Of a DNA stretch of 64,000 nt, positions 1 to 64,000 are shown piece by piece. The stretch is from positions 37,445-101,444 of the forward strand of contig DVIT01000016.1 in NCBI GenBank assembly GCA_018711005.1. Reading direction: 5' to 3'. The translations under genes were made by a program, and so were the position numbers. Below the pieces are notes generated by a model that saw nothing but the letters and a program-made list of their open reading frames with translations, was not told the DNA's origin and did no database searches. How positions within the stretch are numbered: position 1 is the stretch's first letter; the number at the start of each line of letters is the position of its first letter. The DNA is from Candidatus Scybalocola faecigallinarum (lineage in GTDB: Bacteria > Bacillota > Clostridia > Lachnospirales > Lachnospiraceae).

Positions 1-2
1 AC

Positions 3-1085
3 CGGTATACCCAGGTTCCTGCCGAGACTCGGGCCATGCTTTCGGATTTTACCGGCGGGACAGTCCCTGACACCCTGGAGGAAAAGATCCGCTATATCCG
101 CTCATTGTTGGGAAATACATGCACATACACCCTGACGCCGGGAAGTCTGCCGCAAGGGCGGGATTTTACCGAATATTTTCTCATGGAAAACCAGAGGGGC
201 TATTGTATGCATTTTGCCACAGCCGCGACGCTGCTTTTAAGAAATATGGGTGTTCCGGCCAGATATGTAGAGGGTTATATTTTAATCCCCGGCAATTTCA
301 CTGCTTCTTCCAATGGATATGAGGCCATCGTGTACGATCATCAGGCCCATGCCTGGGCAGAAATTTATGTGGATGGCGCAGGCTGGGTTCCGGTGGAAAT
401 GACGCCCACCTATTATGATTCTCAGGAAATCTCCGATGAGCCTCAGGAAAGCACGGAGACGGCCCGGGAGACAGAGACGGAAACGGAGAGTGAGACTGAA
501 ACAGAGAGCAGTTTAGCTCAAAGCGAAACTGCTCAGTCCCAGTCCGGCAATGAAAGCAGCGCTTCCGAGTCTGAGACGGCTCAGAATACGCCGCCTCAGG
601 GATCCGATGGACAAGGTTCCAATGGACAGAGCAGCGGAGGCTTCCTTGGCACTGTTTTAAATGTTCTTTGGGGCATTTTGATCTTTGCTGCGGTGATCGT
701 TATTTTGGCGGCGCTGATCCTGATGCGGGCATCAGCCCTTGCACGGCAGAGGGCGCGGCGTATGGGCCAGAAAAACCGGAGCAAGGCTGTAAGCGCCATT
801 TACAGCTGTACCCTGCGCTTGTTTGAGATCATGGGGTACCATCAGAAGGATTATGGAAATCTCCATGAATACTTTGAAGCTGTGGCCAGGGATTATGATT
901 TTATTAATGTGGATGCATTGGATGAAATGGTCATTCTGGCCAACCAGGCGGCGTTTAGCCGTGACGGTGTGGAGACTGCCCAGTGGCAGGAATGCCGTCA
1001 CTTATACCAGTCTGTACGGAAACAAATGCTGAAGGCGCAGCCCTGGTGGAAGCAGCTGCTGCTAAAATATATTTACTGCTGTTAA
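3..1085 (+). CDS. Transglutaminase-like membrane protein, 3' part (TgpA/DUF4129 type), truncated by window edge
   Basis: The frame is open from base 3 with no start in view, so the 5' part lies outside the window. Counting from the internal Met at base 36, the core transglutaminase motif RGYCMHFA carries the likely nucleophile C57. H105 in AHAWAEIYVDG and the Asp about eight residues later complete the triad. A Ser/Thr/Glu-rich linker (about 130-200) follows, then one membrane helix (about 206-230) and a C-terminal cytosolic helical tail of DUF4129 type. Full members of the family have several N-terminal membrane helices, which would be in the missing part. Substrate unknown; these proteins are thought to act on the cell surface. 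A strong hairpin terminator follows the stop. Confidence 0.85.
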   Translation, partial: RYTQVPAETRAMLSDFTGGTVPDTLEEKIRYIRSLLGNTCTYTLTPGSLPQGRDFTEYFLMENQRGYCMHFATAATLLLRNMGVPARYVEGYILIPGNFTASSNGYEAIVYDHQAHAWAEIYVDGAGWVPVEMTPTYYDSQEISDEPQESTETARETETETESETETESSLAQSETAQSQSGNESSASESETAQNTPPQGSDGQGSNGQSSGGFLGTVLNVLWGILIFAAVIVILAALILMRASALARQRARRMGQKNRSKAVSAIYSCTLRLFEIMGYHQKDYGNLHEYFEAVARDYDFINVDALDEMVILANQAAFSRDGVETAQWQECRHLYQSVRKQMLKAQPWWKQLLLKYIYCC

Positions 1086-1137
1086 GGCGGAACAAAAAAA
1101 TAACGCTTCAGACATGTTTGAAGCAAAACTAAAAAAG

Positions 1138-1174
1138 CCATGGATTTTCGGGGGTCTGAAAATCCATGGTTTTT
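1138..1174. terminator. Bidirectional intrinsic terminator
   Basis: A perfect 12-bp stem (CCATGGATTTTC with GAAAATCCATGG) and 8-nt loop is followed by five T on the plus strand and preceded by six A, which gives a T-run on the minus strand. It serves the transglutaminase gene and probably the convergent LVIVD gene. A weaker hairpin followed by TTTTTT lies at about 1182-1207. Confidence 0.85.
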
Positions 1175-1235
1175 ATAATGGGGGATCTGTAAGGATCTCC
1201 GTTTTTTATCGTATCCCGGGAATAAATCCTCCGGA

Positions 1236-2636
1236 TTAATTATCTGCGTCTCCGGTTCTCTTTAAAATGTAGAAGCCGTCGTCCAGAGCGGTAATGATGA
1301 TGTATCCTCTGTCATCAACGATAACATCCTCAGTTACGGCATTTCTCGGGCCTGGGAAGCCTGGGAAGTAGGATTCCTCAGGTGTCTTATTTGGGTTCGG
1401 TGGAATGAAGTAAGCGATCTCTTTAATGTAGTAAGGATCGGATACATCATAAATGCGAAGGCCTGCGGCAAAGTAGCAGCAGTATACCCGGTCGCCCCGC
1501 TGTTCAAGCCATGGCTTACCGCTCATAGGCTCATGAAGGTTATGAGGACCGAAAGGACCCTGGCAGCCAAGGTTCATCACGTTAAAGTTAGGATATGGAA
1601 AATCCTTTGGAACTTCCGGATATGGGAACTCGGCAATAAGTGTGGGTTTGGACGGATTCCGTACATCGATCATATGGATGTTGTTCAGCGCCTGTGCTTC
1701 TGTAATGGATCCGGGCGGGAAGAACTGGAAGCGTTCACCTTCGTTTGTAACAACAACCAGATCGCGGCCCGGAAGGGGAAGGGCAGTATGTGTCCTTGCA
1801 CCGGCCAGGTGGCTTGAAAATACAGGCTGCAGTCTTAAGTTGCCTACGCATTTCGGCCGTGTAACGTCATTAACGTCAAGAATGTACAGACCATCGCCGC
1901 AGTAGCCGCAGAAGCAAAGACCGTCCTCACGCACATATGGCGGTCCGTGCATCCAGCCCTTGTCCATAAATGCAGGAACATGGGCTGCTGTATGGTCAAC
2001 GGTACGTCCGGGATAGCCGTCAACAAACTGTTCCGGTGACCACCAGTTGCCAACCTCCACAGGATGGGTGGGATCTGCAATATCAACGATACGCATGATC
2101 ATACCTTCAAAACGTTCAGCTTCGCAGGAAAGATATACATAGCGTCCGCCGTTGTACATAAAACGGTGAACACCGATGGAGTGAGGCACGCCGCAGTCCC
2201 AATATCCCAGGAATTTGGGATTTTCCGGATCTTCTTTTAATGAATAAATGCGGATACCTACTTCACATTTAATATTTCTAAGCTCGCTTTGCTCTACAAG
2301 GGCGTCCGGGCCGGAGCCTGCGGACATGGCGCAGATCATAAGATCGTCAGCCACCTGGAGCTTTGGTGTGGTGGTGGTAGGATATTCCTTGGGATCCACC
2401 AGTTCAAAGTGCTTTACAAACCGGGGGTTGTACGGGTCTGTGACTTCACTGATCATGACGCCGTTTTGTGTGCCGCCAAAGCATGCACCGTAAAGATAGT
2501 ATTTTCCTTCTGCCGTTTTGTAAAGGGCCATCTGGAACATACCGCAGTTGCCGTCCATTTCATTAAAGGAGCAGACTTCAAGATTTTTAATATAACCATT
2601 GTTGCCCGGCCCTTTTGCATAAAACATATCAGCCAT
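1236..2636 (-). CDS. LVIVD repeat-containing protein (beta-propeller-like)
   Basis: 466 residues. The sequence has recurring units in which a strand ending in IYSL, IVDI, ILDV or IYDV is followed by a short turn and DP or NP (for example MRIVDIADPTHP and LRIYDVSDPYYI). This is the LVIVD repeat pattern, which forms a propeller. No signal peptide is visible, so the protein is probably cytosolic. The start is supported by AGGAGG seven bases upstream of the ATG, and a consensus promoter lies about 60 bp upstream of the gene. Ligand or partner unknown. It is transcribed alone and converges on the preceding gene. Confidence 0.8.
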   Translation of the reverse strand: MADMFYAKGPGNNGYIKNLEVCSFNEMDGNCGMFQMALYKTAEGKYYLYGACFGGTQNGVMISEVTDPYNPRFVKHFELVDPKEYPTTTTPKLQVADDLMICAMSAGSGPDALVEQSELRNIKCEVGIRIYSLKEDPENPKFLGYWDCGVPHSIGVHRFMYNGGRYVYLSCEAERFEGMIMRIVDIADPTHPVEVGNWWSPEQFVDGYPGRTVDHTAAHVPAFMDKGWMHGPPYVREDGLCFCGYCGDGLYILDVNDVTRPKCVGNLRLQPVFSSHLAGARTHTALPLPGRDLVVVTNEGERFQFFPPGSITEAQALNNIHMIDVRNPSKPTLIAEFPYPEVPKDFPYPNFNVMNLGCQGPFGPHNLHEPMSGKPWLEQRGDRVYCCYFAAGLRIYDVSDPYYIKEIAYFIPPNPNKTPEESYFPGFPGPRNAVTEDVIVDDRGYIIITALDDGFYILKRTGDADN

Positions 2637-2695
2637 AAATCTACCTCCTGTTTTTTTATATAGTCTAAGCAGAATAAGTTCATTGCTTTGTATAT

Positions 2696-2724
2696 ATTTT
2701 ACATAATAATCCCGGTTAAATCAA
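2696..2724 (-). promoter_or_regulatory. Sigma-A-type promoter of the LVIVD gene
   Basis: On the minus strand TTGATT and TAAAAT are separated by 17 bp, about 60 bp upstream of the ATG at 2636. No other consensus pair was seen in this gap. Confidence 0.55.
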
Positions 2725-2907
2725 CAAAAGAACGTTAATTTATCCAATGCATATTAAAATCGGCATGACAAATCCAAATGGATAAGGAAATTGATATAAT
2801 ACGCTGCCCGGTAAATTACCTTTAGGCGGCGTTTGATCCATGGATCTTTCGGTTTCTCTTGCAATTTTTTTAATATGGTTTAAAATGTTCATATGGTATG
2901 ATGCCAG

Positions 2908-3066
2908 GGTCAAAATATCGTGCTTTTCATGCTCGCATGAAAAAGCACGATTTTGAGACCTGCAAAAACATGAGAAAGAGCCTTTTTTCGCAGAAAAATG
3001 AGCGATTTCGAATGTTTTTAGGATTTCGTGAGCACGAAGTGCGGAGAAATCCGTGGCATTATAGTA
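2908..3066. repeat. Structured intergenic element with two hairpins, possible dispersed palindromic repeat
   Basis: The first hairpin (about 2908-2959) has near-complementary arms of about 20 nt (GGTCAAAATATCGTGCTTTT against AAAAAGCACGATTTTGAGACC, one bulge). The second (about 3030-3061) has arms GGATTTC and GAAATCC with an inner GCAC/GTGC pair. Between them is an A-rich stretch. No open reading frame of note. It ends just before the DegV ribosome binding site and may include that gene's promoter (TATAGTATATAAAAT at about 3060-3075). The complex, compact layout resembles a mobile extragenic palindrome more than a simple terminator. Confidence 0.5.
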
Positions 3067-3098
3067 TATAAAATAAATTCAACGGGGAGTATGTTGTT

Positions 3099-3947
3099 AT
3101 GGAAAAAGTAAAAATTTTCGGTGACAGTACATGTGATCTTCCAAAGGAGATCCTGGAACGTTTTGACCTTGATGTGATGCCTTTGCCGGTCATGATCGGA
3201 GACCGCCAGTGCCTGGACGGCGTGGATGCCACACCGGAGGATATTTACCAATATTATGAGACCACAGGCAAGATGAGCAAGACCAGCGCGCCAAATACTA
3301 ACGATTACAAGGAGTTTTGGAAACCGTGGGTGGATGAGGGATATGAAGTAATCCATTTTCATATTAGCTCGGATATTTCCGGAACATACAACTTTGCATG
3401 TATGGCAGCTAAAGAAGTGGGACATGTGCATCCCATTGATACGAGAGTATTATCCACCGGGATCGGCCTTCTGATGCTGGAAGCAGCAGACCTGAGAGAT
3501 GAAGGAAGATCGGCACAGGAGATTGTGGACATTATTGAAAAGCGCAAGGAAAAGTGCCAGACCAGCTTTCTTGTGGATGTGGTCGAATATTTGTGGAAGG
3601 GCGGACGGTGCAGCAGTGTTGCAGCCCTTGGAGCGAATGTTTTAAAGCTCAAGCCAAGGATCGATCTTGTGGACGGCAGGATGATCTCCACGAAAAAGTA
3701 CAGAGGAAAAACCGAAAAGTGTTTTGCTGCTTATGCTGATGACCTGCTTGCCGGAAAAGATAATATTAAGCTGGATCGGATCTTTGTTACCCATTCCGGG
3801 ATCGACCAGAAGATCGTTGACCTTATGGTGAGCAAGGTAAAAGAGCACCAGCCGGAGGTTAAAGAAATTTTTGTAACAAAAGCAGGATGTACCATTTCCT
3901 GCCACTGCGGCCCGGGAACTTTGGGCATACTGTTTCTGTATAAATAA
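3099..3947 (+). CDS. DegV family fatty-acid-binding protein
   Basis: 282 residues, the usual DegV length. The N-terminus has the family motif DSTCDLP and the first-domain motif SKTSAPNTNDY. Later come HISSDISGTYN and the helical lid region ending SCHCGPGTLGILF. DegV proteins bind a fatty acid between two alpha/beta domains; some (FakB) hand it to the kinase FakA, but no fakA lies here. GGGGAG lies about 13 nt upstream of the ATG. The M3 peptidase gene follows after a short gap, so the two are probably co-transcribed. Confidence 0.9.
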   Translation: MEKVKIFGDSTCDLPKEILERFDLDVMPLPVMIGDRQCLDGVDATPEDIYQYYETTGKMSKTSAPNTNDYKEFWKPWVDEGYEVIHFHISSDISGTYNFACMAAKEVGHVHPIDTRVLSTGIGLLMLEAADLRDEGRSAQEIVDIIEKRKEKCQTSFLVDVVEYLWKGGRCSSVAALGANVLKLKPRIDLVDGRMISTKKYRGKTEKCFAAYADDLLAGKDNIKLDRIFVTHSGIDQKIVDLMVSKVKEHQPEVKEIFVTKAGCTISCHCGPGTLGILFLYK

Positions 3948-3979
3948 CTTGATGCTAACTTATGAAAGGAACTTGTATT

Positions 3980-5656
3980 ATGGAAAAATTTTCGCAAATG
4001 ACATATGAGCGCCCGGATGTGGATGCCTTTGCCGGGGATGTTAATGCTTTCCTGGAAGCATTTCGGACTGCTGAGGACTACCCGTCTGCCAGAGCGTTGT
4101 TTATGGAGCTGAATGAAAAGCGGGATCATATTGAAACCATGTGCTCCATTGCCGAAATCCGCAACACAGTAAATACGGCGGATGAATATTACGAAAAAGA
4201 AGTGGAGTATATTGCCCAGATCGCGCCCAAGATCAATCTGGAGATGCGCAAGGTTTATGAGCAGCTGCTGGCATCTCCCTTTGTAGGGGATTTTACCAAT
4301 GAATTTGGTGAAAACTATATCCGCAGCCTGAAAAACCAGATCCGTTTTGCCAATGAAGCTAATGTGGATAATCAGGTGAAGGAAAGCCTTCTTGTACAAA
4401 AGTATGCAAAGGTTTCTGCTGTGTGTACGACCCGCTTCCACGGAGAGGATGTAAACTTTTACGGCCTGTTAAAATATATGGAAAGCACAGACCGGAATGT
4501 GCGCCGTGAGGCATTTCAGGCGTGGGCAGACCTTTATGAGTCTATTTCCGGGGAACTGGATGATATTTACAGCCAGCTTGTCCAGGTGCGCTGCGAGATG
4601 GCCAGAGTGCTTGGCTTTAAGGATTATATTGAGCTGATCTACCAGCAGAGAGAACGCTTTGATTATGACCGGGAGGATGTAAAAAATTTCCGCCGTCAGA
4701 TCAAGGAAGTGATTGTTCCTATTTGCCAGAAGCTGTTCCGGGAACAGAAAGAGCGTCTTGGCATTGATCAGCTTCACTATTATGACGAAGCTCTTGTATT
4801 TCCTGAAGGCAATGCCGTTCCTGAGGGCACCAGCCGTGAGCTTATTGAGAAGGCTTCCAAAATGTATCATGAGCTGTCCGGGGAAACCGGAGAATTTTTC
4901 GATTTTATGACCCGGTACGAGCTTTTTGATCTGGAAACAAAGCCCGGAAAACGTCAGGGCGGCTACTGCACCTCCTTGCCGGAGTATAAGGCGCCGTTTA
5001 TTTTCTCAAACTTTAACGGCACCAGCGCTGATGTGGATGTGCTGACCCATGAAGCCGGCCATGCGTTTGAGTCCTTTGTATCCTCCCGCAGGATCCCTCT
5101 GTCGTCCATGGTATGGCCGACCATGGAAGTGTGCGAGATCCACTCTATGTCTATGGAATTTTTCACTTACCCGTGGATGGAGCTGTTTTTCGGAGAAAAT
5201 ACAGAAAAGTATAAATATGCCCATTTTGTATCAGCCCTGACCTGCATTCCTTATATGGCCTGTGTGGATGAGTTCCAGCACAGAGTATTTGAGGAAAATG
5301 CCCTGGATGCCCAGCAGCGGCGCCGAATCTGGAAAGAGCTGGAGGCGTATTATATGCCGTGGCGGGACTATGACGGCAACAGCTTTTTGGAAAATGGCGG
5401 TTTCTGGATGCAGAAGCAGCACATCTTTATGTCGCCGTTTTATTATATTGATTATGCGCTGGCCCAGATGGGCGCCCTGGAGTTTTACGGCCGCATGAAA
5501 ACAGACCGGAAAACCGCCTGGGAGGATTATTTCAGACTGTGCTGCGCCGGAGGCAGCAAAGGCTACTTTGATCTGCTGAAGCTGGCCCATCTGAGCAATC
5601 CTTTTGAGGACGGAACAGTGAAGGGAATCATGGATTCTCTTAAGGACGAGCTTTAA
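3980..5656 (+). CDS. M3 family oligoendopeptidase (PepF-like zinc peptidase)
   Basis: 558 residues from the chosen start. Zinc-binding HEAGH is at residues 357-361 (THEAGHAFESF), and the third ligand Glu should lie in the following MEVCEIHSMSMEFF segment. The N-terminal half is helical, as in thimet/PepF peptidases. No signal peptide, so it is expected to cleave short peptides in the cytosol. An ATG six codons upstream (3962) is possible, but AAAGGA sits about 10 nt before the ATG at 3980. It is likely in an operon with DegV. Confidence 0.9.
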   Translation: MEKFSQMTYERPDVDAFAGDVNAFLEAFRTAEDYPSARALFMELNEKRDHIETMCSIAEIRNTVNTADEYYEKEVEYIAQIAPKINLEMRKVYEQLLASPFVGDFTNEFGENYIRSLKNQIRFANEANVDNQVKESLLVQKYAKVSAVCTTRFHGEDVNFYGLLKYMESTDRNVRREAFQAWADLYESISGELDDIYSQLVQVRCEMARVLGFKDYIELIYQQRERFDYDREDVKNFRRQIKEVIVPICQKLFREQKERLGIDQLHYYDEALVFPEGNAVPEGTSRELIEKASKMYHELSGETGEFFDFMTRYELFDLETKPGKRQGGYCTSLPEYKAPFIFSNFNGTSADVDVLTHEAGHAFESFVSSRRIPLSSMVWPTMEVCEIHSMSMEFFTYPWMELFFGENTEKYKYAHFVSALTCIPYMACVDEFQHRVFEENALDAQQRRRIWKELEAYYMPWRDYDGNSFLENGGFWMQKQHIFMSPFYYIDYALAQMGALEFYGRMKTDRKTAWEDYFRLCCAGGSKGYFDLLKLAHLSNPFEDGTVKGIMDSLKDEL

Positions 5657-5662
5657 GCCCTG

Positions 5663-5688
5663 ATGGTGATCCGTATTGGGATCACCAT
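5663..5688 (+). terminator. Hairpin after the M3 peptidase gene
   Basis: Ten-base arms ATGGTGATCC and GGATCACCAT with a 6-nt loop start seven bases after the stop codon. There is only a poor T-tract, so termination efficiency is uncertain. Confidence 0.5.
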
Positions 5689-5765
5689 TCTTGGCGGATT
5701 GCTCCCGGCAAAGCGGGCGGCAAAGAAGGATCCGGTGGCAGCACTGCGGACAGAATAATAAGCAT

Positions 5766-5795
5766 AGAAAAAGGCCCCCGGATTTTTGGGGGCCT
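5766..5795 (-). terminator. Intrinsic terminator of the SEC-C gene
   Basis: Stem GGCCCCC/GGGGGCC with an 8-nt loop, followed on the minus strand by TTTTT. It sits about 15 bases past the stop codon of the SEC-C protein gene. Confidence 0.85.
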
Positions 5796-5807
5796 GATGA
5801 ATGCTGA

Positions 5808-6317
5808 TTACTGATTTCTTCCGCAGCAGAATTTGTACTTTTTGCCGCTTCCGCAAGGACAGGGATCGTTGCGGCCGATCTTTTTGCCCTTAACGATGGT
5901 TGTAGAGCTTTTCTGTGCTTTGTAAAGCTCTTTGCGCCGTTCTTCACTTAAAAGATTGTTCCACTGAGGAAGGTTATAAAGCCAGTCTGCTTTAGCAGCA
6001 ACCATGTTGTAATACAGTTTCTCCAGGTCAATGTCCAGAGTTACAACGCTGTCTTCTTCCAGCTCCTCAATAGGATTAGGCTCTTTAATGCTTTCGTTGA
6101 TGCCATCCAGGAATCCAAGCATTAATGCTGGTTCAATACCATATTTTTCGGACAGTTCTTTAACCGTTCCGGTAACAACCTCTACCGGCTCTGTAAGAAG
6201 CTGCTCATAAACGTCCTTTTCTTTGGAGTAGTATCTTGTCCAGAATCTTTGTTGTGATGCCGCATCTTTGCTGTATTGGGTAACGATTTTTTCCCATTCC
6301 TTCATTAATTCGCTCAT
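5808..6317 (-). CDS. SEC-C metal-binding domain protein
   Basis: 169 residues. The C-terminus is a complete SEC-C zinc-binding motif, [17 protein letters not shown], as found at the end of SecA and in many small proteins. The upstream 140 residues are mostly helical and not recognised. The start at MSELMKEW is chosen over an ATG 12 codons earlier because AAGGTG lies about seven bases before it. The gene has a near-consensus promoter and an unusually long, structured leader (separate entries). Function unknown; the motif suggests protein or ribosome contact. Confidence 0.8.
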
Positions 6318-6459
6318 TTGCTTCACCTTTTCCTTTATTTTTTCCGCAGGCAATGAATCAGATAGGCACGGTCCAGGCGACTTTCTCTTGCCGCGGGGTA
6401 TTTGCCTGGTTCAACCTATGGGCTTAGGAAATTAAAAAATCCCATCCATAGATCATGCT
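6318..6459 (-). ncRNA. Structured 5' leader of the SEC-C gene, candidate cis-regulatory RNA
   Basis: About 140 nt lie between the predicted start of transcription and the start codon. In transcript order, CTATGG can pair with a downstream CCATAG. The same segment (ATAGG) can instead pair with a later CCTAT that encloses CCAGGC/GCCTGG. The two pairings exclude each other, as in attenuators and riboswitches. I do not recognise a known class, and there is no T-run after the structure. Confidence 0.4.
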
Positions 6460-6465
6460 CTGGAT

Positions 6466-6495
6466 ATTATAGTATAATTTCAGGGCAGTTGTCAA
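6466..6495 (-). promoter_or_regulatory. Strong sigma-A promoter of the SEC-C leader
   Basis: TTGACA and TATAAT, both perfect consensus hexamers, are separated by 18 bp on the minus strand. Confidence 0.8.
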
Positions 6496-6516
6496 CCTTT
6501 TGACGATCCAACAAAA

Positions 6517-6578
6517 AAGCTTGCGTAAACGATTCAGCCATGCATCCGGGCGGGCATGGCTGAATCGTTACAAGCTTG
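6517..6578 (-). terminator. Long hairpin, probable terminator of the DUF3006 gene
   Basis: Sixteen-base perfect arms (AACGATTCAGCCATGC and its complement) flank a 10-nt loop and are extended outward by AAGCTTG/CAAGCTT. On the minus strand the structure runs into TTTTTT. The arm core AGCCATGC is also found in the inverted repeat at 6961-7032. Confidence 0.65.
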
Positions 6579-6642
6579 CGGCTTTAACGCTTTTCGGCCT
6601 GACCGGGCATAACAGGGGATCTGGCCTGGGCCGGAAATGCTT

Positions 6643-6858
6643 TCAGTCCGCCTGTTTTTTAAAAAGAGAACGCATTTTATTCTGCATCTGTTCCCGGCGC
6701 AGGCGGTTGTCTTTCTTTATATATATGCCATCCTCTTGCTCAATCGCATCCCCCTCAACGCAGTCCGGGGGCAGGAGCGCTTTTTCTACAGTAAACATCC
6801 TGCCGTCCTCCTGTTCACATACAGCAAGCTCCCCTTCAAAACGGTCAATCGTCAGCAT
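6643..6858 (-). CDS. DUF3006 family small protein
   Basis: 71 residues. It begins MLTIDRFEGELAVCEQEDG and contains the PPDCVEGDAI segment typical of DUF3006, a small beta-barrel-like family common in Clostridia and often next to metallo-beta-lactamase genes. The ATG at 6858 is preceded by GGAGGGG with good spacing; a further in-frame ATG 18 codons upstream has no ribosome binding site. Transcribed divergently from the Gfo/Idh/MocA operon. Function unknown. Confidence 0.7.
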   Translation of the reverse strand: MLTIDRFEGELAVCEQEDGRMFTVEKALLPPDCVEGDAIEQEDGIYIKKDNRLRREQMQNKMRSLFKKQAD

Positions 6859-6891
6859 GATCTGACCCCTCCTTTGCTCTGGTTTATGATC

Positions 6892-6920
6892 ATTGTAGCG
6901 GATAAAACACAAAAACGCAA
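6892..6920 (-). promoter_or_regulatory. Promoter of the DUF3006 gene
   Basis: Minus-strand TTGCGT and TACAAT with 17 bp between them, about 34 bp before the start codon. It is back to back with the plus-strand promoter at 6939-6967. Confidence 0.5.
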
Positions 6921-6938
6921 CCCACCCCCTTTCTCCAT

Positions 6939-6967
6939 TTGACCCCCGAATCGGACTGTGTTACAAT
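6939..6967 (+). promoter_or_regulatory. Promoter of the oxidoreductase operon
   Basis: TTGACC and TACAAT with 17 bp spacing. The -10 box lies inside the left arm of the inverted repeat at 6961-7032, so a protein bound to that repeat or the hairpin formed from it would affect initiation or the leader. Confidence 0.6.
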
Positions 6968-7032
6968 TAAGCCATGCATACCGGCATAAGCTACAGCGAA
7001 GGCGAAGCCTGAGCTGCATGGCTTAATTGTAA
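6961..7032. repeat. 18-bp perfect inverted repeat over promoter and leader
   Basis: TTACAATTAAGCCATGCA at 6961-6978 is exactly complementary to 7015-7032, with a 36-nt loop between. The left arm covers the -10 box and start of transcription; the right arm ends about 15 nt before the ribosome binding site of the oxidoreductase gene. It could be an operator, a leader hairpin or a palindromic repeat. Confidence 0.75.
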
Positions 7033-7058
7033 GCTGCGAGAATATGGAGGTCGAGAAA

Positions 7059-8039
7059 ATGTTTAATTGGGGAATTGCCGGAACCGGCGCGATTGCCAGC
7101 AAATTTGCGGATACAGTATATAAAATGAAGGATGACATGACTGTTTACGGCGTGGCTTCACGTAATTATGGAAAAGCCTATAAGTTTGCAAAGCAGCATC
7201 ATGTGACGAAAGCTTTTGAAAGCTATGAGCGTATGCTGGAGGATGAAAATATCCATGGAGTTTATATTGCCGTACCCCATCCAATGCACTGTGAATATGC
7301 TGTGGCAGCTATGAAAGCCGGAAAGCATGTGTTATGCGAAAAGCCGGTAGGTATGAATGCAGGGCAGGTTCAGCATATGATCGATGTGGCTTATGACAAT
7401 AATGTATTTCTCATGGAAAACATGGTGACACGGTTTTTGCCGGCGGTCCTGCAGGTACGCCAGTGGATCGATGAAGGCGAGATCGGAGAGGTTCGGTTTA
7501 TTGAAGCAAGCTACGGATTCCCGGCCCAGGGATTTCCGGACACCCGGTGGTTTAACCGTGACCTTGGGGGCGGAGCCCTCCTGGATGTGGGCATTTATCC
7601 GGCCAGCTTTGCAACTATGATCCTGGGATTTGATATTGAGGACATAAAAACCTGCGCCTATTTGGGAGAAGCAGGGACGGATGAGCATAATATGATCACC
7701 CTGGTCTACCGGGGCGGCCGCAGGATCGCTCATTTAAGCTCATCGGTCGTAGCGGATACCGGCTGCGGCGCTGTGATCTCCGGAGAATTTGGAAAGATCA
7801 CTATGGATCATTTTACAAATTGTACCCGGGTGGCACTGACACGTAACTTTGAGGAAACACAGATCATGGAATTTCCCCATGAGGTCAATGGCTTTGAATA
7901 TGCCATCCGGGAGGCCTATCACTGTATTTCCAAGGGAGAGCTGGAAAGTCCGCGCCTTCCCTGGGTCGTGACCCTGGAAAACATGCGGATCATGGACCGG
8001 ATCCGGGGCATGTGGGGATTGCATTATCCTTGTGAGTAA
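7059..8039 (+). CDS. Gfo/Idh/MocA family NAD(P)-dependent oxidoreductase
   Basis: 326 residues. The N-terminal Rossmann motif is WGIAGTGAIASKFA, and the family signature CEKPVGMN holds the conserved Lys. The C-terminal half has the expected alpha/beta substrate domain (DLGGGALLDVGIYP). Such enzymes oxidise or reduce sugars, inositols or cyclised amino sugars; the substrate cannot be read from sequence. GGAGG about seven bases upstream fixes the start at 7059 rather than the ATG at 7044, which lies inside the ribosome binding site. First gene of a five-gene operon. Confidence 0.85.
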   Translation: MFNWGIAGTGAIASKFADTVYKMKDDMTVYGVASRNYGKAYKFAKQHHVTKAFESYERMLEDENIHGVYIAVPHPMHCEYAVAAMKAGKHVLCEKPVGMNAGQVQHMIDVAYDNNVFLMENMVTRFLPAVLQVRQWIDEGEIGEVRFIEASYGFPAQGFPDTRWFNRDLGGGALLDVGIYPASFATMILGFDIEDIKTCAYLGEAGTDEHNMITLVYRGGRRIAHLSSSVVADTGCGAVISGEFGKITMDHFTNCTRVALTRNFEETQIMEFPHEVNGFEYAIREAYHCISKGELESPRLPWVVTLENMRIMDRIRGMWGLHYPCE

Positions 8040-8054
8040 AGGAATGAATGGAGC

Positions 8055-8966
8055 ATGTTTGGATATGTAACGGCCAATGAGCCGGAACTGAAAGTGAAAG
8101 AATATCATGAGTATAAGGCCTATTACTGCGGTCTTTGCCATATTTTAAAGAAAAAATACGGATTTGCAGGGCAGATGACACTGACCTACGATATGACCTT
8201 TTTGATCATGCTGCTGACAAGCCTGTATGAGTGTGAGCCAAAACAGGAAGAACACCGGTGCAAGGCGCATCCGGTGCGTCCTCAAAAGATGCTTACAAAC
8301 AAATTTACAGAATACGCGGCAGATATGAATATATTGCTCACTTACCATCATCTGATGGATGACTGGAAAGATGAGGGCAGCAAGGCCGGATGCGTTGGGG
8401 CAGGAGCGTTGCGCCATACTTATAAAAAGCTGAAGAAAAAGTATCCCGGGAAAAGCCGGGCTATGGCCTACTGGCTCCACCGTCTCCATGAACTGGAAAA
8501 GGCAGGAGAGAAAAGTATTGACCGGGTGGCCGGATGCTTTGGAAAGATCATGGAAACGATTCTTGTTTATGAACCGGATGCCTGGGAAGATATTTTAAAG
8601 CGTATGGGATTCTTTTTAGGAAAGTTTATCTATATTATGGATGCCTTTGATGATGTGGAAAAGGATATAGAAAGCGGCAGCTATAATGCTTTAAAGGATC
8701 GGTTCGGACACGAAAATTTCACAGAAGAATGTAATTTCATGTTGAATCTCATGATGGCAGAGTGTACAATAGAATTTGAAAAATTGCCATGTATACAAGA
8801 TGCTGAGATCCTGCGCAATATTTTGTATGCCGGAGTCTGGAAAAAATTTGACAAAAGGGTGCAGGAGCGCATCGCTTTGTCCCAGCTGCCTGATGGCGGA
8901 AAGAAGGGCCAAAAGCAGGGCGGATCCCGCTGCAAAGCATGCGGGAAATGTAAAATGAGAAAGTAA
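8055..8966 (+). CDS. DUF5685 family protein
   Basis: 303 residues. The N-terminus [17 protein letters not shown] and the following [14 protein letters not shown] are characteristic of DUF5685, a family I know mainly from Lachnospiraceae, usually beside a J-domain gene. CGLC plus two Cys/His-rich patches (HRCKAHPV near 75 and CKACGKC near the C-terminus) suggest metal binding. Largely helical, no signal peptide. Starts 15 bases after the oxidoreductase gene and is followed 16 bases later by the J-domain gene. Function unknown; a client or partner of the J-domain protein is plausible. Confidence 0.75.
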
Positions 8967-8982
8967 AGGAAGGAAGTTATTA

Positions 8983-9627
8983 ATGACAGATCCATATAGT
9001 GTGCTTGGGGTTTCCCCCAACGCATCTGACGAGGAGATAAAAAAGGCATACAGAAATCTGAGCCGGAAGTACCATCCGGACTCTTATAATGATAATCCGC
9101 TGGCCGATCTGGCAGAGGAAAAGTTTAAGGAAGTCCAGGACGCATATAAGCAGATCATGGACGAACGCTCCCACGGAGGCGGCGGAAGCTATTCCGGTTC
9201 AGGCAGCTCCGGCTACGGCGGCTCCGGTTATAATGGCGGCTACTCCGGTTCCGGCAATTCAAATGTAGAACTGACAGCTGCCGGGAACTTTATTAATAAT
9301 GGACGTTATCGTGATGCGCTGAACGTATTAAGCGGAATACGCAATCGTGATGCCCGCTGGTATTATTACAGCGCTGTTGCCAACGCAGGAATCGGCAATA
9401 ATGTGCAGGCCATGAATGACGCTAATCAGGCAGTGAACATGGATCCGGGCAATCCGGAATACCGGAACTTTTTAAACCAGATGCAATGGCGGACCAACCG
9501 GTATCAGGGCGCCGGACAAAATTACGGCGGACGTCCGCCATATAGCACGGGAAACTGCTGTTGTGATCTTTGGATTGCAGATACCTGCTGTGAATGTATG
9601 GGAGGCGATTTGTGTTCATGCATGTAA
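8983..9627 (+). CDS. J-domain protein with Gly-rich linker and TPR-like tail
   Basis: 214 residues. Residues 1-65 form a J domain ([20 protein letters not shown], with the HPD motif in RKYHPDSYN) that would stimulate an Hsp70 ATPase. A Gly/Ser/Tyr-rich stretch (about 66-90) links to two TPR-like helical hairpins (about 95-165). The tail is Cys-rich ([20 protein letters not shown]), which suggests metal binding or membrane attachment by acylation. It lacks the zinc-finger and client-binding domains of DnaJ, so it is a specialised co-chaperone. Good ribosome binding site AAGGAAGG. Confidence 0.85.
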
Positions 9628-10151
9628 ATGCCAAAAAGATCGCTTTTTTAGGACTTTTGCTGGCAATTGCCATGGTGCTGACCCTGATTGGAGGGTATTT
9701 TGAGCCAAGCACCCTGTTTTTTATGGCAGCAGCTGCCTTTTGTACCGGGATCGCTGTAAGAGAGTGCGGCCTTTATGGCGGCTTTGCTTTTATGGCGGCA
9801 GGGGTTTTGCTTGCATTTTTCCTGGCGCCTAACAAGCTGTATATTATTACTTACGGCGGCATGAGCCTTTATATTTATGCCCGGGAATTTGCTTTTGAAA
9901 AAATTGCCGATTCCCGCACCATGCGCCACCGTACAGCGGTTTTTTGGGCCATACGCTATGCTGTATTTAATATAATGTTTCTGCCCATATTGTTTTTCCT
10001 GCCCAAAGTATTTTATGCAGGGACCATTTCCCCGCTGATCATGGCAGGACTGATTGTTGGAGCGCAGATCGCATTATTTATTTATGATAAGGCATATGAT
10101 TATTTTCAGGTAACCATGTGGAACCGGATCCGCAAAAGCCTGAAACTGTAA
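9618..10151 (+). CDS. Six-helix membrane protein of unknown function
   Basis: 177 residues from the ATG at 9618. About six hydrophobic segments can be seen, starting with [20 protein letters not shown] and ending with [17 protein letters not shown]. The start is not certain: a GTG at 9612 has better spacing to GGGAGG, and either choice overlaps the end of the J-domain gene. The close coupling to that gene suggests the two work together at the membrane. No family recognised. Confidence 0.65.
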
Positions 10152-10174
10152 ACTGCAAAAAGGGGGATGAAAAC

Positions 10175-11140
10175 GTGGATATTTCAGGATTTCATGGAGA
10201 AGGGCAGTGGTATAAGGGAAATCTTCACTGCCATACAACAATTTCAGATGGAACACTTGAGCCGGAACAGGTGGCGCAGCTGTATAAAAGCCATGGGTAC
10301 GCATTTCTGGCCATTAGCGACCACAATATTTTTACAGACTTTGGACCGGACCTTAACAGTGATGATTTTATTATCCTGCCGGCAGTGGAAGCGGCTGCCG
10401 TATTCTCCCTGGAAAGCGGAAGCTGGCGTAAGACCCATCATATCCACGGCATACTGGCGCCTCAGGTTGAGGAAGGCGCAAAGCCTTATGCCCATATGGA
10501 GGAGGAACCTTTAAGAACTTATAAGGAGCCCTGGAACCCTCAGGAGGCGGCCCAGGAGCTGACTGACACCCTTCTTTCCAGAGGATGTATTGCGATTTAT
10601 AATCATCCTATCTGGTCAAGGGTCAGAGAAGGGGACTTTATTGACACAAAAGGGCTGACAGCCATTGAGATATTAAATTACGGAACCCAGATCGAAAGCG
10701 GCACCGGCTATGATACGACCTACTGGGATACGATGCTCAGGGAAGGCCGGCGGATCTGGGGCGTGGCAACGGATGATAACCATAACCATCCGGGGCTGGA
10801 TGATTCCTGCGGCGGATATATTATGGTAAAAGCGCCCTGCCTGAGCCGTGAGGCTATTACCCGTTCCATTGTGGAAGGTAATTTTTATTCCTCCTGCGGC
10901 CCTCAGATCTTTGACTGGGGGATCCATGACAATGTGGCATATGTGACCTGCAGTCCTGTGCAAAGGGTAAACTTTATTGCAGGCAACTATGTCGGTGCAG
11001 GAGCTACGGTTCTTTCAGAAGATGGCAGTGATTGCGTGGATTACGCGATCCTGCGTTTAAGAGGCGATGAAACTTATGTGCGTGTGGAGTGTATTGACGC
11101 GTCCGGACGCCGTGCATGGAGCAATCCTATCTTTTTATAA
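10175..11140 (+). CDS. PHP domain metal-dependent phosphoesterase
   Basis: 321 residues. PHP motif I is NLHCHTTISDG, motif II is AISDHNIF, and later metal ligands lie in YNHPIWS and ATDDNHNH. These build a trinuclear metal site that hydrolyses phosphoesters; the substrate is not predictable. The GTG at 10175 is preferred because AGGGGGA lies nine bases upstream and it leaves a 23-base gap after the membrane gene; an upstream ATG would overlap that gene. Last gene of the operon, followed by a terminator. Confidence 0.8.
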   Translation: MDISGFHGEGQWYKGNLHCHTTISDGTLEPEQVAQLYKSHGYAFLAISDHNIFTDFGPDLNSDDFIILPAVEAAAVFSLESGSWRKTHHIHGILAPQVEEGAKPYAHMEEEPLRTYKEPWNPQEAAQELTDTLLSRGCIAIYNHPIWSRVREGDFIDTKGLTAIEILNYGTQIESGTGYDTTYWDTMLREGRRIWGVATDDNHNHPGLDDSCGGYIMVKAPCLSREAITRSIVEGNFYSSCGPQIFDWGIHDNVAYVTCSPVQRVNFIAGNYVGAGATVLSEDGSDCVDYAILRLRGDETYVRVECIDASGRRAWSNPIFL

Positions 11141-11185
11141 AAGCAAGAATAATGGCACGAATGGAAAGCTCATGTTTTTTTGAGA

Positions 11186-11222
11186 AAAATCCCCAAGGCA
11201 AAGGCCCTGGGGATTTTGTTTT
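11186..11222. terminator. Bidirectional terminator of the oxidoreductase operon
   Basis: Ten-base arms AAAATCCCCA and TGGGGATTTT, followed by GTTTT on plus and by TTCTCAAAAAAA on minus. A weaker function for the convergent alcohol dehydrogenase gene is possible. Confidence 0.75.
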
Positions 11223-11244
11223 GGAAATTTACAAAATATGTGCC

Positions 11245-11266
11245 GGCAGGCGCCTAGGCACCTGCC
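11245..11266 (-). terminator. Hairpin after the alcohol dehydrogenase gene
   Basis: Arms GGCAGG/CCTGCC extended by GCC/GGC around a 2-nt loop lie 15 bases beyond the stop. The downstream tract (ATATTTTGTAAATTT) is T-rich but not a clean T-run. Confidence 0.5.
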
Positions 11267-11280
11267 GCGGTAAGATCAGA

Positions 11281-12471
11281 TCAGAAATTTACATCTTCGC
11301 CATAGAAGCATGCTTTTAACAGATTTTCCATATCTTCCTGAGAAGGGATTCTCGGGTTGGAGCCTGTGCAGGCGTCGCCGATGGCTAATGTAGCAACTTC
11401 GGATAATTTATCCATAAATTCTTTTTCGTCAATGATGCCGCCTTCATAATCCTTGATGCATTTCGGAATATTTAAGGATTCGTTCATTGCTTTGATCTCG
11501 GCTACAAGAGCAGCAACTTTTTCTTCTACAGTATTTCCGCCAAGGCTGATGAAATCAGCGATTTCAGCATAACGAACAGCTGCGGATTCTACTTTTGCAT
11601 TGTACTGGATCACTCTTGGCAGATACATAGCGTTTGCACAGCCATGAACAATATGTCCGCCGCTGTAAGCAGCACCGGTCTTATGAGCCATAGAATGAAC
11701 GATACCTAAAAGAGCATTGGAAAATGCCATGCCGGCAAGACACTGAGCATTGTGCATACGGTCGCGGGCTTCCATATCTCCGTCATAAGACTTTTTCAGA
11801 TCATTGTGGATCATCTTAATGGCATGAAGGGCCAGAGGATCTGTGTAATCGCAGTGCATTGTGGACACATAAGCTTCGATGGCATGTGTCAGGGCATCCA
11901 TACCTGTGTGAGCAGTCAGCTTCTGAGGCATGGTTTCAGCCAGCTCAGGATCAACAATAGCAACATCCGGTGTAATGTTAAAGTCTGCTAAAGGATATTT
12001 GATACCTTTATTGTAATCTGTGATTACGCTGAAAGCGGTAACTTCTGTTGCTGTACCGGAAGTTGACGGGATGGCACAGAAGTGAGCCTTTGTACGCAGT
12101 GTCGGGAAGGAAAACGGAGTAATGAGATCTTCAAAGGATGTATTGGGATATTCATAAAATACCCACATAGCCTTTGCAGCATCAATAGGAGATCCGCCGC
12201 CCATAGCAACGATCCAGTCCGGTTCAAATTCCTGCATCATTTTTGCGCCCTTCATCACAGTGTCAACACTTGGATCCGGCTCAACATTTTCAAATAAGGC
12301 AACTTCCATGCCTGCTTCTTTTAAATAATTAACAGCTTTGTCTAAAAAGCCAAAGCGTTTCATGGAACCGCCGCCTACAACAACAACGGCTTTTTTACCT
12401 GTTAAATTTTTAAGCTCTGCAAGAGATCCTTTTCCATGATATAAGTCTCTTGGTAATGTAAAACGTGCCAT
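11281..12471 (-). CDS. Iron-containing alcohol dehydrogenase (butanol/propanediol type)
   Basis: 396 residues. The nucleotide-binding motif GGGSPIDAAKAMW is near residue 98. The iron-binding His residues lie in HSMAHKTGAAY and GGHIVHGCANAMY. Group III alcohol dehydrogenases reduce aldehydes such as butanal, acetaldehyde or lactaldehyde with NAD(P)H. GGGGAGAGAAG upstream of the ATG at 12471 supports that start over one nine codons earlier. It appears to be a single-gene unit; no linked aldehyde-producing gene is visible except the distant rhamnosidase locus, which could supply rhamnose-derived lactaldehyde (inference). Confidence 0.9.
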   Translation of the reverse strand: MARFTLPRDLYHGKGSLAELKNLTGKKAVVVVGGGSMKRFGFLDKAVNYLKEAGMEVALFENVEPDPSVDTVMKGAKMMQEFEPDWIVAMGGGSPIDAAKAMWVFYEYPNTSFEDLITPFSFPTLRTKAHFCAIPSTSGTATEVTAFSVITDYNKGIKYPLADFNITPDVAIVDPELAETMPQKLTAHTGMDALTHAIEAYVSTMHCDYTDPLALHAIKMIHNDLKKSYDGDMEARDRMHNAQCLAGMAFSNALLGIVHSMAHKTGAAYSGGHIVHGCANAMYLPRVIQYNAKVESAAVRYAEIADFISLGGNTVEEKVAALVAEIKAMNESLNIPKCIKDYEGGIIDEKEFMDKLSEVATLAIGDACTGSNPRIPSQEDMENLLKACFYGEDVNF

Positions 12472-12583
12472 AAATTCTTCTCTCCCCTGAATCATCAAAA
12501 TGATGATTGATATTTTTTTAACAACTTCTATTATAGACGTTTCTGCTATTTTTGCAATATCTTTTGTGAAAAAAACATATTAA

Positions 12584-13888
12584 TTAAACGAAATCGCTCA
12601 GCTGCCGGAGATCTTCAAAAAATTCCGGGTAGGAGATGCGTATACAGTCTGCGCCGGAAATTTCCACAGGCCCCTCGCTGTTCATGCCGGCAATGGCAAA
12701 GGCCATGGCAATGCGGTGGTCATTGTAGCTGTTGATGGCAGCGCCGTGCAGCGGGCGGCCGCCCTTAATGATCATTCCGTCGTCCGTGGCTGTAATGTCT
12801 GCACCCATGGCCTTTAAGGCTTCAGCCACAGTGTCAATGCGGTTGGATTCTTTCACTTTAAGCTCCTGGGCATCTTTAATTACTGTAGTGCCGTTGGCAA
12901 AGCAGGCCAGCACGGCAATCACCGGGATCTCGTCGATCAGTGTGGGGATCAGCTCGCCTCCAATGACCGTGCCACGGAGACTGCTGGAGGACACGGTAAT
13001 GTCTGCCACGGGTTCAGCTCCCTCGTTATGAATGTTTTCAACAGAGATTTGGCCGCCCATAGCACGGCATACCCTAAGGATACCGTCCCGGGTAGGATTA
13101 ATGCCTACATTTTTTACAGTAATGCAGGCGTCCGGGCAAATGAGCCCTGCGGCGATAAAATAGGCGGCAGAGGAAATATCTCCGGGCACCTGTATTTCCC
13201 GGGCGTAAAGCTCCCGGGCCGGAGTGATGGATACCGTATGGCTGCCGTCTTGATTGGCTGTGTGGGAAACATTGGCGCCGTAGGCTGTAAGCATAAGTTC
13301 GCTGTGGTTTCTGGACAATGCAGGCTCTGTTACTGAGGTGACGCCCTGCGCATATAAGCCGGCCAGTAAAATGGCGGATTTTACCTGGGCTGAGGCAACA
13401 GGAGAGGTGTAATCAATGCCGGTTAAGGGCGCGCCTGTAATTTTTAAGGGAGCGCAGCCATTGTCGTTGAGACTTTCAATATGGGCGCCCATCATGGACA
13501 GTGGGGTGATGATCCGGTTCATGGGACGCTTTTGGATAGAAGCATCGCCGGTAAGGCAGGACGTAAATGGCTGTGCGGATAAAATACCGGAGATCAGCCG
13601 GGTTGTTGTTCCGCTGTTCCCGGCATCCAGCGTCTGCTTTGGGGCGCACAGGCCGTGAAGCCCCTTGCCGTGGATGCAGACAAGCTTTTGGGCCGGGTCA
13701 TTTTCAATGGTTACGCCAAGGGCCCGGAAGCAGTCAATCGAAGAAAGACAGTCCGCACCCTCTAAAAAATGGGACACGACAGTTGTTCCTTTGGCCAGAG
13801 CGCCAAGCATAATACTGCGATGGGAAATAGATTTGTCTCCCGGAACGGTGATCTCGCCTCTTAACCGGCGGACAGGATTTATGATCAT
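12584..13888 (-). CDS. aroA: 3-phosphoshikimate 1-carboxyvinyltransferase (EPSP synthase)
   Basis: 434 residues, the normal size. Joins phosphoenolpyruvate to shikimate 3-phosphate in the common aromatic pathway. Family motifs are VPGDKSISHRS near the N-terminus, LDAGNSGTTTR in the PEP-binding loop, and VKESNRIDT and NDHRIAM near the end. GAAAGGA lies nine bases before the ATG at 13888; an ATG six codons earlier is inside that region. Downstream of tyrA in one transcript, with a hairpin in the 54-base gap. Confidence 0.95.
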   Translation of the reverse strand: MIINPVRRLRGEITVPGDKSISHRSIMLGALAKGTTVVSHFLEGADCLSSIDCFRALGVTIENDPAQKLVCIHGKGLHGLCAPKQTLDAGNSGTTTRLISGILSAQPFTSCLTGDASIQKRPMNRIITPLSMMGAHIESLNDNGCAPLKITGAPLTGIDYTSPVASAQVKSAILLAGLYAQGVTSVTEPALSRNHSELMLTAYGANVSHTANQDGSHTVSITPARELYAREIQVPGDISSAAYFIAAGLICPDACITVKNVGINPTRDGILRVCRAMGGQISVENIHNEGAEPVADITVSSSSLRGTVIGGELIPTLIDEIPVIAVLACFANGTTVIKDAQELKVKESNRIDTVAEALKAMGADITATDDGMIIKGGRPLHGAAINSYNDHRIAMAFAIAGMNSEGPVEISGADCIRISYPEFFEDLRQLSDFV

Positions 13889-13914
13889 GGCTTTCATTCC
13901 TTTCATCGAATGGG

Positions 13915-13937
13915 GCGGCAGAGGATTTTTCTGCCGC
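13915..13937 (-). other. Intercistronic hairpin between tyrA and aroA
   Basis: Eight-base perfect arms GCGGCAGA/TCTGCCGC with a 7-nt loop and no T-run. It may stabilise the tyrA message or set the ratio of the two products. Confidence 0.6.
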
Positions 13938-13942
13938 AGGGG

Positions 13943-15046
13943 TTAATTTCTTTCGTAAACGGTATAGTGGAACTTTCTTAAATGGGTCACAGCTTTTTGG
14001 GCCGCATCTTCTTCATAAAATTCAATGCGCAGGGCGCCTTCCTGAAATTCCCGGTTATGGACAATGCCGATATTTTTGATGCTGATGCCATTGGTAGCCA
14101 GAATGGTAGCAATGGTGGCAATAGCGCCGGACTCGTCAATAATATCCACATAAATTTCATAAGCCGGACGCAGGCCGCCCTTGGCATTGGAGCGGGGGAT
14201 CGAATCCCTGTAGTCCTTAGCCTGGGAAAAAAGCTCAAGAAGACGGACATTTTCCCCGCTTTGGACCGCTTGAGAAACCTGACGGAGGCTGTCCATGTAA
14301 TGGTCCATGATCTCCAGGAGATTATCCCTGTTTTCATCACAGATCTGCTGCCACATAATGGGAGATGACGAGGCTATGCGGGTAATATCTTTAAATCCCC
14401 CGGCGGCCAGCATACGCATATGCTGCTGTTCGTCGTCAAAGTCCCGGACAAGGTTGACCAGGGTATATGCGATCATATGGGGCAGATGGCTGATAGCCGC
14501 CATAATATAGTCATGACGCCGCGCGTCCAGGACAATAGGCAGGGCGCTGACGGACTGTATCAGCTGTGTCATGGCAGCTACGCTTTTATCCGGCGTTGCC
14601 GGGGATGGCGTCAGGATATAATAAGCATTTTCCAAAAGACGGTCACTGGCATTGGCATAGCCGCTTTTTTCTGAGCCGGCCATGGGATGGCCGCCGATAA
14701 AGCAGTGTTCCATCCCAAGCTCCCGGACCGCACTGTGGATGGGCGTCTTTACGCTGCCCACATCGGTAAAGATACAGTGGTCTGCTGCTATATTTTTTAA
14801 GATTTTCAGATTTTGTACATTAAAATTTACAGGCGCGCATAAAAAGATAAGGTCACATTGGGAAAATGCCTGGGAAAGATGGTCATGGGCCTGGTTCAGC
14901 GTTTTATCCATAAGGGCTGCTGTAAGGCTCTCCCGGTCTGTATCAAAAGCAATAATTTTCATATCCGGATGTACGCGGCGCACGGCTTTGGCGATTGACC
15001 CGCCAATAAGGCCCAGGCCTGCAAATCCGATGGTTGAAATGGTCAT
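13943..15046 (-). CDS. tyrA: Prephenate dehydrogenase with C-terminal ACT domain
   Basis: 367 residues. Oxidatively decarboxylates prephenate to 4-hydroxyphenylpyruvate for tyrosine. The NAD-binding motif is GLGLIGGSIAKA at residues 9-20; HPMAGSEKSGY lines the active site. The last 75 residues look like an ACT regulatory domain (IDIIDESGAIATIATIL), which would allow feedback inhibition by tyrosine. GGAGG lies nine bases before the ATG. First gene of tyrA-aroA. Confidence 0.93.
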   Translation of the reverse strand: MTISTIGFAGLGLIGGSIAKAVRRVHPDMKIIAFDTDRESLTAALMDKTLNQAHDHLSQAFSQCDLIFLCAPVNFNVQNLKILKNIAADHCIFTDVGSVKTPIHSAVRELGMEHCFIGGHPMAGSEKSGYANASDRLLENAYYILTPSPATPDKSVAAMTQLIQSVSALPIVLDARRHDYIMAAISHLPHMIAYTLVNLVRDFDDEQQHMRMLAAGGFKDITRIASSSPIMWQQICDENRDNLLEIMDHYMDSLRQVSQAVQSGENVRLLELFSQAKDYRDSIPRSNAKGGLRPAYEIYVDIIDESGAIATIATILATNGISIKNIGIVHNREFQEGALRIEFYEEDAAQKAVTHLRKFHYTVYERN

Positions 15047-15369
15047 AAGTATATCCTCCAGAATAAAATTAAACCGCTTTGCGTCTTTGCCGGAAACGCT
15101 GTATAAGCGGCTTTATCTGGCAGCTTTGGCGCTGCCTGGGGTTTTCCTGGTAAAAGCTTAGCATTTGTAAGGAGAAAATGCAAGAAAAAAGAAAATCTGC
15201 GGTGGATTGGGGTGAATTATTTAGATGGCTGGCGGTTACCCAATAGTTGCAAGAAATTTGTCTAATTTCACTAAAAGTATTGAAAAAGTTCTGACGATTT
15301 AGTAAAATGTATACATGGCTTCTGCATAGATGCGGAACCCCATCATAAACAGTATTGGAGGAAGATGAC
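15047..15369. promoter_or_regulatory. Divergent control region between tyrA and the EF-G-like gene
   Basis: About 320 bases without a gene. The tyrA side (minus) can form a GGCAGC/GCTGCC hairpin at about 15108-15136 and a larger CCGCTT/AAGCGG stem with an inner GCGT/ACGC at about 15071-15112, just before the ribosome binding site. No T-box consensus was found, so the leader is of unknown type. The other side holds the EF-G-like promoter (next entry). Confidence 0.5.
15280..15308 (+). promoter_or_regulatory. Promoter of the EF-G-like gene
   Basis: TTGAAA and TAAAAT spaced by 17 bp, about 60 bp before the start codon. Confidence 0.65.
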
Positions 15370-17457
15370 ATGAAGGTATACAAGACTCAGGACATACGTA
15401 ACGTTGCGATCTTAGGCCACGGCGGCTGCGGTAAGACGACCCTTGTAGAAGCAATGGCTTATGCAGCAGGAGTGACAAAGCGTCAGGGTAAGGTTGACGA
15501 TGGAAACACGATCAGTGATTATGATAAAGAGGAAATCCGCAGAAAGTTTTCAATCAGCACATCTGTTGTTCCTATGGAGTGGGAATACTGGAAGATCAAT
15601 CTTTTGGACACCCCCGGATATATGGACTTTGTTGGTGAGGTTGAGGAAGCGCTTTCTGCCGCTGACGGCGCGATCATTGTAGTTTCCGGTAAAGCCGGTG
15701 TGGAAGCCGGAACGATCAAGGCATGGAATTACTGCGAAAAGTATGGCATTCCACGTACGATCTTTGTTACGAATATGGATGATGAGCATGCAGATTATAT
15801 GAAGGTTGTTAATCAGCTCCGTGAGCTTTACGGCAAGAAGATCGCACCTTTCCATCTGCCCATCCACGAGGATGGCAAGTTTGTGGGTGTTGTAAACGTA
15901 GTAAAGATGGCCGGACGCCGTTTTACTTCCAGCGGAAAGTGGGAAGCAAGAGACATTCCGGAAGATGTTAAGCCGGAACTGGATGAGTGCCGGGAAGCTT
16001 TGCTGGAAGCTGTTGCCGAGACCAGCGAAGAACTGATGGATAAATATTTTGGCGGTGAAGAATTTACTTTAGACGAGATCATTGACGCTTTGCGTATTAA
16101 TGTTAATGAAGGGAGCGTTGTACCTGTACAGTGCGGTTCCGGTCTGTTAGGCTATGCTTCTGCCAACCTGCTGACTACATGTGTGGAATTTTTGCCGTCG
16201 CCTATGCGGGATCATATTAAGATTTTTGGTAAGGATCCCAGAACGGAAAAAGAGTATAATGTGGATTATGACTCCAGACGTCCGTTTTCCGCATATGTAT
16301 TTAAGACTATTGTGGATCCGTTTATCGGCCGCTACTCTCTGATTAAGGTGTGCTCCGGTGAATTGAAAAATGACTCTGTGGTCTATAATTATAATAAAGA
16401 TACTGAAGAAAAGCTGAATAAGCTGTTTGTTTTGCGGGGCAAGGAAGTGATCGAGGTTCCTGAACTTAAGGCCGGTGATATTGGCGCTATTGCCAAGCTG
16501 AGCAATACAGCCACAGGCGATACCCTGTCCTTAAAGTCCGATCCGTTAGTGATCGACAAGATGGAAATGTCCGCTCCTTATACATACAAGCGCTATGCTG
16601 CTAAGAATAAGGGGGATGAGGATAAGGTTTCCCAGGCCCTTGCAAAGATGATGGAAGAAGACCTGACCCTTCGGGTATTTAACGACGCTGAAAATCGTCA
16701 GTCACTGCTGTATGGTATTGGCGATCAGCAGCTGGATGTAGTTGTCAGCAGACTTTTTAACAAGTATAAAGTAGAAATCGTATTATCCAAACCAAGGATT
16801 CCATACAGAGAGACAATCCGCAAGAAAGTTTCCGTCCGTGAAAAATATAAGAAACAGTCCGGCGGACATGGCCAGTACGGCGATGTTGCTATGGAATTTG
16901 AACCCTCCGGAGATCTGGAAACACCCTATGTATTTGCTGAACGTGTCGTAGGCGGCGCTGTTCCAAAGAACTATTTTCCTGCTGTGGAAAAAGGTATTGC
17001 AGAATCTGTAAACCGCGGACCTTTGGCAGGTTATCCGGTTGTAGGCATTAAGGCCACATTGTTTGACGGCTCCTATCATCCGGTAGATTCCTCGGAAATG
17101 GCCTTTAAGACTGCTGCAAGACAGGCATTTAAGAGCGCTTTCATGCAGGCCTCACCCATTATCCTTGAGCCGATCGCTTCTTTAAGCGTATATGTTCCCG
17201 ACAGCTACACCGGAGATATTATGGGCGATCTGAATAAACGCCGTGGCCGTGTCCTTGGTATGAACCCGTCAGATTATGGCCGGACAGAAATCGTTGCTGA
17301 TATTCCTCTGGCTCAGCTGTATGGATATTCTACAGATCTGCGCTCCATGACCGGCGGACGGGGAGATTTTGCATACTCCTTCAGCCGTTACGAGCAGGCT
17401 CCGTCGGATGTTCAGGAAAAAGTTATTGAAGAAAATGCCAAAGAAAACGCTGACTGA
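15370..17457 (+). CDS. EF-G-like translational GTPase (EF-G paralogue)
   Basis: 695 residues with the full EF-G domain order: GTPase, domain II (FSAYVFKTIVDPFIGRYSL), domains III-V (PRIPYRETIRKKV; GGGRGDFAYSF-like end). The P-loop is GHGGCGKTT and switch II is DTPGY. The G4 box reads TNMDDEHA, so the usual NKxD Lys is replaced by Met. This matches the EF-G-like subfamily that accompanies a normal fusA in many Clostridia; the canonical gene usually sits with rpsL/rpsG, which are absent here. Role unclear (ribosome recycling or stress). GGAGGAAG eight bases upstream fixes the start at 15370, five codons after another ATG. Confidence 0.88.
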   Translation: MKVYKTQDIRNVAILGHGGCGKTTLVEAMAYAAGVTKRQGKVDDGNTISDYDKEEIRRKFSISTSVVPMEWEYWKINLLDTPGYMDFVGEVEEALSAADGAIIVVSGKAGVEAGTIKAWNYCEKYGIPRTIFVTNMDDEHADYMKVVNQLRELYGKKIAPFHLPIHEDGKFVGVVNVVKMAGRRFTSSGKWEARDIPEDVKPELDECREALLEAVAETSEELMDKYFGGEEFTLDEIIDALRINVNEGSVVPVQCGSGLLGYASANLLTTCVEFLPSPMRDHIKIFGKDPRTEKEYNVDYDSRRPFSAYVFKTIVDPFIGRYSLIKVCSGELKNDSVVYNYNKDTEEKLNKLFVLRGKEVIEVPELKAGDIGAIAKLSNTATGDTLSLKSDPLVIDKMEMSAPYTYKRYAAKNKGDEDKVSQALAKMMEEDLTLRVFNDAENRQSLLYGIGDQQLDVVVSRLFNKYKVEIVLSKPRIPYRETIRKKVSVREKYKKQSGGHGQYGDVAMEFEPSGDLETPYVFAERVVGGAVPKNYFPAVEKGIAESVNRGPLAGYPVVGIKATLFDGSYHPVDSSEMAFKTAARQAFKSAFMQASPIILEPIASLSVYVPDSYTGDIMGDLNKRRGRVLGMNPSDYGRTEIVADIPLAQLYGYSTDLRSMTGGRGDFAYSFSRYEQAPSDVQEKVIEENAKENAD

Positions 17458-17498
17458 TCCTAAGGGTCTGTAAATTCTCCAAAGATCAGCCGGGAATT

Positions 17499-17541
17499 AA
17501 GCCACAGCTGCTGTGTATTTTCACCGGCTGTGGCTTATATT
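17499..17541 (+). terminator. Hairpin after the EF-G-like gene
   Basis: Nine-base arms AAGCCACAG/CTGTGGCTT with a 20-nt loop, followed by ATATTTT. It may terminate the EF-G-like transcript or belong to the deoD leader. Confidence 0.55.
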
Positions 17542-17581
17542 TTCCATGGAGATAAAGTGATCATGAAAGGAAGGGATTTTT

Positions 17582-18301
17582 ATGGCAACACCTCATAATG
17601 AAGCAAAGGAAGGCAGTATTGCAAAGACGGTTTTAATGCCCGGCGACCCCCTGAGAGCCAGGTATATTGCCCAGACGTATTTAAAAGATCCGGTGCAGTT
17701 TAATTCAGTCCGGGGAATGCTGGGATTTACGGGGACTTATAAGGATACCCGGGTTTCTGTTATGGGCTCCGGGATGGGGATGCCAAGTATTGGTATTTAT
17801 TCCTATGAATTATATAAGTTTTATGGTGTGGAAAATATTATCCGTATCGGAAGTGCAGGCGCTTACTGTGACGCTCTGGACGTTATGGACATTGCCCTGG
17901 CAGACAGCGCATGGAGCGAGTCTACATTTGCCATGGCGCAGGCTGGCGTTTCAGGAGATATACAGTATCCCAGCGAAAGCCTGAACCAGGTTATTGAAGA
18001 AGCCGCCGGAAGGCTGGGCCTGTCTGTTGTAAAGTGCCGGGTGCATTCCAGTGATGTTTTTTACCATGAAGACCATGTGGATGGCTATAAAGAATTTAAT
18101 GAAAAGCACGGCTGTGCCTGCGTGGAAATGGAAAGCTACGCCCTTTTCCATAATGCAAAGATCTTAAACCGCCGGGCGGCCTGTCTTTTGACCATTTCCG
18201 ATTCTTTTGTCAATCATAAGGAACTGTCGGCCAAGGAGCGGGAGACAAGCTTTGATGATATGATGCGCATTGCTCTGGAAGCTGCCTGTGACTGTTGCTG
18301 A
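17582..18301 (+). CDS. deoD: Purine-nucleoside phosphorylase, DeoD type
   Basis: 239 residues, typical of the hexameric DeoD class. Splits purine (deoxy)nucleosides with phosphate to base and (deoxy)ribose 1-phosphate. Motifs: [12 protein letters not shown] near residue 20, [16 protein letters not shown] near 65, and [10 protein letters not shown] near 180, which binds ribose, with the catalytic Asp in TISDSF. AAAGGAAGGG upstream. deoB follows immediately and takes the sugar phosphate further. Confidence 0.95.
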
Positions 18302-18329
18302 CAGCCGGGCGGGAAAGGAGGCAATTTTT

Positions 18330-19514
18330 TTGAAATACCGCAGGATTTTTACGATTGTTATTGACTCCTTTGGTATCGGCGCTATGGAGGATGCCCGGGA
18401 CTATTCCGATGAAGGGGCGGATACATTAGGCCATATTGATGACCATATGCCTGTGTTTCGTATTCCCAATCTTATGTCTTTAGGGCTGGGAAAGCTGCAT
18501 CCTGTGGCTCACGGGCCTGTGCCGGAAAAAATATCCGGCTATTATACCCGGATGCACGAGGCCAGTACCGGAAAGGATACCATGACCGGACACTGGGAGC
18601 TGATGGGACTGCTGATCACCCAGCCGTTTCTTACATTTACCGATACAGGCTTTCCGCCGGAGCTGATCCAAAAGCTGGAAAGTGAAACCGGCCATAAGGT
18701 TATTGGAAACCGGGCTGCCAGCGGAACGGCTATTTTAGATGAACTTGGGGAGGAACATTTAAAAACAGGCGCCATGATCGTGTATACATCGGCGGATTCG
18801 GTGCTTCAGATCGCTGCCAGTGAAGAAACCTTTGGCCTTGAGGAATTGTACCGGTGCTGTGAAATCGCCAGAAAGCTGACCATGAAGCCGGAGTGGAAGG
18901 TGGGGCGGATCATTGCCCGTCCCTTTGTGGGAACCCATAAAGGCGCTTTTGTCCGCACGGCCAACCGCCATGACTATGCCTTAAAGCCCTTTGGCCCCAC
19001 CGTGCTTAATGGCTTAAAGAATGCCGGTTTTGATGTGATCAGTATTGGAAAGATCAATGACATTTTTGCAGGCGAAGGCATTACCCAGGCATTTCGTTCC
19101 CAAAGCAGCGTCCATGGAATGGAACAGACCATTGAACAGCTGGACCGGGATTTTTGCGGCCTTTGCTTTGTGAACCTGGTGGATTTTGACGCCCTTTGGG
19201 GGCACCGGAGAGATCCCAAAGGCTACGGCCATGAGCTGGAGCTGTTTGACGAGAAGCTGGGGATCGTCTTATCTAAGCTGCGGGCGGATGATCTTTTGAT
19301 GATCACGGCGGACCATGGCAATGATCCCACATTTAAAGGAACCGATCATACCCGGGAAATGGTTCCCCTCCTTTTATACAGTCCTTCCATGACAGGAACC
19401 GGGCGTCTTAAGGATACGAAAAGCTTTGGGGCAGCAGGAAGGCTGATCGCGAATAATTTCCGGATCCCTATGCCTGAGGGCGCTGTTGGGGATTTTAGTG
19501 ATCCGCTGAACTGA
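18330..19514 (+). CDS. deoB: Phosphopentomutase
   Basis: 394 residues from a TTG start. Converts (deoxy)ribose 1-phosphate to the 5-phosphate, the step after DeoD. The alkaline-phosphatase-like metal site is visible as [13 protein letters not shown] at the N-terminus and [18 protein letters not shown] near the end; the nucleophile Thr is in [15 protein letters not shown] at 18330 is chosen because AAAGGAGG lies eight bases upstream and because it aligns with the usual N-terminus; an upstream ATG would run 32 bases into deoD. Confidence 0.93.
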
Positions 19515-19998
19515 GAACAGCCGCTGCTGCAAATTCTGAAAAAATATCCATGTCCCTGCGTTTGCGGGAGCTGGTGAGGGCCTCTGTATAGCCGTCGGTC
19601 AGGTAAAGCGGCTGTAAAGGCCGGGGATATCCGCAGGCTTTAAGGATGCGGTCCATCAGCGCCTGAGCCAGCACTTCGTTTTTTTCTTCAAAGGGGGCCA
19701 TATCCACAATGCGTTTATAGGCCATGGCTGCCAGTTCAACGGGATGGAGCGTGTGCCTGGAAAAATCCAGCTGGCTGAAAAAATGGCTGACAAGATGGTC
19801 AAGGTCCTCAGGCTTTGGAAAATGGTTTCCCGGCGCCGGTTCAAGGTCTGTTTCCCGGTATTTAGGTGCGGGCCGGGAAGTGATGGCGCTATACATGTTT
19901 TTAAGGTCTGTTTCATTTAGAAAAGACTCCGGCAAACAGGAACTGTCTTGGTTTTTTATATGATCGATCTGATCTAAAAGCTGTTTTAACTGACTCAT
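19495..19998 (-). CDS. Hypothetical helical protein
   Basis: 167 residues, no recognised family. It begins [17 protein letters not shown] and is predicted mainly helical, with a Pro-rich middle ([13 protein letters not shown]) and several Lys/Arg-rich patches. GGAGGAAGAACC directly before the ATG at 19998 supports this start. It converges on deoB, overlapping its last 20 bases. Clear reading frame and ribosome binding site make it a probable real gene. Confidence 0.6.
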
Positions 19999-20076
19999 GG
20001 TTCTTCCTCCTTTTGGAATAGGACAGCATGTCTCTTTGGAAATGTTATAGCATAAAAGATGTGTAATTGACAAGTC

Positions 20077-20105
20077 TTGCTTTCACGGGGCATGGATGTT
20101 AAAAT
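20077..20105 (+). promoter_or_regulatory. Promoter followed by a 7-bp dyad
   Basis: TTGCTT and TAAAAT with a 17-bp spacer. Ten bases downstream of the -10 box, ACTGTTC and GAACAGT form a perfect dyad around ACGGGGA (20116-20136). The position suggests an operator or an early hairpin for the next gene. Confidence 0.5.
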
Positions 20106-20201
20106 AAAGCTATTCACTGTTCACGGGGAGAACAGTCATTGATGCTGTCCGTATTTTGTCGAACAGAAAAACGGGCGGCAATAATTTGAGGAAAGGACAC
20201 G

Positions 20202-20720
20202 ATGATTGTGACAATTTATGAATTTGCAGCCTACATAGCTAAAAAAACAGATACGATCATTGCCCGCAGATATGGGGTGACTAAGGTTGAAGTGACAGGA
20301 AGCCAAAGTGCGCCGATGATCCATATTGTAAATAAGACCTTTGGTATTGACCAGGCGGTGCCGGTGGAGGGGCCATATAAGGATTTTGAGGCCAATAAAG
20401 AGACAGAGGCAGACACTTATGCCGAAGCGCTGGCCTTTGAAGTGGAATATGCCATGTTTGATGCCCTGACACTGAACCGGGATGTTTCCAAATATAAGGA
20501 CTTTTCTGTGGCTGGAGAACTGCTCCACACAAAGCTCCTGGATGTGGACCGGAGCCGGGACATTATGGAGGGCGCCTTGGGACGCAAGGTGGATGAATAC
20601 AGTATTATGGTTTTGTATATCCATGATGGCAGGACGAAAACACTTGTTAATGAGGAGCTTGTAAGAGCCTGGGGCGTGGCCCCCGGCGCCCTGTTTATCA
20701 AAGCATCGGAAAATGCCTGA
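20202..20720 (+). CDS. Hypothetical protein, possibly a short DUF5688-like relative
   Basis: 172 residues. The stretch VNEELVRAWGVAPGALFIKASENA resembles a segment I associate with DUF5688 proteins, in which it continues for another hundred or so residues; here the frame stops directly after it. The gene may therefore be a 3'-truncated member or a distinct short family. AGGAAAGGA precedes the ATG. It has its own promoter and ends overlapping the convergent AraC gene by 23 bases. Function unknown. Confidence 0.55.
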   Translation: MIVTIYEFAAYIAKKTDTIIARRYGVTKVEVTGSQSAPMIHIVNKTFGIDQAVPVEGPYKDFEANKETEADTYAEALAFEVEYAMFDALTLNRDVSKYKDFSVAGELLHTKLLDVDRSRDIMEGALGRKVDEYSIMVLYIHDGRTKTLVNEELVRAWGVAPGALFIKASENA

Positions 20721-21933
20721 CAGAACCGTCTTTATGAGACCGGTACGTGGCAGGCGTCATGCCGGTGTGTCGGCGGAATACATTTTGAAAGTAACTCTGG
20801 GAGGAAAATCCAAGATATTCGGAGATTTCTGCCAGAGTTTTTTTCGTGTTTTCCAAAAGACGGCAGGCTTCGTCCATTTTTATTTGTGTAACATAGGCAT
20901 TAATAGTCATATGTGCATCTTCTTTGAAAGTGCGGCATAAATAGGTGCGGTTTTGTTTCAGGGCTTGGGCCAGCTGCTGAGTGGAAATGGTTTCGCTGAT
21001 GTGATTTAACACATAGTCCCGGACCCGGCGGACCAGGGCAGAATTTTTAACCCCATGGTCCAGTTCGGAAACACGCCGTGTAAAGTCCAGGACAGCCTGT
21101 GCCAGAAGCCGGGAAACTTCCACATAGTCGGTTTGCATTTCTGATTTTTGGATATAAATATCGCTTAGGGCAAAGGCCGTTTCCGGATCCAGACCACCCC
21201 GGATGGCTGCCCGTGTCACCAGGGTGATCGTGCAGATGAGCAGATTTTGCTCCTGGCGCAGGGCATCCCCGGCCATGATCCCCGGCTTGCCAGATGGCGG
21301 CGCGTTATAAAGAGCCAGGATCTCCTTGGTACGGCCGTGTTCCACACTGGCCAAAAGCTGCCGCTCCAGCTCCAGGGTATTGTGGATAATGTATTCGCCG
21401 GAAGGCGGGAGCAGGGGAGCAGAGAACGTCTCCAGTAAAGCCTGATCCTTAAGGATCTCCCGGGACAGATCTTTTGCAGGCTGGCCAAGGAGAAGATCGC
21501 TGACATTGATTTTTTCTCCATTGATAAAATAGTTAATGGTACATAGGATCTGCATGAAATTATTTAAAGGATAAGATGGAAGGGCATGAAGATAATCCAT
21601 AAGCTCCTGACACCGGCTTAAAGGCTCACCCATGGACCTGAGGATCCGGTTGACGGCATTCCGGCTGAAACGGACAGCAGGAACAGGACCCACAAGGAGA
21701 CATGCCTCAGTTTTTGTGTCACGGAAAAGACCATAAAACAGCAGGGTATCTGTCATATAATAGCTGACAGACGCCTTATTTTTAAAGATTTCTTTTTCCT
21801 CCTGGGCTGCAGGATCCGGTTTAAAGATGGTGTGATGATATAATTTACAAAGTTTTCCGTTTTTATAAAGCCGCACCGGAAGGCCGGATAAATTGGCCAG
21901 AGATAAGGCCATGTATTCGTAATCGGTTTTCAT
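20698..21933 (-). CDS. AraC family transcriptional regulator
   Basis: 411 residues. The last 100 residues hold two helix-turn-helix motifs of AraC/XylS type (TISTQQLAQALKQNRTYLCR and the second ending FQNVFRRHTGMTPATYR). The N-terminal 280 residues are a sensor region without a clear cupin pattern. It is divergent from the GH5-GPH-GH78 operon, so it is the likely activator of that operon, sensing a sugar from the substrate. The 126-bp divergent gap is AT-rich and should hold its sites. Confidence 0.88.
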   Translation of the reverse strand: MKTDYEYMALSLANLSGLPVRLYKNGKLCKLYHHTIFKPDPAAQEEKEIFKNKASVSYYMTDTLLFYGLFRDTKTEACLLVGPVPAVRFSRNAVNRILRSMGEPLSRCQELMDYLHALPSYPLNNFMQILCTINYFINGEKINVSDLLLGQPAKDLSREILKDQALLETFSAPLLPPSGEYIIHNTLELERQLLASVEHGRTKEILALYNAPPSGKPGIMAGDALRQEQNLLICTITLVTRAAIRGGLDPETAFALSDIYIQKSEMQTDYVEVSRLLAQAVLDFTRRVSELDHGVKNSALVRRVRDYVLNHISETISTQQLAQALKQNRTYLCRTFKEDAHMTINAYVTQIKMDEACRLLENTKKTLAEISEYLGFSSQSYFQNVFRRHTGMTPATYRSHKDGSVRHFPML

Positions 21934-22059
21934 AAGATATTCCCCTACTTTTTATTTGATTTTATAATAAAAGCGACAATATTACAAGAAGTAAACTGCC
22001 GCAGCGTATAGAATAATATTAAGGACAAAATACAAAATTCATTGCTGAGGAGGTTTTTT

Positions 22060-23451
22060 ATGGAGAAAATAATGTATCAGGGGCAGGCGTTTTATACGGC
22101 AGGATCCGGGCAGCAGATCCTGTTTAATGGTCTGAATGTATTGTGCAGGGATCCTAAAATGGGGTATATGTATCCGGATTTTAAAGGGGCCCTTCCATGG
22201 TTTAAGGAAAGCGGCTTTAATCTGATCCGGCTGGGAATTTTCTGGGACGGCACAGAGCCGGAGCCGGGAACGTATGATATGGATTACCTGGCAGGGATCA
22301 AAGATATTGTTAAGGCCGCAGAGCAGGAAGGCATTTATGTGATCCTGGACATGCATCAGGATCTGTTTTCCGTAAAGTTTATTGATGGCGCTCCACTGTG
22401 GGCCACATTGGATGAAGGCAAGAACCATCCGGACAACTGTAATGTATGGTATCTGGCTTATTTTCAAAGCGATGCAGTGATCCAGGCCGCGGACAGCTTT
22501 TGGGAAAACCGGCCTGCGCCAGATGGGGCCGGTCTGCTGGATCATTATGTAAGTATGTGGGAAATGCTGGCCGGATATTTTAAAGATTGCGGCAATATCA
22601 TTGCCCTGGAGCCGATGAACGAGCCTTTTATGGGAAGCCTTGCCAGAAATGCTTTTGGACAGGCTATGGCCATGGTTACGGAGAAATATCCGGAATTTAA
22701 TATTGGAGATATGGCTCATGTGACCCCGCAGCAGCAGGAAATGTTTTTAAAAATACTGGAGGATCGTTTTAAGATCTTTGATCAGCAGGTGCTTATGGGA
22801 TTTTACCGGAGGATCGGGGAAGCAGTGCATAAGCACTGGGATGTAAATATTGCCACCGGGGGAAATATTTTTTCAAGCACCGCCATTTCTACCGGACTTG
22901 AACGGCTGGAGCCTTCCGGCAAAGGTCAGATTTATGTGCCTCATGGCTATGACAGTGTTGTGGATACGGATCAGTACGATGCTTATAACACTGCCAATGT
23001 AGACGGGTTATTTGCAGATAAGAAACGTTCTCAGGAGCGTCTGGACCTTCCGGTGATCGTAGGAGAGTGGGGTGCATTTCCATCCGGAGATTTTACAAAC
23101 AAGCTGATTCGTCATATGATCGGGATTTTGGAAAAGTATTTGTGGGGCTCTGCTTACTGCGAATATCATCCGGGTATGGAAAATGACGGTAACTTTTCTT
23201 CTTTGCGCCGTGCTTATCCGGTATTTACAAGCGGAAGGCTGGAAAGCTATCATTATGATGAAAGCGCGCCTGCCCTTACTGTGGAATATAAGGCCGAACC
23301 GGGAGAAACTTTGTGCTATTGTCCGTTTCCTGTGCATCAGTTAGAGGCAGCGCTCCCAATGTCATATTCTGTTGAAAAAATCGGGGAAGGGGCGTATCTT
23401 TGTAAGATCGCAACTGAAAGCTCTGGTTTACAAAAGGTGAAGATCTGTTAG
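22060..23451 (+). CDS. GH5 family glycoside hydrolase (endoglycoceramidase/cellulase-like)
   Basis: 463 residues. A TIM-barrel GH5 enzyme: [19 protein letters not shown] is the second strand region, LDMHQDLFS the third, the acid/base is E188 in LEPMNEPF, and the nucleophile is E336 in [10 protein letters not shown] small beta domain forms the C-terminus. No signal peptide, so it acts on substrate brought in by the adjacent symporter. The closest pattern I recognise is the endoglycoceramidase-like branch. GAGGAGG before the ATG at 22060 fixes the start. First gene of the operon. Confidence 0.85.
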
Positions 23452-23462
23452 GAGGCAGTTTT

Positions 23463-24950
23463 ATGGGGAAAATGTCTTTTTGGGATAAGCCTCTTGTGGC
23501 AGGGAAGATTACAGGGGAAAATGTTACTGCCAGGGAAAAGTGGCTGGGGTATCTGATCGGTCCGGCAGGCGCACTGCTGTTAAATGCAGTGCTTGCGTCT
23601 TACTTAAATGTTTATTATACAGATGTGCTGAATCTGACCCATGTATGGGGCGGTGCATTTTTAATGCTCTTTCCTATTATCAGCAAGATCATTGATGCTA
23701 TTACCAATGTGGTCATGGGCCAGATCATTGACCGGAGGCGTACATCTCAGGGAAAGGCCAGGCCCTGGCTTCTTGTGAGTGCCCCGTTAATGGCAGTGAC
23801 AGGGATTTTATTATTTACTGTTCCCGCAGCAGGAGAAACGATCCAGGTAATATGGGTTATGGTCTCCTACAATTTATTTTATTCCTTTGCATTTACGATT
23901 TATAATATGAGCCACAGCCTTATGGTCCCTTTATCCACCCGGAATACGGCTCAGAGGGGGACATTGTCTGTATTTACTAATGTGGCTTCTGTTATGGTGT
24001 CCGGGATCATTGTCGCTTTGATCTTTCCTATGGCAGTGCTTCCGGCCCTTGGCGTGGATAAAGAAAAATGGATCCTGGTCATGAGTGTGATCAGTTTGCT
24101 GGCTCTGCCTCTGACCCTGATGGAATATTATTTTACAAAAGAAAGGATCACTGATGAGCTGGCCGGGCAGGATGTGGAAAAGATCCCTATAAAACGCCAG
24201 CTTATGGATGTACTCCATGATAAATACTGGATCGTTATTATCCTGTATTATTTTTTCTATACTTTTGGATCCAATATAAAAAATATTTCACTGGTGTATT
24301 ACTGTAATTATGTTCTTGGAAGCTATAATGACGGAATTACTCAGACGATGGTTTCAGTGATCGGCGGCATTCCTATGGGTATCGGGATTTTTGCTGTGTG
24401 GCCTTTGGCGAAACGGTTCGGCAAACGGAATGTAACTATGGCAGGGTTTGTGCTGTATATCATTGGCGGCATTATATGTCTTTCAAGTCCTTATAATATG
24501 GTCATTGTACTTATCGGCCAGTTTATTAAAAATATCGGCGGACTGCCGTGTGCCTATGTTTTTGCTGCCCTTTTGGCAGATGTGCTGGATCATATGGAAT
24601 GGAAATGCGGCTATCGTCTGGACGGCATTTCAACCTCTGCCAACTCAGTGATTATTACCTTATGTGCCGGACTGGCCAGCGGCATCTTTAATCTTCTGCT
24701 TTCCGGCGCCGGATATAAAGCGCCGGAGCTGATCAATGGTGAAACGGTGGCCTATATTCAAAACGGAGCAACCCAAAGTGTGATTACCGGCAGCTTTGTA
24801 GGCGTAGAGATCATCACGGGAGTGATCATGATCGTATTGCTGGCATTTTTAAATGTGGAAAAGGTGATCCATAAAGAACAGGAGGAAATACGCCTTCGCC
24901 GGGAACAGGCTGCTGCCTCGAAAACAGAAGGAGAGGGGACGGATCAATGA
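23463..24950 (+). CDS. GPH-family glycoside/cation symporter (MFS)
   Basis: 495 residues, about 12 membrane helices. Features of the glycoside-pentoside-hexuronide family are an N-terminal cytosolic stretch, [21 protein letters not shown] after helix 2, and a charged C-terminal tail. Imports a sugar or glycoside with Na+ or H+. It starts 12 bases after GH5 and overlaps GH78 by four bases (ATGA), so the three are translationally linked. Confidence 0.9.
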
Positions 24951-27553
24951 GAGCCGTACGGTTAAAAACAGAATACTTATACGATCCCACAGGAATTGAT
25001 ATGGTCCGGCCCAGGCTGTTTTGGAACTGTGAGGAAGGGATCCGGCAAAGGGCTTATGAAATCCGGGCTTTTGACCCGGACGGGCGCTGTCTTTGGGATA
25101 GCGGAAAGGTTGAAGAAGATGGGATGCGGGTACGGTATGGCGGAAAACCGTGTAAAAGCCGGGATAAAGTGCTGTGGCATGTGCGTCTGTGGGATGAAAA
25201 TGACCAGCCCGGACCATGGAGCCGGATGGCTTCCTTTGAAATGGGCCTTCTTGCTCCGGAGGATTGGAAGGGCATCTGGATCACAGGCAATTACAGGCCC
25301 AGGCGCCATCGCCGCTATCCGGTGGACTGGTTTTGCCGGGAATTTAATTTGGCAGGAGTCAAAAAGGCGAGACTTTATATTACAGCCTGCGGCGTATATG
25401 AGGCAAGGCTAAATGGCGAACGGGTAGGGAATTATATCCTGGCTCCGGGAATTACCGATTATAGGAAGCGGATCCAGTATCAGACCTATGATGTGACAAA
25501 TTTGATCAAGGCAGGCATCAATAAGCTGACGGTAGCTTTAGGGGACGGATGGTACCGGGGAAGTACCGGAGCCTGGGGTAAGACCTGCCAGTACGGGACA
25601 CAGACGAAGCTGCTGGCACAGCTTGAGATTACAGATATGGATGGAAAAGATCATGTTATTGCTACGGATGAGACCTGGAGCTGGTCTGATGACGGCCCTA
25701 TCCGTTTTGCTGATAACAAAGATGGAGAATGGGTAGATGCAAGAAAAACGCCTACATTTTATGGAAAGGCAGCTGCCACGGTGTGTCCGGTTCTCCCCCG
25801 GGCTTCCGACAATGTTTTTGTGACAGAACACGAGCATTTTTTGCCCAAACTTTTAACAACTCCTTCCGGTGTACGGGTTCTGGATTTTGGCCAGAACATT
25901 GCCGGATATGTGTCTTTTCATATTCATGCCCATGAAGGGGAGCGGGTGTTTCTCCGTTTTGGGGAAATGCTGGATGAGAAGGGGGAGTTTACCCAGAAAA
26001 ATATCCAGTGTGTATCCAACAAAAAGACAACGCCCCTTCAGCAGGTGAAGTATATATGTTGTGAAGGGGAAAACTGTTATAAGACAACATTTGCTGTTTT
26101 TGGTTTCCGGTATGTGGCTGTGGAAACAACTGCCGCCTTTAAGCCGGAAGATTTTCAGGCCATTGCCGTCTATTCAGATCTGGAGGAAACCGGAAGCTTT
26201 CAGTGCTCGGAACCTTTATTAAACCGGTTTTATGAAAATACGGTATGGAGTACAAAGGGAAATTCCTGTGATCTGCCGACCGACTGTCCCACAAGAGAGC
26301 GTCATGGCTGGACCGGGGATGCACAGATCTTTTGCCGGACCGGGACATATTTATTTGATTATATGCCCTTTGCAAAAAAATATCTTAATGATGTTTATGA
26401 CCAGCAGAAGAAAAATGGCTGTCTGCCTCAGATTGCACCTCCCGGCGGAGTAGACTGGTATATGAAGGTAATGGACGGATCTGTGGGCTGGGCGGATGCA
26501 GGGGTTCTCATGCCATGGAGTCTGTGGAAGCAGTACCAGGATGAGGAAATATTAAATAAATTTTATAAGGGCATGAAGAAATATGCTGCCTTTATGAAAA
26601 AGCGCTGCGGACGGTGGTATCCTACCGCTGTGCCCACCGGACTGTCCCGAAAGTACCGGAAATATTTGTCTAATTGCGGTCAGGCTTATGGCGAGTGGGC
26701 GGAACCGGCGGATGTTTATAAAACCACATGGAAGGACTGTGCAGTGACTCATCCGGAGGAAGGAACAGCCTACACAGCCAAGATCATGGATTGTATGAAA
26801 GAGATTTCCCAGACCCTTGGAGATACGGCGGCAGCCCGGCAGTACCGGGATTTTGGAGAAAAGGTGAAAAGATCTTATCAGGCCCTTTCAGAAACTTCGG
26901 CCTATTCTTTGGATACGGATCGTCAGGCCCGGCTGGTGCGTCCCCTGGCCTTTGGCCTTTTAAATGAGAAACAGGAGGTTTATGCAAAGAAACGGCTCAT
27001 TAAGGCCCTGGAGCATTACGGATGGCGGATCGGGACCGGATTTTTATCAACCCCCCTGATCCTGGATGTTCTTGCCGGGATTGATATTGAGGCGGCCTAC
27101 CGCCTTTTGGAAAACCGGGAAATGCCGGGGTGGCTTTTTATGGCAGAAAGCGGGGCCACTACTGTATGGGAGGCATGGGAAGGAACAAAAGCTGTTCATG
27201 GTATTGCGTCTTTAAATCATTATTCCAAGGGCGCTGTGTGCCAGTGGTTTTTTGAAACGATGTGCGGTATCCATGTGACCGGGAAAAATACGTTTTCCAT
27301 AAGCCCTATGCCTGGCGGGCATCTGACATGGGCACGGGCTTCTTATAAAAGTGTTTTCGGCACAGTAGAAAGCGGATGGGAAAAAACAAAGGATGGGATA
27401 AAGTATACTGTAAAAATTCCGGCAAACTGTCAGGCCGATGTGACACTTCCCGGGATGGAATCATTGAATGTTTTGGCAGGAGAGTATACATGGGTCTGTG
27501 AAAAATCTGTTGACAAAACCCAGCTTTGTGATAAAATTAATCCATGCATTTAA
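24947..27553 (+). CDS. Alpha-L-rhamnosidase (GH78)
   Basis: 868 residues, the usual layout: N-terminal beta-sandwich domains (residues 1-330), (alpha/alpha)6 barrel with the GH78 signature [20 protein letters not shown] (about 435-455), and a C-terminal beta domain. Removes terminal alpha-L-rhamnose. No signal peptide, so it is cytoplasmic like its neighbours. With GH5 and the symporter it suggests uptake and stepwise cleavage of a rhamnose-containing glycoside. The last 16 codons contain the leuS promoter. Confidence 0.92.
27510..27537 (+). promoter_or_regulatory. leuS promoter inside the 3' end of the rhamnosidase gene
   Basis: TTGACA and TAAAAT with a 16-bp spacer, starting 44 bp before the rhamnosidase stop codon and about 25 bp before the T-box leader. 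Confidence 0.7.
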
Positions 27554-27564
27554 AAATGTTAAAA

Positions 27565-27846
27565 AGCGATGACGAGGAGTATTAAGAACCCGCCTCATTT
27601 CAGAAAGCTGCCGGATGATGCAAGGCAGTATGAGACGTTCCCAACTCGCCTCCAAGCTTTGCAGGTGAAGTGCCACAGGTCTTGTCCCGGCATGGGTAGT
27701 TTGCAGCGGCTGATCCCCGTTACAGGATGAAAAGTGTGTCAGGCTCTGCCTGGCAAATCAGAGTGGTACCGCGGAACCGGGATCCTGAAGAATTATCCCC
27801 TTTCGTCTCTGAAGCATCCAAAAGCTTCAAAGACGAAAGGGTTTTT
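27565..27846 (+). ncRNA. T-box riboswitch (leucine) of leuS
   Basis: The leader opens with the stem I pattern GCGATGACGAGGAGTA and contains the T-box AGAGTGGTACCGCGG at 27760-27774. It ends in a terminator whose long stem (CCCTTTCGTCTCTGAAGC with its complement) is followed by TTTTT at about 27797-27846. In the stem I loop CCAACTCGCC the specifier is most likely CTC (Leu) at 27645-27647, which fits the downstream gene. Uncharged leucyl-tRNA would switch off the terminator. Confidence 0.92.
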
Positions 27847-27851
27847 GTTGT

Positions 27852-27958
27852 GACCCTTAATGAAAGCAAGCCGATAGGCGCAGCTTGAACTTAGTGGGAA
27901 CGCACATCTCGACCCTTAGGGAGAGCAAGGTGCAAAGCGGCGCGGCTCGAATTTAGTG
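27852..27958 (+). repeat. Two imperfect direct repeats between T-box terminator and leuS
   Basis: Copies at 27852-27896 and 27911-27958 share the frame GACCCTTA..GA.AGCAAG..GCG..GCT.GAA.TTAGTG. They lie after the terminator and before the leuS ribosome binding site (AGAAAGGA). No reading frame is seen. Confidence 0.55.
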
Positions 27959-28018
27959 ATATGAAAAAGATTGCTCACGTTTCCGAGCTTTCATAAATAG
28001 TAAGAAAGGAAAATGATC

Positions 28019-30430
28019 ATGGCAAAACCATATAATCACAAAGCCATTGAAAAAAAATGGCGTGACCACTGGGAAAAGTACCCGGTAAATGTTAATGATG
28101 GTAAAAAACCAAAATATTACTGTCTGGATATGTTCCCATATCCGTCAGGCAACGGCCTTCATGTTGGACACTGGAGAGGCTATGTTATCTCCGATGTATG
28201 GAGCCGCTATAAAATGCTTAACGGCTACTATGTGATCCATCCTATGGGCTGGGACGCTTTCGGCCTTCCTGCTGAAAACTATGCCATTAAAATGGGCGTT
28301 CATCCTGAAAAATCCACAGCAGAGAACGTGGCGAATATTAAGCGTCAGATCCAGGAGATCGCTGCTGTGTATGACTGGGATATGGAAGTTAATACAACAG
28401 ATCCTAATTTTTACAAATGGACACAGTGGATCTTTGTTAAAATGTTTAAAGCCGGTCTGGCTTATGAGAAAGAGATGCCGATTAACTGGTGTCCGTCCTG
28501 TAAGACAGGCCTTGCCAATGAGGAAGTTGTCAACGGCAAGTGCGAGCGGTGCGGCGCAGATGTAACAAAGAAAAACCTGAAACAGTGGATGCTTAAGATC
28601 ACAAAATATGCGGATCGTCTGTTAAATGACCTGGATAAGCTGGATTGGCCGGCAAAGGTTAAAAAGATGCAGACCGACTGGATCGGCAAATCCTATGGTG
28701 CTGAAATCGATTTTGCTGTAGACGGACGGGATGAAAAGATCACTGTGTACACAACACGCCCGGATACCCTTTACGGCGCAACCTTTATGGTACTGGCACC
28801 GGAGCATGCTCTGGCGAAATCTCTGGCAACCGATGAAACACGCCAGGCTGTAGAGGATTATATTTATCAGACATCCTTAAAATCCTCTGTAGACCGTCTC
28901 CAGGATAAGGAAAAGACCGGCGTATTTACAGGAAGCTATGCCATCAATCCGTTGAATAATGCCAAGGTTCCTATCTGGCTGTCCGATTATGTACTGGCAG
29001 ATTATGGTACCGGCGCGATCATGTGCGTACCTGCCCATGATGACCGTGACTTTGAATTTGCAACAAAATTCAATATTCCCATTATCCAGGTTATTTCCCC
29101 GGATGGCAAGGAAAATCCAAACCTGACCCAGGCTTATACAGAGTCCGGTATTGTCATTAATTCCGGCGAGTGGACCGGCATGGATTCTGCTGTATTAAAG
29201 AAAGAAGCGCCTGAAATTATTGAAAAGCGGGGCATTGGTAAAAAGACGACCAACTATAAGCTCCGTGACTGGGTATTCTCCCGTCAGCGTTACTGGGGCG
29301 AGCCTATTCCTATCGTTCATTGTCCAAAATGCGGATGTGTGCCTGTTCCGGAAGATCAGCTTCCGCTTCTCCTTCCTGAGGTCGAAAGCTATCAGCCTAC
29401 CGGCACCGGCGAGTCTCCGTTAGCAGCTATTGACGAATGGGTCAACACTACATGCCCATGCTGCGGCGGCCCGGCAAAGAGAGAAACCAATACCATGCCT
29501 CAGTGGGCAGGTTCTTCCTGGTATTTCCTGCGGTATGTGGATAATAAAAATGATAAAGAGCTTGTATCCAGAGAAAAGGCAGATAAGTACCTTCCGGTAG
29601 ATATGTATATCGGAGGTGTGGAGCATGCGGTGCTTCATCTGCTGTATTCCAGATTTTATACAAAGTTCCTGTATGATATTGGCGTGATCGACTTTGATGA
29701 GCCATTTATCAAACTGTTTAACCAGGGTATGATCACTGGAAAGAACGGTATTAAGATGAGTAAGTCTAAAGGCAATGTTATTTCCCCGGATGATCTTGTA
29801 CGGGATTATGGCTGCGATTCCTTAAGACTTTACGAACTGTTCGTAGGTCCGCCGGAACTGGATTCTGAGTGGGACGACCGGGGCATTGAAGGTGTTTACC
29901 GGTTCATTAACCGTTACTGGAACATGGTTATGGACAACAAGGATAAAGACGCTGCTCCTACAAAGAACATGCTTAAGCTGCGTCATAAGATGATCTATGA
30001 TATTTCCACACGTTTGGAGCAGTTCAGCCTGAACACTGTTATTTCCGGATTTATGGAATATACCAACAAGCTCACTGATCTGGCCAAGAAAGAGGGCGGC
30101 ATTGATAAGGAAACGCTGGAAACTGCAGCCATCCTTATTGCACCATTTGCACCGCACCTTGGCGAGGAACTGTGGGAACAGCTTGGACATGAAAACAGCG
30201 TCTTTGACAACCAGTGGCCAAGCGCTGACGAGGAAGCTATGAAGGACGACGAAGTAAACGTAGCCGTTCAGATCAATGGCAAGGTTCGCGCCGTTATCCA
30301 GCTTCCGGCAGATATTTCCAAAGAGGACGCCCTTGCCGCAGGTAAGGAAGCTGTCGCTGCCAAGCTGACCGGCAACATTGTCAAAGAAATTTATGTTCCG
30401 GGTAAGATCATTAATATTGTTATGAAATAA
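28019..30430 (+). CDS. leuS: Leucyl-tRNA synthetase
   Basis: 803 residues. Class I synthetase charging tRNA-Leu. HIGH motif as HVGHWRGY in PYPSGNGLHVGH near residue 48, KMSKS motif in IKMSKSKGNVISPDD near 580, an editing domain between about 220 and 415 and a C-terminal beta domain. AGAAAGGA before the ATG at 28019 supports that start. Controlled by the T-box upstream. Confidence 0.97.
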   Translation: MAKPYNHKAIEKKWRDHWEKYPVNVNDGKKPKYYCLDMFPYPSGNGLHVGHWRGYVISDVWSRYKMLNGYYVIHPMGWDAFGLPAENYAIKMGVHPEKSTAENVANIKRQIQEIAAVYDWDMEVNTTDPNFYKWTQWIFVKMFKAGLAYEKEMPINWCPSCKTGLANEEVVNGKCERCGADVTKKNLKQWMLKITKYADRLLNDLDKLDWPAKVKKMQTDWIGKSYGAEIDFAVDGRDEKITVYTTRPDTLYGATFMVLAPEHALAKSLATDETRQAVEDYIYQTSLKSSVDRLQDKEKTGVFTGSYAINPLNNAKVPIWLSDYVLADYGTGAIMCVPAHDDRDFEFATKFNIPIIQVISPDGKENPNLTQAYTESGIVINSGEWTGMDSAVLKKEAPEIIEKRGIGKKTTNYKLRDWVFSRQRYWGEPIPIVHCPKCGCVPVPEDQLPLLLPEVESYQPTGTGESPLAAIDEWVNTTCPCCGGPAKRETNTMPQWAGSSWYFLRYVDNKNDKELVSREKADKYLPVDMYIGGVEHAVLHLLYSRFYTKFLYDIGVIDFDEPFIKLFNQGMITGKNGIKMSKSKGNVISPDDLVRDYGCDSLRLYELFVGPPELDSEWDDRGIEGVYRFINRYWNMVMDNKDKDAAPTKNMLKLRHKMIYDISTRLEQFSLNTVISGFMEYTNKLTDLAKKEGGIDKETLETAAILIAPFAPHLGEELWEQLGHENSVFDNQWPSADEEAMKDDEVNVAVQINGKVRAVIQLPADISKEDALAAGKEAVAAKLTGNIVKEIYVPGKIINIVMK

Positions 30431-30442
30431 TATAGCGTAGAG

Positions 30443-30486
30443 AAAATGGTGCAGATAGTGGAAACATTGTCTGCACCATTTTTTGT
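30443..30486 (+). terminator. leuS terminator
   Basis: Thirteen-base arms AAAATGGTGCAGA/TCTGCACCATTTT with a 14-nt loop, followed by TTGTTTT. Confidence 0.9.
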
Positions 30487-30518
30487 TTTCTGAATTTGAA
30501 ATAGACGCTAAAATGATA

Positions 30519-30547
30519 TGGATAACGTTTACTAAATATGCTACAAT
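30519..30547 (+). promoter_or_regulatory. Candidate promoter and cre-like site before the ESCRT-like gene cluster
   Basis: TACAAT at 30542-30547 with TGGATA 17 bp upstream (a weak -35). GGATAACGTTTACT at 30520-30533 fits the CcpA cre consensus apart from the two end bases and overlaps the -35 region. The next gene starts at 30589. No clear internal terminator with a T-run was found in the following 22 kb. Confidence 0.45.
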
Positions 30548-30588
30548 AATGGGGAAAAATTTGTTGTTTTTTTATAAGGACGGATGTT

Positions 30589-32502
30589 ATGAGTAAGTTT
30601 GATGCGGGGGATGGATTGTGCCATTTGGTCTTTGCCAATGATGATGATGTATATTATCTGAAAAGTTTATTAAAATTGAATCTGCGCCAGTATTTGTATT
30701 ATAAATTGAAGGAAAAAGGATATGAGGGAATTTACTTTTTATCTGGAGAAGATGGAAAATATTTTCTTACCTTTGGAGATATTTTTTCTCAGACAGTCTA
30801 TGAACGTTATGAGCAACGCTCGGCAGGTCAAAAACTGAAGAACTGGCTGTGGGGAAAAGAACAACAGGAGGATTGTTCGGGACGTTCTCTTCCGGTCAGT
30901 GATTTTATGCTCCTTCTCAGACGTGTGCTGCGGATGATGAAAGGAGAGCGGAAGCTGGCTTTTGTCTTCCAGATTGAGACATTTTTCGGCCTGTCAGATT
31001 ATCCGGAACTGATTGAAGATTTTTGCCAGGCCGGGCAGGCCAATTACAACCGGGGGCATATCCTGCTTATCCAGGCATCGGTAATGGCAGGGGGCAGCCG
31101 AAGATTTTTTACGGATTCTCAAGGGGTTTTTCAGTCCTCTCTTTTTCCTGAGATCCGTATGATTTTTAGTGAACATAAAAACGTACGAATTTATGAGAAG
31201 CTGGGTGAAGTCATGGGACAGAGAATCAGTTTCCTGAACACTCTGGAACGGGAAGCGATCCGCAGGATGGTACGGCATTTTCTCCTGGAGCAGGGAACTG
31301 CTGCGGTTTGCTTCTGGACGAAGGCAGAGGATTATACGGATGTGATATGGGGTTGGTATCATTCGGCTCAGTACCGGGACGAGGCAGGCCCTATTTTTCC
31401 GGAAAACGCGAAACGAATGATGCGTGTAATCCAGACAGGGCTTTCTGATAAAAAAGTATTTTTGAAAATGGATCGGGAGATTGACCGATTGCGCAGACTG
31501 GCAGGAGAACAGATTCCTTTAAGTCAGTGGATCAGCCAGAACTGTCTGATTGATTCCTGGCAGCGTCTGATTTATGAAGATAATGTGCTGCTCACCCGGC
31601 TGGATGGAATGGCAATTCCCCTTTCGTGGCGGCAGATTGGAGGAAGCTGGATGCGGATACTGGGACAAATCCGGGAAGAATTGAAAAAGCCAAGTACTAT
31701 GGTCCAGGATCCCGGGGAAGAATCCTATGTTTTTGAATGTATGGAACATGTGAGTCAGGCCTGTGCCAGAGAAGATTTTCTGACTATGGAGAAAGCTTTG
31801 GAAGCGCTTAACTATGGCATATGCGGGCGTTTCATCTCTCAGCAGACGGAAGATGGAGAGGCCGCAAGACGGGAATTATACCGTTCCATCATTAAAGTAT
31901 CAGAAAAATTATATGAGATAACCGGTTTTTACGAGGAGGACAGCAGGAAAATCAGTGCCTATCGGGTTCGGATGGATGCTTGTATTCAGGCGGTTCATGA
32001 CTATGAGCGGGATCATGGCCTGGAGGGAATGGATTATAGCCAATATGCCCAGGGGAAGCGGGGCAGTATTTCCCCACAGCTGCATAGTCTGGCCGCGAAA
32101 AAAACAGAAGCGCTTAACTTGCGGGATGCCATCCGCAGCGGGGAACATCTCCAGACACAGAAAGAGATGCTGATGGCCCGGTGCAGAGAGAATATCCAGA
32201 AGATGGAAATGGCCATCAGCAATATTGCTGTGGGCGGGATGGATAATTTAAAGGAAAATATGGTATATGTGGCTAAACTGGTGGAGCGCACAGCGGTAGA
32301 TAACAATATGATGATGTCAGAGCTGGCGGAGGCTTCCCGGGAAGTCCGATTTACCATGGAAGAAGCCTCAGAAATGTACTCAGAAGAAAATGAGGCAAAT
32401 CTGGCAGAGATTGAGCGGGAATTTGAAGAACTGCTTTCCGAGGAAAATTCCGAACAGGGGGAGAATAATAGAAAAGGCGGTATTGATCAATGGTTAAATT
32501 AG
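30589..32502 (+). CDS. Large protein with NTPase-like N-terminus and helical, acidic C-terminal tail; first gene of the ESCRT-like cluster
   Basis: 637 residues, no family recognised. Residues 1-170 look like a nucleotide-binding fold that has lost its P-loop: an opening strand (HLVFANDDDVYYLKSLL), a Walker-B-like strand RKLAFVFQIE at 121-130, then HILLIQAS. The middle is helical. The last 130 residues (from about 505) form long helices rich in Met, Glu and Arg that turn strongly acidic (EREFEELLSEENSEQ). This basic-to-acidic layout is also seen in the small ESCRT-III-like proteins downstream. No signal peptide or membrane segment. The Hsp70-like gene overlaps its end by 13 bases, implying coupled translation. 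Confidence 0.7.
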   Translation: MSKFDAGDGLCHLVFANDDDVYYLKSLLKLNLRQYLYYKLKEKGYEGIYFLSGEDGKYFLTFGDIFSQTVYERYEQRSAGQKLKNWLWGKEQQEDCSGRSLPVSDFMLLLRRVLRMMKGERKLAFVFQIETFFGLSDYPELIEDFCQAGQANYNRGHILLIQASVMAGGSRRFFTDSQGVFQSSLFPEIRMIFSEHKNVRIYEKLGEVMGQRISFLNTLEREAIRRMVRHFLLEQGTAAVCFWTKAEDYTDVIWGWYHSAQYRDEAGPIFPENAKRMMRVIQTGLSDKKVFLKMDREIDRLRRLAGEQIPLSQWISQNCLIDSWQRLIYEDNVLLTRLDGMAIPLSWRQIGGSWMRILGQIREELKKPSTMVQDPGEESYVFECMEHVSQACAREDFLTMEKALEALNYGICGRFISQQTEDGEAARRELYRSIIKVSEKLYEITGFYEEDSRKISAYRVRMDACIQAVHDYERDHGLEGMDYSQYAQGKRGSISPQLHSLAAKKTEALNLRDAIRSGEHLQTQKEMLMARCRENIQKMEMAISNIAVGGMDNLKENMVYVAKLVERTAVDNNMMMSELAEASREVRFTMEEASEMYSEENEANLAEIEREFEELLSEENSEQGENNRKGGIDQWLN

Positions 32503-34184
32503 GCATGGATTTTGGCAGTACATATACGATTGTCTCTGTATTTCGCGAGGATACAGGAATCCTGGAAGTGTTATCACTGGGAGAGGGGCTGCCTCCAAAT
32601 ATTCCCTCTGTGGTGGCAAAGGGAAAAGGGGAGGTATTCATTGGCTTTTCTGCTAAAAATAAGACCGGAAAAAAAGGCTATACCGTCTATAAGGCATTTA
32701 AAATGCTGTTGGCAGTGACAGATCCCGGTAAACTGGCAGAACGGGGCTACGATGAGGAAAATAATCCGGAAGAAATAACTCGTATTTTCATTGAGGGCGT
32801 TTTAAGCCAGGTCCTGGAATCTCTTCATGAGACCAAAATTGATAAGTTAGTGGTAGGCGTTCCGGAAATCTGGAACAGCAGTCTGGAAACCCTGGGCGGA
32901 AAAGCTATGCTGCGGGATATTTGTAAAAGCCTGGACTTTGTAGATCCGGACGGGGTAAAGGTTGTCAGTGAACCTGCAGCGGCAAGCGCTTACTTTGCCC
33001 ATAATTATGCGCTGAATACAAAGCAGAATTTTGAGGGCTGCATCCTGCTGGTAGATTACGGCGGCGGCACGTTGGACATTACACTGAGTAAAGTGATGAC
33101 CTCCGATGATGAGAACGGCGTTAATTCTATGGAGCTGAAAGTGTTGGAAAGGAAAGGCGCCGGAGAAAATGAAGAAGGGCGTGTGGGGGAAGCCGGTATT
33201 GTCTATATGGAGACAGTAATGGACTGGGCAATCCGCCGATCCGGTCTGACTGACGGCGAGGCGCCGGAATATGACGGCAAATTCTATCGGGCCGTGGATG
33301 ACCTGGAGATGGAGCTGCAGACCAGCATGAAGCGGATACAAAATGTATTTGAAGAATATGGATTGGATTATCTTGACGAGCTGAATGAGGAGGAATTTGC
33401 CGAGATTGAATATGGCCGTGAGGATGTTTCAGTTTCTTTCGGGCTTTTGCTGGAAGTTTACAATCAAGTGATATGGGGCGTTTTTGACCGGAAGATGGAC
33501 GAAATCATGAATTATATGGATGAAAATAATATTCGGTACATGGATGGAAGCCGGAATGATTTTAAGATTGCTTTGGTAGGTGGATTTGGAAATTTTTATT
33601 TGGTAAGAAAACAGATTCAGGATAAATTCAAGCTGGGCCATAACGATAAACGACAGGAAAGCATTATTGCAGATAAGTCAGGCTGTGAGCGGGCAGTGTC
33701 TCTGGGAGCGGCTTTGCTGGCAGCGGATGTGATCGGCATCCGGAGTACCGCGGATTTCTCCATTGGTATGTGGGCTTATGATATTGATAAGCGGATTTGC
33801 ATGAACTATGCTATTCGTTATAAACAGGAAATTGAGGTAAATAAAGTTTACTATGCCAGAAGCAGCATCGATGGGGAAGTTTTTGTCATCCAGGCAATTT
33901 CCGGCGGTTTTGATAAGTTTCTGATCAACCTGGGATCCGATGATAAATTGGCTAATTTTGGCCTATTGAAAGAAAAGTTTGCTAAAAAACTTTCAAATGT
34001 GGTGACAAATCAGTATCACACAGCTGTTGTGGGATTCTCTTTGGATCCTTCCAATGTGGTCAGCGTCCATGTGCGGGATTATGATCTGATGAAGGGAAGA
34101 ATCAGCGATGATGATCATGTCATAGAACTGACAAAGTTTAATGATCTGTTTGAGGTGGCCACAGTAGGGCCGCTGCCGAGATAA
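32490..34184 (+). CDS. Divergent Hsp70/actin-fold ATPase
   Basis: 564 residues. All nucleotide-binding elements of the Hsp70 fold are present: phosphate-1 GMDFGSTYT at 5-13, EPAAAS at 161-166, phosphate-2 VDYGGGTLDI at 188-197, and the adenosine motif VGGFGN at 363-368, so ATP hydrolysis is likely. The last 140 residues do not resemble the DnaK substrate domain and lids. They contain a beta-rich segment (FVIQAISGGFDKFLIN), so the client-binding mode is probably specific to this system. No J-domain or GrpE gene is in the cluster; a J-domain protein is encoded 23 kb upstream. Confidence 0.82.
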   Translation: MVKLGMDFGSTYTIVSVFREDTGILEVLSLGEGLPPNIPSVVAKGKGEVFIGFSAKNKTGKKGYTVYKAFKMLLAVTDPGKLAERGYDEENNPEEITRIFIEGVLSQVLESLHETKIDKLVVGVPEIWNSSLETLGGKAMLRDICKSLDFVDPDGVKVVSEPAAASAYFAHNYALNTKQNFEGCILLVDYGGGTLDITLSKVMTSDDENGVNSMELKVLERKGAGENEEGRVGEAGIVYMETVMDWAIRRSGLTDGEAPEYDGKFYRAVDDLEMELQTSMKRIQNVFEEYGLDYLDELNEEEFAEIEYGREDVSVSFGLLLEVYNQVIWGVFDRKMDEIMNYMDENNIRYMDGSRNDFKIALVGGFGNFYLVRKQIQDKFKLGHNDKRQESIIADKSGCERAVSLGAALLAADVIGIRSTADFSIGMWAYDIDKRICMNYAIRYKQEIEVNKVYYARSSIDGEVFVIQAISGGFDKFLINLGSDDKLANFGLLKEKFAKKLSNVVTNQYHTAVVGFSLDPSNVVSVHVRDYDLMKGRISDDDHVIELTKFNDLFEVATVGPLPR

Positions 34185-34199
34185 AGGATGGTGGACCAT

Positions 34200-35555
34200 A
34201 TGAGATTCAGCAGAGTTGCGACAACAATGGAAGCAATGGAAAAAAAACAGCTAGTGACGTTAAATGATGCACTGAATTTATTCCAGGATTTGTGCGAGGA
34301 TATTAAGGATGACCAAAATGTGACGGCAGATCGGCTGCCTGCAGGGGACGAGGATGAGGCGGTAACCCGGTTGGCCTGGATGTGCCGTACGATTGTGCGG
34401 ATGGCCGGTCAGCTGCCTGTGGAGAGCATTGACCGGGATAGGATGCAGCGGTTAGAAAAGGTCGAAGAAAATGTTGCCCGGATCAGTGAGCAGCTGGAAG
34501 GGGTGTCGGCAGGACTCATAACCTTGAAAGGGAAGGAAGAACAGCTGCGAACTACAGAGTCGCAGTTGGAAGAAGCGTTAAGGAAAGATAAGGCGCTGAA
34601 GGAGGAATGTGACCGGCTGGAAGCAGTTATCAGGGAGTACCGGGAGATGAAGGCTCCTGATCTCCGGACAAGAAAGGAACGGCTGGCACAGGAAAAAGCA
34701 ACGTTGCTGTCGGAATATGACGCCCTGCTGAACCAGTGCGATCAGCAGGAAGAGGATAATACCGCGTACCGTGATAAAATCTGTGAACAGAAAGCACGGT
34801 GTGAGACTTTGAAAAATACCTTTGCCCAGATGAAGGAAAACCTTGAAAAATTGGAAGAAAAATATCAGCAGCAGCAGGAACGTTATCAGGAACTGAAAGA
34901 CCAGCTGCAGCGTACAGATACCAGCAGACGCAGTCTGGTAGAGCAGATCGAAAATCTGGAACAGAGCTTGAGCCGTACAGATATGGAGAGTCTGCGCCAA
35001 CTGCTTGGGGAACGGACCATAGAGGTTCAGGCGAGGGAGCAGGAACAAAAACAGATGGAGGATGAGATCCGTCAGAAGGAAGAAGCTCTGGAACGTTTGA
35101 AAGAGACACTTGGAGAAAAAAATAAGCGGGCTCAGGAAATCACATGGGCGTCAGAAGCTGAGGAAAAGAAGGCCCGGACATCTTTGGAACTGCTGGAAAC
35201 CAGGATGAGGGAGGCAGAAGCCAGAAAACAGGAGCTTTTGTCACAGACCGTTTTGCAAGAAAAAGAAGCAGAACAGCTGGAGGAATGGTTCCGGGGACTG
35301 GAAGCTGAAAACTACAAGGATCGGCTGAAAAACAGTCAGGAACGCTTAAAGATTCTGAAAACAGCCCAGGAGAACCTGGAAGATGATCTGCAATATCTCC
35401 AGGGGCTGGCCGGAAAAGACGCAGAAGACAAACTGAGGGAATATCGTGAGTATTTCAGGGATTCTATAGAAAAGATCGCGAATGAGTTAGACCAGTATCA
35501 GAAATCGTATTTGATTGTGACAAATATTTTTGAAAATGGAGGAAATGGGCTATGA
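34200..35555 (+). CDS. Long coiled-coil protein
   Basis: 451 residues. After about 75 residues with a helical start (AMEKKQLVTLNDALNLFQDL), the protein is an almost continuous coiled coil to residue about 440, rich in Glu, Lys, Gln and Leu heptads (for example KEEQLRTTESQLEEALRKD). No membrane segment. It resembles structural coiled-coil proteins only in composition. The ATG at 34200 is chosen because AAAGGATGGTGG lies just upstream, whereas an ATG at 34188 sits within it. The next gene overlaps by four bases. Probably a scaffold or spacer for the complex. Confidence 0.75.
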   Translation: MRFSRVATTMEAMEKKQLVTLNDALNLFQDLCEDIKDDQNVTADRLPAGDEDEAVTRLAWMCRTIVRMAGQLPVESIDRDRMQRLEKVEENVARISEQLEGVSAGLITLKGKEEQLRTTESQLEEALRKDKALKEECDRLEAVIREYREMKAPDLRTRKERLAQEKATLLSEYDALLNQCDQQEEDNTAYRDKICEQKARCETLKNTFAQMKENLEKLEEKYQQQQERYQELKDQLQRTDTSRRSLVEQIENLEQSLSRTDMESLRQLLGERTIEVQAREQEQKQMEDEIRQKEEALERLKETLGEKNKRAQEITWASEAEEKKARTSLELLETRMREAEARKQELLSQTVLQEKEAEQLEEWFRGLEAENYKDRLKNSQERLKILKTAQENLEDDLQYLQGLAGKDAEDKLREYREYFRDSIEKIANELDQYQKSYLIVTNIFENGGNGL

Positions 35556-36079
35556 AATGTAACGCGTGCCAGGGAGAAATCAGCGATGGAAGGGCAAAAT
35601 GCCCGTTATGCGGTTTTCCAGTAATTCAAATGGTGGGAAATAATGAGGCGGAGATTGAAAATATCCGAAAGATGGGCCGTGATTATCTGCGGCAAAAGTT
35701 GGAGGGGATATCCATCGGCATCATGGCCTATGGATATGTGATGGGTGACGATGGGCTGCAGCTGGACCAGACGGAAGAAGTGGAAGTGGCAAAAGCAGAT
35801 GATCTTGAGATGGAGAAAGCCGTTTGGCTGGATCAGGATTTTCAGCGGCTGGATGAGGATGGGGAAGTGACCATCCATGTTTTCGCCAGAAAAAATGATA
35901 AGGTTAAAACATGGGAACTGCCAGCGCGGCTGCCAAAGATTACCGGCATGTGTCATATCGGCATAGAACTGAAAGCAGGAATGAAGGCGGAAATGCTGCT
36001 GGGAGACAGCTCCAGCTATACAGAGTCGGAAGACTTCCCGTTAGGGGAGCTTATTGGAGAGGCTGGAGGCGAGGCATAA
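35552..36079 (+). CDS. Zinc-ribbon protein with beta-rich domain
   Basis: 175 residues. The N-terminus is a four-Cys zinc ribbon (CNACQGEISDGRAKCPLCG). The rest alternates short strands and acidic turns and ends LGELIGEAGGEA; no known fold identified. No membrane segment. The ATG overlaps the end of the coiled-coil gene (ATGA). The small membrane protein gene follows three bases after its stop, which suggests the two are made together and may form a membrane-side adaptor. Confidence 0.72.
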   Translation: MKCNACQGEISDGRAKCPLCGFPVIQMVGNNEAEIENIRKMGRDYLRQKLEGISIGIMAYGYVMGDDGLQLDQTEEVEVAKADDLEMEKAVWLDQDFQRLDEDGEVTIHVFARKNDKVKTWELPARLPKITGMCHIGIELKAGMKAEMLLGDSSSYTESEDFPLGELIGEAGGEA

Positions 36080-36082
36080 AAG

Positions 36083-36556
36083 ATGGCGAGAAGGAAACAA
36101 GATCAAAAAAGAAATCCATTGGATGTGAATTTAAATCTCAGTTCTTTAGACAGCCCTTTTCGAACCATATCAAATATCAGCGCCGCTGCCGGAGTATTGG
36201 CTACGCTTTTTTGTATCGGCGGAGTAGTGATCTGGTTTTACGTTCTTGGGAGAAGCGGTGAAATTAGCCATAAGATCCTGGTGGTAGAAATCGTGGTGTC
36301 CCTGATTTTGCTGGCGCTGAACATTTTTGGTATTTGCCGGATCGGTTATGATGGTTTCTTAAAAAGTGCGGCAGCCACCGGGGTCATTCATGTGGTGCTG
36401 ACTACTATAGGGTTTTATCTGGCTGGTCTGGAGCTGATGGATGGAGCTATGAGATTTGCCATTTACCTGGGGATTGCCGCATTGATGGCGGTATTGCCAA
36501 CAATGGTAATCTCTGTAATCATGTGGGGAATTATGGCTTTATTTGGAGATGAATAA
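36083..36556 (+). CDS. Small four-helix membrane protein of the cluster
   Basis: 157 residues. A basic N-terminus (MARRKQDQKRNP) is followed by four membrane segments at about 33-55 (ISAAAGVLATLFCIGGVVIW), 65-85, 95-115 and 122-152, ending in a short acidic tail. The positive N-terminus places it inside. It is the only integral membrane protein in the cluster, so it is the best candidate for the membrane anchor of the ESCRT-like and Hsp70-like components. No family recognised. Confidence 0.72.
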   Translation: MARRKQDQKRNPLDVNLNLSSLDSPFRTISNISAAAGVLATLFCIGGVVIWFYVLGRSGEISHKILVVEIVVSLILLALNIFGICRIGYDGFLKSAAATGVIHVVLTTIGFYLAGLELMDGAMRFAIYLGIAALMAVLPTMVISVIMWGIMALFGDE

Positions 36557-36576
36557 GAAGAGAAGGAGATACAGAT

Positions 36577-37677
36577 ATGGGATTTTTAGACAGATTTAAA
36601 AAGGAGCCGGAAAAGACGCAAAAGCAGATTCTGGCGGAGGAAAAGGCTCAGGCAGCCGGTGTCCGGGCAAAGTCGGAAAATTTACTGGCAGTGATGAAAA
36701 AAGTCAATCTTTTTGATCCAACTGGACGGATTCCCAAGGAGGATGTGCAGCGTTACAAGGTTATCCTGGATAATTTATCTGACCGGTTGGATAAGGCTTC
36801 TGTCAGCGTCCTGGATACCCAGCGGATGGATGAGCAGATGGTATGGCTGACCGAGCATTTGGAAATCGCTGTCAGAGAGGGCAGAGGTGATACGGCGGAG
36901 CGTATCATAAAAGCGCTGATGTATGGCGTAGGGAGAGGGCATGAGCCGATTCCGGCCAGTGACGCGTCAAAAGCGCCTCAGATCATTCGGGAACGTGAAG
37001 ATCGTCTGAACAAGTATATTACCACCGTAGAATTTTCAGAAAAGATTGATGAACGTACCCATAGTATTGAGATGCAGCAGGAACGTTATGATAAGGCCAA
37101 AGCTCAGTTTAAGGAAGCCTATGCTAAGGTCAAACAGGAAATGCGGGAAAATCCTCATTTGGTGGAGATGATCGACCAGTATGGGGAGAAGGTAAAAGAT
37201 ATTAATGTGGATGCTTTCAAGCTGGCCCTTAAATACAGAGAGACTCAGAAATTGTATAAAGATCTGGATATGCTGAAAAAACAGATGGCCGTTAATGAGA
37301 CAACCATCAATTCCTGTCTCAATATTATCCGCAGTGTGGAAAATGCTCTGACTGAGCTGGCAACGCCGGTGACGCAGGAAATGCAGGATCGTATCATCCA
37401 GCAGGAGGCACAGTTCCGCAATCATCTGGTAGAACTGCAGAAGCAGATCACAGAGCTGAACGATCTTAGCGATCGGTTTAATTATGCCATTGACGAGGTC
37501 TTCTCCTCACCTGTGATGGGTGATTATATCATCGATGCCGCGATGCGTTTCCAGGAAATGGAGGATGAACTGGCGGCAGAGGAAGCCGGACGGCAAAGAG
37601 GCAGGGAACTGATGCGGCAGCAGGAGCTGAATAATGAAAACAGTGAGAATCAAGAACAACGGATATTAAATTCATAA
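36577..37677 (+). CDS. Helical coiled-coil protein with PspA-like N-terminus
   Basis: 366 residues, nearly all helical. The start MGFLDRFKKEPEKTQKQ recalls the amphipathic N-terminus of PspA and of eukaryotic CHMP proteins, but the rest does not match PspA in length. Three long helical stretches (about 50-110, 150-235, 245-345) and an acidic, Gln-rich end (EEAGRQRGRELMRQQE) can be seen. AAGGAGA precedes the ATG by eight bases. It lies directly upstream of the two ESCRT-III-like genes and may be a third, larger subunit or a regulator of them. Confidence 0.65.
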   Translation: MGFLDRFKKEPEKTQKQILAEEKAQAAGVRAKSENLLAVMKKVNLFDPTGRIPKEDVQRYKVILDNLSDRLDKASVSVLDTQRMDEQMVWLTEHLEIAVREGRGDTAERIIKALMYGVGRGHEPIPASDASKAPQIIREREDRLNKYITTVEFSEKIDERTHSIEMQQERYDKAKAQFKEAYAKVKQEMRENPHLVEMIDQYGEKVKDINVDAFKLALKYRETQKLYKDLDMLKKQMAVNETTINSCLNIIRSVENALTELATPVTQEMQDRIIQQEAQFRNHLVELQKQITELNDLSDRFNYAIDEVFSSPVMGDYIIDAAMRFQEMEDELAAEEAGRQRGRELMRQQELNNENSENQEQRILNS

Positions 37678-37685
37678 GGGGGAGC

Positions 37686-38369
37686 ATGACCGTGAAAATG
37701 AAACCATTATTTCCCAAAAAAGAAAATGGCAGGACGTTTGCAGTTCAAAAAAAGGAAAAGCCTTCTGTAGATCAGCAGATCATGGAGACAGGGGTCCGTC
37801 TCAGAGGGCTGCAGAGAAAATACAGGATCATCATTGACCGGGAGCTGCGGGCTCTTCGGGGAAGCCGCGCCAGAAAGCAGGATAATCCCAAGGCTGTAAA
37901 CAATCTGAAAAATGCCTATTATTGTTTAACTATAGTCAATAAAGCTCAGGAGCGTCTTAGGGAGATTACGACCCTTCAGGAACTGAGTAAGGCGATGAAT
38001 GAAATGGGATCCGTACTGAAGCTGATGAATGTGGTGTCGGGAAAAACAGAAAAAGTGAAGACCCGTGCCCTTCAGAAAGGGATCCGGGGGCTGGAAAAAG
38101 CGACCGGAAAAGATGAGGGCGGTATGTCCAATTTCTTTCAGCAGCCGCTGGATACGCTGGTGGGCGATGATATTATTGAAAGCCTGCTGAATGGTAAGTC
38201 TCTGGAGGCATGTATGGATGAACAGGAGGGCATCCAGGTGGATCCTGAGGACGCAGTCCCTCTCAGTACAGAATATCTTCAGGAACTTGGAGAATTAGAA
38301 GAAATGCCGGAAGATCAGGATCCGGAACAGATCATAGCAGATATGGAAGAAATGATGCGCTATATGTAA
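37686..38369 (+). CDS. ESCRT-III-like small helical protein A
   Basis: 227 residues. The layout is that of ESCRT-III/Snf7 proteins: basic N-terminal half, long helical hairpin, and an acidic C-terminal half ending in a short amphipathic helix (DPEQIIADMEEMMRYM, 212-227). It shares LRGLQRKYR (39-47) and AMNEMGSVLKLMN (103-115) with protein B directly downstream, so the two are paralogues. The terminal helix would be in the place of a MIT-interacting motif, and a MIT-like domain starts the ATPase two genes on. GGGGGAG is upstream; the GTG at 37692 or ATG at 37698 could also be used. The ESCRT-III assignment is inference from layout, not from a search. Confidence 0.62.
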   Translation: MTVKMKPLFPKKENGRTFAVQKKEKPSVDQQIMETGVRLRGLQRKYRIIIDRELRALRGSRARKQDNPKAVNNLKNAYYCLTIVNKAQERLREITTLQELSKAMNEMGSVLKLMNVVSGKTEKVKTRALQKGIRGLEKATGKDEGGMSNFFQQPLDTLVGDDIIESLLNGKSLEACMDEQEGIQVDPEDAVPLSTEYLQELGELEEMPEDQDPEQIIADMEEMMRYM

Positions 38370-38382
38370 AGGAGAACAGCAT

Positions 38383-38937
38383 ATGTTTGGAAAATCCAGA
38401 CCTGATCCCAAAGCCCGGGAAACCGCCATCCTTCAGTGCCGGGTCAGCCTGCGCAAGCTGCAGGCGAAATACCGGGCCATGTTAGAGCGGGAGACGCGGA
38501 TCGCCCGGGAACTGCGGGCAAAAAACATGACCAGCCCCTCAAATGACACTAAAATTAAAATCAATTATTATATGCTCCGGGAGATTGATAAAACCATGGC
38601 CCGCTTGTCAGAAATGCAGGATACTGCTCAGTTAAATGAGGCTATGAATGAATTTGCCGCTGTACTGGCATCTGTGAATAAAATGTCCGCCAAAGTGGAT
38701 AAGGCGGATGGAAAGGCAATCTCTAAAAATATAGGAAAGATGAATCAGAAGGCAGCCAAAGAGGAAGAACAGCTTTCCCGTATCTTGAACAGAATGGAGA
38801 AAAATGCGGGCTTCATAGAGATGGAACAGGAGCCGGAAGCTATTGTGAATGAGCAGACAGAACCGGCAGAGACCATGTCAGAGTCGGTTATGGACGAGAT
38901 TAACCGGTATGTGGATGAAATGATTCGAACATTATAG
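38383..38937 (+). CDS. ESCRT-III-like small helical protein B
   Basis: 184 residues. Basic first half with the hairpin motifs LRKLQAKYR (23-31) and AMNEFAAVLASVN (87-99), shared with protein A. A basic region with Lys repeats follows (about 95-128), then an acidic linker and a final amphipathic helix ESVMDEINRYVDEMIRTL (167-184). Size, charge switch and terminal helix fit the ESCRT-III pattern. AAAGGAGAA lies six bases before the ATG; only 13 bases separate it from protein A. The Vps4-like gene follows 10 bases later. In known systems such proteins polymerise on membranes and are pulled apart by Vps4. Confidence 0.65.
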   Translation: MFGKSRPDPKARETAILQCRVSLRKLQAKYRAMLERETRIARELRAKNMTSPSNDTKIKINYYMLREIDKTMARLSEMQDTAQLNEAMNEFAAVLASVNKMSAKVDKADGKAISKNIGKMNQKAAKEEEQLSRILNRMEKNAGFIEMEQEPEAIVNEQTEPAETMSESVMDEINRYVDEMIRTL

Positions 38938-38947
38938 GGGGAATATT

Positions 38948-40249
38948 ATGGACGGATATATTGAGCGGATGCAGGCAAAGGAAAATCAGTGTCTGTCATT
39001 GATCCAGCAGGCGGATGATGTGCTTGCTGCCAATGATTTTCAGCCGTCAAAGGAGGAATGTATCTACATCCAAAAGGCGGCAAACCTGCGGTATGAGATG
39101 GCCCAGATGAGCGTGGGCGAAGAAAGGCTTTATCAGCAGAGAAAGCTCCAGGAACTGAATCAGAGGATTAAAAAGATCGTGAGGGCAATTAACCCGGAAC
39201 TGTACAGACAGATGCAGGAAAACCTGCTCCGCCAAAAAGCGGAAAAAGACGCTAAAAACAGGGATCCTAAGGCCATGGAAAAGCCAGCGGCAGGGGGGTC
39301 CGGCAATGGAAAGAAAAACAGTTCATCAGGGTCAGAGATATCGGATGAGACGGTGGAATCCTGGTTTAAAGAGGCGCCAAAACATTCTTTTGCCGATGTA
39401 TCCGGCATGGCTCAGCTAAAAGAACAGCTTCGGGAATGTATTGCCGACTCTCAGCTGAATCGGCTGAAAAGCTATCTGAAAATGGATCAGCTCCATTCTT
39501 ACTTTTTTATCGGCCCGCCCGGCTGCGGAAAAACCTATATTATTGAGGCATTTGCCCATGAATTGATGGATAAGGACTATAAATATCTCTCTTTAGTGGG
39601 GTCTGACATATTAAGCCGTTTTGTAGGCGAGGCGGAAAAGATTATTACCCGATTGTTTGAGGAAGCGGAAAAAAACGCGCCTTGCATTGTATTTATTGAT
39701 GAGGTGGACGGCGTCTGCAAAAACCGTTCCCAGCCCATGCTGCCTGAGTATGCCGCTTCCCTGACTACAGCGTTCCTGACCGGCTATAACCGGATCAACA
39801 GCTCCGATAAACCGATCATTTTTATAGGAGCAACCAATTACCCCAATCAGGTGGATAATGCTATGCTGGACCGTGTGGAACTGGTCCGTGTGCCATTTCC
39901 CGATCTGGAGGCCAGAACATTTTCCTTTGCAAAGCATTTTCAGGATATGTTTACTCTGGAGGATGACTTTACGTTCCAGGATATGGCAGCGGCTACGGAT
40001 ACCTATAACTACCGGGATATTAAGCGCCTGGTTTCCAGAATTAAAAATATGGTACTGAAAGATGTGATGCAGACCTATAAAGATGAGGAAAAAGCGGTCC
40101 ATGCCCTGGAAACAGGCGAATACCGTCTGACTCGCGAGATGTTTCAGAAAGGTCAGGAAAGCTGCCTGCCTACACCAAAAGAGGATATTATTAAAGAACT
40201 GGATGAGTGGGAAGAAAAATTTAAACGGAATATCAGTGACGAGGGATAA
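38948..40249 (+). CDS. Vps4-like AAA ATPase with MIT-like N-terminal domain
   Basis: 433 residues. Residues 1-80 form about three short helices, the size and place of the MIT domain of Vps4. A flexible Gly/Ser/Lys linker (about 100-130) leads to a single AAA domain of the Vps4/katanin/spastin group. FADVSGMAQLKEQL (148-161) opens it. Walker A is GPPGCGKT (189-196), the pore-loop region SRFVGEAEKII (223-233) parallels the SKWMGESEKLV of Vps4, Walker B is CIVFIDEVD (246-254), and sensor 1 is N297 in GATNYPNQ. It should be an active ring-forming unfoldase. The C-terminus lacks a Vps4-like final helix that I can recognise. Placed right after two ESCRT-III-like genes, it is their expected disassembly motor. 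Confidence 0.8.
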   Translation: MDGYIERMQAKENQCLSLIQQADDVLAANDFQPSKEECIYIQKAANLRYEMAQMSVGEERLYQQRKLQELNQRIKKIVRAINPELYRQMQENLLRQKAEKDAKNRDPKAMEKPAAGGSGNGKKNSSSGSEISDETVESWFKEAPKHSFADVSGMAQLKEQLRECIADSQLNRLKSYLKMDQLHSYFFIGPPGCGKTYIIEAFAHELMDKDYKYLSLVGSDILSRFVGEAEKIITRLFEEAEKNAPCIVFIDEVDGVCKNRSQPMLPEYAASLTTAFLTGYNRINSSDKPIIFIGATNYPNQVDNAMLDRVELVRVPFPDLEARTFSFAKHFQDMFTLEDDFTFQDMAAATDTYNYRDIKRLVSRIKNMVLKDVMQTYKDEEKAVHALETGEYRLTREMFQKGQESCLPTPKEDIIKELDEWEEKFKRNISDEG

Positions 40250-40429
40250 AATCAGCGCGCCTTTATGAGATGCGCTGATAAAACTCACATAGCCGGAAGA
40301 AACTGTCGGAAAAGATGATACGAAAGCTTTGTTTTCTGGCAGGGTCACCGGCTATATTCTTATTTCCAGACAAAAAGACCAAATAAATCTTTATAAAAAC
40401 CATGAGGCTGGAACGAATAAGGAGGACGT
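40250..40429. other. Gap between the Vps4-like gene and the first pseudokinase gene
   Basis: 180 bases without a gene. A hairpin ATCAGCGC/GCGCTGAT (40251-40279) lies directly after the stop, without a T-run. A second pair, TAGCCGG/CCGGCTA, spans about 40294-40354. No convincing promoter: TTGTTT and TATATT at 18 bp spacing (about 40329-40358) are the best pair. The downstream genes could be one transcript with the upstream half or a separate unit. Confidence 0.45.
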
Positions 40430-43400
40430 ATGGGACCAAATAAAGAAAAAACAGGAAGAAAAGTGATGGATGGGAGCCGTTTTCTTGCCCTTTACCGTCC
40501 GGTAGTGGAGGATCTGGCCAACCTGCATGCATCCGGACAGATTCATGAAAATATCAGGCTGGAGTCTGTAGATATTCGCGGTCATCTCCGGTTTTGTTTT
40601 CCGCTGACGGAGGATGCCGCAAAGAGTTATGATACAGATCAGGAGATTTTTGTTCATCTCCTGCCGCCAAATAAAAAAGACGGCAGCAGCCTACATGACG
40701 GCAGTGATGGAGCTGCCCATATAAGTCGAAGATCCCCGTATATTCCGCTGGAACAGATGATTTACGGAGAAACGGCGGATGCCAGATCCGATGTGTACAG
40801 TCTGTGCGCTGTCTTATATCAGCTGATTACCGGGACAGAGCCGCCGGATATTCGAAAACGCATCGGCGGCGAGACACTGAAAAAACCGTCAGAGCTGGGT
40901 ATAGAGATTTCTCCTTCTCAGGAAGCGGCCCTGTTAAAAGGTCTGGAGGAATTGGGAAAGAACCGGTATGCCAACGGTGGAGAACTGTACCAGGCGCTGT
41001 ATGGGGCGGATCATAAGGAAGAAAAAGGCGAGGCTGTAAAGGCAAATACGAACAGGAAGAAAAATTATCTGCGCAGCGGATGGACTGTACAAGATGATGT
41101 GGAAGAGATCGAAGAACTGCGGACAATCACATTTCTGGATCACATTTCTCAGACTAAGGGGAAAAAATGGGACGTATCCGAGAAAAATGACGGCAGCGTG
41201 ATGGCCTGGCTGGAGGAAACGGATGGAGCGTTTGACCTGTATATCGGAAGCGATGGCGTGATCGCGGCAGGTAAGGATTGTACCGGGATGTTTAGTGGCT
41301 GTGTGAACTTGAAGCTTATTGATTTTGGCGGAAATTTTGATACCTCCAAAGTGACAGATATGTCTTATATGTTTGATGGCTGTGAGAAGCTAGAAGAATT
41401 GGATGTTAGCGGTTTTAATACTTCCCAGGTAACTATTATGGAAAATATGTTCTCGTATTGTTCTGCCTTGACTCGCCTGGATGTGAGCGGTTTTGATACT
41501 TCCAAAGTAACAAATATGACAGCTATGTTTGAAGACTGTGAGAAGCTGGAAGAACTGGATGTTAGCGGCTTTGATACTTCTCAGGTAGATATTATGGAAG
41601 ATATGTTTTATAATTGTTCCAGTCTGAAAAAGCTGGATTGGAAAGCCTTCGATATGTCCCAAGTAGAAGATTGTGCAAATATGCTGACAGGGACAAAATG
41701 GGAAGGCCAGGAAAGAAGTAAAAAAACAGAAAATATAAACATAGCAAACGAAACAACGGATAGAGAAAAAAGGGAAAAGAAGGAAAATTTTCTGCGCAGC
41801 GGGTGGACTGTAAAAAATGATGTGAAAGAAATCGAAAAGCTGAGAAGCGTTACATTTCTGGATCATATCCCTCAGACGAAGGTGAAAAAATGGGATGTGT
41901 CCGAGAAAAAAGACGGCAGCGTGCTGGCCTGGCTGGAGGAAAATGATGAGGGATATGATCTGTATATCGGAAGTGACGGCGTAATCATGGCAGGTGAGAA
42001 CTGTAGTGATATGTTTAGAGGCTGCAGTGTTTTAGAAGAAATAGATTTGAGCAACTTTGATACTTCCCGGGTGACAAATATGTCTGATATGTTTTTTAAA
42101 TGTTCCAATTTGATCAAACTGGATGTGAGCGGCTTTGATACTTCCCAGGTGACAGAGATGGATTTTATGTTTTGGAATTGTTCCAGTCTGACTAAATTGG
42201 ATGTGAGCGGCTTTGATACCGCCCAGGTGATTAACATGCAGAATATGTTTTCCTACTGTACCAATCTGGAAGAACTGGATGTTAGCGGTTTTGATACGTC
42301 CAACGTAGTTGATATGATGAATATGTTTTACAACTGTTCCAGCCTGATTCGCTTGGATGTCAGTGGTTTTGATACGTCCAGGGTTGAGAATATGAAATGC
42401 ATGTTCTCTATGTGCAGCGCTTTGGAGAAACTGGATGTGAGCGGCTTTAATACTTCCCGGGTGACAGATATGAGTTTTATGTTTGCTCAGTGTGCTAATC
42501 TGGAAGACTTAGATGTGAGCGGTTTTGATACTTCTCAAGTGACAGCTATGGAGTGGATGTTTGGTCTTTGCGCAAGACTGAAAAAGTTGGATTGGAAAAC
42601 CTTCGATATGTCAAGGGTAGAAGATTGTGCAAATATGCTGACAGGGACGAAATGGAAAGGTCAGGAAAGAAGTAAAAAAATAAAAAAGAAGGAAAATTTT
42701 CTGCGCAGCGGATGGATTGTAAAAAATGATGTGAAAGAAATCGAAAAGCTGCGAACCATTACATTCCTAGATTATATCCCTCAGACGAAGGTGAAAAAAT
42801 GGGATGTGTCTGAGAAAATGGATGGCAGTGTGCTGGCCTGGCTGGAAGAAAAAGATGGAGAATATGATTTGTATATCGGAAGCGATGGTGTGATCGTGGC
42901 AGGTGAGAGCTGCAGCAGTATGTTTAGTTACTGCAACGCTTTGGAGAAAGTGGATATGAGTGGTTTTGATACCTCCAGGGTGATAAATATGAATTACATG
43001 TTTTATAATTGTTCTAGTCTGATTAAATTGGATTTAAGCGGTTTTGATACTTCTCAGGTGACGACAATGTATAGTATGTTTAATAACTGCTTCAGTCTGG
43101 TAAGTCTGGATTTAAGTGGATTTGATACCTCTAAGGTAGAGAAAATGGGCAGGATGTTCTACAAATGTAGCACTTTGGAAGAACTGGATGTGAGCGGCTT
43201 TAATACTTCCAGGGTGATAGATATGAGTTACATGTTTTGCAGTTGTTCCAGCCTGACTAAACTGGATTTGAGTGGTTTTGATACTTCTAAAGTAACGAGA
43301 ATGACTAGTATGTTTGACGGATGTTCTAACCTGATTCGCTTGGATTTAACTGGTTTTGATACCTCACGGGTGGAGGATATGCGCTTTATGTTTTTCTGCT

Positions 43401-43585
43401 GCAGCGCTTTAAAAGAACTGGATGTGAGCAGCTTCGATACGTCCAGAGTAACTGATATGAGCTGTATGTTTTATAACTGCCGCAGTTTAAGCAAATTGGA
43501 TGTAAGTAATTTTGATACTTCCCGGGTGGAGAAGCAGCATCTTATGTTTTACAACTGTACAAGTCAGAAAAAGGTTTTGGGTTAG
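40430..43585 (+). CDS. Pseudokinase with three modules of DUF285/BspA-type repeats
   Basis: 1051 residues. Residues about 13-195 match the C-lobe of a Ser/Thr kinase (DARSDVYSLCAVLYQLITG, 117-135; SPYIPLEQ, 102-109, in the place of the APE motif). The catalytic loop reads IHEN instead of HRD, and there is no DFG and no N-lobe, so it cannot be an active kinase. Then follow three modules. Each opens with a cap (LRSGW, KKWDVSE, YDLYIGSDGVI) and carries 5, 8 and 8 units of a 26-residue DUF285/BspA-like repeat with core FDTSxVTxMxxMF. No signal peptide or anchor, unlike most BspA-like surface proteins. AGGAGG precedes the ATG. Probably a binding scaffold or receptor. Confidence 0.85.
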   Translation: MGPNKEKTGRKVMDGSRFLALYRPVVEDLANLHASGQIHENIRLESVDIRGHLRFCFPLTEDAAKSYDTDQEIFVHLLPPNKKDGSSLHDGSDGAAHISRRSPYIPLEQMIYGETADARSDVYSLCAVLYQLITGTEPPDIRKRIGGETLKKPSELGIEISPSQEAALLKGLEELGKNRYANGGELYQALYGADHKEEKGEAVKANTNRKKNYLRSGWTVQDDVEEIEELRTITFLDHISQTKGKKWDVSEKNDGSVMAWLEETDGAFDLYIGSDGVIAAGKDCTGMFSGCVNLKLIDFGGNFDTSKVTDMSYMFDGCEKLEELDVSGFNTSQVTIMENMFSYCSALTRLDVSGFDTSKVTNMTAMFEDCEKLEELDVSGFDTSQVDIMEDMFYNCSSLKKLDWKAFDMSQVEDCANMLTGTKWEGQERSKKTENINIANETTDREKREKKENFLRSGWTVKNDVKEIEKLRSVTFLDHIPQTKVKKWDVSEKKDGSVLAWLEENDEGYDLYIGSDGVIMAGENCSDMFRGCSVLEEIDLSNFDTSRVTNMSDMFFKCSNLIKLDVSGFDTSQVTEMDFMFWNCSSLTKLDVSGFDTAQVINMQNMFSYCTNLEELDVSGFDTSNVVDMMNMFYNCSSLIRLDVSGFDTSRVENMKCMFSMCSALEKLDVSGFNTSRVTDMSFMFAQCANLEDLDVSGFDTSQVTAMEWMFGLCARLKKLDWKTFDMSRVEDCANMLTGTKWKGQERSKKIKKKENFLRSGWIVKNDVKEIEKLRTITFLDYIPQTKVKKWDVSEKMDGSVLAWLEEKDGEYDLYIGSDGVIVAGESCSSMFSYCNALEKVDMSGFDTSRVINMNYMFYNCSSLIKLDLSGFDTSQVTTMYSMFNNCFSLVSLDLSGFDTSKVEKMGRMFYKCSTLEELDVSGFNTSRVIDMSYMFCSCSSLTKLDLSGFDTSKVTRMTSMFDGCSNLIRLDLTGFDTSRVEDMRFMFFCCSALKELDVSSFDTSRVTDMSCMFYNCRSLSKLDVSNFDTSRVEKQHLMFYNCTSQKKVLG

Positions 43586-43634
43586 ATGTAGTTTGGGAGT
43601 TATTGTTTTCTTTCAGATAATACTAGGAGGAAGT

Positions 43635-43668
43635 ATGGTGTCAGACAAAGAAAAAAAGGGAAAAAAAT
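43635..43668 (+). other. 11-codon start frame with A AAA AAG slippery heptamer before the second pseudokinase
   Basis: AGGAGG and an ATG at 43635 begin MVSDKEKKGKK and hit a TGA that overlaps the next ATG (43667) as ATGA. The zero-frame heptamer A AAA AAG is at 43652-43658. A -1 shift there joins the frame to the pseudokinase and restores the N-terminus seen in the paralogues. Reinitiation at 43667 is the alternative; a one-base deletion or sequencing error in the A-run is the null explanation. Confidence 0.6.
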
Positions 43669-45091
43669 GAATGGGAGCCGTTTTCTGGCGATGTATCGTC
43701 CAGTAGTTCAGGATCTGGCGATTTTGCATGCATCCGGACAGATTCATGGAAATATTAGCCCTGAAGCAGTAGATGTTCGCAGCCGTATCCGGTTTTGTTT
43801 TCCACTGACAGAGGAAGCGGCAAAGGGTTATGATACAAATCAGGAGATTTTTGTTCATCTCCTGCCGCCAAATAAAAAAGAGAACAGCAGTGAACATGAC
43901 GGCAGTATCAGAGACATACATATACGTCGAAGCCCTGCGTATATTCCTTTGGAACAGCTCATTGATGCGAAAAAGATAGACGCCAGGTCAGATGTATATA
44001 GTCTATGTGCAGTTTTATATTATCTCATTACAAAGACAGAACCTTTGGAAGTACAGGAACGCATCAGCGGAGCAGAGCTGAAAAAACCGTCAGAGATGGG
44101 GATAGAGATATCTTCCTCTCAGGAGGCGGCCCTGTTAAAAGGCTTGGAGGAAATGGGAAAGAACCGGTATGCTAACGGAGGTGAACTGTACCGGGCGCTG
44201 TATGGGGTAGCCTATGGTGAAAAAAAGGAAAAAGGTATACATAGAGAAAAAAGAAATCCGGATAGCCAAAAAACGGAGAGAAAGAAAAATTTTCTGCGTA
44301 GCGGATGGACTGTAAAAGATGATGTGAAAGAAATCGAAAAGCTGCGAAGTGTTACATTTCTGGATCATATTCCCCAGACGAAAGAGGAAAAATGGGACGT
44401 ATCTCAAGAAGAAGATGGCAGTGTGATGGCCTGGCTGGATGAGACTGATGGAGAGTATGACCTGTATATTGGAAGTGACAGCGTAATCGTAGCAGGGAAA
44501 AATTGTTCGTGGATGTTTCAGAACTGTAGTAACCTGAAGTCCATTACTTTTGATGAGAACTTTGACACTTCCGAGGTAATGGATATGAGCTACATGTTTT
44601 TCGGATGCAGCGCTTTAGAGGAATTAGATGTGAGAAGTTTTGATACTTCCCATGTGACAAGTATGAATTACATGTTTGCCAACTGTTCTAGGCTGAGCAG
44701 ATTGAAAGTGAGTGGCTTTGATACTTCTCGGGTAACTAGAATGTCTGGGATGTTTTCGGGATGTTCCAGATTGACCAAATTGAATGTAAGCAATTTTGAT
44801 ACCTCACAGGTGACCGATATGAGTTTCATGTTTTATAACTGTTCCAACCTAAGCAGACTGGATATAGAAGGTTTTGATACTTCACGGGTGAAGAAGATGA
44901 GAAGTATGTTCTATGGATGCAACGCTGTATTGAATGTGAGCGGCTTTGATACATCTAAGGTGACAGATGTTAGTCCCATGTTTAGTAACTGTGCTATAAA
45001 CGGGGCGATTCCCGGATCGAACAGACATAGTTTGAGAAATGCTTTTTATTCAGAAGATTACAGGAGGAAGTATGACATCAGAAAAAGATGA
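43667..45091 (+). CDS. Pseudokinase with one DUF285/BspA-type repeat module
   Basis: 474 residues from the ATG at 43667. Same architecture as the preceding gene but with one module of six repeats. The catalytic loop is IHGN in LHASGQIHGNISPEAVDV, so it too lacks the catalytic Asp, and the N-lobe is absent. DARSDVYSLCAVLYYLI and the cap LRSGWTVKDDVKEIEKL are intact. The C-terminus leaves the repeat pattern after NCAINGAIPGS, so the last unit is probably damaged or a cap. Its real start may be at 43635 through a frameshift. The next gene overlaps its last 20 bases. Confidence 0.82.
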   Translation: MNGSRFLAMYRPVVQDLAILHASGQIHGNISPEAVDVRSRIRFCFPLTEEAAKGYDTNQEIFVHLLPPNKKENSSEHDGSIRDIHIRRSPAYIPLEQLIDAKKIDARSDVYSLCAVLYYLITKTEPLEVQERISGAELKKPSEMGIEISSSQEAALLKGLEEMGKNRYANGGELYRALYGVAYGEKKEKGIHREKRNPDSQKTERKKNFLRSGWTVKDDVKEIEKLRSVTFLDHIPQTKEEKWDVSQEEDGSVMAWLDETDGEYDLYIGSDSVIVAGKNCSWMFQNCSNLKSITFDENFDTSEVMDMSYMFFGCSALEELDVRSFDTSHVTSMNYMFANCSRLSRLKVSGFDTSRVTRMSGMFSGCSRLTKLNVSNFDTSQVTDMSFMFYNCSNLSRLDIEGFDTSRVKKMRSMFYGCNAVLNVSGFDTSKVTDVSPMFSNCAINGAIPGSNRHSLRNAFYSEDYRRKYDIRKR

Positions 45092-46748
45092 TAAGGAAAA
45101 AAATGTGATCGACGGGGGCCGGATTCTGGCTCTGTACCGTCCGGCAGTAAAGCAATTGGCTGACTTGCACCTTGCGGGTAAGATACACGGAGCCATTCGG
45201 CCGGAATCCGTAGTGACGGAGGATCATATCCGGTTTTGTTTCCCACTGACAGAGGAAGCTGCAAAGGGTTATGATACAAATCAGGAGATTTTTGTTCATC
45301 TCCTGTTGTCAGATCAAAAAGATGGCAGCGATGGACTATACGGAAGTGCTGAAGATGTACATACGAGCCGAAGATCCCCTTATATTTCATTGGAACGTCT
45401 GATTGATGGAGAAAGGGCGGATGCCAGATCTGATGTGTACAGTATGTGCGCTGTTTTGTATCAGCTCATTACAGGAATGGAGCCACCGGATATCTGGGAA
45501 CGCATCAGCGGATCAGAGCTGAAAAAACCGTCAGAGATGGGGATAGAGATTTCTTCCTCTCAGGAGGCGGCCCTGTTAAAAGGCTTGGAGGAAATGGGAA
45601 AGAACCGGTATGCTAACGGAGGTGAACTGTACCGGGCGTTGTATGGAGCGGATTTTGAGGAAGAAAAAAAGGATAGAAAGAAAAATTTTTTGCGCAGCGG
45701 ATGGACTGTAAAGGATGATGTGAAAGAAATCGAAAAGCTGAGAACCGTTACATTTCTGGATTATATTCCCCAGACGAAAGAAAAAAAATGGGATGTTTCT
45801 GCCAAAAAGGACGGCAGTGTGCTGGCCTGGCTGGAAGAAACAAATGAAGCGTTTGATTTGTATATCGGAAGTGACGGCGTAATTGTTGCAGGTGAGAGCT
45901 GTTACTATATGTTTTCTGGTTGTGGAAAATTGAAAGCTATTAGTTTTAATAATAATTTTGATACCTCCCGGGTGACAGACATGACTTGTATGTTTGGCTT
46001 CTGTACCAGTCTGGAAGAACTGGATGTGAGCGGCTTTGATACTTCAAAGGTTATTAACATGCAGAAAATGTTTTCTGAATGTACTCATCTCAAAAAATTG
46101 GATGTAAACGGTTTTGATACTTCCCAGGTAATTAATATGATGTGCATGTTTTCCAACTGTTCCAGACTGACCAGCCTGAATGTGAGTAATTTTGACACTT
46201 CCAAGGTTGAGAATATGGAATTAATGTTCTTTAAATGCGGTGCTTTGGAAACTTTAGATGTGAGCGGTTTTGATACTTCCCAGGTGACAAATATGGGGTT
46301 TATGTTTTATCACTGCACATATCTGGAGACATTAGATGTGAACGGTTTTGATACTTCCAAGGTAACAAATATGAGTCTTATGTTTTGTGGCTGCACCCGT
46401 CTGGAAGTATTAGATGTGAGCGGTTTTGATACTTCCCAAGTGACAGATATGAGTCTTATGTTTTGTGGCTGCACCCATCTGGAAGCATTAGATGTGAGCG
46501 GTTTTGATACTTCCAGGGTAACAAATATGAGGTCTATGTTTTGTGATTGCACCCATCTGGAAGCATTAGATGTGAGAGGCTTTGATACTTCTAAAGTGAC
46601 AGATATGAGGTCTATGTTTGATCGTTGTGCAAATTTGAAAAAGTTGGAATGGGAAGTTTTCGACATGTCATGTGTAGAAAATTACGAAAACATGCTGACA
46701 GGGACAAAATGGGAAGTTCAGAAAATAAATAAAAAAAAGACAGTATAA
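45072..46748 (+). CDS. Pseudokinase with ten DUF285/BspA-type repeats
   Basis: 558 residues. ACAGGAGG lies seven bases before the ATG at 45072, inside the end of the preceding gene. The kinase-like part has the catalytic loop IHGA in LAGKIHGAIRPESVV, again without the catalytic Asp, and DARSDVYSMCAVLYQLITG. One cap (LRSGWTVKDDVKEIEKL) and ten repeats follow, some nearly identical at DNA level. The first 80 bases, including the ribosome binding site, are almost identical to those of the gene at 46919, so this pair arose by recent duplication. No signal peptide. Confidence 0.85.
   Translation: MTSEKDDKEKNVIDGGRILALYRPAVKQLADLHLAGKIHGAIRPESVVTEDHIRFCFPLTEEAAKGYDTNQEIFVHLLLSDQKDGSDGLYGSAEDVHTSRRSPYISLERLIDGERADARSDVYSMCAVLYQLITGMEPPDIWERISGSELKKPSEMGIEISSSQEAALLKGLEEMGKNRYANGGELYRALYGADFEEEKKDRKKNFLRSGWTVKDDVKEIEKLRTVTFLDYIPQTKEKKWDVSAKKDGSVLAWLEETNEAFDLYIGSDGVIVAGESCYYMFSGCGKLKAISFNNNFDTSRVTDMTCMFGFCTSLEELDVSGFDTSKVINMQKMFSECTHLKKLDVNGFDTSQVINMMCMFSNCSRLTSLNVSNFDTSKVENMELMFFKCGALETLDVSGFDTSQVTNMGFMFYHCTYLETLDVNGFDTSKVTNMSLMFCGCTRLEVLDVSGFDTSQVTDMSLMFCGCTHLEALDVSGFDTSRVTNMRSMFCDCTHLEALDVRGFDTSKVTDMRSMFDRCANLKKLEWEVFDMSCVENYENMLTGTKWEVQKINKKKTV
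46257..46646 (+). repeat. Five 78-bp tandem coding repeats
   Basis: Units begin at 46257, 46335, 46413, 46491 and 46569, each starting GATGTGA and encoding 26 residues. The third and fourth differ at only a handful of bases. Such identity allows slippage or recombination to change the number of repeats. Confidence 0.85.
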
Positions 46749-46766
46749 ATATAGAAAATAGAAAAT

Positions 46767-46900
46767 CGGAGAAGAAGAAAAATTCCATCCGCAGCGGATG
46801 GAATGCAAAGAATGGATCTATATATCGGAAACGACGGCGTGATTATGGCAGGTGAGAATTGCAGTAATATGTTTCGTGTTTGTGAGTTGTTATCTGCCAG
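46767..46900 (+). pseudogene. Remnant of a cap module between two pseudokinase genes
   Basis: Two short frames encode recognisable fragments of the repeat-module cap: KKKNSIRSGWNAKN, then after a frame change DLYIGNDGVIMAGENCSNMF. About 35 residues that separate these parts in intact modules are missing. The fragment ends just before the duplicated AGAAGATTACAGGAGG that starts the next gene. It is what remains of a deleted or recombined paralogue. Confidence 0.8.
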
Positions 46901-46918
46901 AAGATTACAGGAGGAAGT

Positions 46919-48277
46919 ATGACATCAGAAAAAGATGATAAGAAAAAAAATGTGATCGACGGAGGTCGGATTCTGGATCTGTACCGTCCTGCAGTAAAGC
47001 AATTGGCTGACTTGCATCTTGCTGGCAAGATACATGGGGCGATTCGTCCGGAATCAGTAGTGGCGGTGGATCATATCCGGTTTTGTTTTTTCTTGTCGGA
47101 AGAGGACAAAAAGGGGTATAATACGGAACAGAAGATTTTTGTCAGCCTGCGGCTGTCAAATAAAAAAGAATGCAGCAGAGAGTATAGCGGCAACTTTGGC
47201 GGTGTTCATATTAGTCGAAGATCCCCCTATATTCCATTGGAACAGCTGATCGATGGAGAAAAGGCGGATGCCAGATCCGATGTGTACAGTTTGTGTGCTG
47301 TCTTATATCAGTTCATTACAGGAATGGAGCCATCGGATGTCCGGGAGCGAATTGATGGGGCAGAGCTAAAAAAGCCGTCAGAACTGGGTATAGAGATTTC
47401 ATTTTCTCAGGAGGCAGCATTGCTGAAAGGCCTGGAAGAGATGAGGAAAAATCGGTATGTCAACGGGGAAGAATTGTACCGGGCATTATACGGGGCGAAT
47501 ACAGAAAAACGAAAAACGGATAAGAAAAGACGGGGCAGAAAGAAAAATGCTCTGCGCAGCGGATGGACTGTAAAGGATGATGTGAAAGAAATCGAAAAGC
47601 TGAGAACCGTTACATTTCTGGATTATATTCCCCAGACGAAAGAAAAAAAATGGGATGTTTCTGCCAAAAAGGATGGCAGTGTGCTGGCCTGGATGAAAGA
47701 AAAAGATGGAAAATATGATTTGTACATTGGAAGCGATGGCGTGATTGTGGCAGGTGAGAATTGTTCTCAGATGTTTTTTAACTGCACAAAACTGAAATCT
47801 ATTAATTTTGGCGAAAATTTTGACACTGAAAATACCAGATATATGCTGGCCATGTTTGGTTACTGCAGCGCCTTAGAGTTTTTGGATGTCACTGGTCTTG
47901 ATACCTCTCAGGTGAAGGATATGAGTTGGATGTTTTATGAATGCAGCTCTTTGGAAAAATTGGATGTAAGTTGTTTTAATACTTCTCGGGCGGAGGATAT
48001 GCATGCCATGTTTTATAATTGCAGCAGCCTAAGTAAATTGGATGTGAGTGGTTTTGATACCTCTCGAGTGACAGATACGCACTCTATGTTTTATAATTGT
48101 ACTGATTTGATAGAGTTGGATGTAAGTGGTTTTAATACCTCTCAGGTGAAGGATATGAGCGGGATGTTTTACGGATGCAGTGCATTGGAAGAATTGAATG
48201 TGAAAGGCTTCGATATTTCTCACGCAGAAAAGCTGGACTTCATGTTTTATAATTGTGTAAATCTGAAGAAACATTAA
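46919..48277 (+). CDS. Pseudokinase with six DUF285/BspA-type repeats
   Basis: 452 residues. Start region nearly identical to that of the gene at 45072 (MTSEKDDKKKNVIDGGRIL). Catalytic loop IHGA, so inactive. DARSDVYSLCAVLYQFITG and the C-lobe end are intact, followed by one cap and six repeats that are more divergent than in its neighbours (NFDTENTRYM; CFNTSRAEDM; GFDISHAEKL). No signal peptide. The variety of surface positions within a constant frame is what would be expected of a ligand-binding repeat domain. Confidence 0.83.
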   Translation: MTSEKDDKKKNVIDGGRILDLYRPAVKQLADLHLAGKIHGAIRPESVVAVDHIRFCFFLSEEDKKGYNTEQKIFVSLRLSNKKECSREYSGNFGGVHISRRSPYIPLEQLIDGEKADARSDVYSLCAVLYQFITGMEPSDVRERIDGAELKKPSELGIEISFSQEAALLKGLEEMRKNRYVNGEELYRALYGANTEKRKTDKKRRGRKKNALRSGWTVKDDVKEIEKLRTVTFLDYIPQTKEKKWDVSAKKDGSVLAWMKEKDGKYDLYIGSDGVIVAGENCSQMFFNCTKLKSINFGENFDTENTRYMLAMFGYCSALEFLDVTGLDTSQVKDMSWMFYECSSLEKLDVSCFNTSRAEDMHAMFYNCSSLSKLDVSGFDTSRVTDTHSMFYNCTDLIELDVSGFNTSQVKDMSGMFYGCSALEELNVKGFDISHAEKLDFMFYNCVNLKKH

Positions 48278-48373
48278 AATTTGTGTAACTGGTTGCGCGG
48301 TGTGTTCTGCTGTCGGTACAAATCACAGGAATTGTACATCGGAGGCGAACCGTGCTGGGAGGCAGGATAGAAG

Positions 48374-49549
48374 ATGAATAATGATATATTCTCGGGAAAG
48401 ACCCTGAAAACAGTTTTGGAAAAAAGAGGACGTTTGGAGCCGATGGATCTTTTTTATATCATGAAATCGGCAGCGGAGGAACTGGCACGGCTGCATCAGT
48501 CAGGGAAGATTCATGGGAATATTAAACCTGAGACTGTACTGATCAGTGCTCAGAGATGGTTTTGTTATTCCCTTCCGGAGAAAAATGGAAGACTGGCGGC
48601 TGGCTATCTTCCTGAGCAGAATGAGACTGAAAAAAAGGCAGTCTGGAGCAGATTGTCGGAGTCGGCAGTTTTACCTTTTCAGGCGGAGTCGGATGGAGAT
48701 AACTATTATACACCTTTGGAGGTTTATGTGGACAGAAATCAGATTGGTCCCTGGTCAGATGTTTATAGTCTGTGCGCGGTTATGTACACTGCACTGACCG
48801 GACAGCCGATTCCCTCCATTAGTGAATGGATATGCGGAGCAAATATGAAAAGTCCCTCTGAGCTGGGCATCAAAAATGTGCCGCCATATCTGGAAGATGC
48901 GTTGAGTATGGGACTTTGTATGCGGCGAAAAGACCGGTTGCAAAATGGGATGGAACTGTATCAAATGTTGCGGGATAAAAAGAAAATTGTTTCCCAAATG
49001 AGTTACAAACATCCTGATCAAATGCCCATCAGCACGCCTTCTTCCCACATATCAAGTAAAAAAAACAGACCAAAAGCGAGAAGGCAGACCGAACAAATCA
49101 GGTATTTCGGAATCAAGCGGGCAAAAAAAATTTTTCGGGACGGTCTGCCTCAGATCATTCGTATTCCAGACAAAACCGATGTTATATTATCCAATGCGTT
49201 TCAGTCCGTAGTTTTTCCTCAAAAGTTAGTGAAGGTTAGACAGATTATTCTTCCAGAATCAGTGCGTGAAATACAGGATCACGCTTTCTGGCAGCTGGAG
49301 GCAGAGGAGACAATTGTGGTGCCGGATAGAACGGAACAAATTGGAACTGACGCTTTTCGCATGGGAGAGTCGGCGTATATTATTTGTCATCGGGGAACGC
49401 GAATTTATGAATATTGTCAGAAAAAACACCTGCGTACCAGTGTGGATATGGATGATTGGAGAAATGCGGGGCTATGTCAGTACTGTGGAGGACAGATTTC
49501 TTTTATTTGGAAAAATTGTAAAATATGCGGCAGGCCCAAGGATTATTGA
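48374..49549 (+). CDS. Pseudokinase with LRR_5-like segment and zinc ribbon
   Basis: 391 residues. The kinase-like part is the most complete of the set: it starts at the hinge (SGKTLKTVLEKRGRLEPMDL), and LHQSGKIHGNIKPETVLI aligns well with the HRD loop but has HGN. WSDVYSLCAVMYTALTG follows. Instead of DUF285 repeats it has a short LRR_5/BspA-like stretch (ILPESVREIQDHAF and VVPDRTEQIGTDAF, about 293-330) and a C-terminal zinc ribbon (CQYCGGQISFIWKNCKICG). So zinc ribbons occur in two members of the cluster. The ribosome binding site GGGAGG is 13 bases upstream, somewhat far. No signal peptide. Confidence 0.8.
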   Translation: MNNDIFSGKTLKTVLEKRGRLEPMDLFYIMKSAAEELARLHQSGKIHGNIKPETVLISAQRWFCYSLPEKNGRLAAGYLPEQNETEKKAVWSRLSESAVLPFQAESDGDNYYTPLEVYVDRNQIGPWSDVYSLCAVMYTALTGQPIPSISEWICGANMKSPSELGIKNVPPYLEDALSMGLCMRRKDRLQNGMELYQMLRDKKKIVSQMSYKHPDQMPISTPSSHISSKKNRPKARRQTEQIRYFGIKRAKKIFRDGLPQIIRIPDKTDVILSNAFQSVVFPQKLVKVRQIILPESVREIQDHAFWQLEAEETIVVPDRTEQIGTDAFRMGESAYIICHRGTRIYEYCQKKHLRTSVDMDDWRNAGLCQYCGGQISFIWKNCKICGRPKDY

Positions 49550-49603
49550 TTTATTGCTGCCAATGGAGAAATTAATGATAAATGAGAATGGAGGAGAAAT
49601 AAA

Positions 49604-50659
49604 ATGAGCCAATGGCTTTCAACCTATCGCGCCCTCGTGCCGGACTATGGACTGTCCCGGCTGTGCGGCTGCAGTTATTGGAAATCGGTTTTTGGGGCCT
49701 GCGTTCCTGATCCTGAGTTGGACAGGCAGTTTAGCATTCCCTCAACCCACGCTTTTTTTCTGTATGGAGCGGAGGGAAATGGAAAAAGAACGCTGGCCGG
49801 CGCGCTGGCAGCTGATTTAGTGAAGAAAGACTACTTATTTTCCCGGATTCCCGGGGGTGATTTGGCAGGGGAAAATGAAGCGGAGACTGCAGAGAATATC
49901 TCAGCGCTGCTGGAAGAAATTCCCGGCGCAATAGGGGCAGATACAGCCGGTGTGTGCGTACTGATTGAGGACTTCCAGTTCCTGGTGGAAGATAAAAAAA
50001 CGGTCAGGGCTCTGGAAACAGGTCTGGAGCGGCTTATGAACCATCAGGCGTCTTGTGTGATTATTGGTGTGGCAGAAACCAGAGAACATTATCCCGCCAG
50101 ACTGGAAAAGCTGATGCTGCCCTGTCCGATCGGCCTTCCGGATGAGAAGGAACGGCGGGAATATCTGGAACGGGCCATGGAGGATGACCTGCCTCATGAG
50201 CATGGACTGTCCTATAAAAAAATGGCGGAGATGACAGAGGGACTGAATTATGATAAGCTGGATAAGTTAATCGGATTAGCGGCTATGTTGCTGAAGCAGC
50301 GGATGAAATTCCTCTTTGGAAAGAACCGGGAACAGATGGCAGTGGCCCGACGGCAGGGACTGGTTTTTATTACAGAAGAAATGTTTCGGCAGATGGTAGA
50401 ACATTTACTATCGGGTATCCGCCAGACAGATATGACACAGTGCTTCCAGCCGTTGGCCGGCGCTGTGCCTGTAATGCACGGACAGGCGGCAGGAACAGGC
50501 GGTAGAATACCTGGTTTGAAAAGCGAATGGACTGGCCTGCCCGAGACTGAAAATGGTAAGACAGGTCTGAATGATACGGACAGAGAACTGGAGACTGAAC
50601 TGGGACAGGGACGAAGTATGATGGATATGATGGATGATTTGGATCTAGATGAGTTATAA
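49604..50659 (+). CDS. Degenerate AAA-type ATPase
   Basis: 351 residues. The fold is AAA-like: strand FFLYGAEGNGKRT, where the Walker A has GKR instead of GKT/S (the Thr is displaced by one), and Walker B VCVLIEDFQF with ED instead of DE. The sensor region CVIIGVAETREHYPARLEKL and a helical lid follow. The C-terminal 70 residues are low complexity and end acidic (MMDMMDDLDLDEL). Catalysis is doubtful. It may be an inactive partner ring subunit or adaptor for the Vps4-like ATPase; that is inference. GGAGGAGAAAT precedes the ATG. Confidence 0.7.
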   Translation: MSQWLSTYRALVPDYGLSRLCGCSYWKSVFGACVPDPELDRQFSIPSTHAFFLYGAEGNGKRTLAGALAADLVKKDYLFSRIPGGDLAGENEAETAENISALLEEIPGAIGADTAGVCVLIEDFQFLVEDKKTVRALETGLERLMNHQASCVIIGVAETREHYPARLEKLMLPCPIGLPDEKERREYLERAMEDDLPHEHGLSYKKMAEMTEGLNYDKLDKLIGLAAMLLKQRMKFLFGKNREQMAVARRQGLVFITEEMFRQMVEHLLSGIRQTDMTQCFQPLAGAVPVMHGQAAGTGGRIPGLKSEWTGLPETENGKTGLNDTDRELETELGQGRSMMDMMDDLDLDEL

Positions 50660-50692
50660 AGAGTATAGTAAAATGGACATGAGGTGACAGAA

Positions 50693-52240
50693 ATGATAAT
50701 ATCGGGGCAAAGGATAGATAGAAAAGAGAAGCAGATAATGTCCCTGGCCTTCCTGCGTCCGGTGGTGGAGGTACTGGCAGAGATGCATCGTTCCGGCAGG
50801 GTTTACGGAAAGCTCGGACCGGAATCAGTAGTGGTGAGGGAACATGTTTGGTTTGCGTTCCCTTTGTCTCAGGAGACTGAGTATACGTATCGGGATAAAG
50901 AAATGAGTGGGATTTTTGTTACTCTGGCAGAGCCAGAGGACAGTGACAGAGATAATCGCAAGTCACCGTATGTTCCACTTGAGCAGATGCTGGATGTAAA
51001 ACGGGAGACGCAGGAATCGGATGTATACAGCCTGTGTGCTATTTTATATCAGATGATTACCGGCATTGAGCCTCCGGATGCCCGCGAGAGGATCAGTGGG
51101 GCAGTGGTAAAAAGTCCGTCAGAGCTGGGGGCTGACATTTCTAGTTTTCAGGAAAAGGTACTGCTGCGAGGGCTGGCATTGATGGAAAAAGACCGGTATG
51201 CCGATGCTGCAGAACTATATTTGGATTTGTATGGGGAGAATGGAAGCAAGGAAGTTGAATCGGTAGATTTTTCCGAGATGCAGGAGACACGCCCAGACAG
51301 CGCAAAGAAACAGTATGAGAGAAGCAGAGAAGAATATGAAGTCCTTGGACGTTTGGTCAGTGTGCTGCAAGTCCGGTTAAAAACATTGGAAAAAGATAGT
51401 GAATACAAAATACAGTCCCAGAAAAATCAGAAGAATGTCCTTCGGCATGGATGGCGCAACAGTGTAAAATTTGGAAAAAAAGTGTTGCGGATTGTTTTTC
51501 TGGACACTGCCTTCGGCTGTGGAAAGCAGGCATGGGATGTTTCGGAGAAGCGTGATGGCAGTGTGATGGCATGGCTGAAAAAAAGAGGCGGCATACTGGA
51601 TCGCTGTTATGACCTTTATATTGGGGCAGAGGGCGGCGTGTCAGCACCCGAGGACAGCAGCTATTTATTTGCGGGATTTAAAGGATTAGAGGAACTTAAT
51701 TTCCAGGGGAATTTTGATACATCCAATGTGAGGAATATGAAAGGTATGTTTTTTGAATGCAGCAGTATCCGTACCATGGATATAGATTGTTTCGACACTT
51801 CTCAAGTAACTGATATGAGTTACATGTTTTCCTGCTGCAAGGGCGTGAGATATTTGAATGTGGCAGGTTTTGATACCTCCCGGGTAACGACGATGCGGGG
51901 AATGTTCAGTACTTGTCCCGGGTTAGTACGGCTGGATGTAGGAGGCTTCGACACTTCTAAGGTGACGGATATGTGCTTTATGTTTAGCGGCTGCAGGAGC
52001 TTGAAGAAACTTGATATAAACGGTTTTGACACATCTAAGGTTATGGATATGTGTAATATGTTTGCAAATTGTGAATGCCTGACATATTTGAATGTGGACA
52101 ACTTTGATACTTCCCAGGTGAAAAGTATGAAGTACATGTTTTGGGGCTGCAATGGCTTAGCTAGCCTGGATATCAGTCATTTGGATTTGTCCTGTCTAAA
52201 ACACGGCGAGAGGATTCTGCCGAATCATTTGTGCAAATAA
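50693..52240 (+). CDS. Pseudokinase with coiled-coil linker and six DUF285/BspA-type repeats
   Basis: 515 residues from the ATG at 50693, which has GAGGTG six bases upstream (a GTG at 50684 lies inside it). The catalytic loop is YGK in RVYGKLGPESVVV, the most divergent of the family; SDVYSLCAILYQMITG is intact. Between kinase and repeats there is a charged helical linker (about 195-235) that the paralogues lack. The cap is NVLRHGWRNSVKFGKK and six repeats follow. Codons and repeats differ more from the other members, so it is the oldest branch. Last gene of the cluster by architecture. Confidence 0.82.
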   Translation: MIISGQRIDRKEKQIMSLAFLRPVVEVLAEMHRSGRVYGKLGPESVVVREHVWFAFPLSQETEYTYRDKEMSGIFVTLAEPEDSDRDNRKSPYVPLEQMLDVKRETQESDVYSLCAILYQMITGIEPPDARERISGAVVKSPSELGADISSFQEKVLLRGLALMEKDRYADAAELYLDLYGENGSKEVESVDFSEMQETRPDSAKKQYERSREEYEVLGRLVSVLQVRLKTLEKDSEYKIQSQKNQKNVLRHGWRNSVKFGKKVLRIVFLDTAFGCGKQAWDVSEKRDGSVMAWLKKRGGILDRCYDLYIGAEGGVSAPEDSSYLFAGFKGLEELNFQGNFDTSNVRNMKGMFFECSSIRTMDIDCFDTSQVTDMSYMFSCCKGVRYLNVAGFDTSRVTTMRGMFSTCPGLVRLDVGGFDTSKVTDMCFMFSGCRSLKKLDINGFDTSKVMDMCNMFANCECLTYLNVDNFDTSQVKSMKYMFWGCNGLASLDISHLDLSCLKHGERILPNHLCK

Positions 52241-52287
52241 GTAATGGTACGGTGGTGGACGCTTAATTCGAAAGGTGGGGATGAGAA

Positions 52288-53253
52288 GTGATACCAGTTT
52301 TAAAACGATTTTTAATCCTTTTCATGGCCGTTAGCATGACACTGCTTTTTTCTTCCTGCAGCCTGTACCAAAGGTATGCGTATAAGCAGGCCCGGGCCCG
52401 GCTTTGGGAGGAATTAAAAGGGTCTGTTGATGAACAGGTTGCTGCAAAGGATGCGGATCCTTCCCGGAATGGCATTGATATGATCAAAAGCCGTATTATT
52501 ATGAGTGATATAGAAAGAGGCTCATCTGATCATATTATAAAGCTGTTTTCCACCCAGGTTATTTCAGAAATTGGAGAAAAAGAGCTTCGCCATGCCATTG
52601 AAAACATGCAAAATGTTTTTCAGGGAGAATTGGTTTCCTATAAAACCTTGCCTTCAGGCAGCAGCGGCCACCGGGGCGGCCAGGGAGTGACAACGGAAGG
52701 GTATAAGGTGGCAGTTTATACAGATATGGACATTTATGAAATGTATCTGGAATACGTTACTGAGGACAGCTCATCGGATGACTGGAAAAAGACCAGAGAC
52801 AATATTGGGCTGCACCGCATAGTCATACTTCCAGTAAGCGTATCTTATGATACCCATGGGGCAGAAGGCTCCAAATATGAGGATTATCTGGATAAGGAGG
52901 GCGTCTTTTATATGGAAGCTGATCCGGCTGCCAGAAATGTCACCTATGAAGGAAAAGGATACACAGGCTACAGTATTGTCTATTTACAGGAAGAATTTTA
53001 TGAAGCCGCTGATCCCGACAGCTGCGAAAGGCTTATGGAAGTCCTGGATTTGGTTGGCTTTAAGGGGGATATTACGGCTATTTCATATACGGACGCTGAG
53101 GATGCTTCCGCCGGGGATTATAATATGATCCTGAAGGATGAGGCCGGGAAAGATTTTTACATCCGTAAGGCTTTGTGGGAAAGTAATCAATGCGTTCAAG
53201 GGCTGAAAATTGCCGATGAACAGATGAAGGTATTGTATGAGGAAAGTGAGTAA
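52288..53253 (+). CDS. Putative lipoprotein of unknown function
   Basis: 321 residues from a GTG start, with AAAGGTGGGG seven bases upstream. The N-terminus is a signal sequence (LKRFLILFMAVSMTLLFSSC) ending in a Cys that could be lipidated, though the lipobox (FSSC) is not canonical. The rest is acidic, mixed alpha/beta, with a Gly-rich loop (SGSSGHRGGQGVTTEG). No family recognised. It lies 47 bases after the pseudokinase cluster and 14 bases before the next gene, so it could be co-transcribed with either. Confidence 0.6.
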   Translation: MIPVLKRFLILFMAVSMTLLFSSCSLYQRYAYKQARARLWEELKGSVDEQVAAKDADPSRNGIDMIKSRIIMSDIERGSSDHIIKLFSTQVISEIGEKELRHAIENMQNVFQGELVSYKTLPSGSSGHRGGQGVTTEGYKVAVYTDMDIYEMYLEYVTEDSSSDDWKKTRDNIGLHRIVILPVSVSYDTHGAEGSKYEDYLDKEGVFYMEADPAARNVTYEGKGYTGYSIVYLQEEFYEAADPDSCERLMEVLDLVGFKGDITAISYTDAEDASAGDYNMILKDEAGKDFYIRKALWESNQCVQGLKIADEQMKVLYEESE

Positions 53254-53267
53254 GGAGGTGTTTATAG

Positions 53268-55007
53268 ATGATCGACACTGAAAAAAGGAAGCAGCCTGTA
53301 GGCATTGAAGATTTCGGGAAGATCCGCAGGGAGAATTTTTATTATGTGGATAAGACGGCGATGATCCGCGACTTGCTGAGAAAATGGGGGGAAGTCAACC
53401 TGTTTACCCGGCCGCGGCGTTTTGGAAAGTCCCTGAATATGAGCATGCTGAAGGCTTTTTTTGAAATCGGGTGTGATCCGTCGTTATTTGATGGACTGGA
53501 AATATCCCATGAAAAGGAACTGTGTGAAAAATACATGGGGAAGGTTCCTGTATTGTCTATGAGCCTAAAGGGGGTCAATGGAAATGATTATGACACTGCC
53601 CGGGCCCTTATATGTTCTGTTATTGGAGAAGAAGCACTTCGTTTTTATGATGTTTTGATAAGCAGCAGCCGGCTTAATGATGTAGAAAAGGCGCGCTATA
53701 AACAATTAGTTATGGTGGATCAGGCAAACCGGGAAAGTTTTATTATGTCTGATGCTGTTTTGATGGGCAGTCTCAGGACCCTCTCTGCATTGCTGGAAAA
53801 GCATTATGGCAGCAAGGTAATCGTTTTAATTGATGAGTATGATGTCCCGCTGTCAAAAGCAAATGAGCATGGGTATTATAAAAAAATGGTCCTTTTGCTC
53901 AGAAATATGTTTGAACAGGTCCTTAAAACCAATGAAAGTCTGTATTTTGCAGTTTTGACAGGATGCCTGAGGGTGGCAAAGGAAAGTATTTTCACAGGGC
54001 TGAATAATCTGAAAGTATTTTCTATTACCAGTGTACATTTTGATCAATACTTTGGCTTTACAGATGAGGAAGTAAAGGACATGCTTTCTTATTATGGGCT
54101 GGAGGATCGATATGATGCGGTTAAAAAATGGTATGACGGTTATTGTTTTGGCGACGCAGAGGTTTACTGCCCATGGGATGTGATCTGCTATTGTGACGAA
54201 GCGGCGGACGGAAAAACGAAGGGACCTAAAAATTACTGGTCAAATACCAGCGGCAATGATTCTGTCCGCCATTTTATTGAAAAAATGGGCAATGGCATTA
54301 TGCGTGGGGAAATGGAAACCCTGATTGCCGGTGAAACTGTGGAAAAAGAAATTCATGAAGATCTGACCTATAACCATCTTTATGACTCAGTGGAAAATTT
54401 ATGGAGCATGTTGTTTATGACCGGATATTTAACCCGGCGCGGCGGATCTGACGGAGACCTATTCCGGCTGGCTATCCCTAACATGGAGATCCGGAGTATA
54501 TTTATCCGACAGATCATGGCAATGTTCAGGGAAGATGTTGCCAAAGACGGTGTGCTTTTAAAGGAATTTTGTGATGCTCTGGAAAAAGGCAATGCACAGA
54601 AGGTAGAAACTTTGTTTAAAACTTATTTGAAAAAAACCATCAGTATTCGGGACACTTTTGCCCGGCGGCCTACGAAAGAGAATTTTTATCATGGTATTCT
54701 CCTGGGTATTTTAGGTTATAAAAATGACTGGTATTTGAAATCCAATAAAGAATCCGGAAATGGCTTCAGCGATATTTTTATCTATATTGAAGGTGCAGAT
54801 GCAGATACTGGGATCATCATCGAAGTAAAGTATGCCCAGGACCGGCAGCTTGAACAGGCCTGCCGTAATGCTATTTCCCAGATTGATAAGAACCGGTATG
54901 TGGAAGAATTAAAGGATGAAGGCTGCCATACCATTTTAAAGTACGGGATTGCCTGCTACAAAAAGGAATGTCGGGTTCTTGTTGAAAAAGAAAACATCTG
55001 TGAGTAA
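53268..55007 (+). CDS. AAA-ATPase-like / PD-(D/E)XK nuclease-like protein
   Basis: 579 residues. The N-terminal AAA-ATPase-like domain (PF09820 type) starts GIEDFGKIRRENFYYVDKT, with Walker A RPRRFGKS at 48-55 and Walker B VIVLIDEYD near 185. The C-terminus has a PD-(D/E)XK nuclease-like core (GFSDIFIY, then IIIEVKYAQ near 515-522). Such proteins are very common in gut Clostridia and Bacteroidetes, often in several copies; their function is unknown, with mobile or toxin-like roles proposed. AAGGAGG precedes the ATG. Confidence 0.85.
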   Translation: MIDTEKRKQPVGIEDFGKIRRENFYYVDKTAMIRDLLRKWGEVNLFTRPRRFGKSLNMSMLKAFFEIGCDPSLFDGLEISHEKELCEKYMGKVPVLSMSLKGVNGNDYDTARALICSVIGEEALRFYDVLISSSRLNDVEKARYKQLVMVDQANRESFIMSDAVLMGSLRTLSALLEKHYGSKVIVLIDEYDVPLSKANEHGYYKKMVLLLRNMFEQVLKTNESLYFAVLTGCLRVAKESIFTGLNNLKVFSITSVHFDQYFGFTDEEVKDMLSYYGLEDRYDAVKKWYDGYCFGDAEVYCPWDVICYCDEAADGKTKGPKNYWSNTSGNDSVRHFIEKMGNGIMRGEMETLIAGETVEKEIHEDLTYNHLYDSVENLWSMLFMTGYLTRRGGSDGDLFRLAIPNMEIRSIFIRQIMAMFREDVAKDGVLLKEFCDALEKGNAQKVETLFKTYLKKTISIRDTFARRPTKENFYHGILLGILGYKNDWYLKSNKESGNGFSDIFIYIEGADADTGIIIEVKYAQDRQLEQACRNAISQIDKNRYVEELKDEGCHTILKYGIACYKKECRVLVEKENICE

Positions 55008-55034
55008 TGACCAGAATGAGTGGAGGAATCAGAT

Positions 55035-56408
55035 TTGAAAAAGAATAAATATGAAATCGATATGTGCAATGGTTCTATCATGGATAAGTTGATTTCATTT
55101 GCACTGCCGCTGATGCTTTCAAGTATTTTGCAGCTTATGTTTAATGCGGTGGATATTATTGTTGTGGGACGGTTTTCCGGCAGCCAGGCTTTGGCGGCGG
55201 TAGGCTCTACCACAGCGCTGATCAATATTTTTACAAACCTGTTTATTGGTATTTCCCTTGGGGCCAATGTGCTTGCCGCCCGTTATTTTGCGGCAGGCCA
55301 TGATAAGGAAATGTCAGAAGCCGTACATACGGCCATTGCCTTTGCCATGATCAGCGGTATTGTCATGGCTGTGGCAGGCGTAAGTATTTCCCGCCTGGCT
55401 CTGGATCTTATGGATACGCCGGCTGATGTGATCGACCTGTCGGCGGTCTATATGCGGATCTACTTTTTAGGAATGCCGTTTTTTATGCTGTATAATTATG
55501 GCGCAGCCATACTTCGGGCTGTGGGAGATACAAAGCGGCCGCTGATCTTTTTGGCTGTGGCAGGTATGGCCAATGTGGTCCTGGATCTTTTGCTGGTGAT
55601 CGTTATTCCTCTGGGGGTTGCCGGCGTGGCCATCGGCACAGTTACATCCCAGATGATCTCCTGTATTTTTGTGCTCCGCTGCCTTTATAAAACTGATGCC
55701 AGCTATCAGCTTCGTTTTTCAAAGCTTAAGATCCGCTGGGGCTATCTGAAATGGATATTTCAGGTCGGTATTCCGGCAGGTATTCAAAGTACAGTGATTA
55801 ATTTTTCTAATGTCCTGCTTCAGTCCTCGGTCAACTCTTTTGGCTCCATAGCCATGGCCGGGTACACAGCGGCCAACAATATTCTTGGCTTTTTATATGT
55901 GTCTGTCAATTCAGTCACACAGGCATGTATGAGTTTTACAAGCCAAAATTACAGTGTGGGAAAACAAAAGCGTATTGACCGGGTACTTTTGGACTGCGGG
56001 ATTATTACCGTAGTGGTTTCTGTAGTGCTGGGCGTAGGGGCCTATGTTTTTGGTTCTCAGATCCTGACCATTTATACAACAGACCCGGAAGTGATCCAGT
56101 GCGGCCTTGAAATCCTGTCCATTACGACGGTGCCTTACTTTTTGTGCGGGATCATGGATTTATTTCCCGGATCCATGCGTGGTATGGGCCACTCCGGCGT
56201 GCCTATGATCCTGTCCATTATTGGAACTGTCGGAACCCGTATTGTATGGATTTATGCCTTTTTCCCACATAATCGTTCCTTGTATTTCCTGTTTATTTCC
56301 TATCCCGGCTCCTGGATCTTTACGATCATCATGCAGGTGATCTGTTTCTATTATGTAAGGAAAAAGAGTATCCGGGAAATGAAAGCTGCAGGCGTATATA
56401 CGGTATGA
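55035..56408 (+). CDS. MATE family efflux transporter
   Basis: 457 residues, 12 membrane helices. Begins near IDMCNGSIMDKLISFALPLM; VDIIVVGRFSGSQALAAVGS is the usual MATE first-helix signature. It exports cationic drugs or metabolites using Na+ or H+. The TTG at 55035 is chosen because GGAGG lies eight bases before it; the frame also opens at a GTG inside that site. The AraC gene overlaps it by four bases. Confidence 0.88.
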   Translation: MKKNKYEIDMCNGSIMDKLISFALPLMLSSILQLMFNAVDIIVVGRFSGSQALAAVGSTTALINIFTNLFIGISLGANVLAARYFAAGHDKEMSEAVHTAIAFAMISGIVMAVAGVSISRLALDLMDTPADVIDLSAVYMRIYFLGMPFFMLYNYGAAILRAVGDTKRPLIFLAVAGMANVVLDLLLVIVIPLGVAGVAIGTVTSQMISCIFVLRCLYKTDASYQLRFSKLKIRWGYLKWIFQVGIPAGIQSTVINFSNVLLQSSVNSFGSIAMAGYTAANNILGFLYVSVNSVTQACMSFTSQNYSVGKQKRIDRVLLDCGIITVVVSVVLGVGAYVFGSQILTIYTTDPEVIQCGLEILSITTVPYFLCGIMDLFPGSMRGMGHSGVPMILSIIGTVGTRIVWIYAFFPHNRSLYFLFISYPGSWIFTIIMQVICFYYVRKKSIREMKAAGVYTV

Positions 56409-57418
56409 GTTTTATGAATGACCATTTACGGGGAATTTTTGCGGCCCAGGAAAAAGAAGATCTGGACCGTATGACGGTTAATTTTTCGCAGGCTGTCCGG
56501 AAAGAATTTCATAATATGCCGGAAAATATAAACGGCTTTGGAAAAAATGTCTATACGCCTGGTGAAATTATGGCATTTTCCATAAAGAAAACGCTGGTAA
56601 GGGTTTCTTCGGAATTAAGCCTGCGAAAGCATACCCTGTGTCAGGTGCCCTATTACCATACCCATGATTTTTATGAGCTGATCTATGTTTATCAGGGCAG
56701 GGGCGGGCAGTATTTGCCGGATGAAAAGGAACCTTTGGAAATGGGCGAAGGGGCTCTGTGTCTTTTAACGCCGGGAAAGATCCATGCAATGATGCCTGCA
56801 GCGGAAAATGATATTGTGTTAAAGCTGATCCTGCCCGGCAATGTATTTAAAGGTCTGATGGAACGCTTTGAAACCGATGGGGCTAAGGCGTGGGCGCAAA
56901 AGCTTTTAATGCCCAATGAGCTGTACCGGTTTCTGGCGGTGTTAGGGACTGATATGAAGCTAAAGCTTTTAATGGAAGGCCTTTTAGAAGAAATGTACCG
57001 GAAGGAAGGATGCCAAAGGCTTGTTGTGGACAGTCTGCTGAACCTGCTGTTTGTCAGCCTTGAGCGCACCGTAATGGAGCACAGGCAGGGCGGTTTTCTT
57101 TATGCAGTTTCCAATTATATCCGAAAAAATCTTCCGGATGCATGTCTTAAAGGCCTGGCGGATGAAATGGGATACAGCCCGCGGCATATGGGGCGTAAGA
57201 TCATGGAGGCATCCGGCGGCAGCTTTTCTGATCTTTTAACCCGGATACGGCTCCAAAGGGCGGCAGAGCTGCTGCAGGATACCCATTTGCCGGTAGAAGC
57301 AGTGGCCAGAGAGTGCGGGTATCAGACCACTTCCGGATTTTACAAAGGTTTTATAAAAATATACGGCATGGCTCCGGGAGAATACCGGGCCCGCGCTTTA
57401 AAACAATTTAATCAGTGA
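56405..57418 (+). CDS. AraC family regulator with cupin-like sensor
   Basis: 337 residues. The N-terminal region from about 75-160 is cupin-like (YYHTHDFYELIYVYQGRG, GEGALCLLTPGKIHAM), and the C-terminal 100 residues carry two HTH motifs (LKGLADEMGYSPRHMGRKIM and VEAVARECGYQTTSGFYKGF). Overlap with the MATE gene suggests it controls that exporter. Ligand unknown. Confidence 0.88.
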   Translation: MSFMNDHLRGIFAAQEKEDLDRMTVNFSQAVRKEFHNMPENINGFGKNVYTPGEIMAFSIKKTLVRVSSELSLRKHTLCQVPYYHTHDFYELIYVYQGRGGQYLPDEKEPLEMGEGALCLLTPGKIHAMMPAAENDIVLKLILPGNVFKGLMERFETDGAKAWAQKLLMPNELYRFLAVLGTDMKLKLLMEGLLEEMYRKEGCQRLVVDSLLNLLFVSLERTVMEHRQGGFLYAVSNYIRKNLPDACLKGLADEMGYSPRHMGRKIMEASGGSFSDLLTRIRLQRAAELLQDTHLPVEAVARECGYQTTSGFYKGFIKIYGMAPGEYRARALKQFNQ

Positions 57419-57428
57419 CAGCAGTATA

Positions 57429-57455
57429 TCACCGGCTTTTGGGCCGGTGATTGTC
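57429..57455 (+). terminator. Terminator of the MATE-AraC pair
   Basis: Eight-base arms TCACCGGC/GCCGGTGA around TTTTGG, then TTGTCGTTT. Confidence 0.65.
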
Positions 57456-57544
57456 GTTTCAGGACAAATCTATGCCCTGTCAGGACATTGCCGGATAAAG
57501 GAAGGACATGGTATGATCTTTGGAAGAAAAGGGGGAGATCGCTT

Positions 57545-58416
57545 ATGAAAAGCAGAACAAAAAACCATCTGTCTGAAGAAAAAATAAAAGAACTGGTCCG
57601 CATCCATTTTGGCAGCAGCTGTGAGATCGGAGCGATCACGGAGCTTAAAGGCGGTATGTTTAATGCCATTTACCGGATCCAACGGATCAGGGAAAAGGAT
57701 GGGCTCATATTAAAGGTCGGGGTGGCTCCGGGGACAAAAAAAAGCTGGGGCAGGAAGATGTGGACAGGATCCGTAAGGAAATGGCCGGATATTTGGCCCA
57801 GCTCCATAATATCCATGGGGATTACTTTGGGTATTTCACTAAGGAAGAAAGCCGGCAATACAAAACGTGGAAAATGGCTTTTTTCCGTATGTTTTCTCAG
57901 ATACTTAAGGACAGCCGTGCCCATGGAGTAAAGCTTCCTTATAGGGAAATCCAGGACACACTTAAAAGGCATTCCCGGCTGCTGGAAGATGTTGGTACGC
58001 CATCTCTTGTGGAATATGACTGCCATGAAGGCAATATTTTTGTGAAAAATGCAGGCAGCGGTTATCATATTGAAGGAATTCTGGATTTTGAAAGAGCCTT
58101 TTGGGGAGATCCTGCGGCGGATTTTCCGGCTGCATTTATTTTTAAGGATGATCTGAGAAAAGAAAAAGCCTTTCTGGCAGCATATATGGAAGCAACGGGG
58201 AAAACGGCCTATACAAAAGCGGATGAAAATAAGTATCAGCTGTATCGTTTGTATATTTTGACCATTATGGCCGCAGAAACGTTCCGGTATGGATTTTTAT
58301 ATGGCAGGCTCCAGGGCATGTGGGCCAAAAGCCAGATCAAAAAGTGCCTGAAATATCTGGAGGGGGATGGCAATGGAAGATGCACAAAAACGCCGGATGA
58401 TGGAGGAAATGCCTGA
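57545..58416 (+). pseudogene. Phosphotransferase (APH-like), internally deleted and frameshifted
   Basis: The first frame gives an APH/choline-kinase-like N-lobe (ELKGGMFNAIYRI, then LILKVGVAPGT with the ATP-binding Lys) from an ATG at 57545 with AGGGGGAG upstream. At an A8 run (about 57735-57743) the reading frame must change, and it resumes with KLGQEDVDRIRKEMAGYLAQ. About 60 residues that normally join these parts are absent. The C-lobe is complete: LVEYDCHEGNIFV (catalytic loop with HEGN, D in the preceding YDCH) and GILDFERAFWGD. Both deletion and shift point to an inactive gene. The MATE gene overlaps its end. Confidence 0.8.
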
Positions 58417-59719
58417 ACCGCAGCTTTTGTGGAAAATGGCAGGCCCGTCCATGGCAGGGGTCATGGCCTATAATTTATACAATATTTTTGATACATTATT
58501 TGTATCTCAGGGAACAGGCGCCAGCGGCGTGGGAGGCATCGCTGTGTCATTTCCATTATTTATTTTTTTATCGGCAGTATCCTCCACGTTAGGCAGCGGG
58601 GCGGCGTCAGTGATTTCAAGGGCGCTGGGAAAAGGGGATATAAACCTGGCGGCAAAAGCAGCGACCAATACATTTGCTCTGTTTTACGCCACAGCCCTGC
58701 TGATCACTGTATGCGGGCTGGTCTGGCTGGATGAGCTGCTGATGTTCATGGGTGTGACTCAGAGCCTTATGCCCTATGCCCGGGCCTATACGCGGATCAT
58801 CCTGCTGGGGGCAGTGACCAGCACCGGTTTTTCAAGCCTTATACGGGCCGAAGGCAGCAGCCGGTATGCCATGTACATTTGGGTAATCCCTATGTGTGCC
58901 AATATTGTTTTAGACAGCCTGTTTATTTTTGCCCTGCATATGGGCGTTACAGGGGCTGCGGTTGGGACTGTTGCGGCCCAGTGTATCTCTATGGGCATGA
59001 GTATTTACTATTTTTTTATTTCAGGAAAAAGTGTCCTTCATATACAGCGAAGGCACTTTGCCCCGGATTTTAGTCTGATGGGAGAAATGATCAGTATTGG
59101 GCTGCCGTCTTTTTTGCAAATGGGCGGTCAGTCCGTGGCCCTGGTTTTGGTGAACCGGCTTCTGAAAATTTATAGCGGAGATATGGCTATAAGCGCCTAT
59201 GGCATTGTTAATAGGATCATTGTTTTTATTTCATTTCCTATTCAGGGCCTTGCCCAAGGGCTTGCTCCGGTGATCGGATATAATAAAGGCGCAGACAAAT
59301 ATGTACGGACGAAAAAGCTGTTAAAGACAGCCGCCATCATGGCCGGGGTCTATGGGATCGGCGCATTTTTGGCCGTTCTGGCAGGGGCAGAAGGGCTGAT
59401 GAGGATTTTTACCGGGGATCCCCAGGTGCAGCATACGGGAAGCCATATGCTTGGCATTATCAGCAGCGCTCTGGTATTTAGTGGCATACAGACCATGGAA
59501 ACGGTTTATTTTCAGGCTGCCGGCAAAAAAGCGCTGTCCCTGTTTCTTGCTCTTTTGGGACAGGTTTTGTGCTTTATCCCCGGTTTGCTTGTTTTAGCCA
59601 ATACTTTGGGCCAGGACGGCATTTGGTACGCGTTCCCTGTGTCTGCTTTTGCGGCTTTTGGAATATCCACATGGGCCGTAGGCCTGGAGGGACGAAGACG
59701 TAACAGTGCAGCTGGCTGA
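58373..59719 (+). CDS. MATE family efflux transporter (second)
   Basis: 448 residues, about 12 helices. LWKMAGPSMAGVMAYNLYNI opens the first helix, and the MATE pattern DTLFVSQGTGASGVGGIAV follows. It belongs to the DinF/NorM-like group and is not closely similar to the transporter at 55035. GGAGGGGG sits seven bases before the ATG at 58373, whereas the ATG at 58367 is too close. Confidence 0.88.
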   Translation: MEDAQKRRMMEEMPEPQLLWKMAGPSMAGVMAYNLYNIFDTLFVSQGTGASGVGGIAVSFPLFIFLSAVSSTLGSGAASVISRALGKGDINLAAKAATNTFALFYATALLITVCGLVWLDELLMFMGVTQSLMPYARAYTRIILLGAVTSTGFSSLIRAEGSSRYAMYIWVIPMCANIVLDSLFIFALHMGVTGAAVGTVAAQCISMGMSIYYFFISGKSVLHIQRRHFAPDFSLMGEMISIGLPSFLQMGGQSVALVLVNRLLKIYSGDMAISAYGIVNRIIVFISFPIQGLAQGLAPVIGYNKGADKYVRTKKLLKTAAIMAGVYGIGAFLAVLAGAEGLMRIFTGDPQVQHTGSHMLGIISSALVFSGIQTMETVYFQAAGKKALSLFLALLGQVLCFIPGLLVLANTLGQDGIWYAFPVSAFAAFGISTWAVGLEGRRRNSAAG

Positions 59720-59750
59720 ACTGTTCCACGCAGGCCGTAAAATCTTTGGC

Positions 59751-59785
59751 ACACCTCTTGACATGATATAAGAGGTGTGTTATTT
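59751..59785 (+). terminator. Hairpin overlapping a promoter
   Basis: ACACCTCTT/AAGAGGTGT with a 10-nt loop ends the second MATE gene. TTGACA (59758-59763) and TATTTT (59781-59786), 17 bp apart, lie within and just after it, so termination and initiation share this segment. Confidence 0.6.
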
Positions 59786-59795
59786 TATGTATAGA

Positions 59796-59814
59796 TGTAA
59801 CAATAATAGTTACA
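59796..59814 (+). promoter_or_regulatory. 19-bp dyad at the start of transcription, probable operator
   Basis: TGTAAC and GTTACA around AATAATA, ten bases after the -10 box at 59781-59786. The position suits a repressor of the flavin/ferredoxin gene. The cognate regulator is not in this window. Confidence 0.55.
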
Positions 59815-59874
59815 ATTGAGGCGATGCAAGATTACAGTGCAGCAGCATAACCTGCAGGAAGCAGAGGTGTTTTC

Positions 59875-60507
59875 ATGGAAACAAAGGATTATTTAAAGAT
59901 TTTAAGAGATGAGATTCATTCCGCAGTGATCGCCACTGTGGATGGCCAAGGGCATCCGGCGGCCCGGGTCATTGACATTATGCTGGCGGATGACAACAGC
60001 CTGTATTTTATTACGGCAAAAGGAAAGGCATTTTATAAACAGCTGATGGATGATCCTTATGTGGCCATCAGCGGTATGTGCGGCGGTGAGGGAAGTATGA
60101 ATAAAAAGGCCATTTCCATCCAGGGCCGTGCCAGAAACATCGGTTCACAAAAGCTTTTGGAGGTATTTCGGGAAAATCCGTATATGGCTCAGATTTATCC
60201 TTCCCAGGAGAGCCGCATGGCTCTGGAGGTTTTCCAGGTTGACGAGGGACAGGGAGAATTTTTTGATCTGTCGGCAAAGCCTGTTTTCCGGGATACATTT
60301 GTCCTTGGGGACAGAACAAAAGCCGACAGGATTCCCGGCGGTTACCGGATTACGGATCAGTGCCGGGGCTGCGGAAAATGCGCTTTAACATGTCCTCAAA
60401 ACTGTATTGACATATCTGTCCGTCCGGCAGTGATCCATCAGGAACATTGCCTGCATTGCGGCAACTGCCTGGCAGTATGTTCTTATGGCGCAGTTGAAAA
60501 ACGTTGA
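59875..60507 (+). CDS. Pyridoxamine 5'-phosphate oxidase-like flavoprotein fused to a 2[4Fe-4S] ferredoxin domain
   Basis: 210 residues. The first 140 are a split-barrel FMN-binding domain of the PNPOx-like group (VIATVDGQGHPAARVIDIML). The last 50 hold two clusters of Cys: CRGCGKCALTCPQNC and CLHCGNCLAVC, which should bind two [4Fe-4S] centres. Such fusions are redox proteins of unknown substrate and are common in anaerobes. Control is probably through the dyad at 59796. Confidence 0.85.
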   Translation: METKDYLKILRDEIHSAVIATVDGQGHPAARVIDIMLADDNSLYFITAKGKAFYKQLMDDPYVAISGMCGGEGSMNKKAISIQGRARNIGSQKLLEVFRENPYMAQIYPSQESRMALEVFQVDEGQGEFFDLSAKPVFRDTFVLGDRTKADRIPGGYRITDQCRGCGKCALTCPQNCIDISVRPAVIHQEHCLHCGNCLAVCSYGAVEKR

Positions 60508-60538
60508 TGAAAACTGAACTTATATTTAGGAGGAGCGT

Positions 60539-61333
60539 ATGGTCATGACACATAGCGAACAGCGGCTTTATTTAATTCAAGAATTACTGGCGGAAGATTC
60601 AAGATACTTTGGGATTTCTATTCCATCCGGTGCGCAGGAGCAGAAAGATTTGCTGCGAAGTTTGATGAATGTGCGTATGCCGAAGCCAATTTCAAAAGAT
60701 TTTTTGAAAGTACAGGACGAATATTTAAAAGCAGAGCGGGATGCCAGAGGGATCACAGATTGCGGGGCATTGCCGGGGCTGTCATCCGATGAGCGGATTG
60801 TATTATGGCAGGGGGATATTACCACGTTAAAGGCGGACGCTATTGTTAATGCAGCTAACAGCGCATTAAGGGGATGCTTTCATCCGCTGCATTCCTGTAT
60901 TGATAACATGATCCATTCCAGGAGCGGTATACAGCTGCGGCTTTTATGCGATGAGATCATGAACCGGCAGGGTCATGAGGAACCGACCGGCAGGGCAAAG
61001 ATCACGCCGGCCTTTAATCTGCCGTGTAAATATATCCTGCATACAGTAGGCCCGATCATTTACGGGCATGTTACCAAAAAAGACAGGGAGCTTTTGGCTT
61101 CCTGCTATCAATCCTGCCTGGAGCTGGCTGTGGAAAACGGGTGCAAAAGCATTGCCTTTTGCTGTATTTCCACCGGGGAATTTCATTTCCCAAATGCGCA
61201 GGCCGCCAGGATTGCTGTAGAGACCGTGAGACAATTTTTAGCGGAGAAAAATCCGGATCTCCGGGTGATCTTTAATGTATTTAAAGATGTAGATCGGGAG
61301 ATTTATGAAAATCTTTTGTGCGTACCCCGATGA
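60539..61333 (+). CDS. Macrodomain protein, zinc-type protein-ADP-ribose hydrolase
   Basis: 264 residues. The macrodomain core is WQGDITTLKADAIVNAANSAL (105-125 region), followed by GCFHPLHSCIDNMIHSRSG. Cys and His here, and in the later segments, fit the zinc-binding macrodomain subclass often linked to SirTM/lipoate-carrier systems. The ADP-ribose loop is CCISTGEFHFP. It would remove ADP-ribose from proteins. No sirtuin or GcvH-like gene is adjacent in this window. AGGAGGAGC upstream; the ATG at 60545 is an alternative start. Confidence 0.83.
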   Translation: MVMTHSEQRLYLIQELLAEDSRYFGISIPSGAQEQKDLLRSLMNVRMPKPISKDFLKVQDEYLKAERDARGITDCGALPGLSSDERIVLWQGDITTLKADAIVNAANSALRGCFHPLHSCIDNMIHSRSGIQLRLLCDEIMNRQGHEEPTGRAKITPAFNLPCKYILHTVGPIIYGHVTKKDRELLASCYQSCLELAVENGCKSIAFCCISTGEFHFPNAQAARIAVETVRQFLAEKNPDLRVIFNVFKDVDREIYENLLCVPR

Positions 61334-61500
61334 TCGAAATTAACATTATATAAACATTATTCAGACAAAATAAAAATATATCCCTGTCATAATAAGCCCA
61401 TTAGTTAAAAAGACAGGGATGATCATTATGAAACAACACATTTCTTTTTTTAAACAAGTAAACCTATGGTCTGGGTTAAATGGATGGGAAGTGATGCGCC
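61334..61500. other. AT-rich gap with hairpin and 27-codon frame
   Basis: ATCCCTGTC/GACAGGGAT arms (61380-61420) flank a 23-nt loop without T-run. From 61428 a 27-codon frame (MKQHISFFKQVNLW...) runs to 61511, into the broken acyltransferase; it has a GGGAT-like ribosome binding site at best. I do not call it a gene. Confidence 0.4.
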
Positions 61501-62330
61501 ATGAGACTTGACAGCAGCGCCAATATTTATCCCGCCATCGCTACAACGGCATATCCCCAGGTATACCGCCTTACTGTCAGTATGGCCACTGCTGTGGTGC
61601 CTGGGCTGTTAAAGGCGGCAGTGAGAGATATACTGCCGTTCTTTCCTGAATTTTGCGTCAGCATGGCCCGGGGAACTTTTTGGTATACTTTTGAGCCGGC
61701 GGATCTGTTTCCTCAGGTTGAGCCGGAATACGAGTCACAGCCCAGGCCTTTTGAACCGTCTGACTTACAGTTTCGTATCTTATATGAGAAAAATAAAATC
61801 CATTTAGAAGCATTTCACGCGTTGACCGACGGCAGCGGTGCTGTAGATTTTCTCCACAGTATTTGCTGCGGATGCCTCTGGCAGGACTGAAAGCAGTGAG
61901 CAATGCATATGATGTAACCGTGTGTGAGCTGCTGACGGCTGTATGCTTGTATGGACTGATGCTGGAATACCGGGATGAAGCTGTACGGGAAGGCCGCATT
62001 TTCCGCATTGCAGTCCCTGTAAATCTTCGGCCTTATTTCAAAGAAGAAACGCCAAGAAATTTTTTTACATGTATTCCGGTTGAACTGGATCCTGCACAGG
62101 ATCAAACACCAATTTGGCCCAGAACCATTTATGCGTGAAGCTGATCCAGCTGATCCGGGCCCTTGGGATCCCGGGAACCGTGGAAACGCATGGTATGAAG
62201 TGGTGGTCCGGCCAAAAGGAACAAAAGGTGGAATTATGGAAAAAAACTATTTTATCACAGGAATTAACGGTTTTTAGGAAGAACATTGGCCGGTATGCTG
62301 CCGGAAGCAGGAGGAATATGGGTATGGGCA
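61501..62330 (+). pseudogene. Broken condensation-domain acyltransferase (alcohol acetyltransferase-like)
   Basis: Fragment 1 (61501-61890) has IYPAIATTAYPQVYRLTVSM and the HALTDGSGA form of the HxxxDG catalytic motif. Fragment 2 in another frame (61863-62138) has AVSNAYDVTVCELLTAV and FRIAVPVNLRPYF, which belong to the second half of such enzymes. A third scrap (about 62114-62330) keeps a few residues. The middle is missing, and frames are shifted at least twice. A full protein would be about 420 residues. Not functional. Confidence 0.75.
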
Positions 62331-62380
62331 ATTTAATATTTTTCTGTTTACAGAGGAACAGCAGCAGACGGTGCCACCTG

Positions 62381-63817
62381 TTAAGCTGTCCGGGCTGTCA
62401 GAGAGGATTCTTTTACCGTGTCTGTGTTCTTTAAAAATCGGATGGTATCATAAATATCCTGTTCCGTTGTTTCCGGATGGATGGTACACATGCGCAAAAC
62501 TTTTTTTCCGCAAAGCTCTGTGGTGAAAATCTGGGCAAATCCGCTTTGGGTGATTTCCCTTGCAATATTCTGATTGATCCGGTCCAGTTCCCGGGGAGAC
62601 AGCTGTCTGTGGGAAATATAGCGGAAATTAATGATTCCCAACTGGGCGGGAGAGACGATCTCCCAGTCCGGAGACTGGCTGATGAGCCTTTGGGCAAGCT
62701 GAGCAAGGGCACAGCCGTGATCGATGATTTTTTCCATGGCATCAGTTCCCATAGCCTGCAAGGTGAGCCACAGCTTTAAGCTGCGGGCGGGACGTGTCAG
62801 TTCCGGTCCCAGATCCCAAAACTCGACGCTGTCGGCAGAGGATTGGGCATCTTTTAAGTATTCCGGATGGGCAGAAAAGCTGTGAACCAGACAGGACTGG
62901 TCCCGTACCAGGACAACACTGCACCCGTAGGTCTGCAGAAGCCATTTGTGGGCATCCCAGCTTAAACTGTCTGAAAGGCTGATCCCGGATAAATTTTTTC
63001 TGTACTGGTCAGACAGCAGGGCCGAAGCGCCATAGGCACCGTCCACATGCATCCACAGATCATATTCCCGACAAAGGGCAGCAATCTGGGGCAGAGGGTC
63101 AACGCTGCCGGTATTGGTGGTGCCGGCAGAGGCAATTACGGCAAAAGGCTTTTTGTGAGCGTTTATATCCTTAATAATGGCCGCTTTCAGGACAGAAATA
63201 TCCATGGCAAATAAAGCATCGGAAGGGATTACCCGGATCTGGTCTTTGGAAAATCCGATAATGTGCAGGCCCTTGACAACAGAAGAATGTGTTTGGTCAG
63301 AAACATAAACCATACCTTTACTGTATTCCTCATGAGATAATTTTGCATCTCTTGCGGCAGTTAGCGCTGTAAGATTAGCTATGGAACCGCCTGAAACAAA
63401 CAGACCGCCGCTTTCCTTCGGGAATCCGGCAAGGCCGCACATCCATCGGATCAGTTTTTTCTCAATAAGATTCGCTGCAGGGGCATTTACCGTACAGCTG
63501 GCGTGAGGATTCCAGGCATTGGTCATAATATCGCCCATCCAGGAAAGAAGGGATGCTGTAGAGGGCACACAGGCGAAGCTGCGGGGATGCTGCCCTAAAA
63601 GTGTGGAAGCGTACACTTTCTCAAGCATTTCTTTATACACATCTTTTAAGGGTCTGCCTTTATGAGGGATTGACTGGTCATTTAGCCCGGCAAGACATTC
63701 TTTGCCGGCAGGACGGAACACAGGGCCGCTTTCCATATGGTTATAAAAATCAACAGTGGATGATATAAAATCCTTCATCAGAATACCGACTTCTTTGTTT
63801 TGTTCTTTTGTTTTCAT
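62381..63817 (-). CDS. PLP-dependent group II decarboxylase, close to gut tryptophan/aromatic amino acid decarboxylases
   Basis: 478 residues. PLP-binding Lys is K291 in SWDAHKWLLQTYG, preceded by MHVDGAYGASALLS and SAGTTNTGSVDPLP. The pattern fits the aromatic amino acid decarboxylase / tyrosine-tryptophan decarboxylase group; from memory it is very like the enzyme of Ruminococcus gnavus that makes tryptamine. The substrate cannot be decided from sequence alone (Trp, Phe, Tyr or DABA). No clear ribosome binding site was seen before the ATG at 63817; MKDFIS, 13 codons later, is another candidate. The upstream region has a large attenuator-like structure. Confidence 0.85.
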   Translation of the reverse strand: MKTKEQNKEVGILMKDFISSTVDFYNHMESGPVFRPAGKECLAGLNDQSIPHKGRPLKDVYKEMLEKVYASTLLGQHPRSFACVPSTASLLSWMGDIMTNAWNPHASCTVNAPAANLIEKKLIRWMCGLAGFPKESGGLFVSGGSIANLTALTAARDAKLSHEEYSKGMVYVSDQTHSSVVKGLHIIGFSKDQIRVIPSDALFAMDISVLKAAIIKDINAHKKPFAVIASAGTTNTGSVDPLPQIAALCREYDLWMHVDGAYGASALLSDQYRKNLSGISLSDSLSWDAHKWLLQTYGCSVVLVRDQSCLVHSFSAHPEYLKDAQSSADSVEFWDLGPELTRPARSLKLWLTLQAMGTDAMEKIIDHGCALAQLAQRLISQSPDWEIVSPAQLGIINFRYISHRQLSPRELDRINQNIAREITQSGFAQIFTTELCGKKVLRMCTIHPETTEQDIYDTIRFLKNTDTVKESSLTARTA

Positions 63818-63849
63818 TAATACAGCTCTGACGATTAAAATTAATTATT

Positions 63850-63940
63850 AAAAAAACCCCCCTTTTTTCAGGGATTTGCGAGATAATAAAAATAGGAAAA
63901 AAAGTTTTTCTTCGCAAGCCCAAAAGAAGGGAGGTTTTTC
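63850..63940 (-). terminator. Large two-layer hairpin upstream of the decarboxylase gene
   Basis: In minus-strand order, an outer stem (AAAAACCTCCCTT with AAGGGGGGTTTTT, one G-T) encloses an inner stem (GGGCTTGCGA with TCGCAAATCCC). A TTTTTTT tract follows. It may end the transcript of a gene beyond the window or act as an attenuator for the decarboxylase. Outer and inner stems could not be tested for alternatives. Confidence 0.6.
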
Positions 63941-64000
63941 CAGCAAAAACAAAAGAGAAAATCACAAGAAAAGAAACGAGGGAACACCTGGCCCAGTTTA

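Follow-up and report, generated by a model that had tools for sequence, protein, structure and literature searches.

In archaea, a dedicated ATPase accompanies ESCRT-III paralogues that carry a Vps4-binding motif at the C-terminus, and CdvA and CdvB recruit other ESCRT-III paralogues (both points from part of PMC12818579). The established bacterial proteins of the ESCRT-III superfamily are PspA and Vipp1, which have the alpha1/alpha2-alpha3 hairpin (PMC8281802, in part). According to the relevant part of a 2023 review, the ESCRT-III superfamily tends to be represented in bacteria by one homologue, PspA or Vipp1, and a clear Vps4 homologue is lacking (PMC7615534). In a section of their 2024 study, Ravi and others reported bacterial Vps4-like ATPases with a different gene in the place of snf7, as well as other AAA+ ATPases of bacteria that have PspA or Snf7-like genes nearby; transfers of archaeal Vps4-like ATPases into bacteria are also on record there (PMC11237479). 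The prediction that led to the present work had started from PspA and Vipp1 as proteins for which a dedicated Vps4-type ATPase next door is not known. This background is slightly inaccurate in view of the AAA+ neighbours just mentioned; the set of genes studied here is not described in that section. Our literature searches in open-licence papers likewise found no description of this set, which consists of two small helical proteins (P1 and P2) and an AAA ATPase encoded in Candidatus Scybalocola faecigallinarum. On balance we lean slightly towards reading these three genes as a bacterial ESCRT-III/Vps4-like machine.

Gene organization and distribution

On one strand of the window, i.e. of the whole stretch of 64,000 nucleotides that was analysed, a run of nine genes extends from 30589 to 40249; adjacent genes in it overlap by at most 13 bp or are spaced by at most 20 bp. 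Their order is o637, Hsp70-like ATPase, CC455, zinc-ribbon-like protein, TM157, CC366, P1, P2 and AAA ATPase (Table 1). The last three had been singled out in the original prediction from the sequence, and the ORFs were found at the place and on the strand indicated, with the motifs described. That they close a tight nine-gene operon had been missed. For o637, there was no Pfam match below E 0.02.

Table 1. Features of the nine-gene operon and of the downstream gene AAA2, with positions in the window
Feature	Position	Strand	Basis or remark
o637	30589..32502	+	Operon's first gene; ORF, family without assigned function
Hsp70-like ATPase, 564 aa	32490..34184	+	Pfam HSP70 E 1.5e-8
CC455, coiled-coil protein	34188..35555	+	Matches of coiled-coil type only
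Zinc-ribbon-like small protein, N-terminal CxxC..CxxC	35552..36079	+	Sequence; Zn_Ribbon_1 E 0.09, under cut-off
TM157, small membrane protein, about 4 hydrophobic helices by eye	36083..36556	+	ORF
CC366, helical protein, starts MGFLDRF	36577..37677	+	ORF; upstream of P1
P1, ESCRT-III-like, 227 aa, constant member of the pair	37686..38369	+	ORF, structural matches
P2, ESCRT-III-like paralogue of P1, 184 aa	38383..38937	+	ORF, identity to P1
P2 C-terminal segment (DEINRYVDEMIRTL region), proposed MIT-interacting tail	38896..38934	+	Conservation; helix and role putative
AAA ATPase, 433 aa	38948..40249	+	ORF
ATPase MIT-like N-terminal domain, residues 1-96	38948..39235	+	AlphaFold2 model, structural matches
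Vps4-like ATPase: AAA domain and C-terminal helix region	39365..40249	+	Pfam AAA 9.8e-30
AAA2, degenerate AAA protein	49604..50659	+	Pfam AAA E 1e-4

When a collection that represents each of 84,980 species by one genome was scanned with the ATPase, at least 16 further loci were obtained, L013 and L020 being one locus that was counted once. Fifteen of the 16 listed loci are assigned by name to Bacillota (Lachnospiraceae, Oscillospiraceae, Ruminococcus and other or unplaced Clostridia) and one to an 'uncultured bacterium'. The neighbouring genes of these 16 loci were searched by tblastn; their order is kept, and several contigs end early. In all 16 of them, P1 or a remote homologue is located just upstream of the ATPase, either alone or with P2 in between. 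P1 is recognized by clear similarity in 12 loci. In the other four (L026-L029), the remote homologue was found by profile search (E 1e-10 to 3e-9, set size 1000), and profile comparison gave a probability of 97%. The second copy, P2, is present in seven of the 16. Such conservation of the operon across further loci led us to reject a stray trio of genes.

Homologues of the other operon proteins are also frequent among the 16 listed loci: the Hsp70-like protein in 15 (32-91% identity), CC455 in 15 (several matches being weak), the zinc-ribbon-like protein in 13, CC366 in 12 and TM157 in nine, the latter being absent from seven (tblastn in each case). Homologues of o637 were found in 13, including two weak matches with E about 1e-12, and in the remaining three contigs the sequence upstream of the Hsp70 gene is too short to tell. 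Ten of the 16 have an AAA2 homologue downstream of the ATPase (tblastn). In the window itself, AAA2 has been moved away from the ATPase by kinase-like and DUF285 genes.

With an E limit of 1e-10, the ATPase family has 1184 relatives in metagenomes, and the 120 of these that were listed are all at least 52% identical. Profiles were made for the N-terminal domain of the ATPase (alignment of 84 of the 120 listed metagenome proteins, out of 1184) and for P1/P2 (50-row alignment, leaving out the window's own P0011 and also P0016, P0025 and P0028, of partial coverage). Among 348 genomes of the window's family, both profiles match the same three genomes and none has one match alone; this is the co-occurrence count that had been suggested at the outset, and it agrees with a linked set. 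Neither profile matches the same-genus genome G067. Among 391 genomes of the class, the P1/P2 profile matches the window's own genome only, and the N-domain profile this genome plus one chance match. Two candidates were judged by eye and taken as chance, a V-type ATPase subunit in G031 and a repressor-like ORF in G529. CC366 matches only the window's own genome among 295 genomes of the order. One scan of viral contigs found no relative. The genes of this rare module are thus inherited or lost together as a set.

P1 and P2 as putative ESCRT-III proteins

P1 and P2 share 34% identity in an ungapped alignment of 122 aa (E 3e-20, single comparison), so that a chance similarity could be rejected and the predicted paralogy is confirmed. 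The motifs are LRGLQRKYR and AMNE in P1, and LRKLQAKYR and AMNE in P2. Net charges per 40 residues are +6, +8, +2, +2, -11 and -9 (last 27 residues) for P1 and +7, +2, +2, -5 and -4 (last 24 residues) for P2. Both proteins have the basic N-terminal half and the acidic C-terminal half of ESCRT-III proteins, and the switch announced from the sequence is thus present in each of them. In an alignment of P2-type proteins, the final 14 residues or so are conserved after a linker of highly variable length. The C-terminal segment has no exact match with the MIM1 consensus. Both the change of charge and a conserved C-terminal segment that follows a linker of variable length are in keeping with ESCRT-III sequences. 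A short C-terminal helix had been proposed for both proteins: such a helix is predicted in P1 (residues 213-226, pLDDT below 50), and for P2 the proposal rests on the conserved end of the protein.

The AlphaFold2 model of P1 has low confidence (pLDDT 61), with helices at 28-62, 68-91, 97-117, 127-139 and 213-226, the last two below 50. Among its 50 best structural matches, 22 are ESCRT-III proteins, the most frequent named family, CdvB2 and CdvB included. No Foldseek match was significant (best E 1.2). An ESCRT-III-like hairpin in P1 is predicted with low confidence. By sequence, neither P1 nor P2 has a significant ESCRT-III match in the PDB or Pfam lists. Pfam Snf7 detected nothing in the window, and in none of 14 control genomes, among them S. 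acidocaldarius, did this model pass its cut-off. The full Pfam lists of both proteins do not contain PspA_IM30, nor does this model match anything at E 0.001 in the genome of the window, which is 98.5% complete; a classical PspA/Vipp1 identity was rejected on these grounds.

The Snf7 profile check that had been recommended gave no match with Pfam; profiles were also compared by hhalign. The P1/P2 profile against six ESCRT-III sequences scored 28.3 over 86 columns (P 6e-4, probability 28%), and in the alignment AMNE falls opposite AMQE/TMKN in Snf7 and Shrub. Shuffled profiles reached this score in 0 of 200 cases with blocks of 7, 0 of 100 with blocks of 11, 1 of 200 with blocks of 18 and 11 of 200 with blocks of 30. 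As controls, the reversed P1/P2 profile scored 13.0, and seven other profiles from the locus scored 6.9-16.7 over at most 57 columns against the same six sequences. The score was 26.3 when four Ruminococcus-type rows were removed; these rows alone gave 18.3 over 36 columns. P1-type rows alone scored 19.8 (reached by 3 of 100 shuffles) and P2-type rows alone 22.4 (1 of 100). The support of the sequence profiles for P1 and P2 as ESCRT-III proteins is modest. Taken as a whole, P1 and P2 are likely of ESCRT-III type. The CC366 profile has no match with ESCRT-III. The C-terminal part of CC366 matches the P1/P2 profile weakly (24.8 over 49 columns), which could mean that CC366 is a distant relative or that such scores occur among helical families.

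The Vps4-like ATPase

The ATPase contains the Walker A motif GPPGCGKT, the Walker B motif FIDEVD (in CIVFIDEVD) and the SRFVGEAEKII stretch. Both Walker motifs are intact, and R309 of the arginine-finger loop is invariant in 16 aligned rows. L030, in which the ATPase is broken by the contig end, was excluded from this alignment and from the tree. Profile comparison with a reference set of five families, two sequences each, gave 230.6 for Vps4, 211.4 for CDC48 D2, 189.3 for FtsH, 182.7 for CDC48 D1 and 168.6 for spastin, and the identity with Vps4 is about 32%. For a single domain, the best PDB score is obtained with Vps4B (115.0, above Cdc48 with 97.3); scores over the whole protein prefer the two-domain Cdc48 (178.8), and in NCBIfam the CDC48 model (119.9) is slightly above CdvC (111.0). 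The arginine-finger loop, 10 residues long, is shorter than in Vps4 and spastin (11) or in CDC48 and FtsH (13). By profile comparison, the AAA domain is closest to Vps4 among the five reference families.

In a 32-row tree, built from a set without archaeal ATPases and without katanin, the module groups with Vps4 and spastin (support 73/89), on a branch of 3.18 that raised a long-branch warning. Alternative placements with CDC48 D1 (p-AU 0.321), CDC48 D2 (0.373) and FtsH (0.305) were not rejected. Owing to this long branch and to these alternatives, we use the term Vps4-like for the protein and refrain from assigning it to the Vps4 family. Vps4_C is not among the best 25 of 32 Pfam rows (none below about E 0.08). 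In global alignments, a C-terminal stretch containing W421, which is invariant in 16 rows, lines up with the helices at the C-termini of Vps4 and spastin.

The N-terminal domain of the ATPase was modelled by AlphaFold2 with pLDDT 95.1 (helices 4-28, 35-54, 57-81 and 83-95). MIT domains make up 24 of its 50 best structural matches in the PDB, the MIT domain of archaeal Vps4 being third; SRP, 14-3-3 and TPR rows are also among these 50. A MIT-like fold of this domain is predicted with high confidence from the model. There was no Pfam MIT match, and hhalign of the domain with three Vps4 MIT sequences scored 15.6, a value reached by 12 of 100 shuffles. The N-terminal MIT domain of Vps4 proteins is found here in the predicted fold and not in the sequence. 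A 14-row alignment of the domain excludes L019, L027 and L030. The Vps4-like character originally proposed for the ATPase is favoured by the best of the five profiles and by this model, and is tempered by the tree. Neither of the two outcomes that had been named as counting against the proposal, i.e. a fold of the small proteins other than the hairpin or an ATPase outside the Vps4/katanin/spastin clade, was demonstrated.

BrxL and the question of phage defence

A brxL gene is located directly downstream of the ATPase in four of the 16 further loci listed, all Ruminococcus-type. The BrxL protein of L029 is recognized by Pfam BrxL_ATPase (1e-114) and PADLOC BrxL (1e-200) and shares 67-71% identity with the BrxL of each of the other three loci. 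No BrxL is present in the window or in the other 12 loci, within the contig sequence covered. PglX, PglZ and BrxC/PglY were not found among the window proteins scanned (nine with Pfam, seven with PADLOC). Nor were BREX core genes found among the few proteins scanned from L028 and L029, except for PglZ at E 0.037 with the o637 homologue of L028. For seven window proteins, the best PADLOC match was IetA with the ATPase (5.9e-25), and the matches were judged to be at superfamily level. By eye, the flanks of the eight loci listed seem to contain ordinary genes. The vicinity of brxL and the ATPase in the four Ruminococcus-type loci makes a role in defence no more than possible.

Proposed mechanism and alternative explanations

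On the membrane's inner face, P1 and P2 would together build a composite polymer. The MIT-like N-terminal domain of the ATPase may grip the C-terminal tails of both proteins, and the ATPase would then extract subunits as Vps4 does, by which the membrane would be reshaped. CC366 in its CdvA-like place, with the other proteins of the operon, could anchor and control this polymer. TM157 may serve as membrane anchor where it is present, and the Hsp70-like protein could be a regulator or a chaperone that supplies subunits. Membrane repair and a response to phages are the main candidate purposes. The machine as originally imagined finds support in the ESCRT-III proteins among the P1 matches and in the constant adjacency of P1 and the ATPase; the low confidence of the P1 model, its Foldseek result and the modest profiles limit this support. 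A more far-reaching reading, which we put forward tentatively and hold to be rather unlikely, is that some Clostridia have a complete ESCRT-III/Vps4 machine of two subunits, in which the ATPase carries a MIT domain and to which a dedicated Hsp70-like ATPase is coupled, and that one branch joined this machine to BrxL for sealing or cutting the membrane upon phage attack.

P1 and P2 could also be helical adaptors or substrates of an AAA unfoldase working with the Hsp70-like protein, in quality control and without membrane remodelling. The Hsp70-like gene is indeed found in 15 of the 16 listed loci and TM157 in only nine, and CDC48 models match the ATPase too. Moreover, three-helix bundles are common, as illustrated by SRP, 14-3-3 and TPR among the N-domain matches, and P1 and P2 lack a significant ESCRT-III match by sequence in the PDB and in their Pfam lists. 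However, the window's operon does encode a membrane protein, MIT and ESCRT-III are the commonest among the matches of the N-domain and of P1, respectively, and the AAA domain scores higher with Vps4 than with CDC48. We regard this quality-control role as somewhat improbable. That the operon is an anti-phage system, in which ESCRT-like or mere AAA parts sense or seal the membrane damaged by phages, appears unlikely. It would explain BrxL directly after the ATPase in a quarter of the listed loci (4/16) and the sporadic presence of the module, found in 3 of 348 family genomes and not in the same-genus genome. Against it stand the window and the 12 loci in which the sequence covered holds no BrxL, the superfamily level of the PADLOC matches of seven window proteins, the ordinary-looking flanks of eight loci by eye and the viral-contig scan without relatives.

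The module might finally have been transferred whole from archaea, from a cdv cluster, rather than evolved within bacteria. The order helical protein, ESCRT-III-like protein and Vps4-like ATPase resembles cdvA-cdvB-cdvC, and the section of PMC11237479 cited above reports transfers of archaeal Vps4-like ATPases to bacteria. We consider this origin very unlikely, as the ATPase branch is very long (3.18, in a tree without archaeal ATPases) with about 32% identity to Vps4, and as all carriers named by taxon are Bacillota. Coming back to the ESCRT-III/Vps4-like machine, if it is real, the antiquity of Vps4-driven turnover of composite ESCRT-III polymers becomes testable in bacteria, and so does the way in which such polymers act without internal membranes.

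Comparison with known systems

With BREX, the module has in common the BrxL that adjoins the ATPase in four of the 16 listed loci; unlike BREX, no PglX, PglZ or BrxC was recognized among the proteins scanned. The portion of a 2026 BREX survey's main text considered here does not mention Hsp70, ESCRT or Vps4 (PMC12839542). In the cases of the cited section of PMC11237479, the bacterial Vps4-like ATPase is without snf7, or the partner of PspA has two AAA domains; Hsp70 and DnaK are not mentioned in the main text of that paper. Whereas PspA and Vipp1 usually occur as a single copy with no clear Vps4, the module consists of two paralogues and an adjoining ATPase. If our reading is true, the pair of ESCRT-III-like paralogues and the MIT-like AAA ATPase beside them would make Clostridia an exception to the rule of a single homologue and no clear Vps4, as it is worded in the part of the 2023 review cited (PMC7615534). 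Compared with archaeal Cdv (CdvA, CdvB paralogues and CdvC/Vps4), the module is bacterial, has additional Hsp70-like, zinc-ribbon-like and membrane proteins, and contains an ATPase whose clade is left unsettled by the tree. CC366 holds the place of cdvA in the archaeal order cdvA-cdvB-cdvC, a likeness of position. What the module would share with the archaeal system is the combination of ESCRT-III paralogues with a dedicated MIT-domain ATPase.

A possible distant relative of P1/P2 and the lack of a PspA_IM30 match

The C-terminal part of CC366, the helical protein encoded directly upstream of P1 (window 36577-37677), matched the profile of the ESCRT-III-like paralogues P1 and P2 with a score of 24.8 over 49 columns. 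CC366 may be a distant relative of P1/P2. The PspA_IM30 model found no match at E 0.001 in the whole genome of the window (98.5% complete), and it gives a match in 9 of 14 control genomes. The L013/L020 locus (7166-9108 and 11143-11691) carries the CC366 gene twice, together with an additional, truncated ATPase-like gene lacking the MIT-like domain. The zinc-ribbon gene is present in two adjacent copies at L017:6802-7640 (two tblastn matches) and at L029:3892-4873, where the first copy was recognized by eye.

Surroundings of the module

The module is followed in the window by a tandem gene array, in which five of the six genes show, by eye, a kinase-like start and then DUF285 'FDTS.VT.M..MF' repeats. 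A Pfam scan covered two genes, the first and the 391-aa one. The first gave DUF285 at 2e-138 and no kinase match; the 391-aa gene gave LRR_5 and, just under the cut-off, Pkinase at 2.6e-7. Sequence resembling this array also lies near the module in L015-L019. Genes for similar MATE-type transporters, recognized by eye, are found downstream both here and at L013, which suggests a common chromosomal site for the two modules. In the Ruminococcus-type loci L026-L029, one more protein is encoded after the phage-defence AAA protein BrxL, and that of L029 presents a weak PADLOC match to IetS (E 0.009).

Features flanking the module
Feature	Location	Remark
Six tandem genes	window 40430-49549 + 50684-52240	protein-kinase domain piece at start, by eye
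391-aa gene of the array	window 48374-49549	kinase-like start, then BspA-type LRR, by eye
MATE-type transporter gene	window 55020-56408	downstream of module, by eye
MATE-type transporter gene	L013:12749-14128 (Candidatus Scybalocola)	downstream of module, similar to the window's, by eye
BrxL	L026:8033-9505	directly 3' of Vps4-like ATPase
BrxL	L027:11693-13156	directly 3' of Vps4-like ATPase
BrxL	L028:11685-13142	directly 3' of Vps4-like ATPase
BrxL	L029:11744-13222	directly 3' of Vps4-like ATPase
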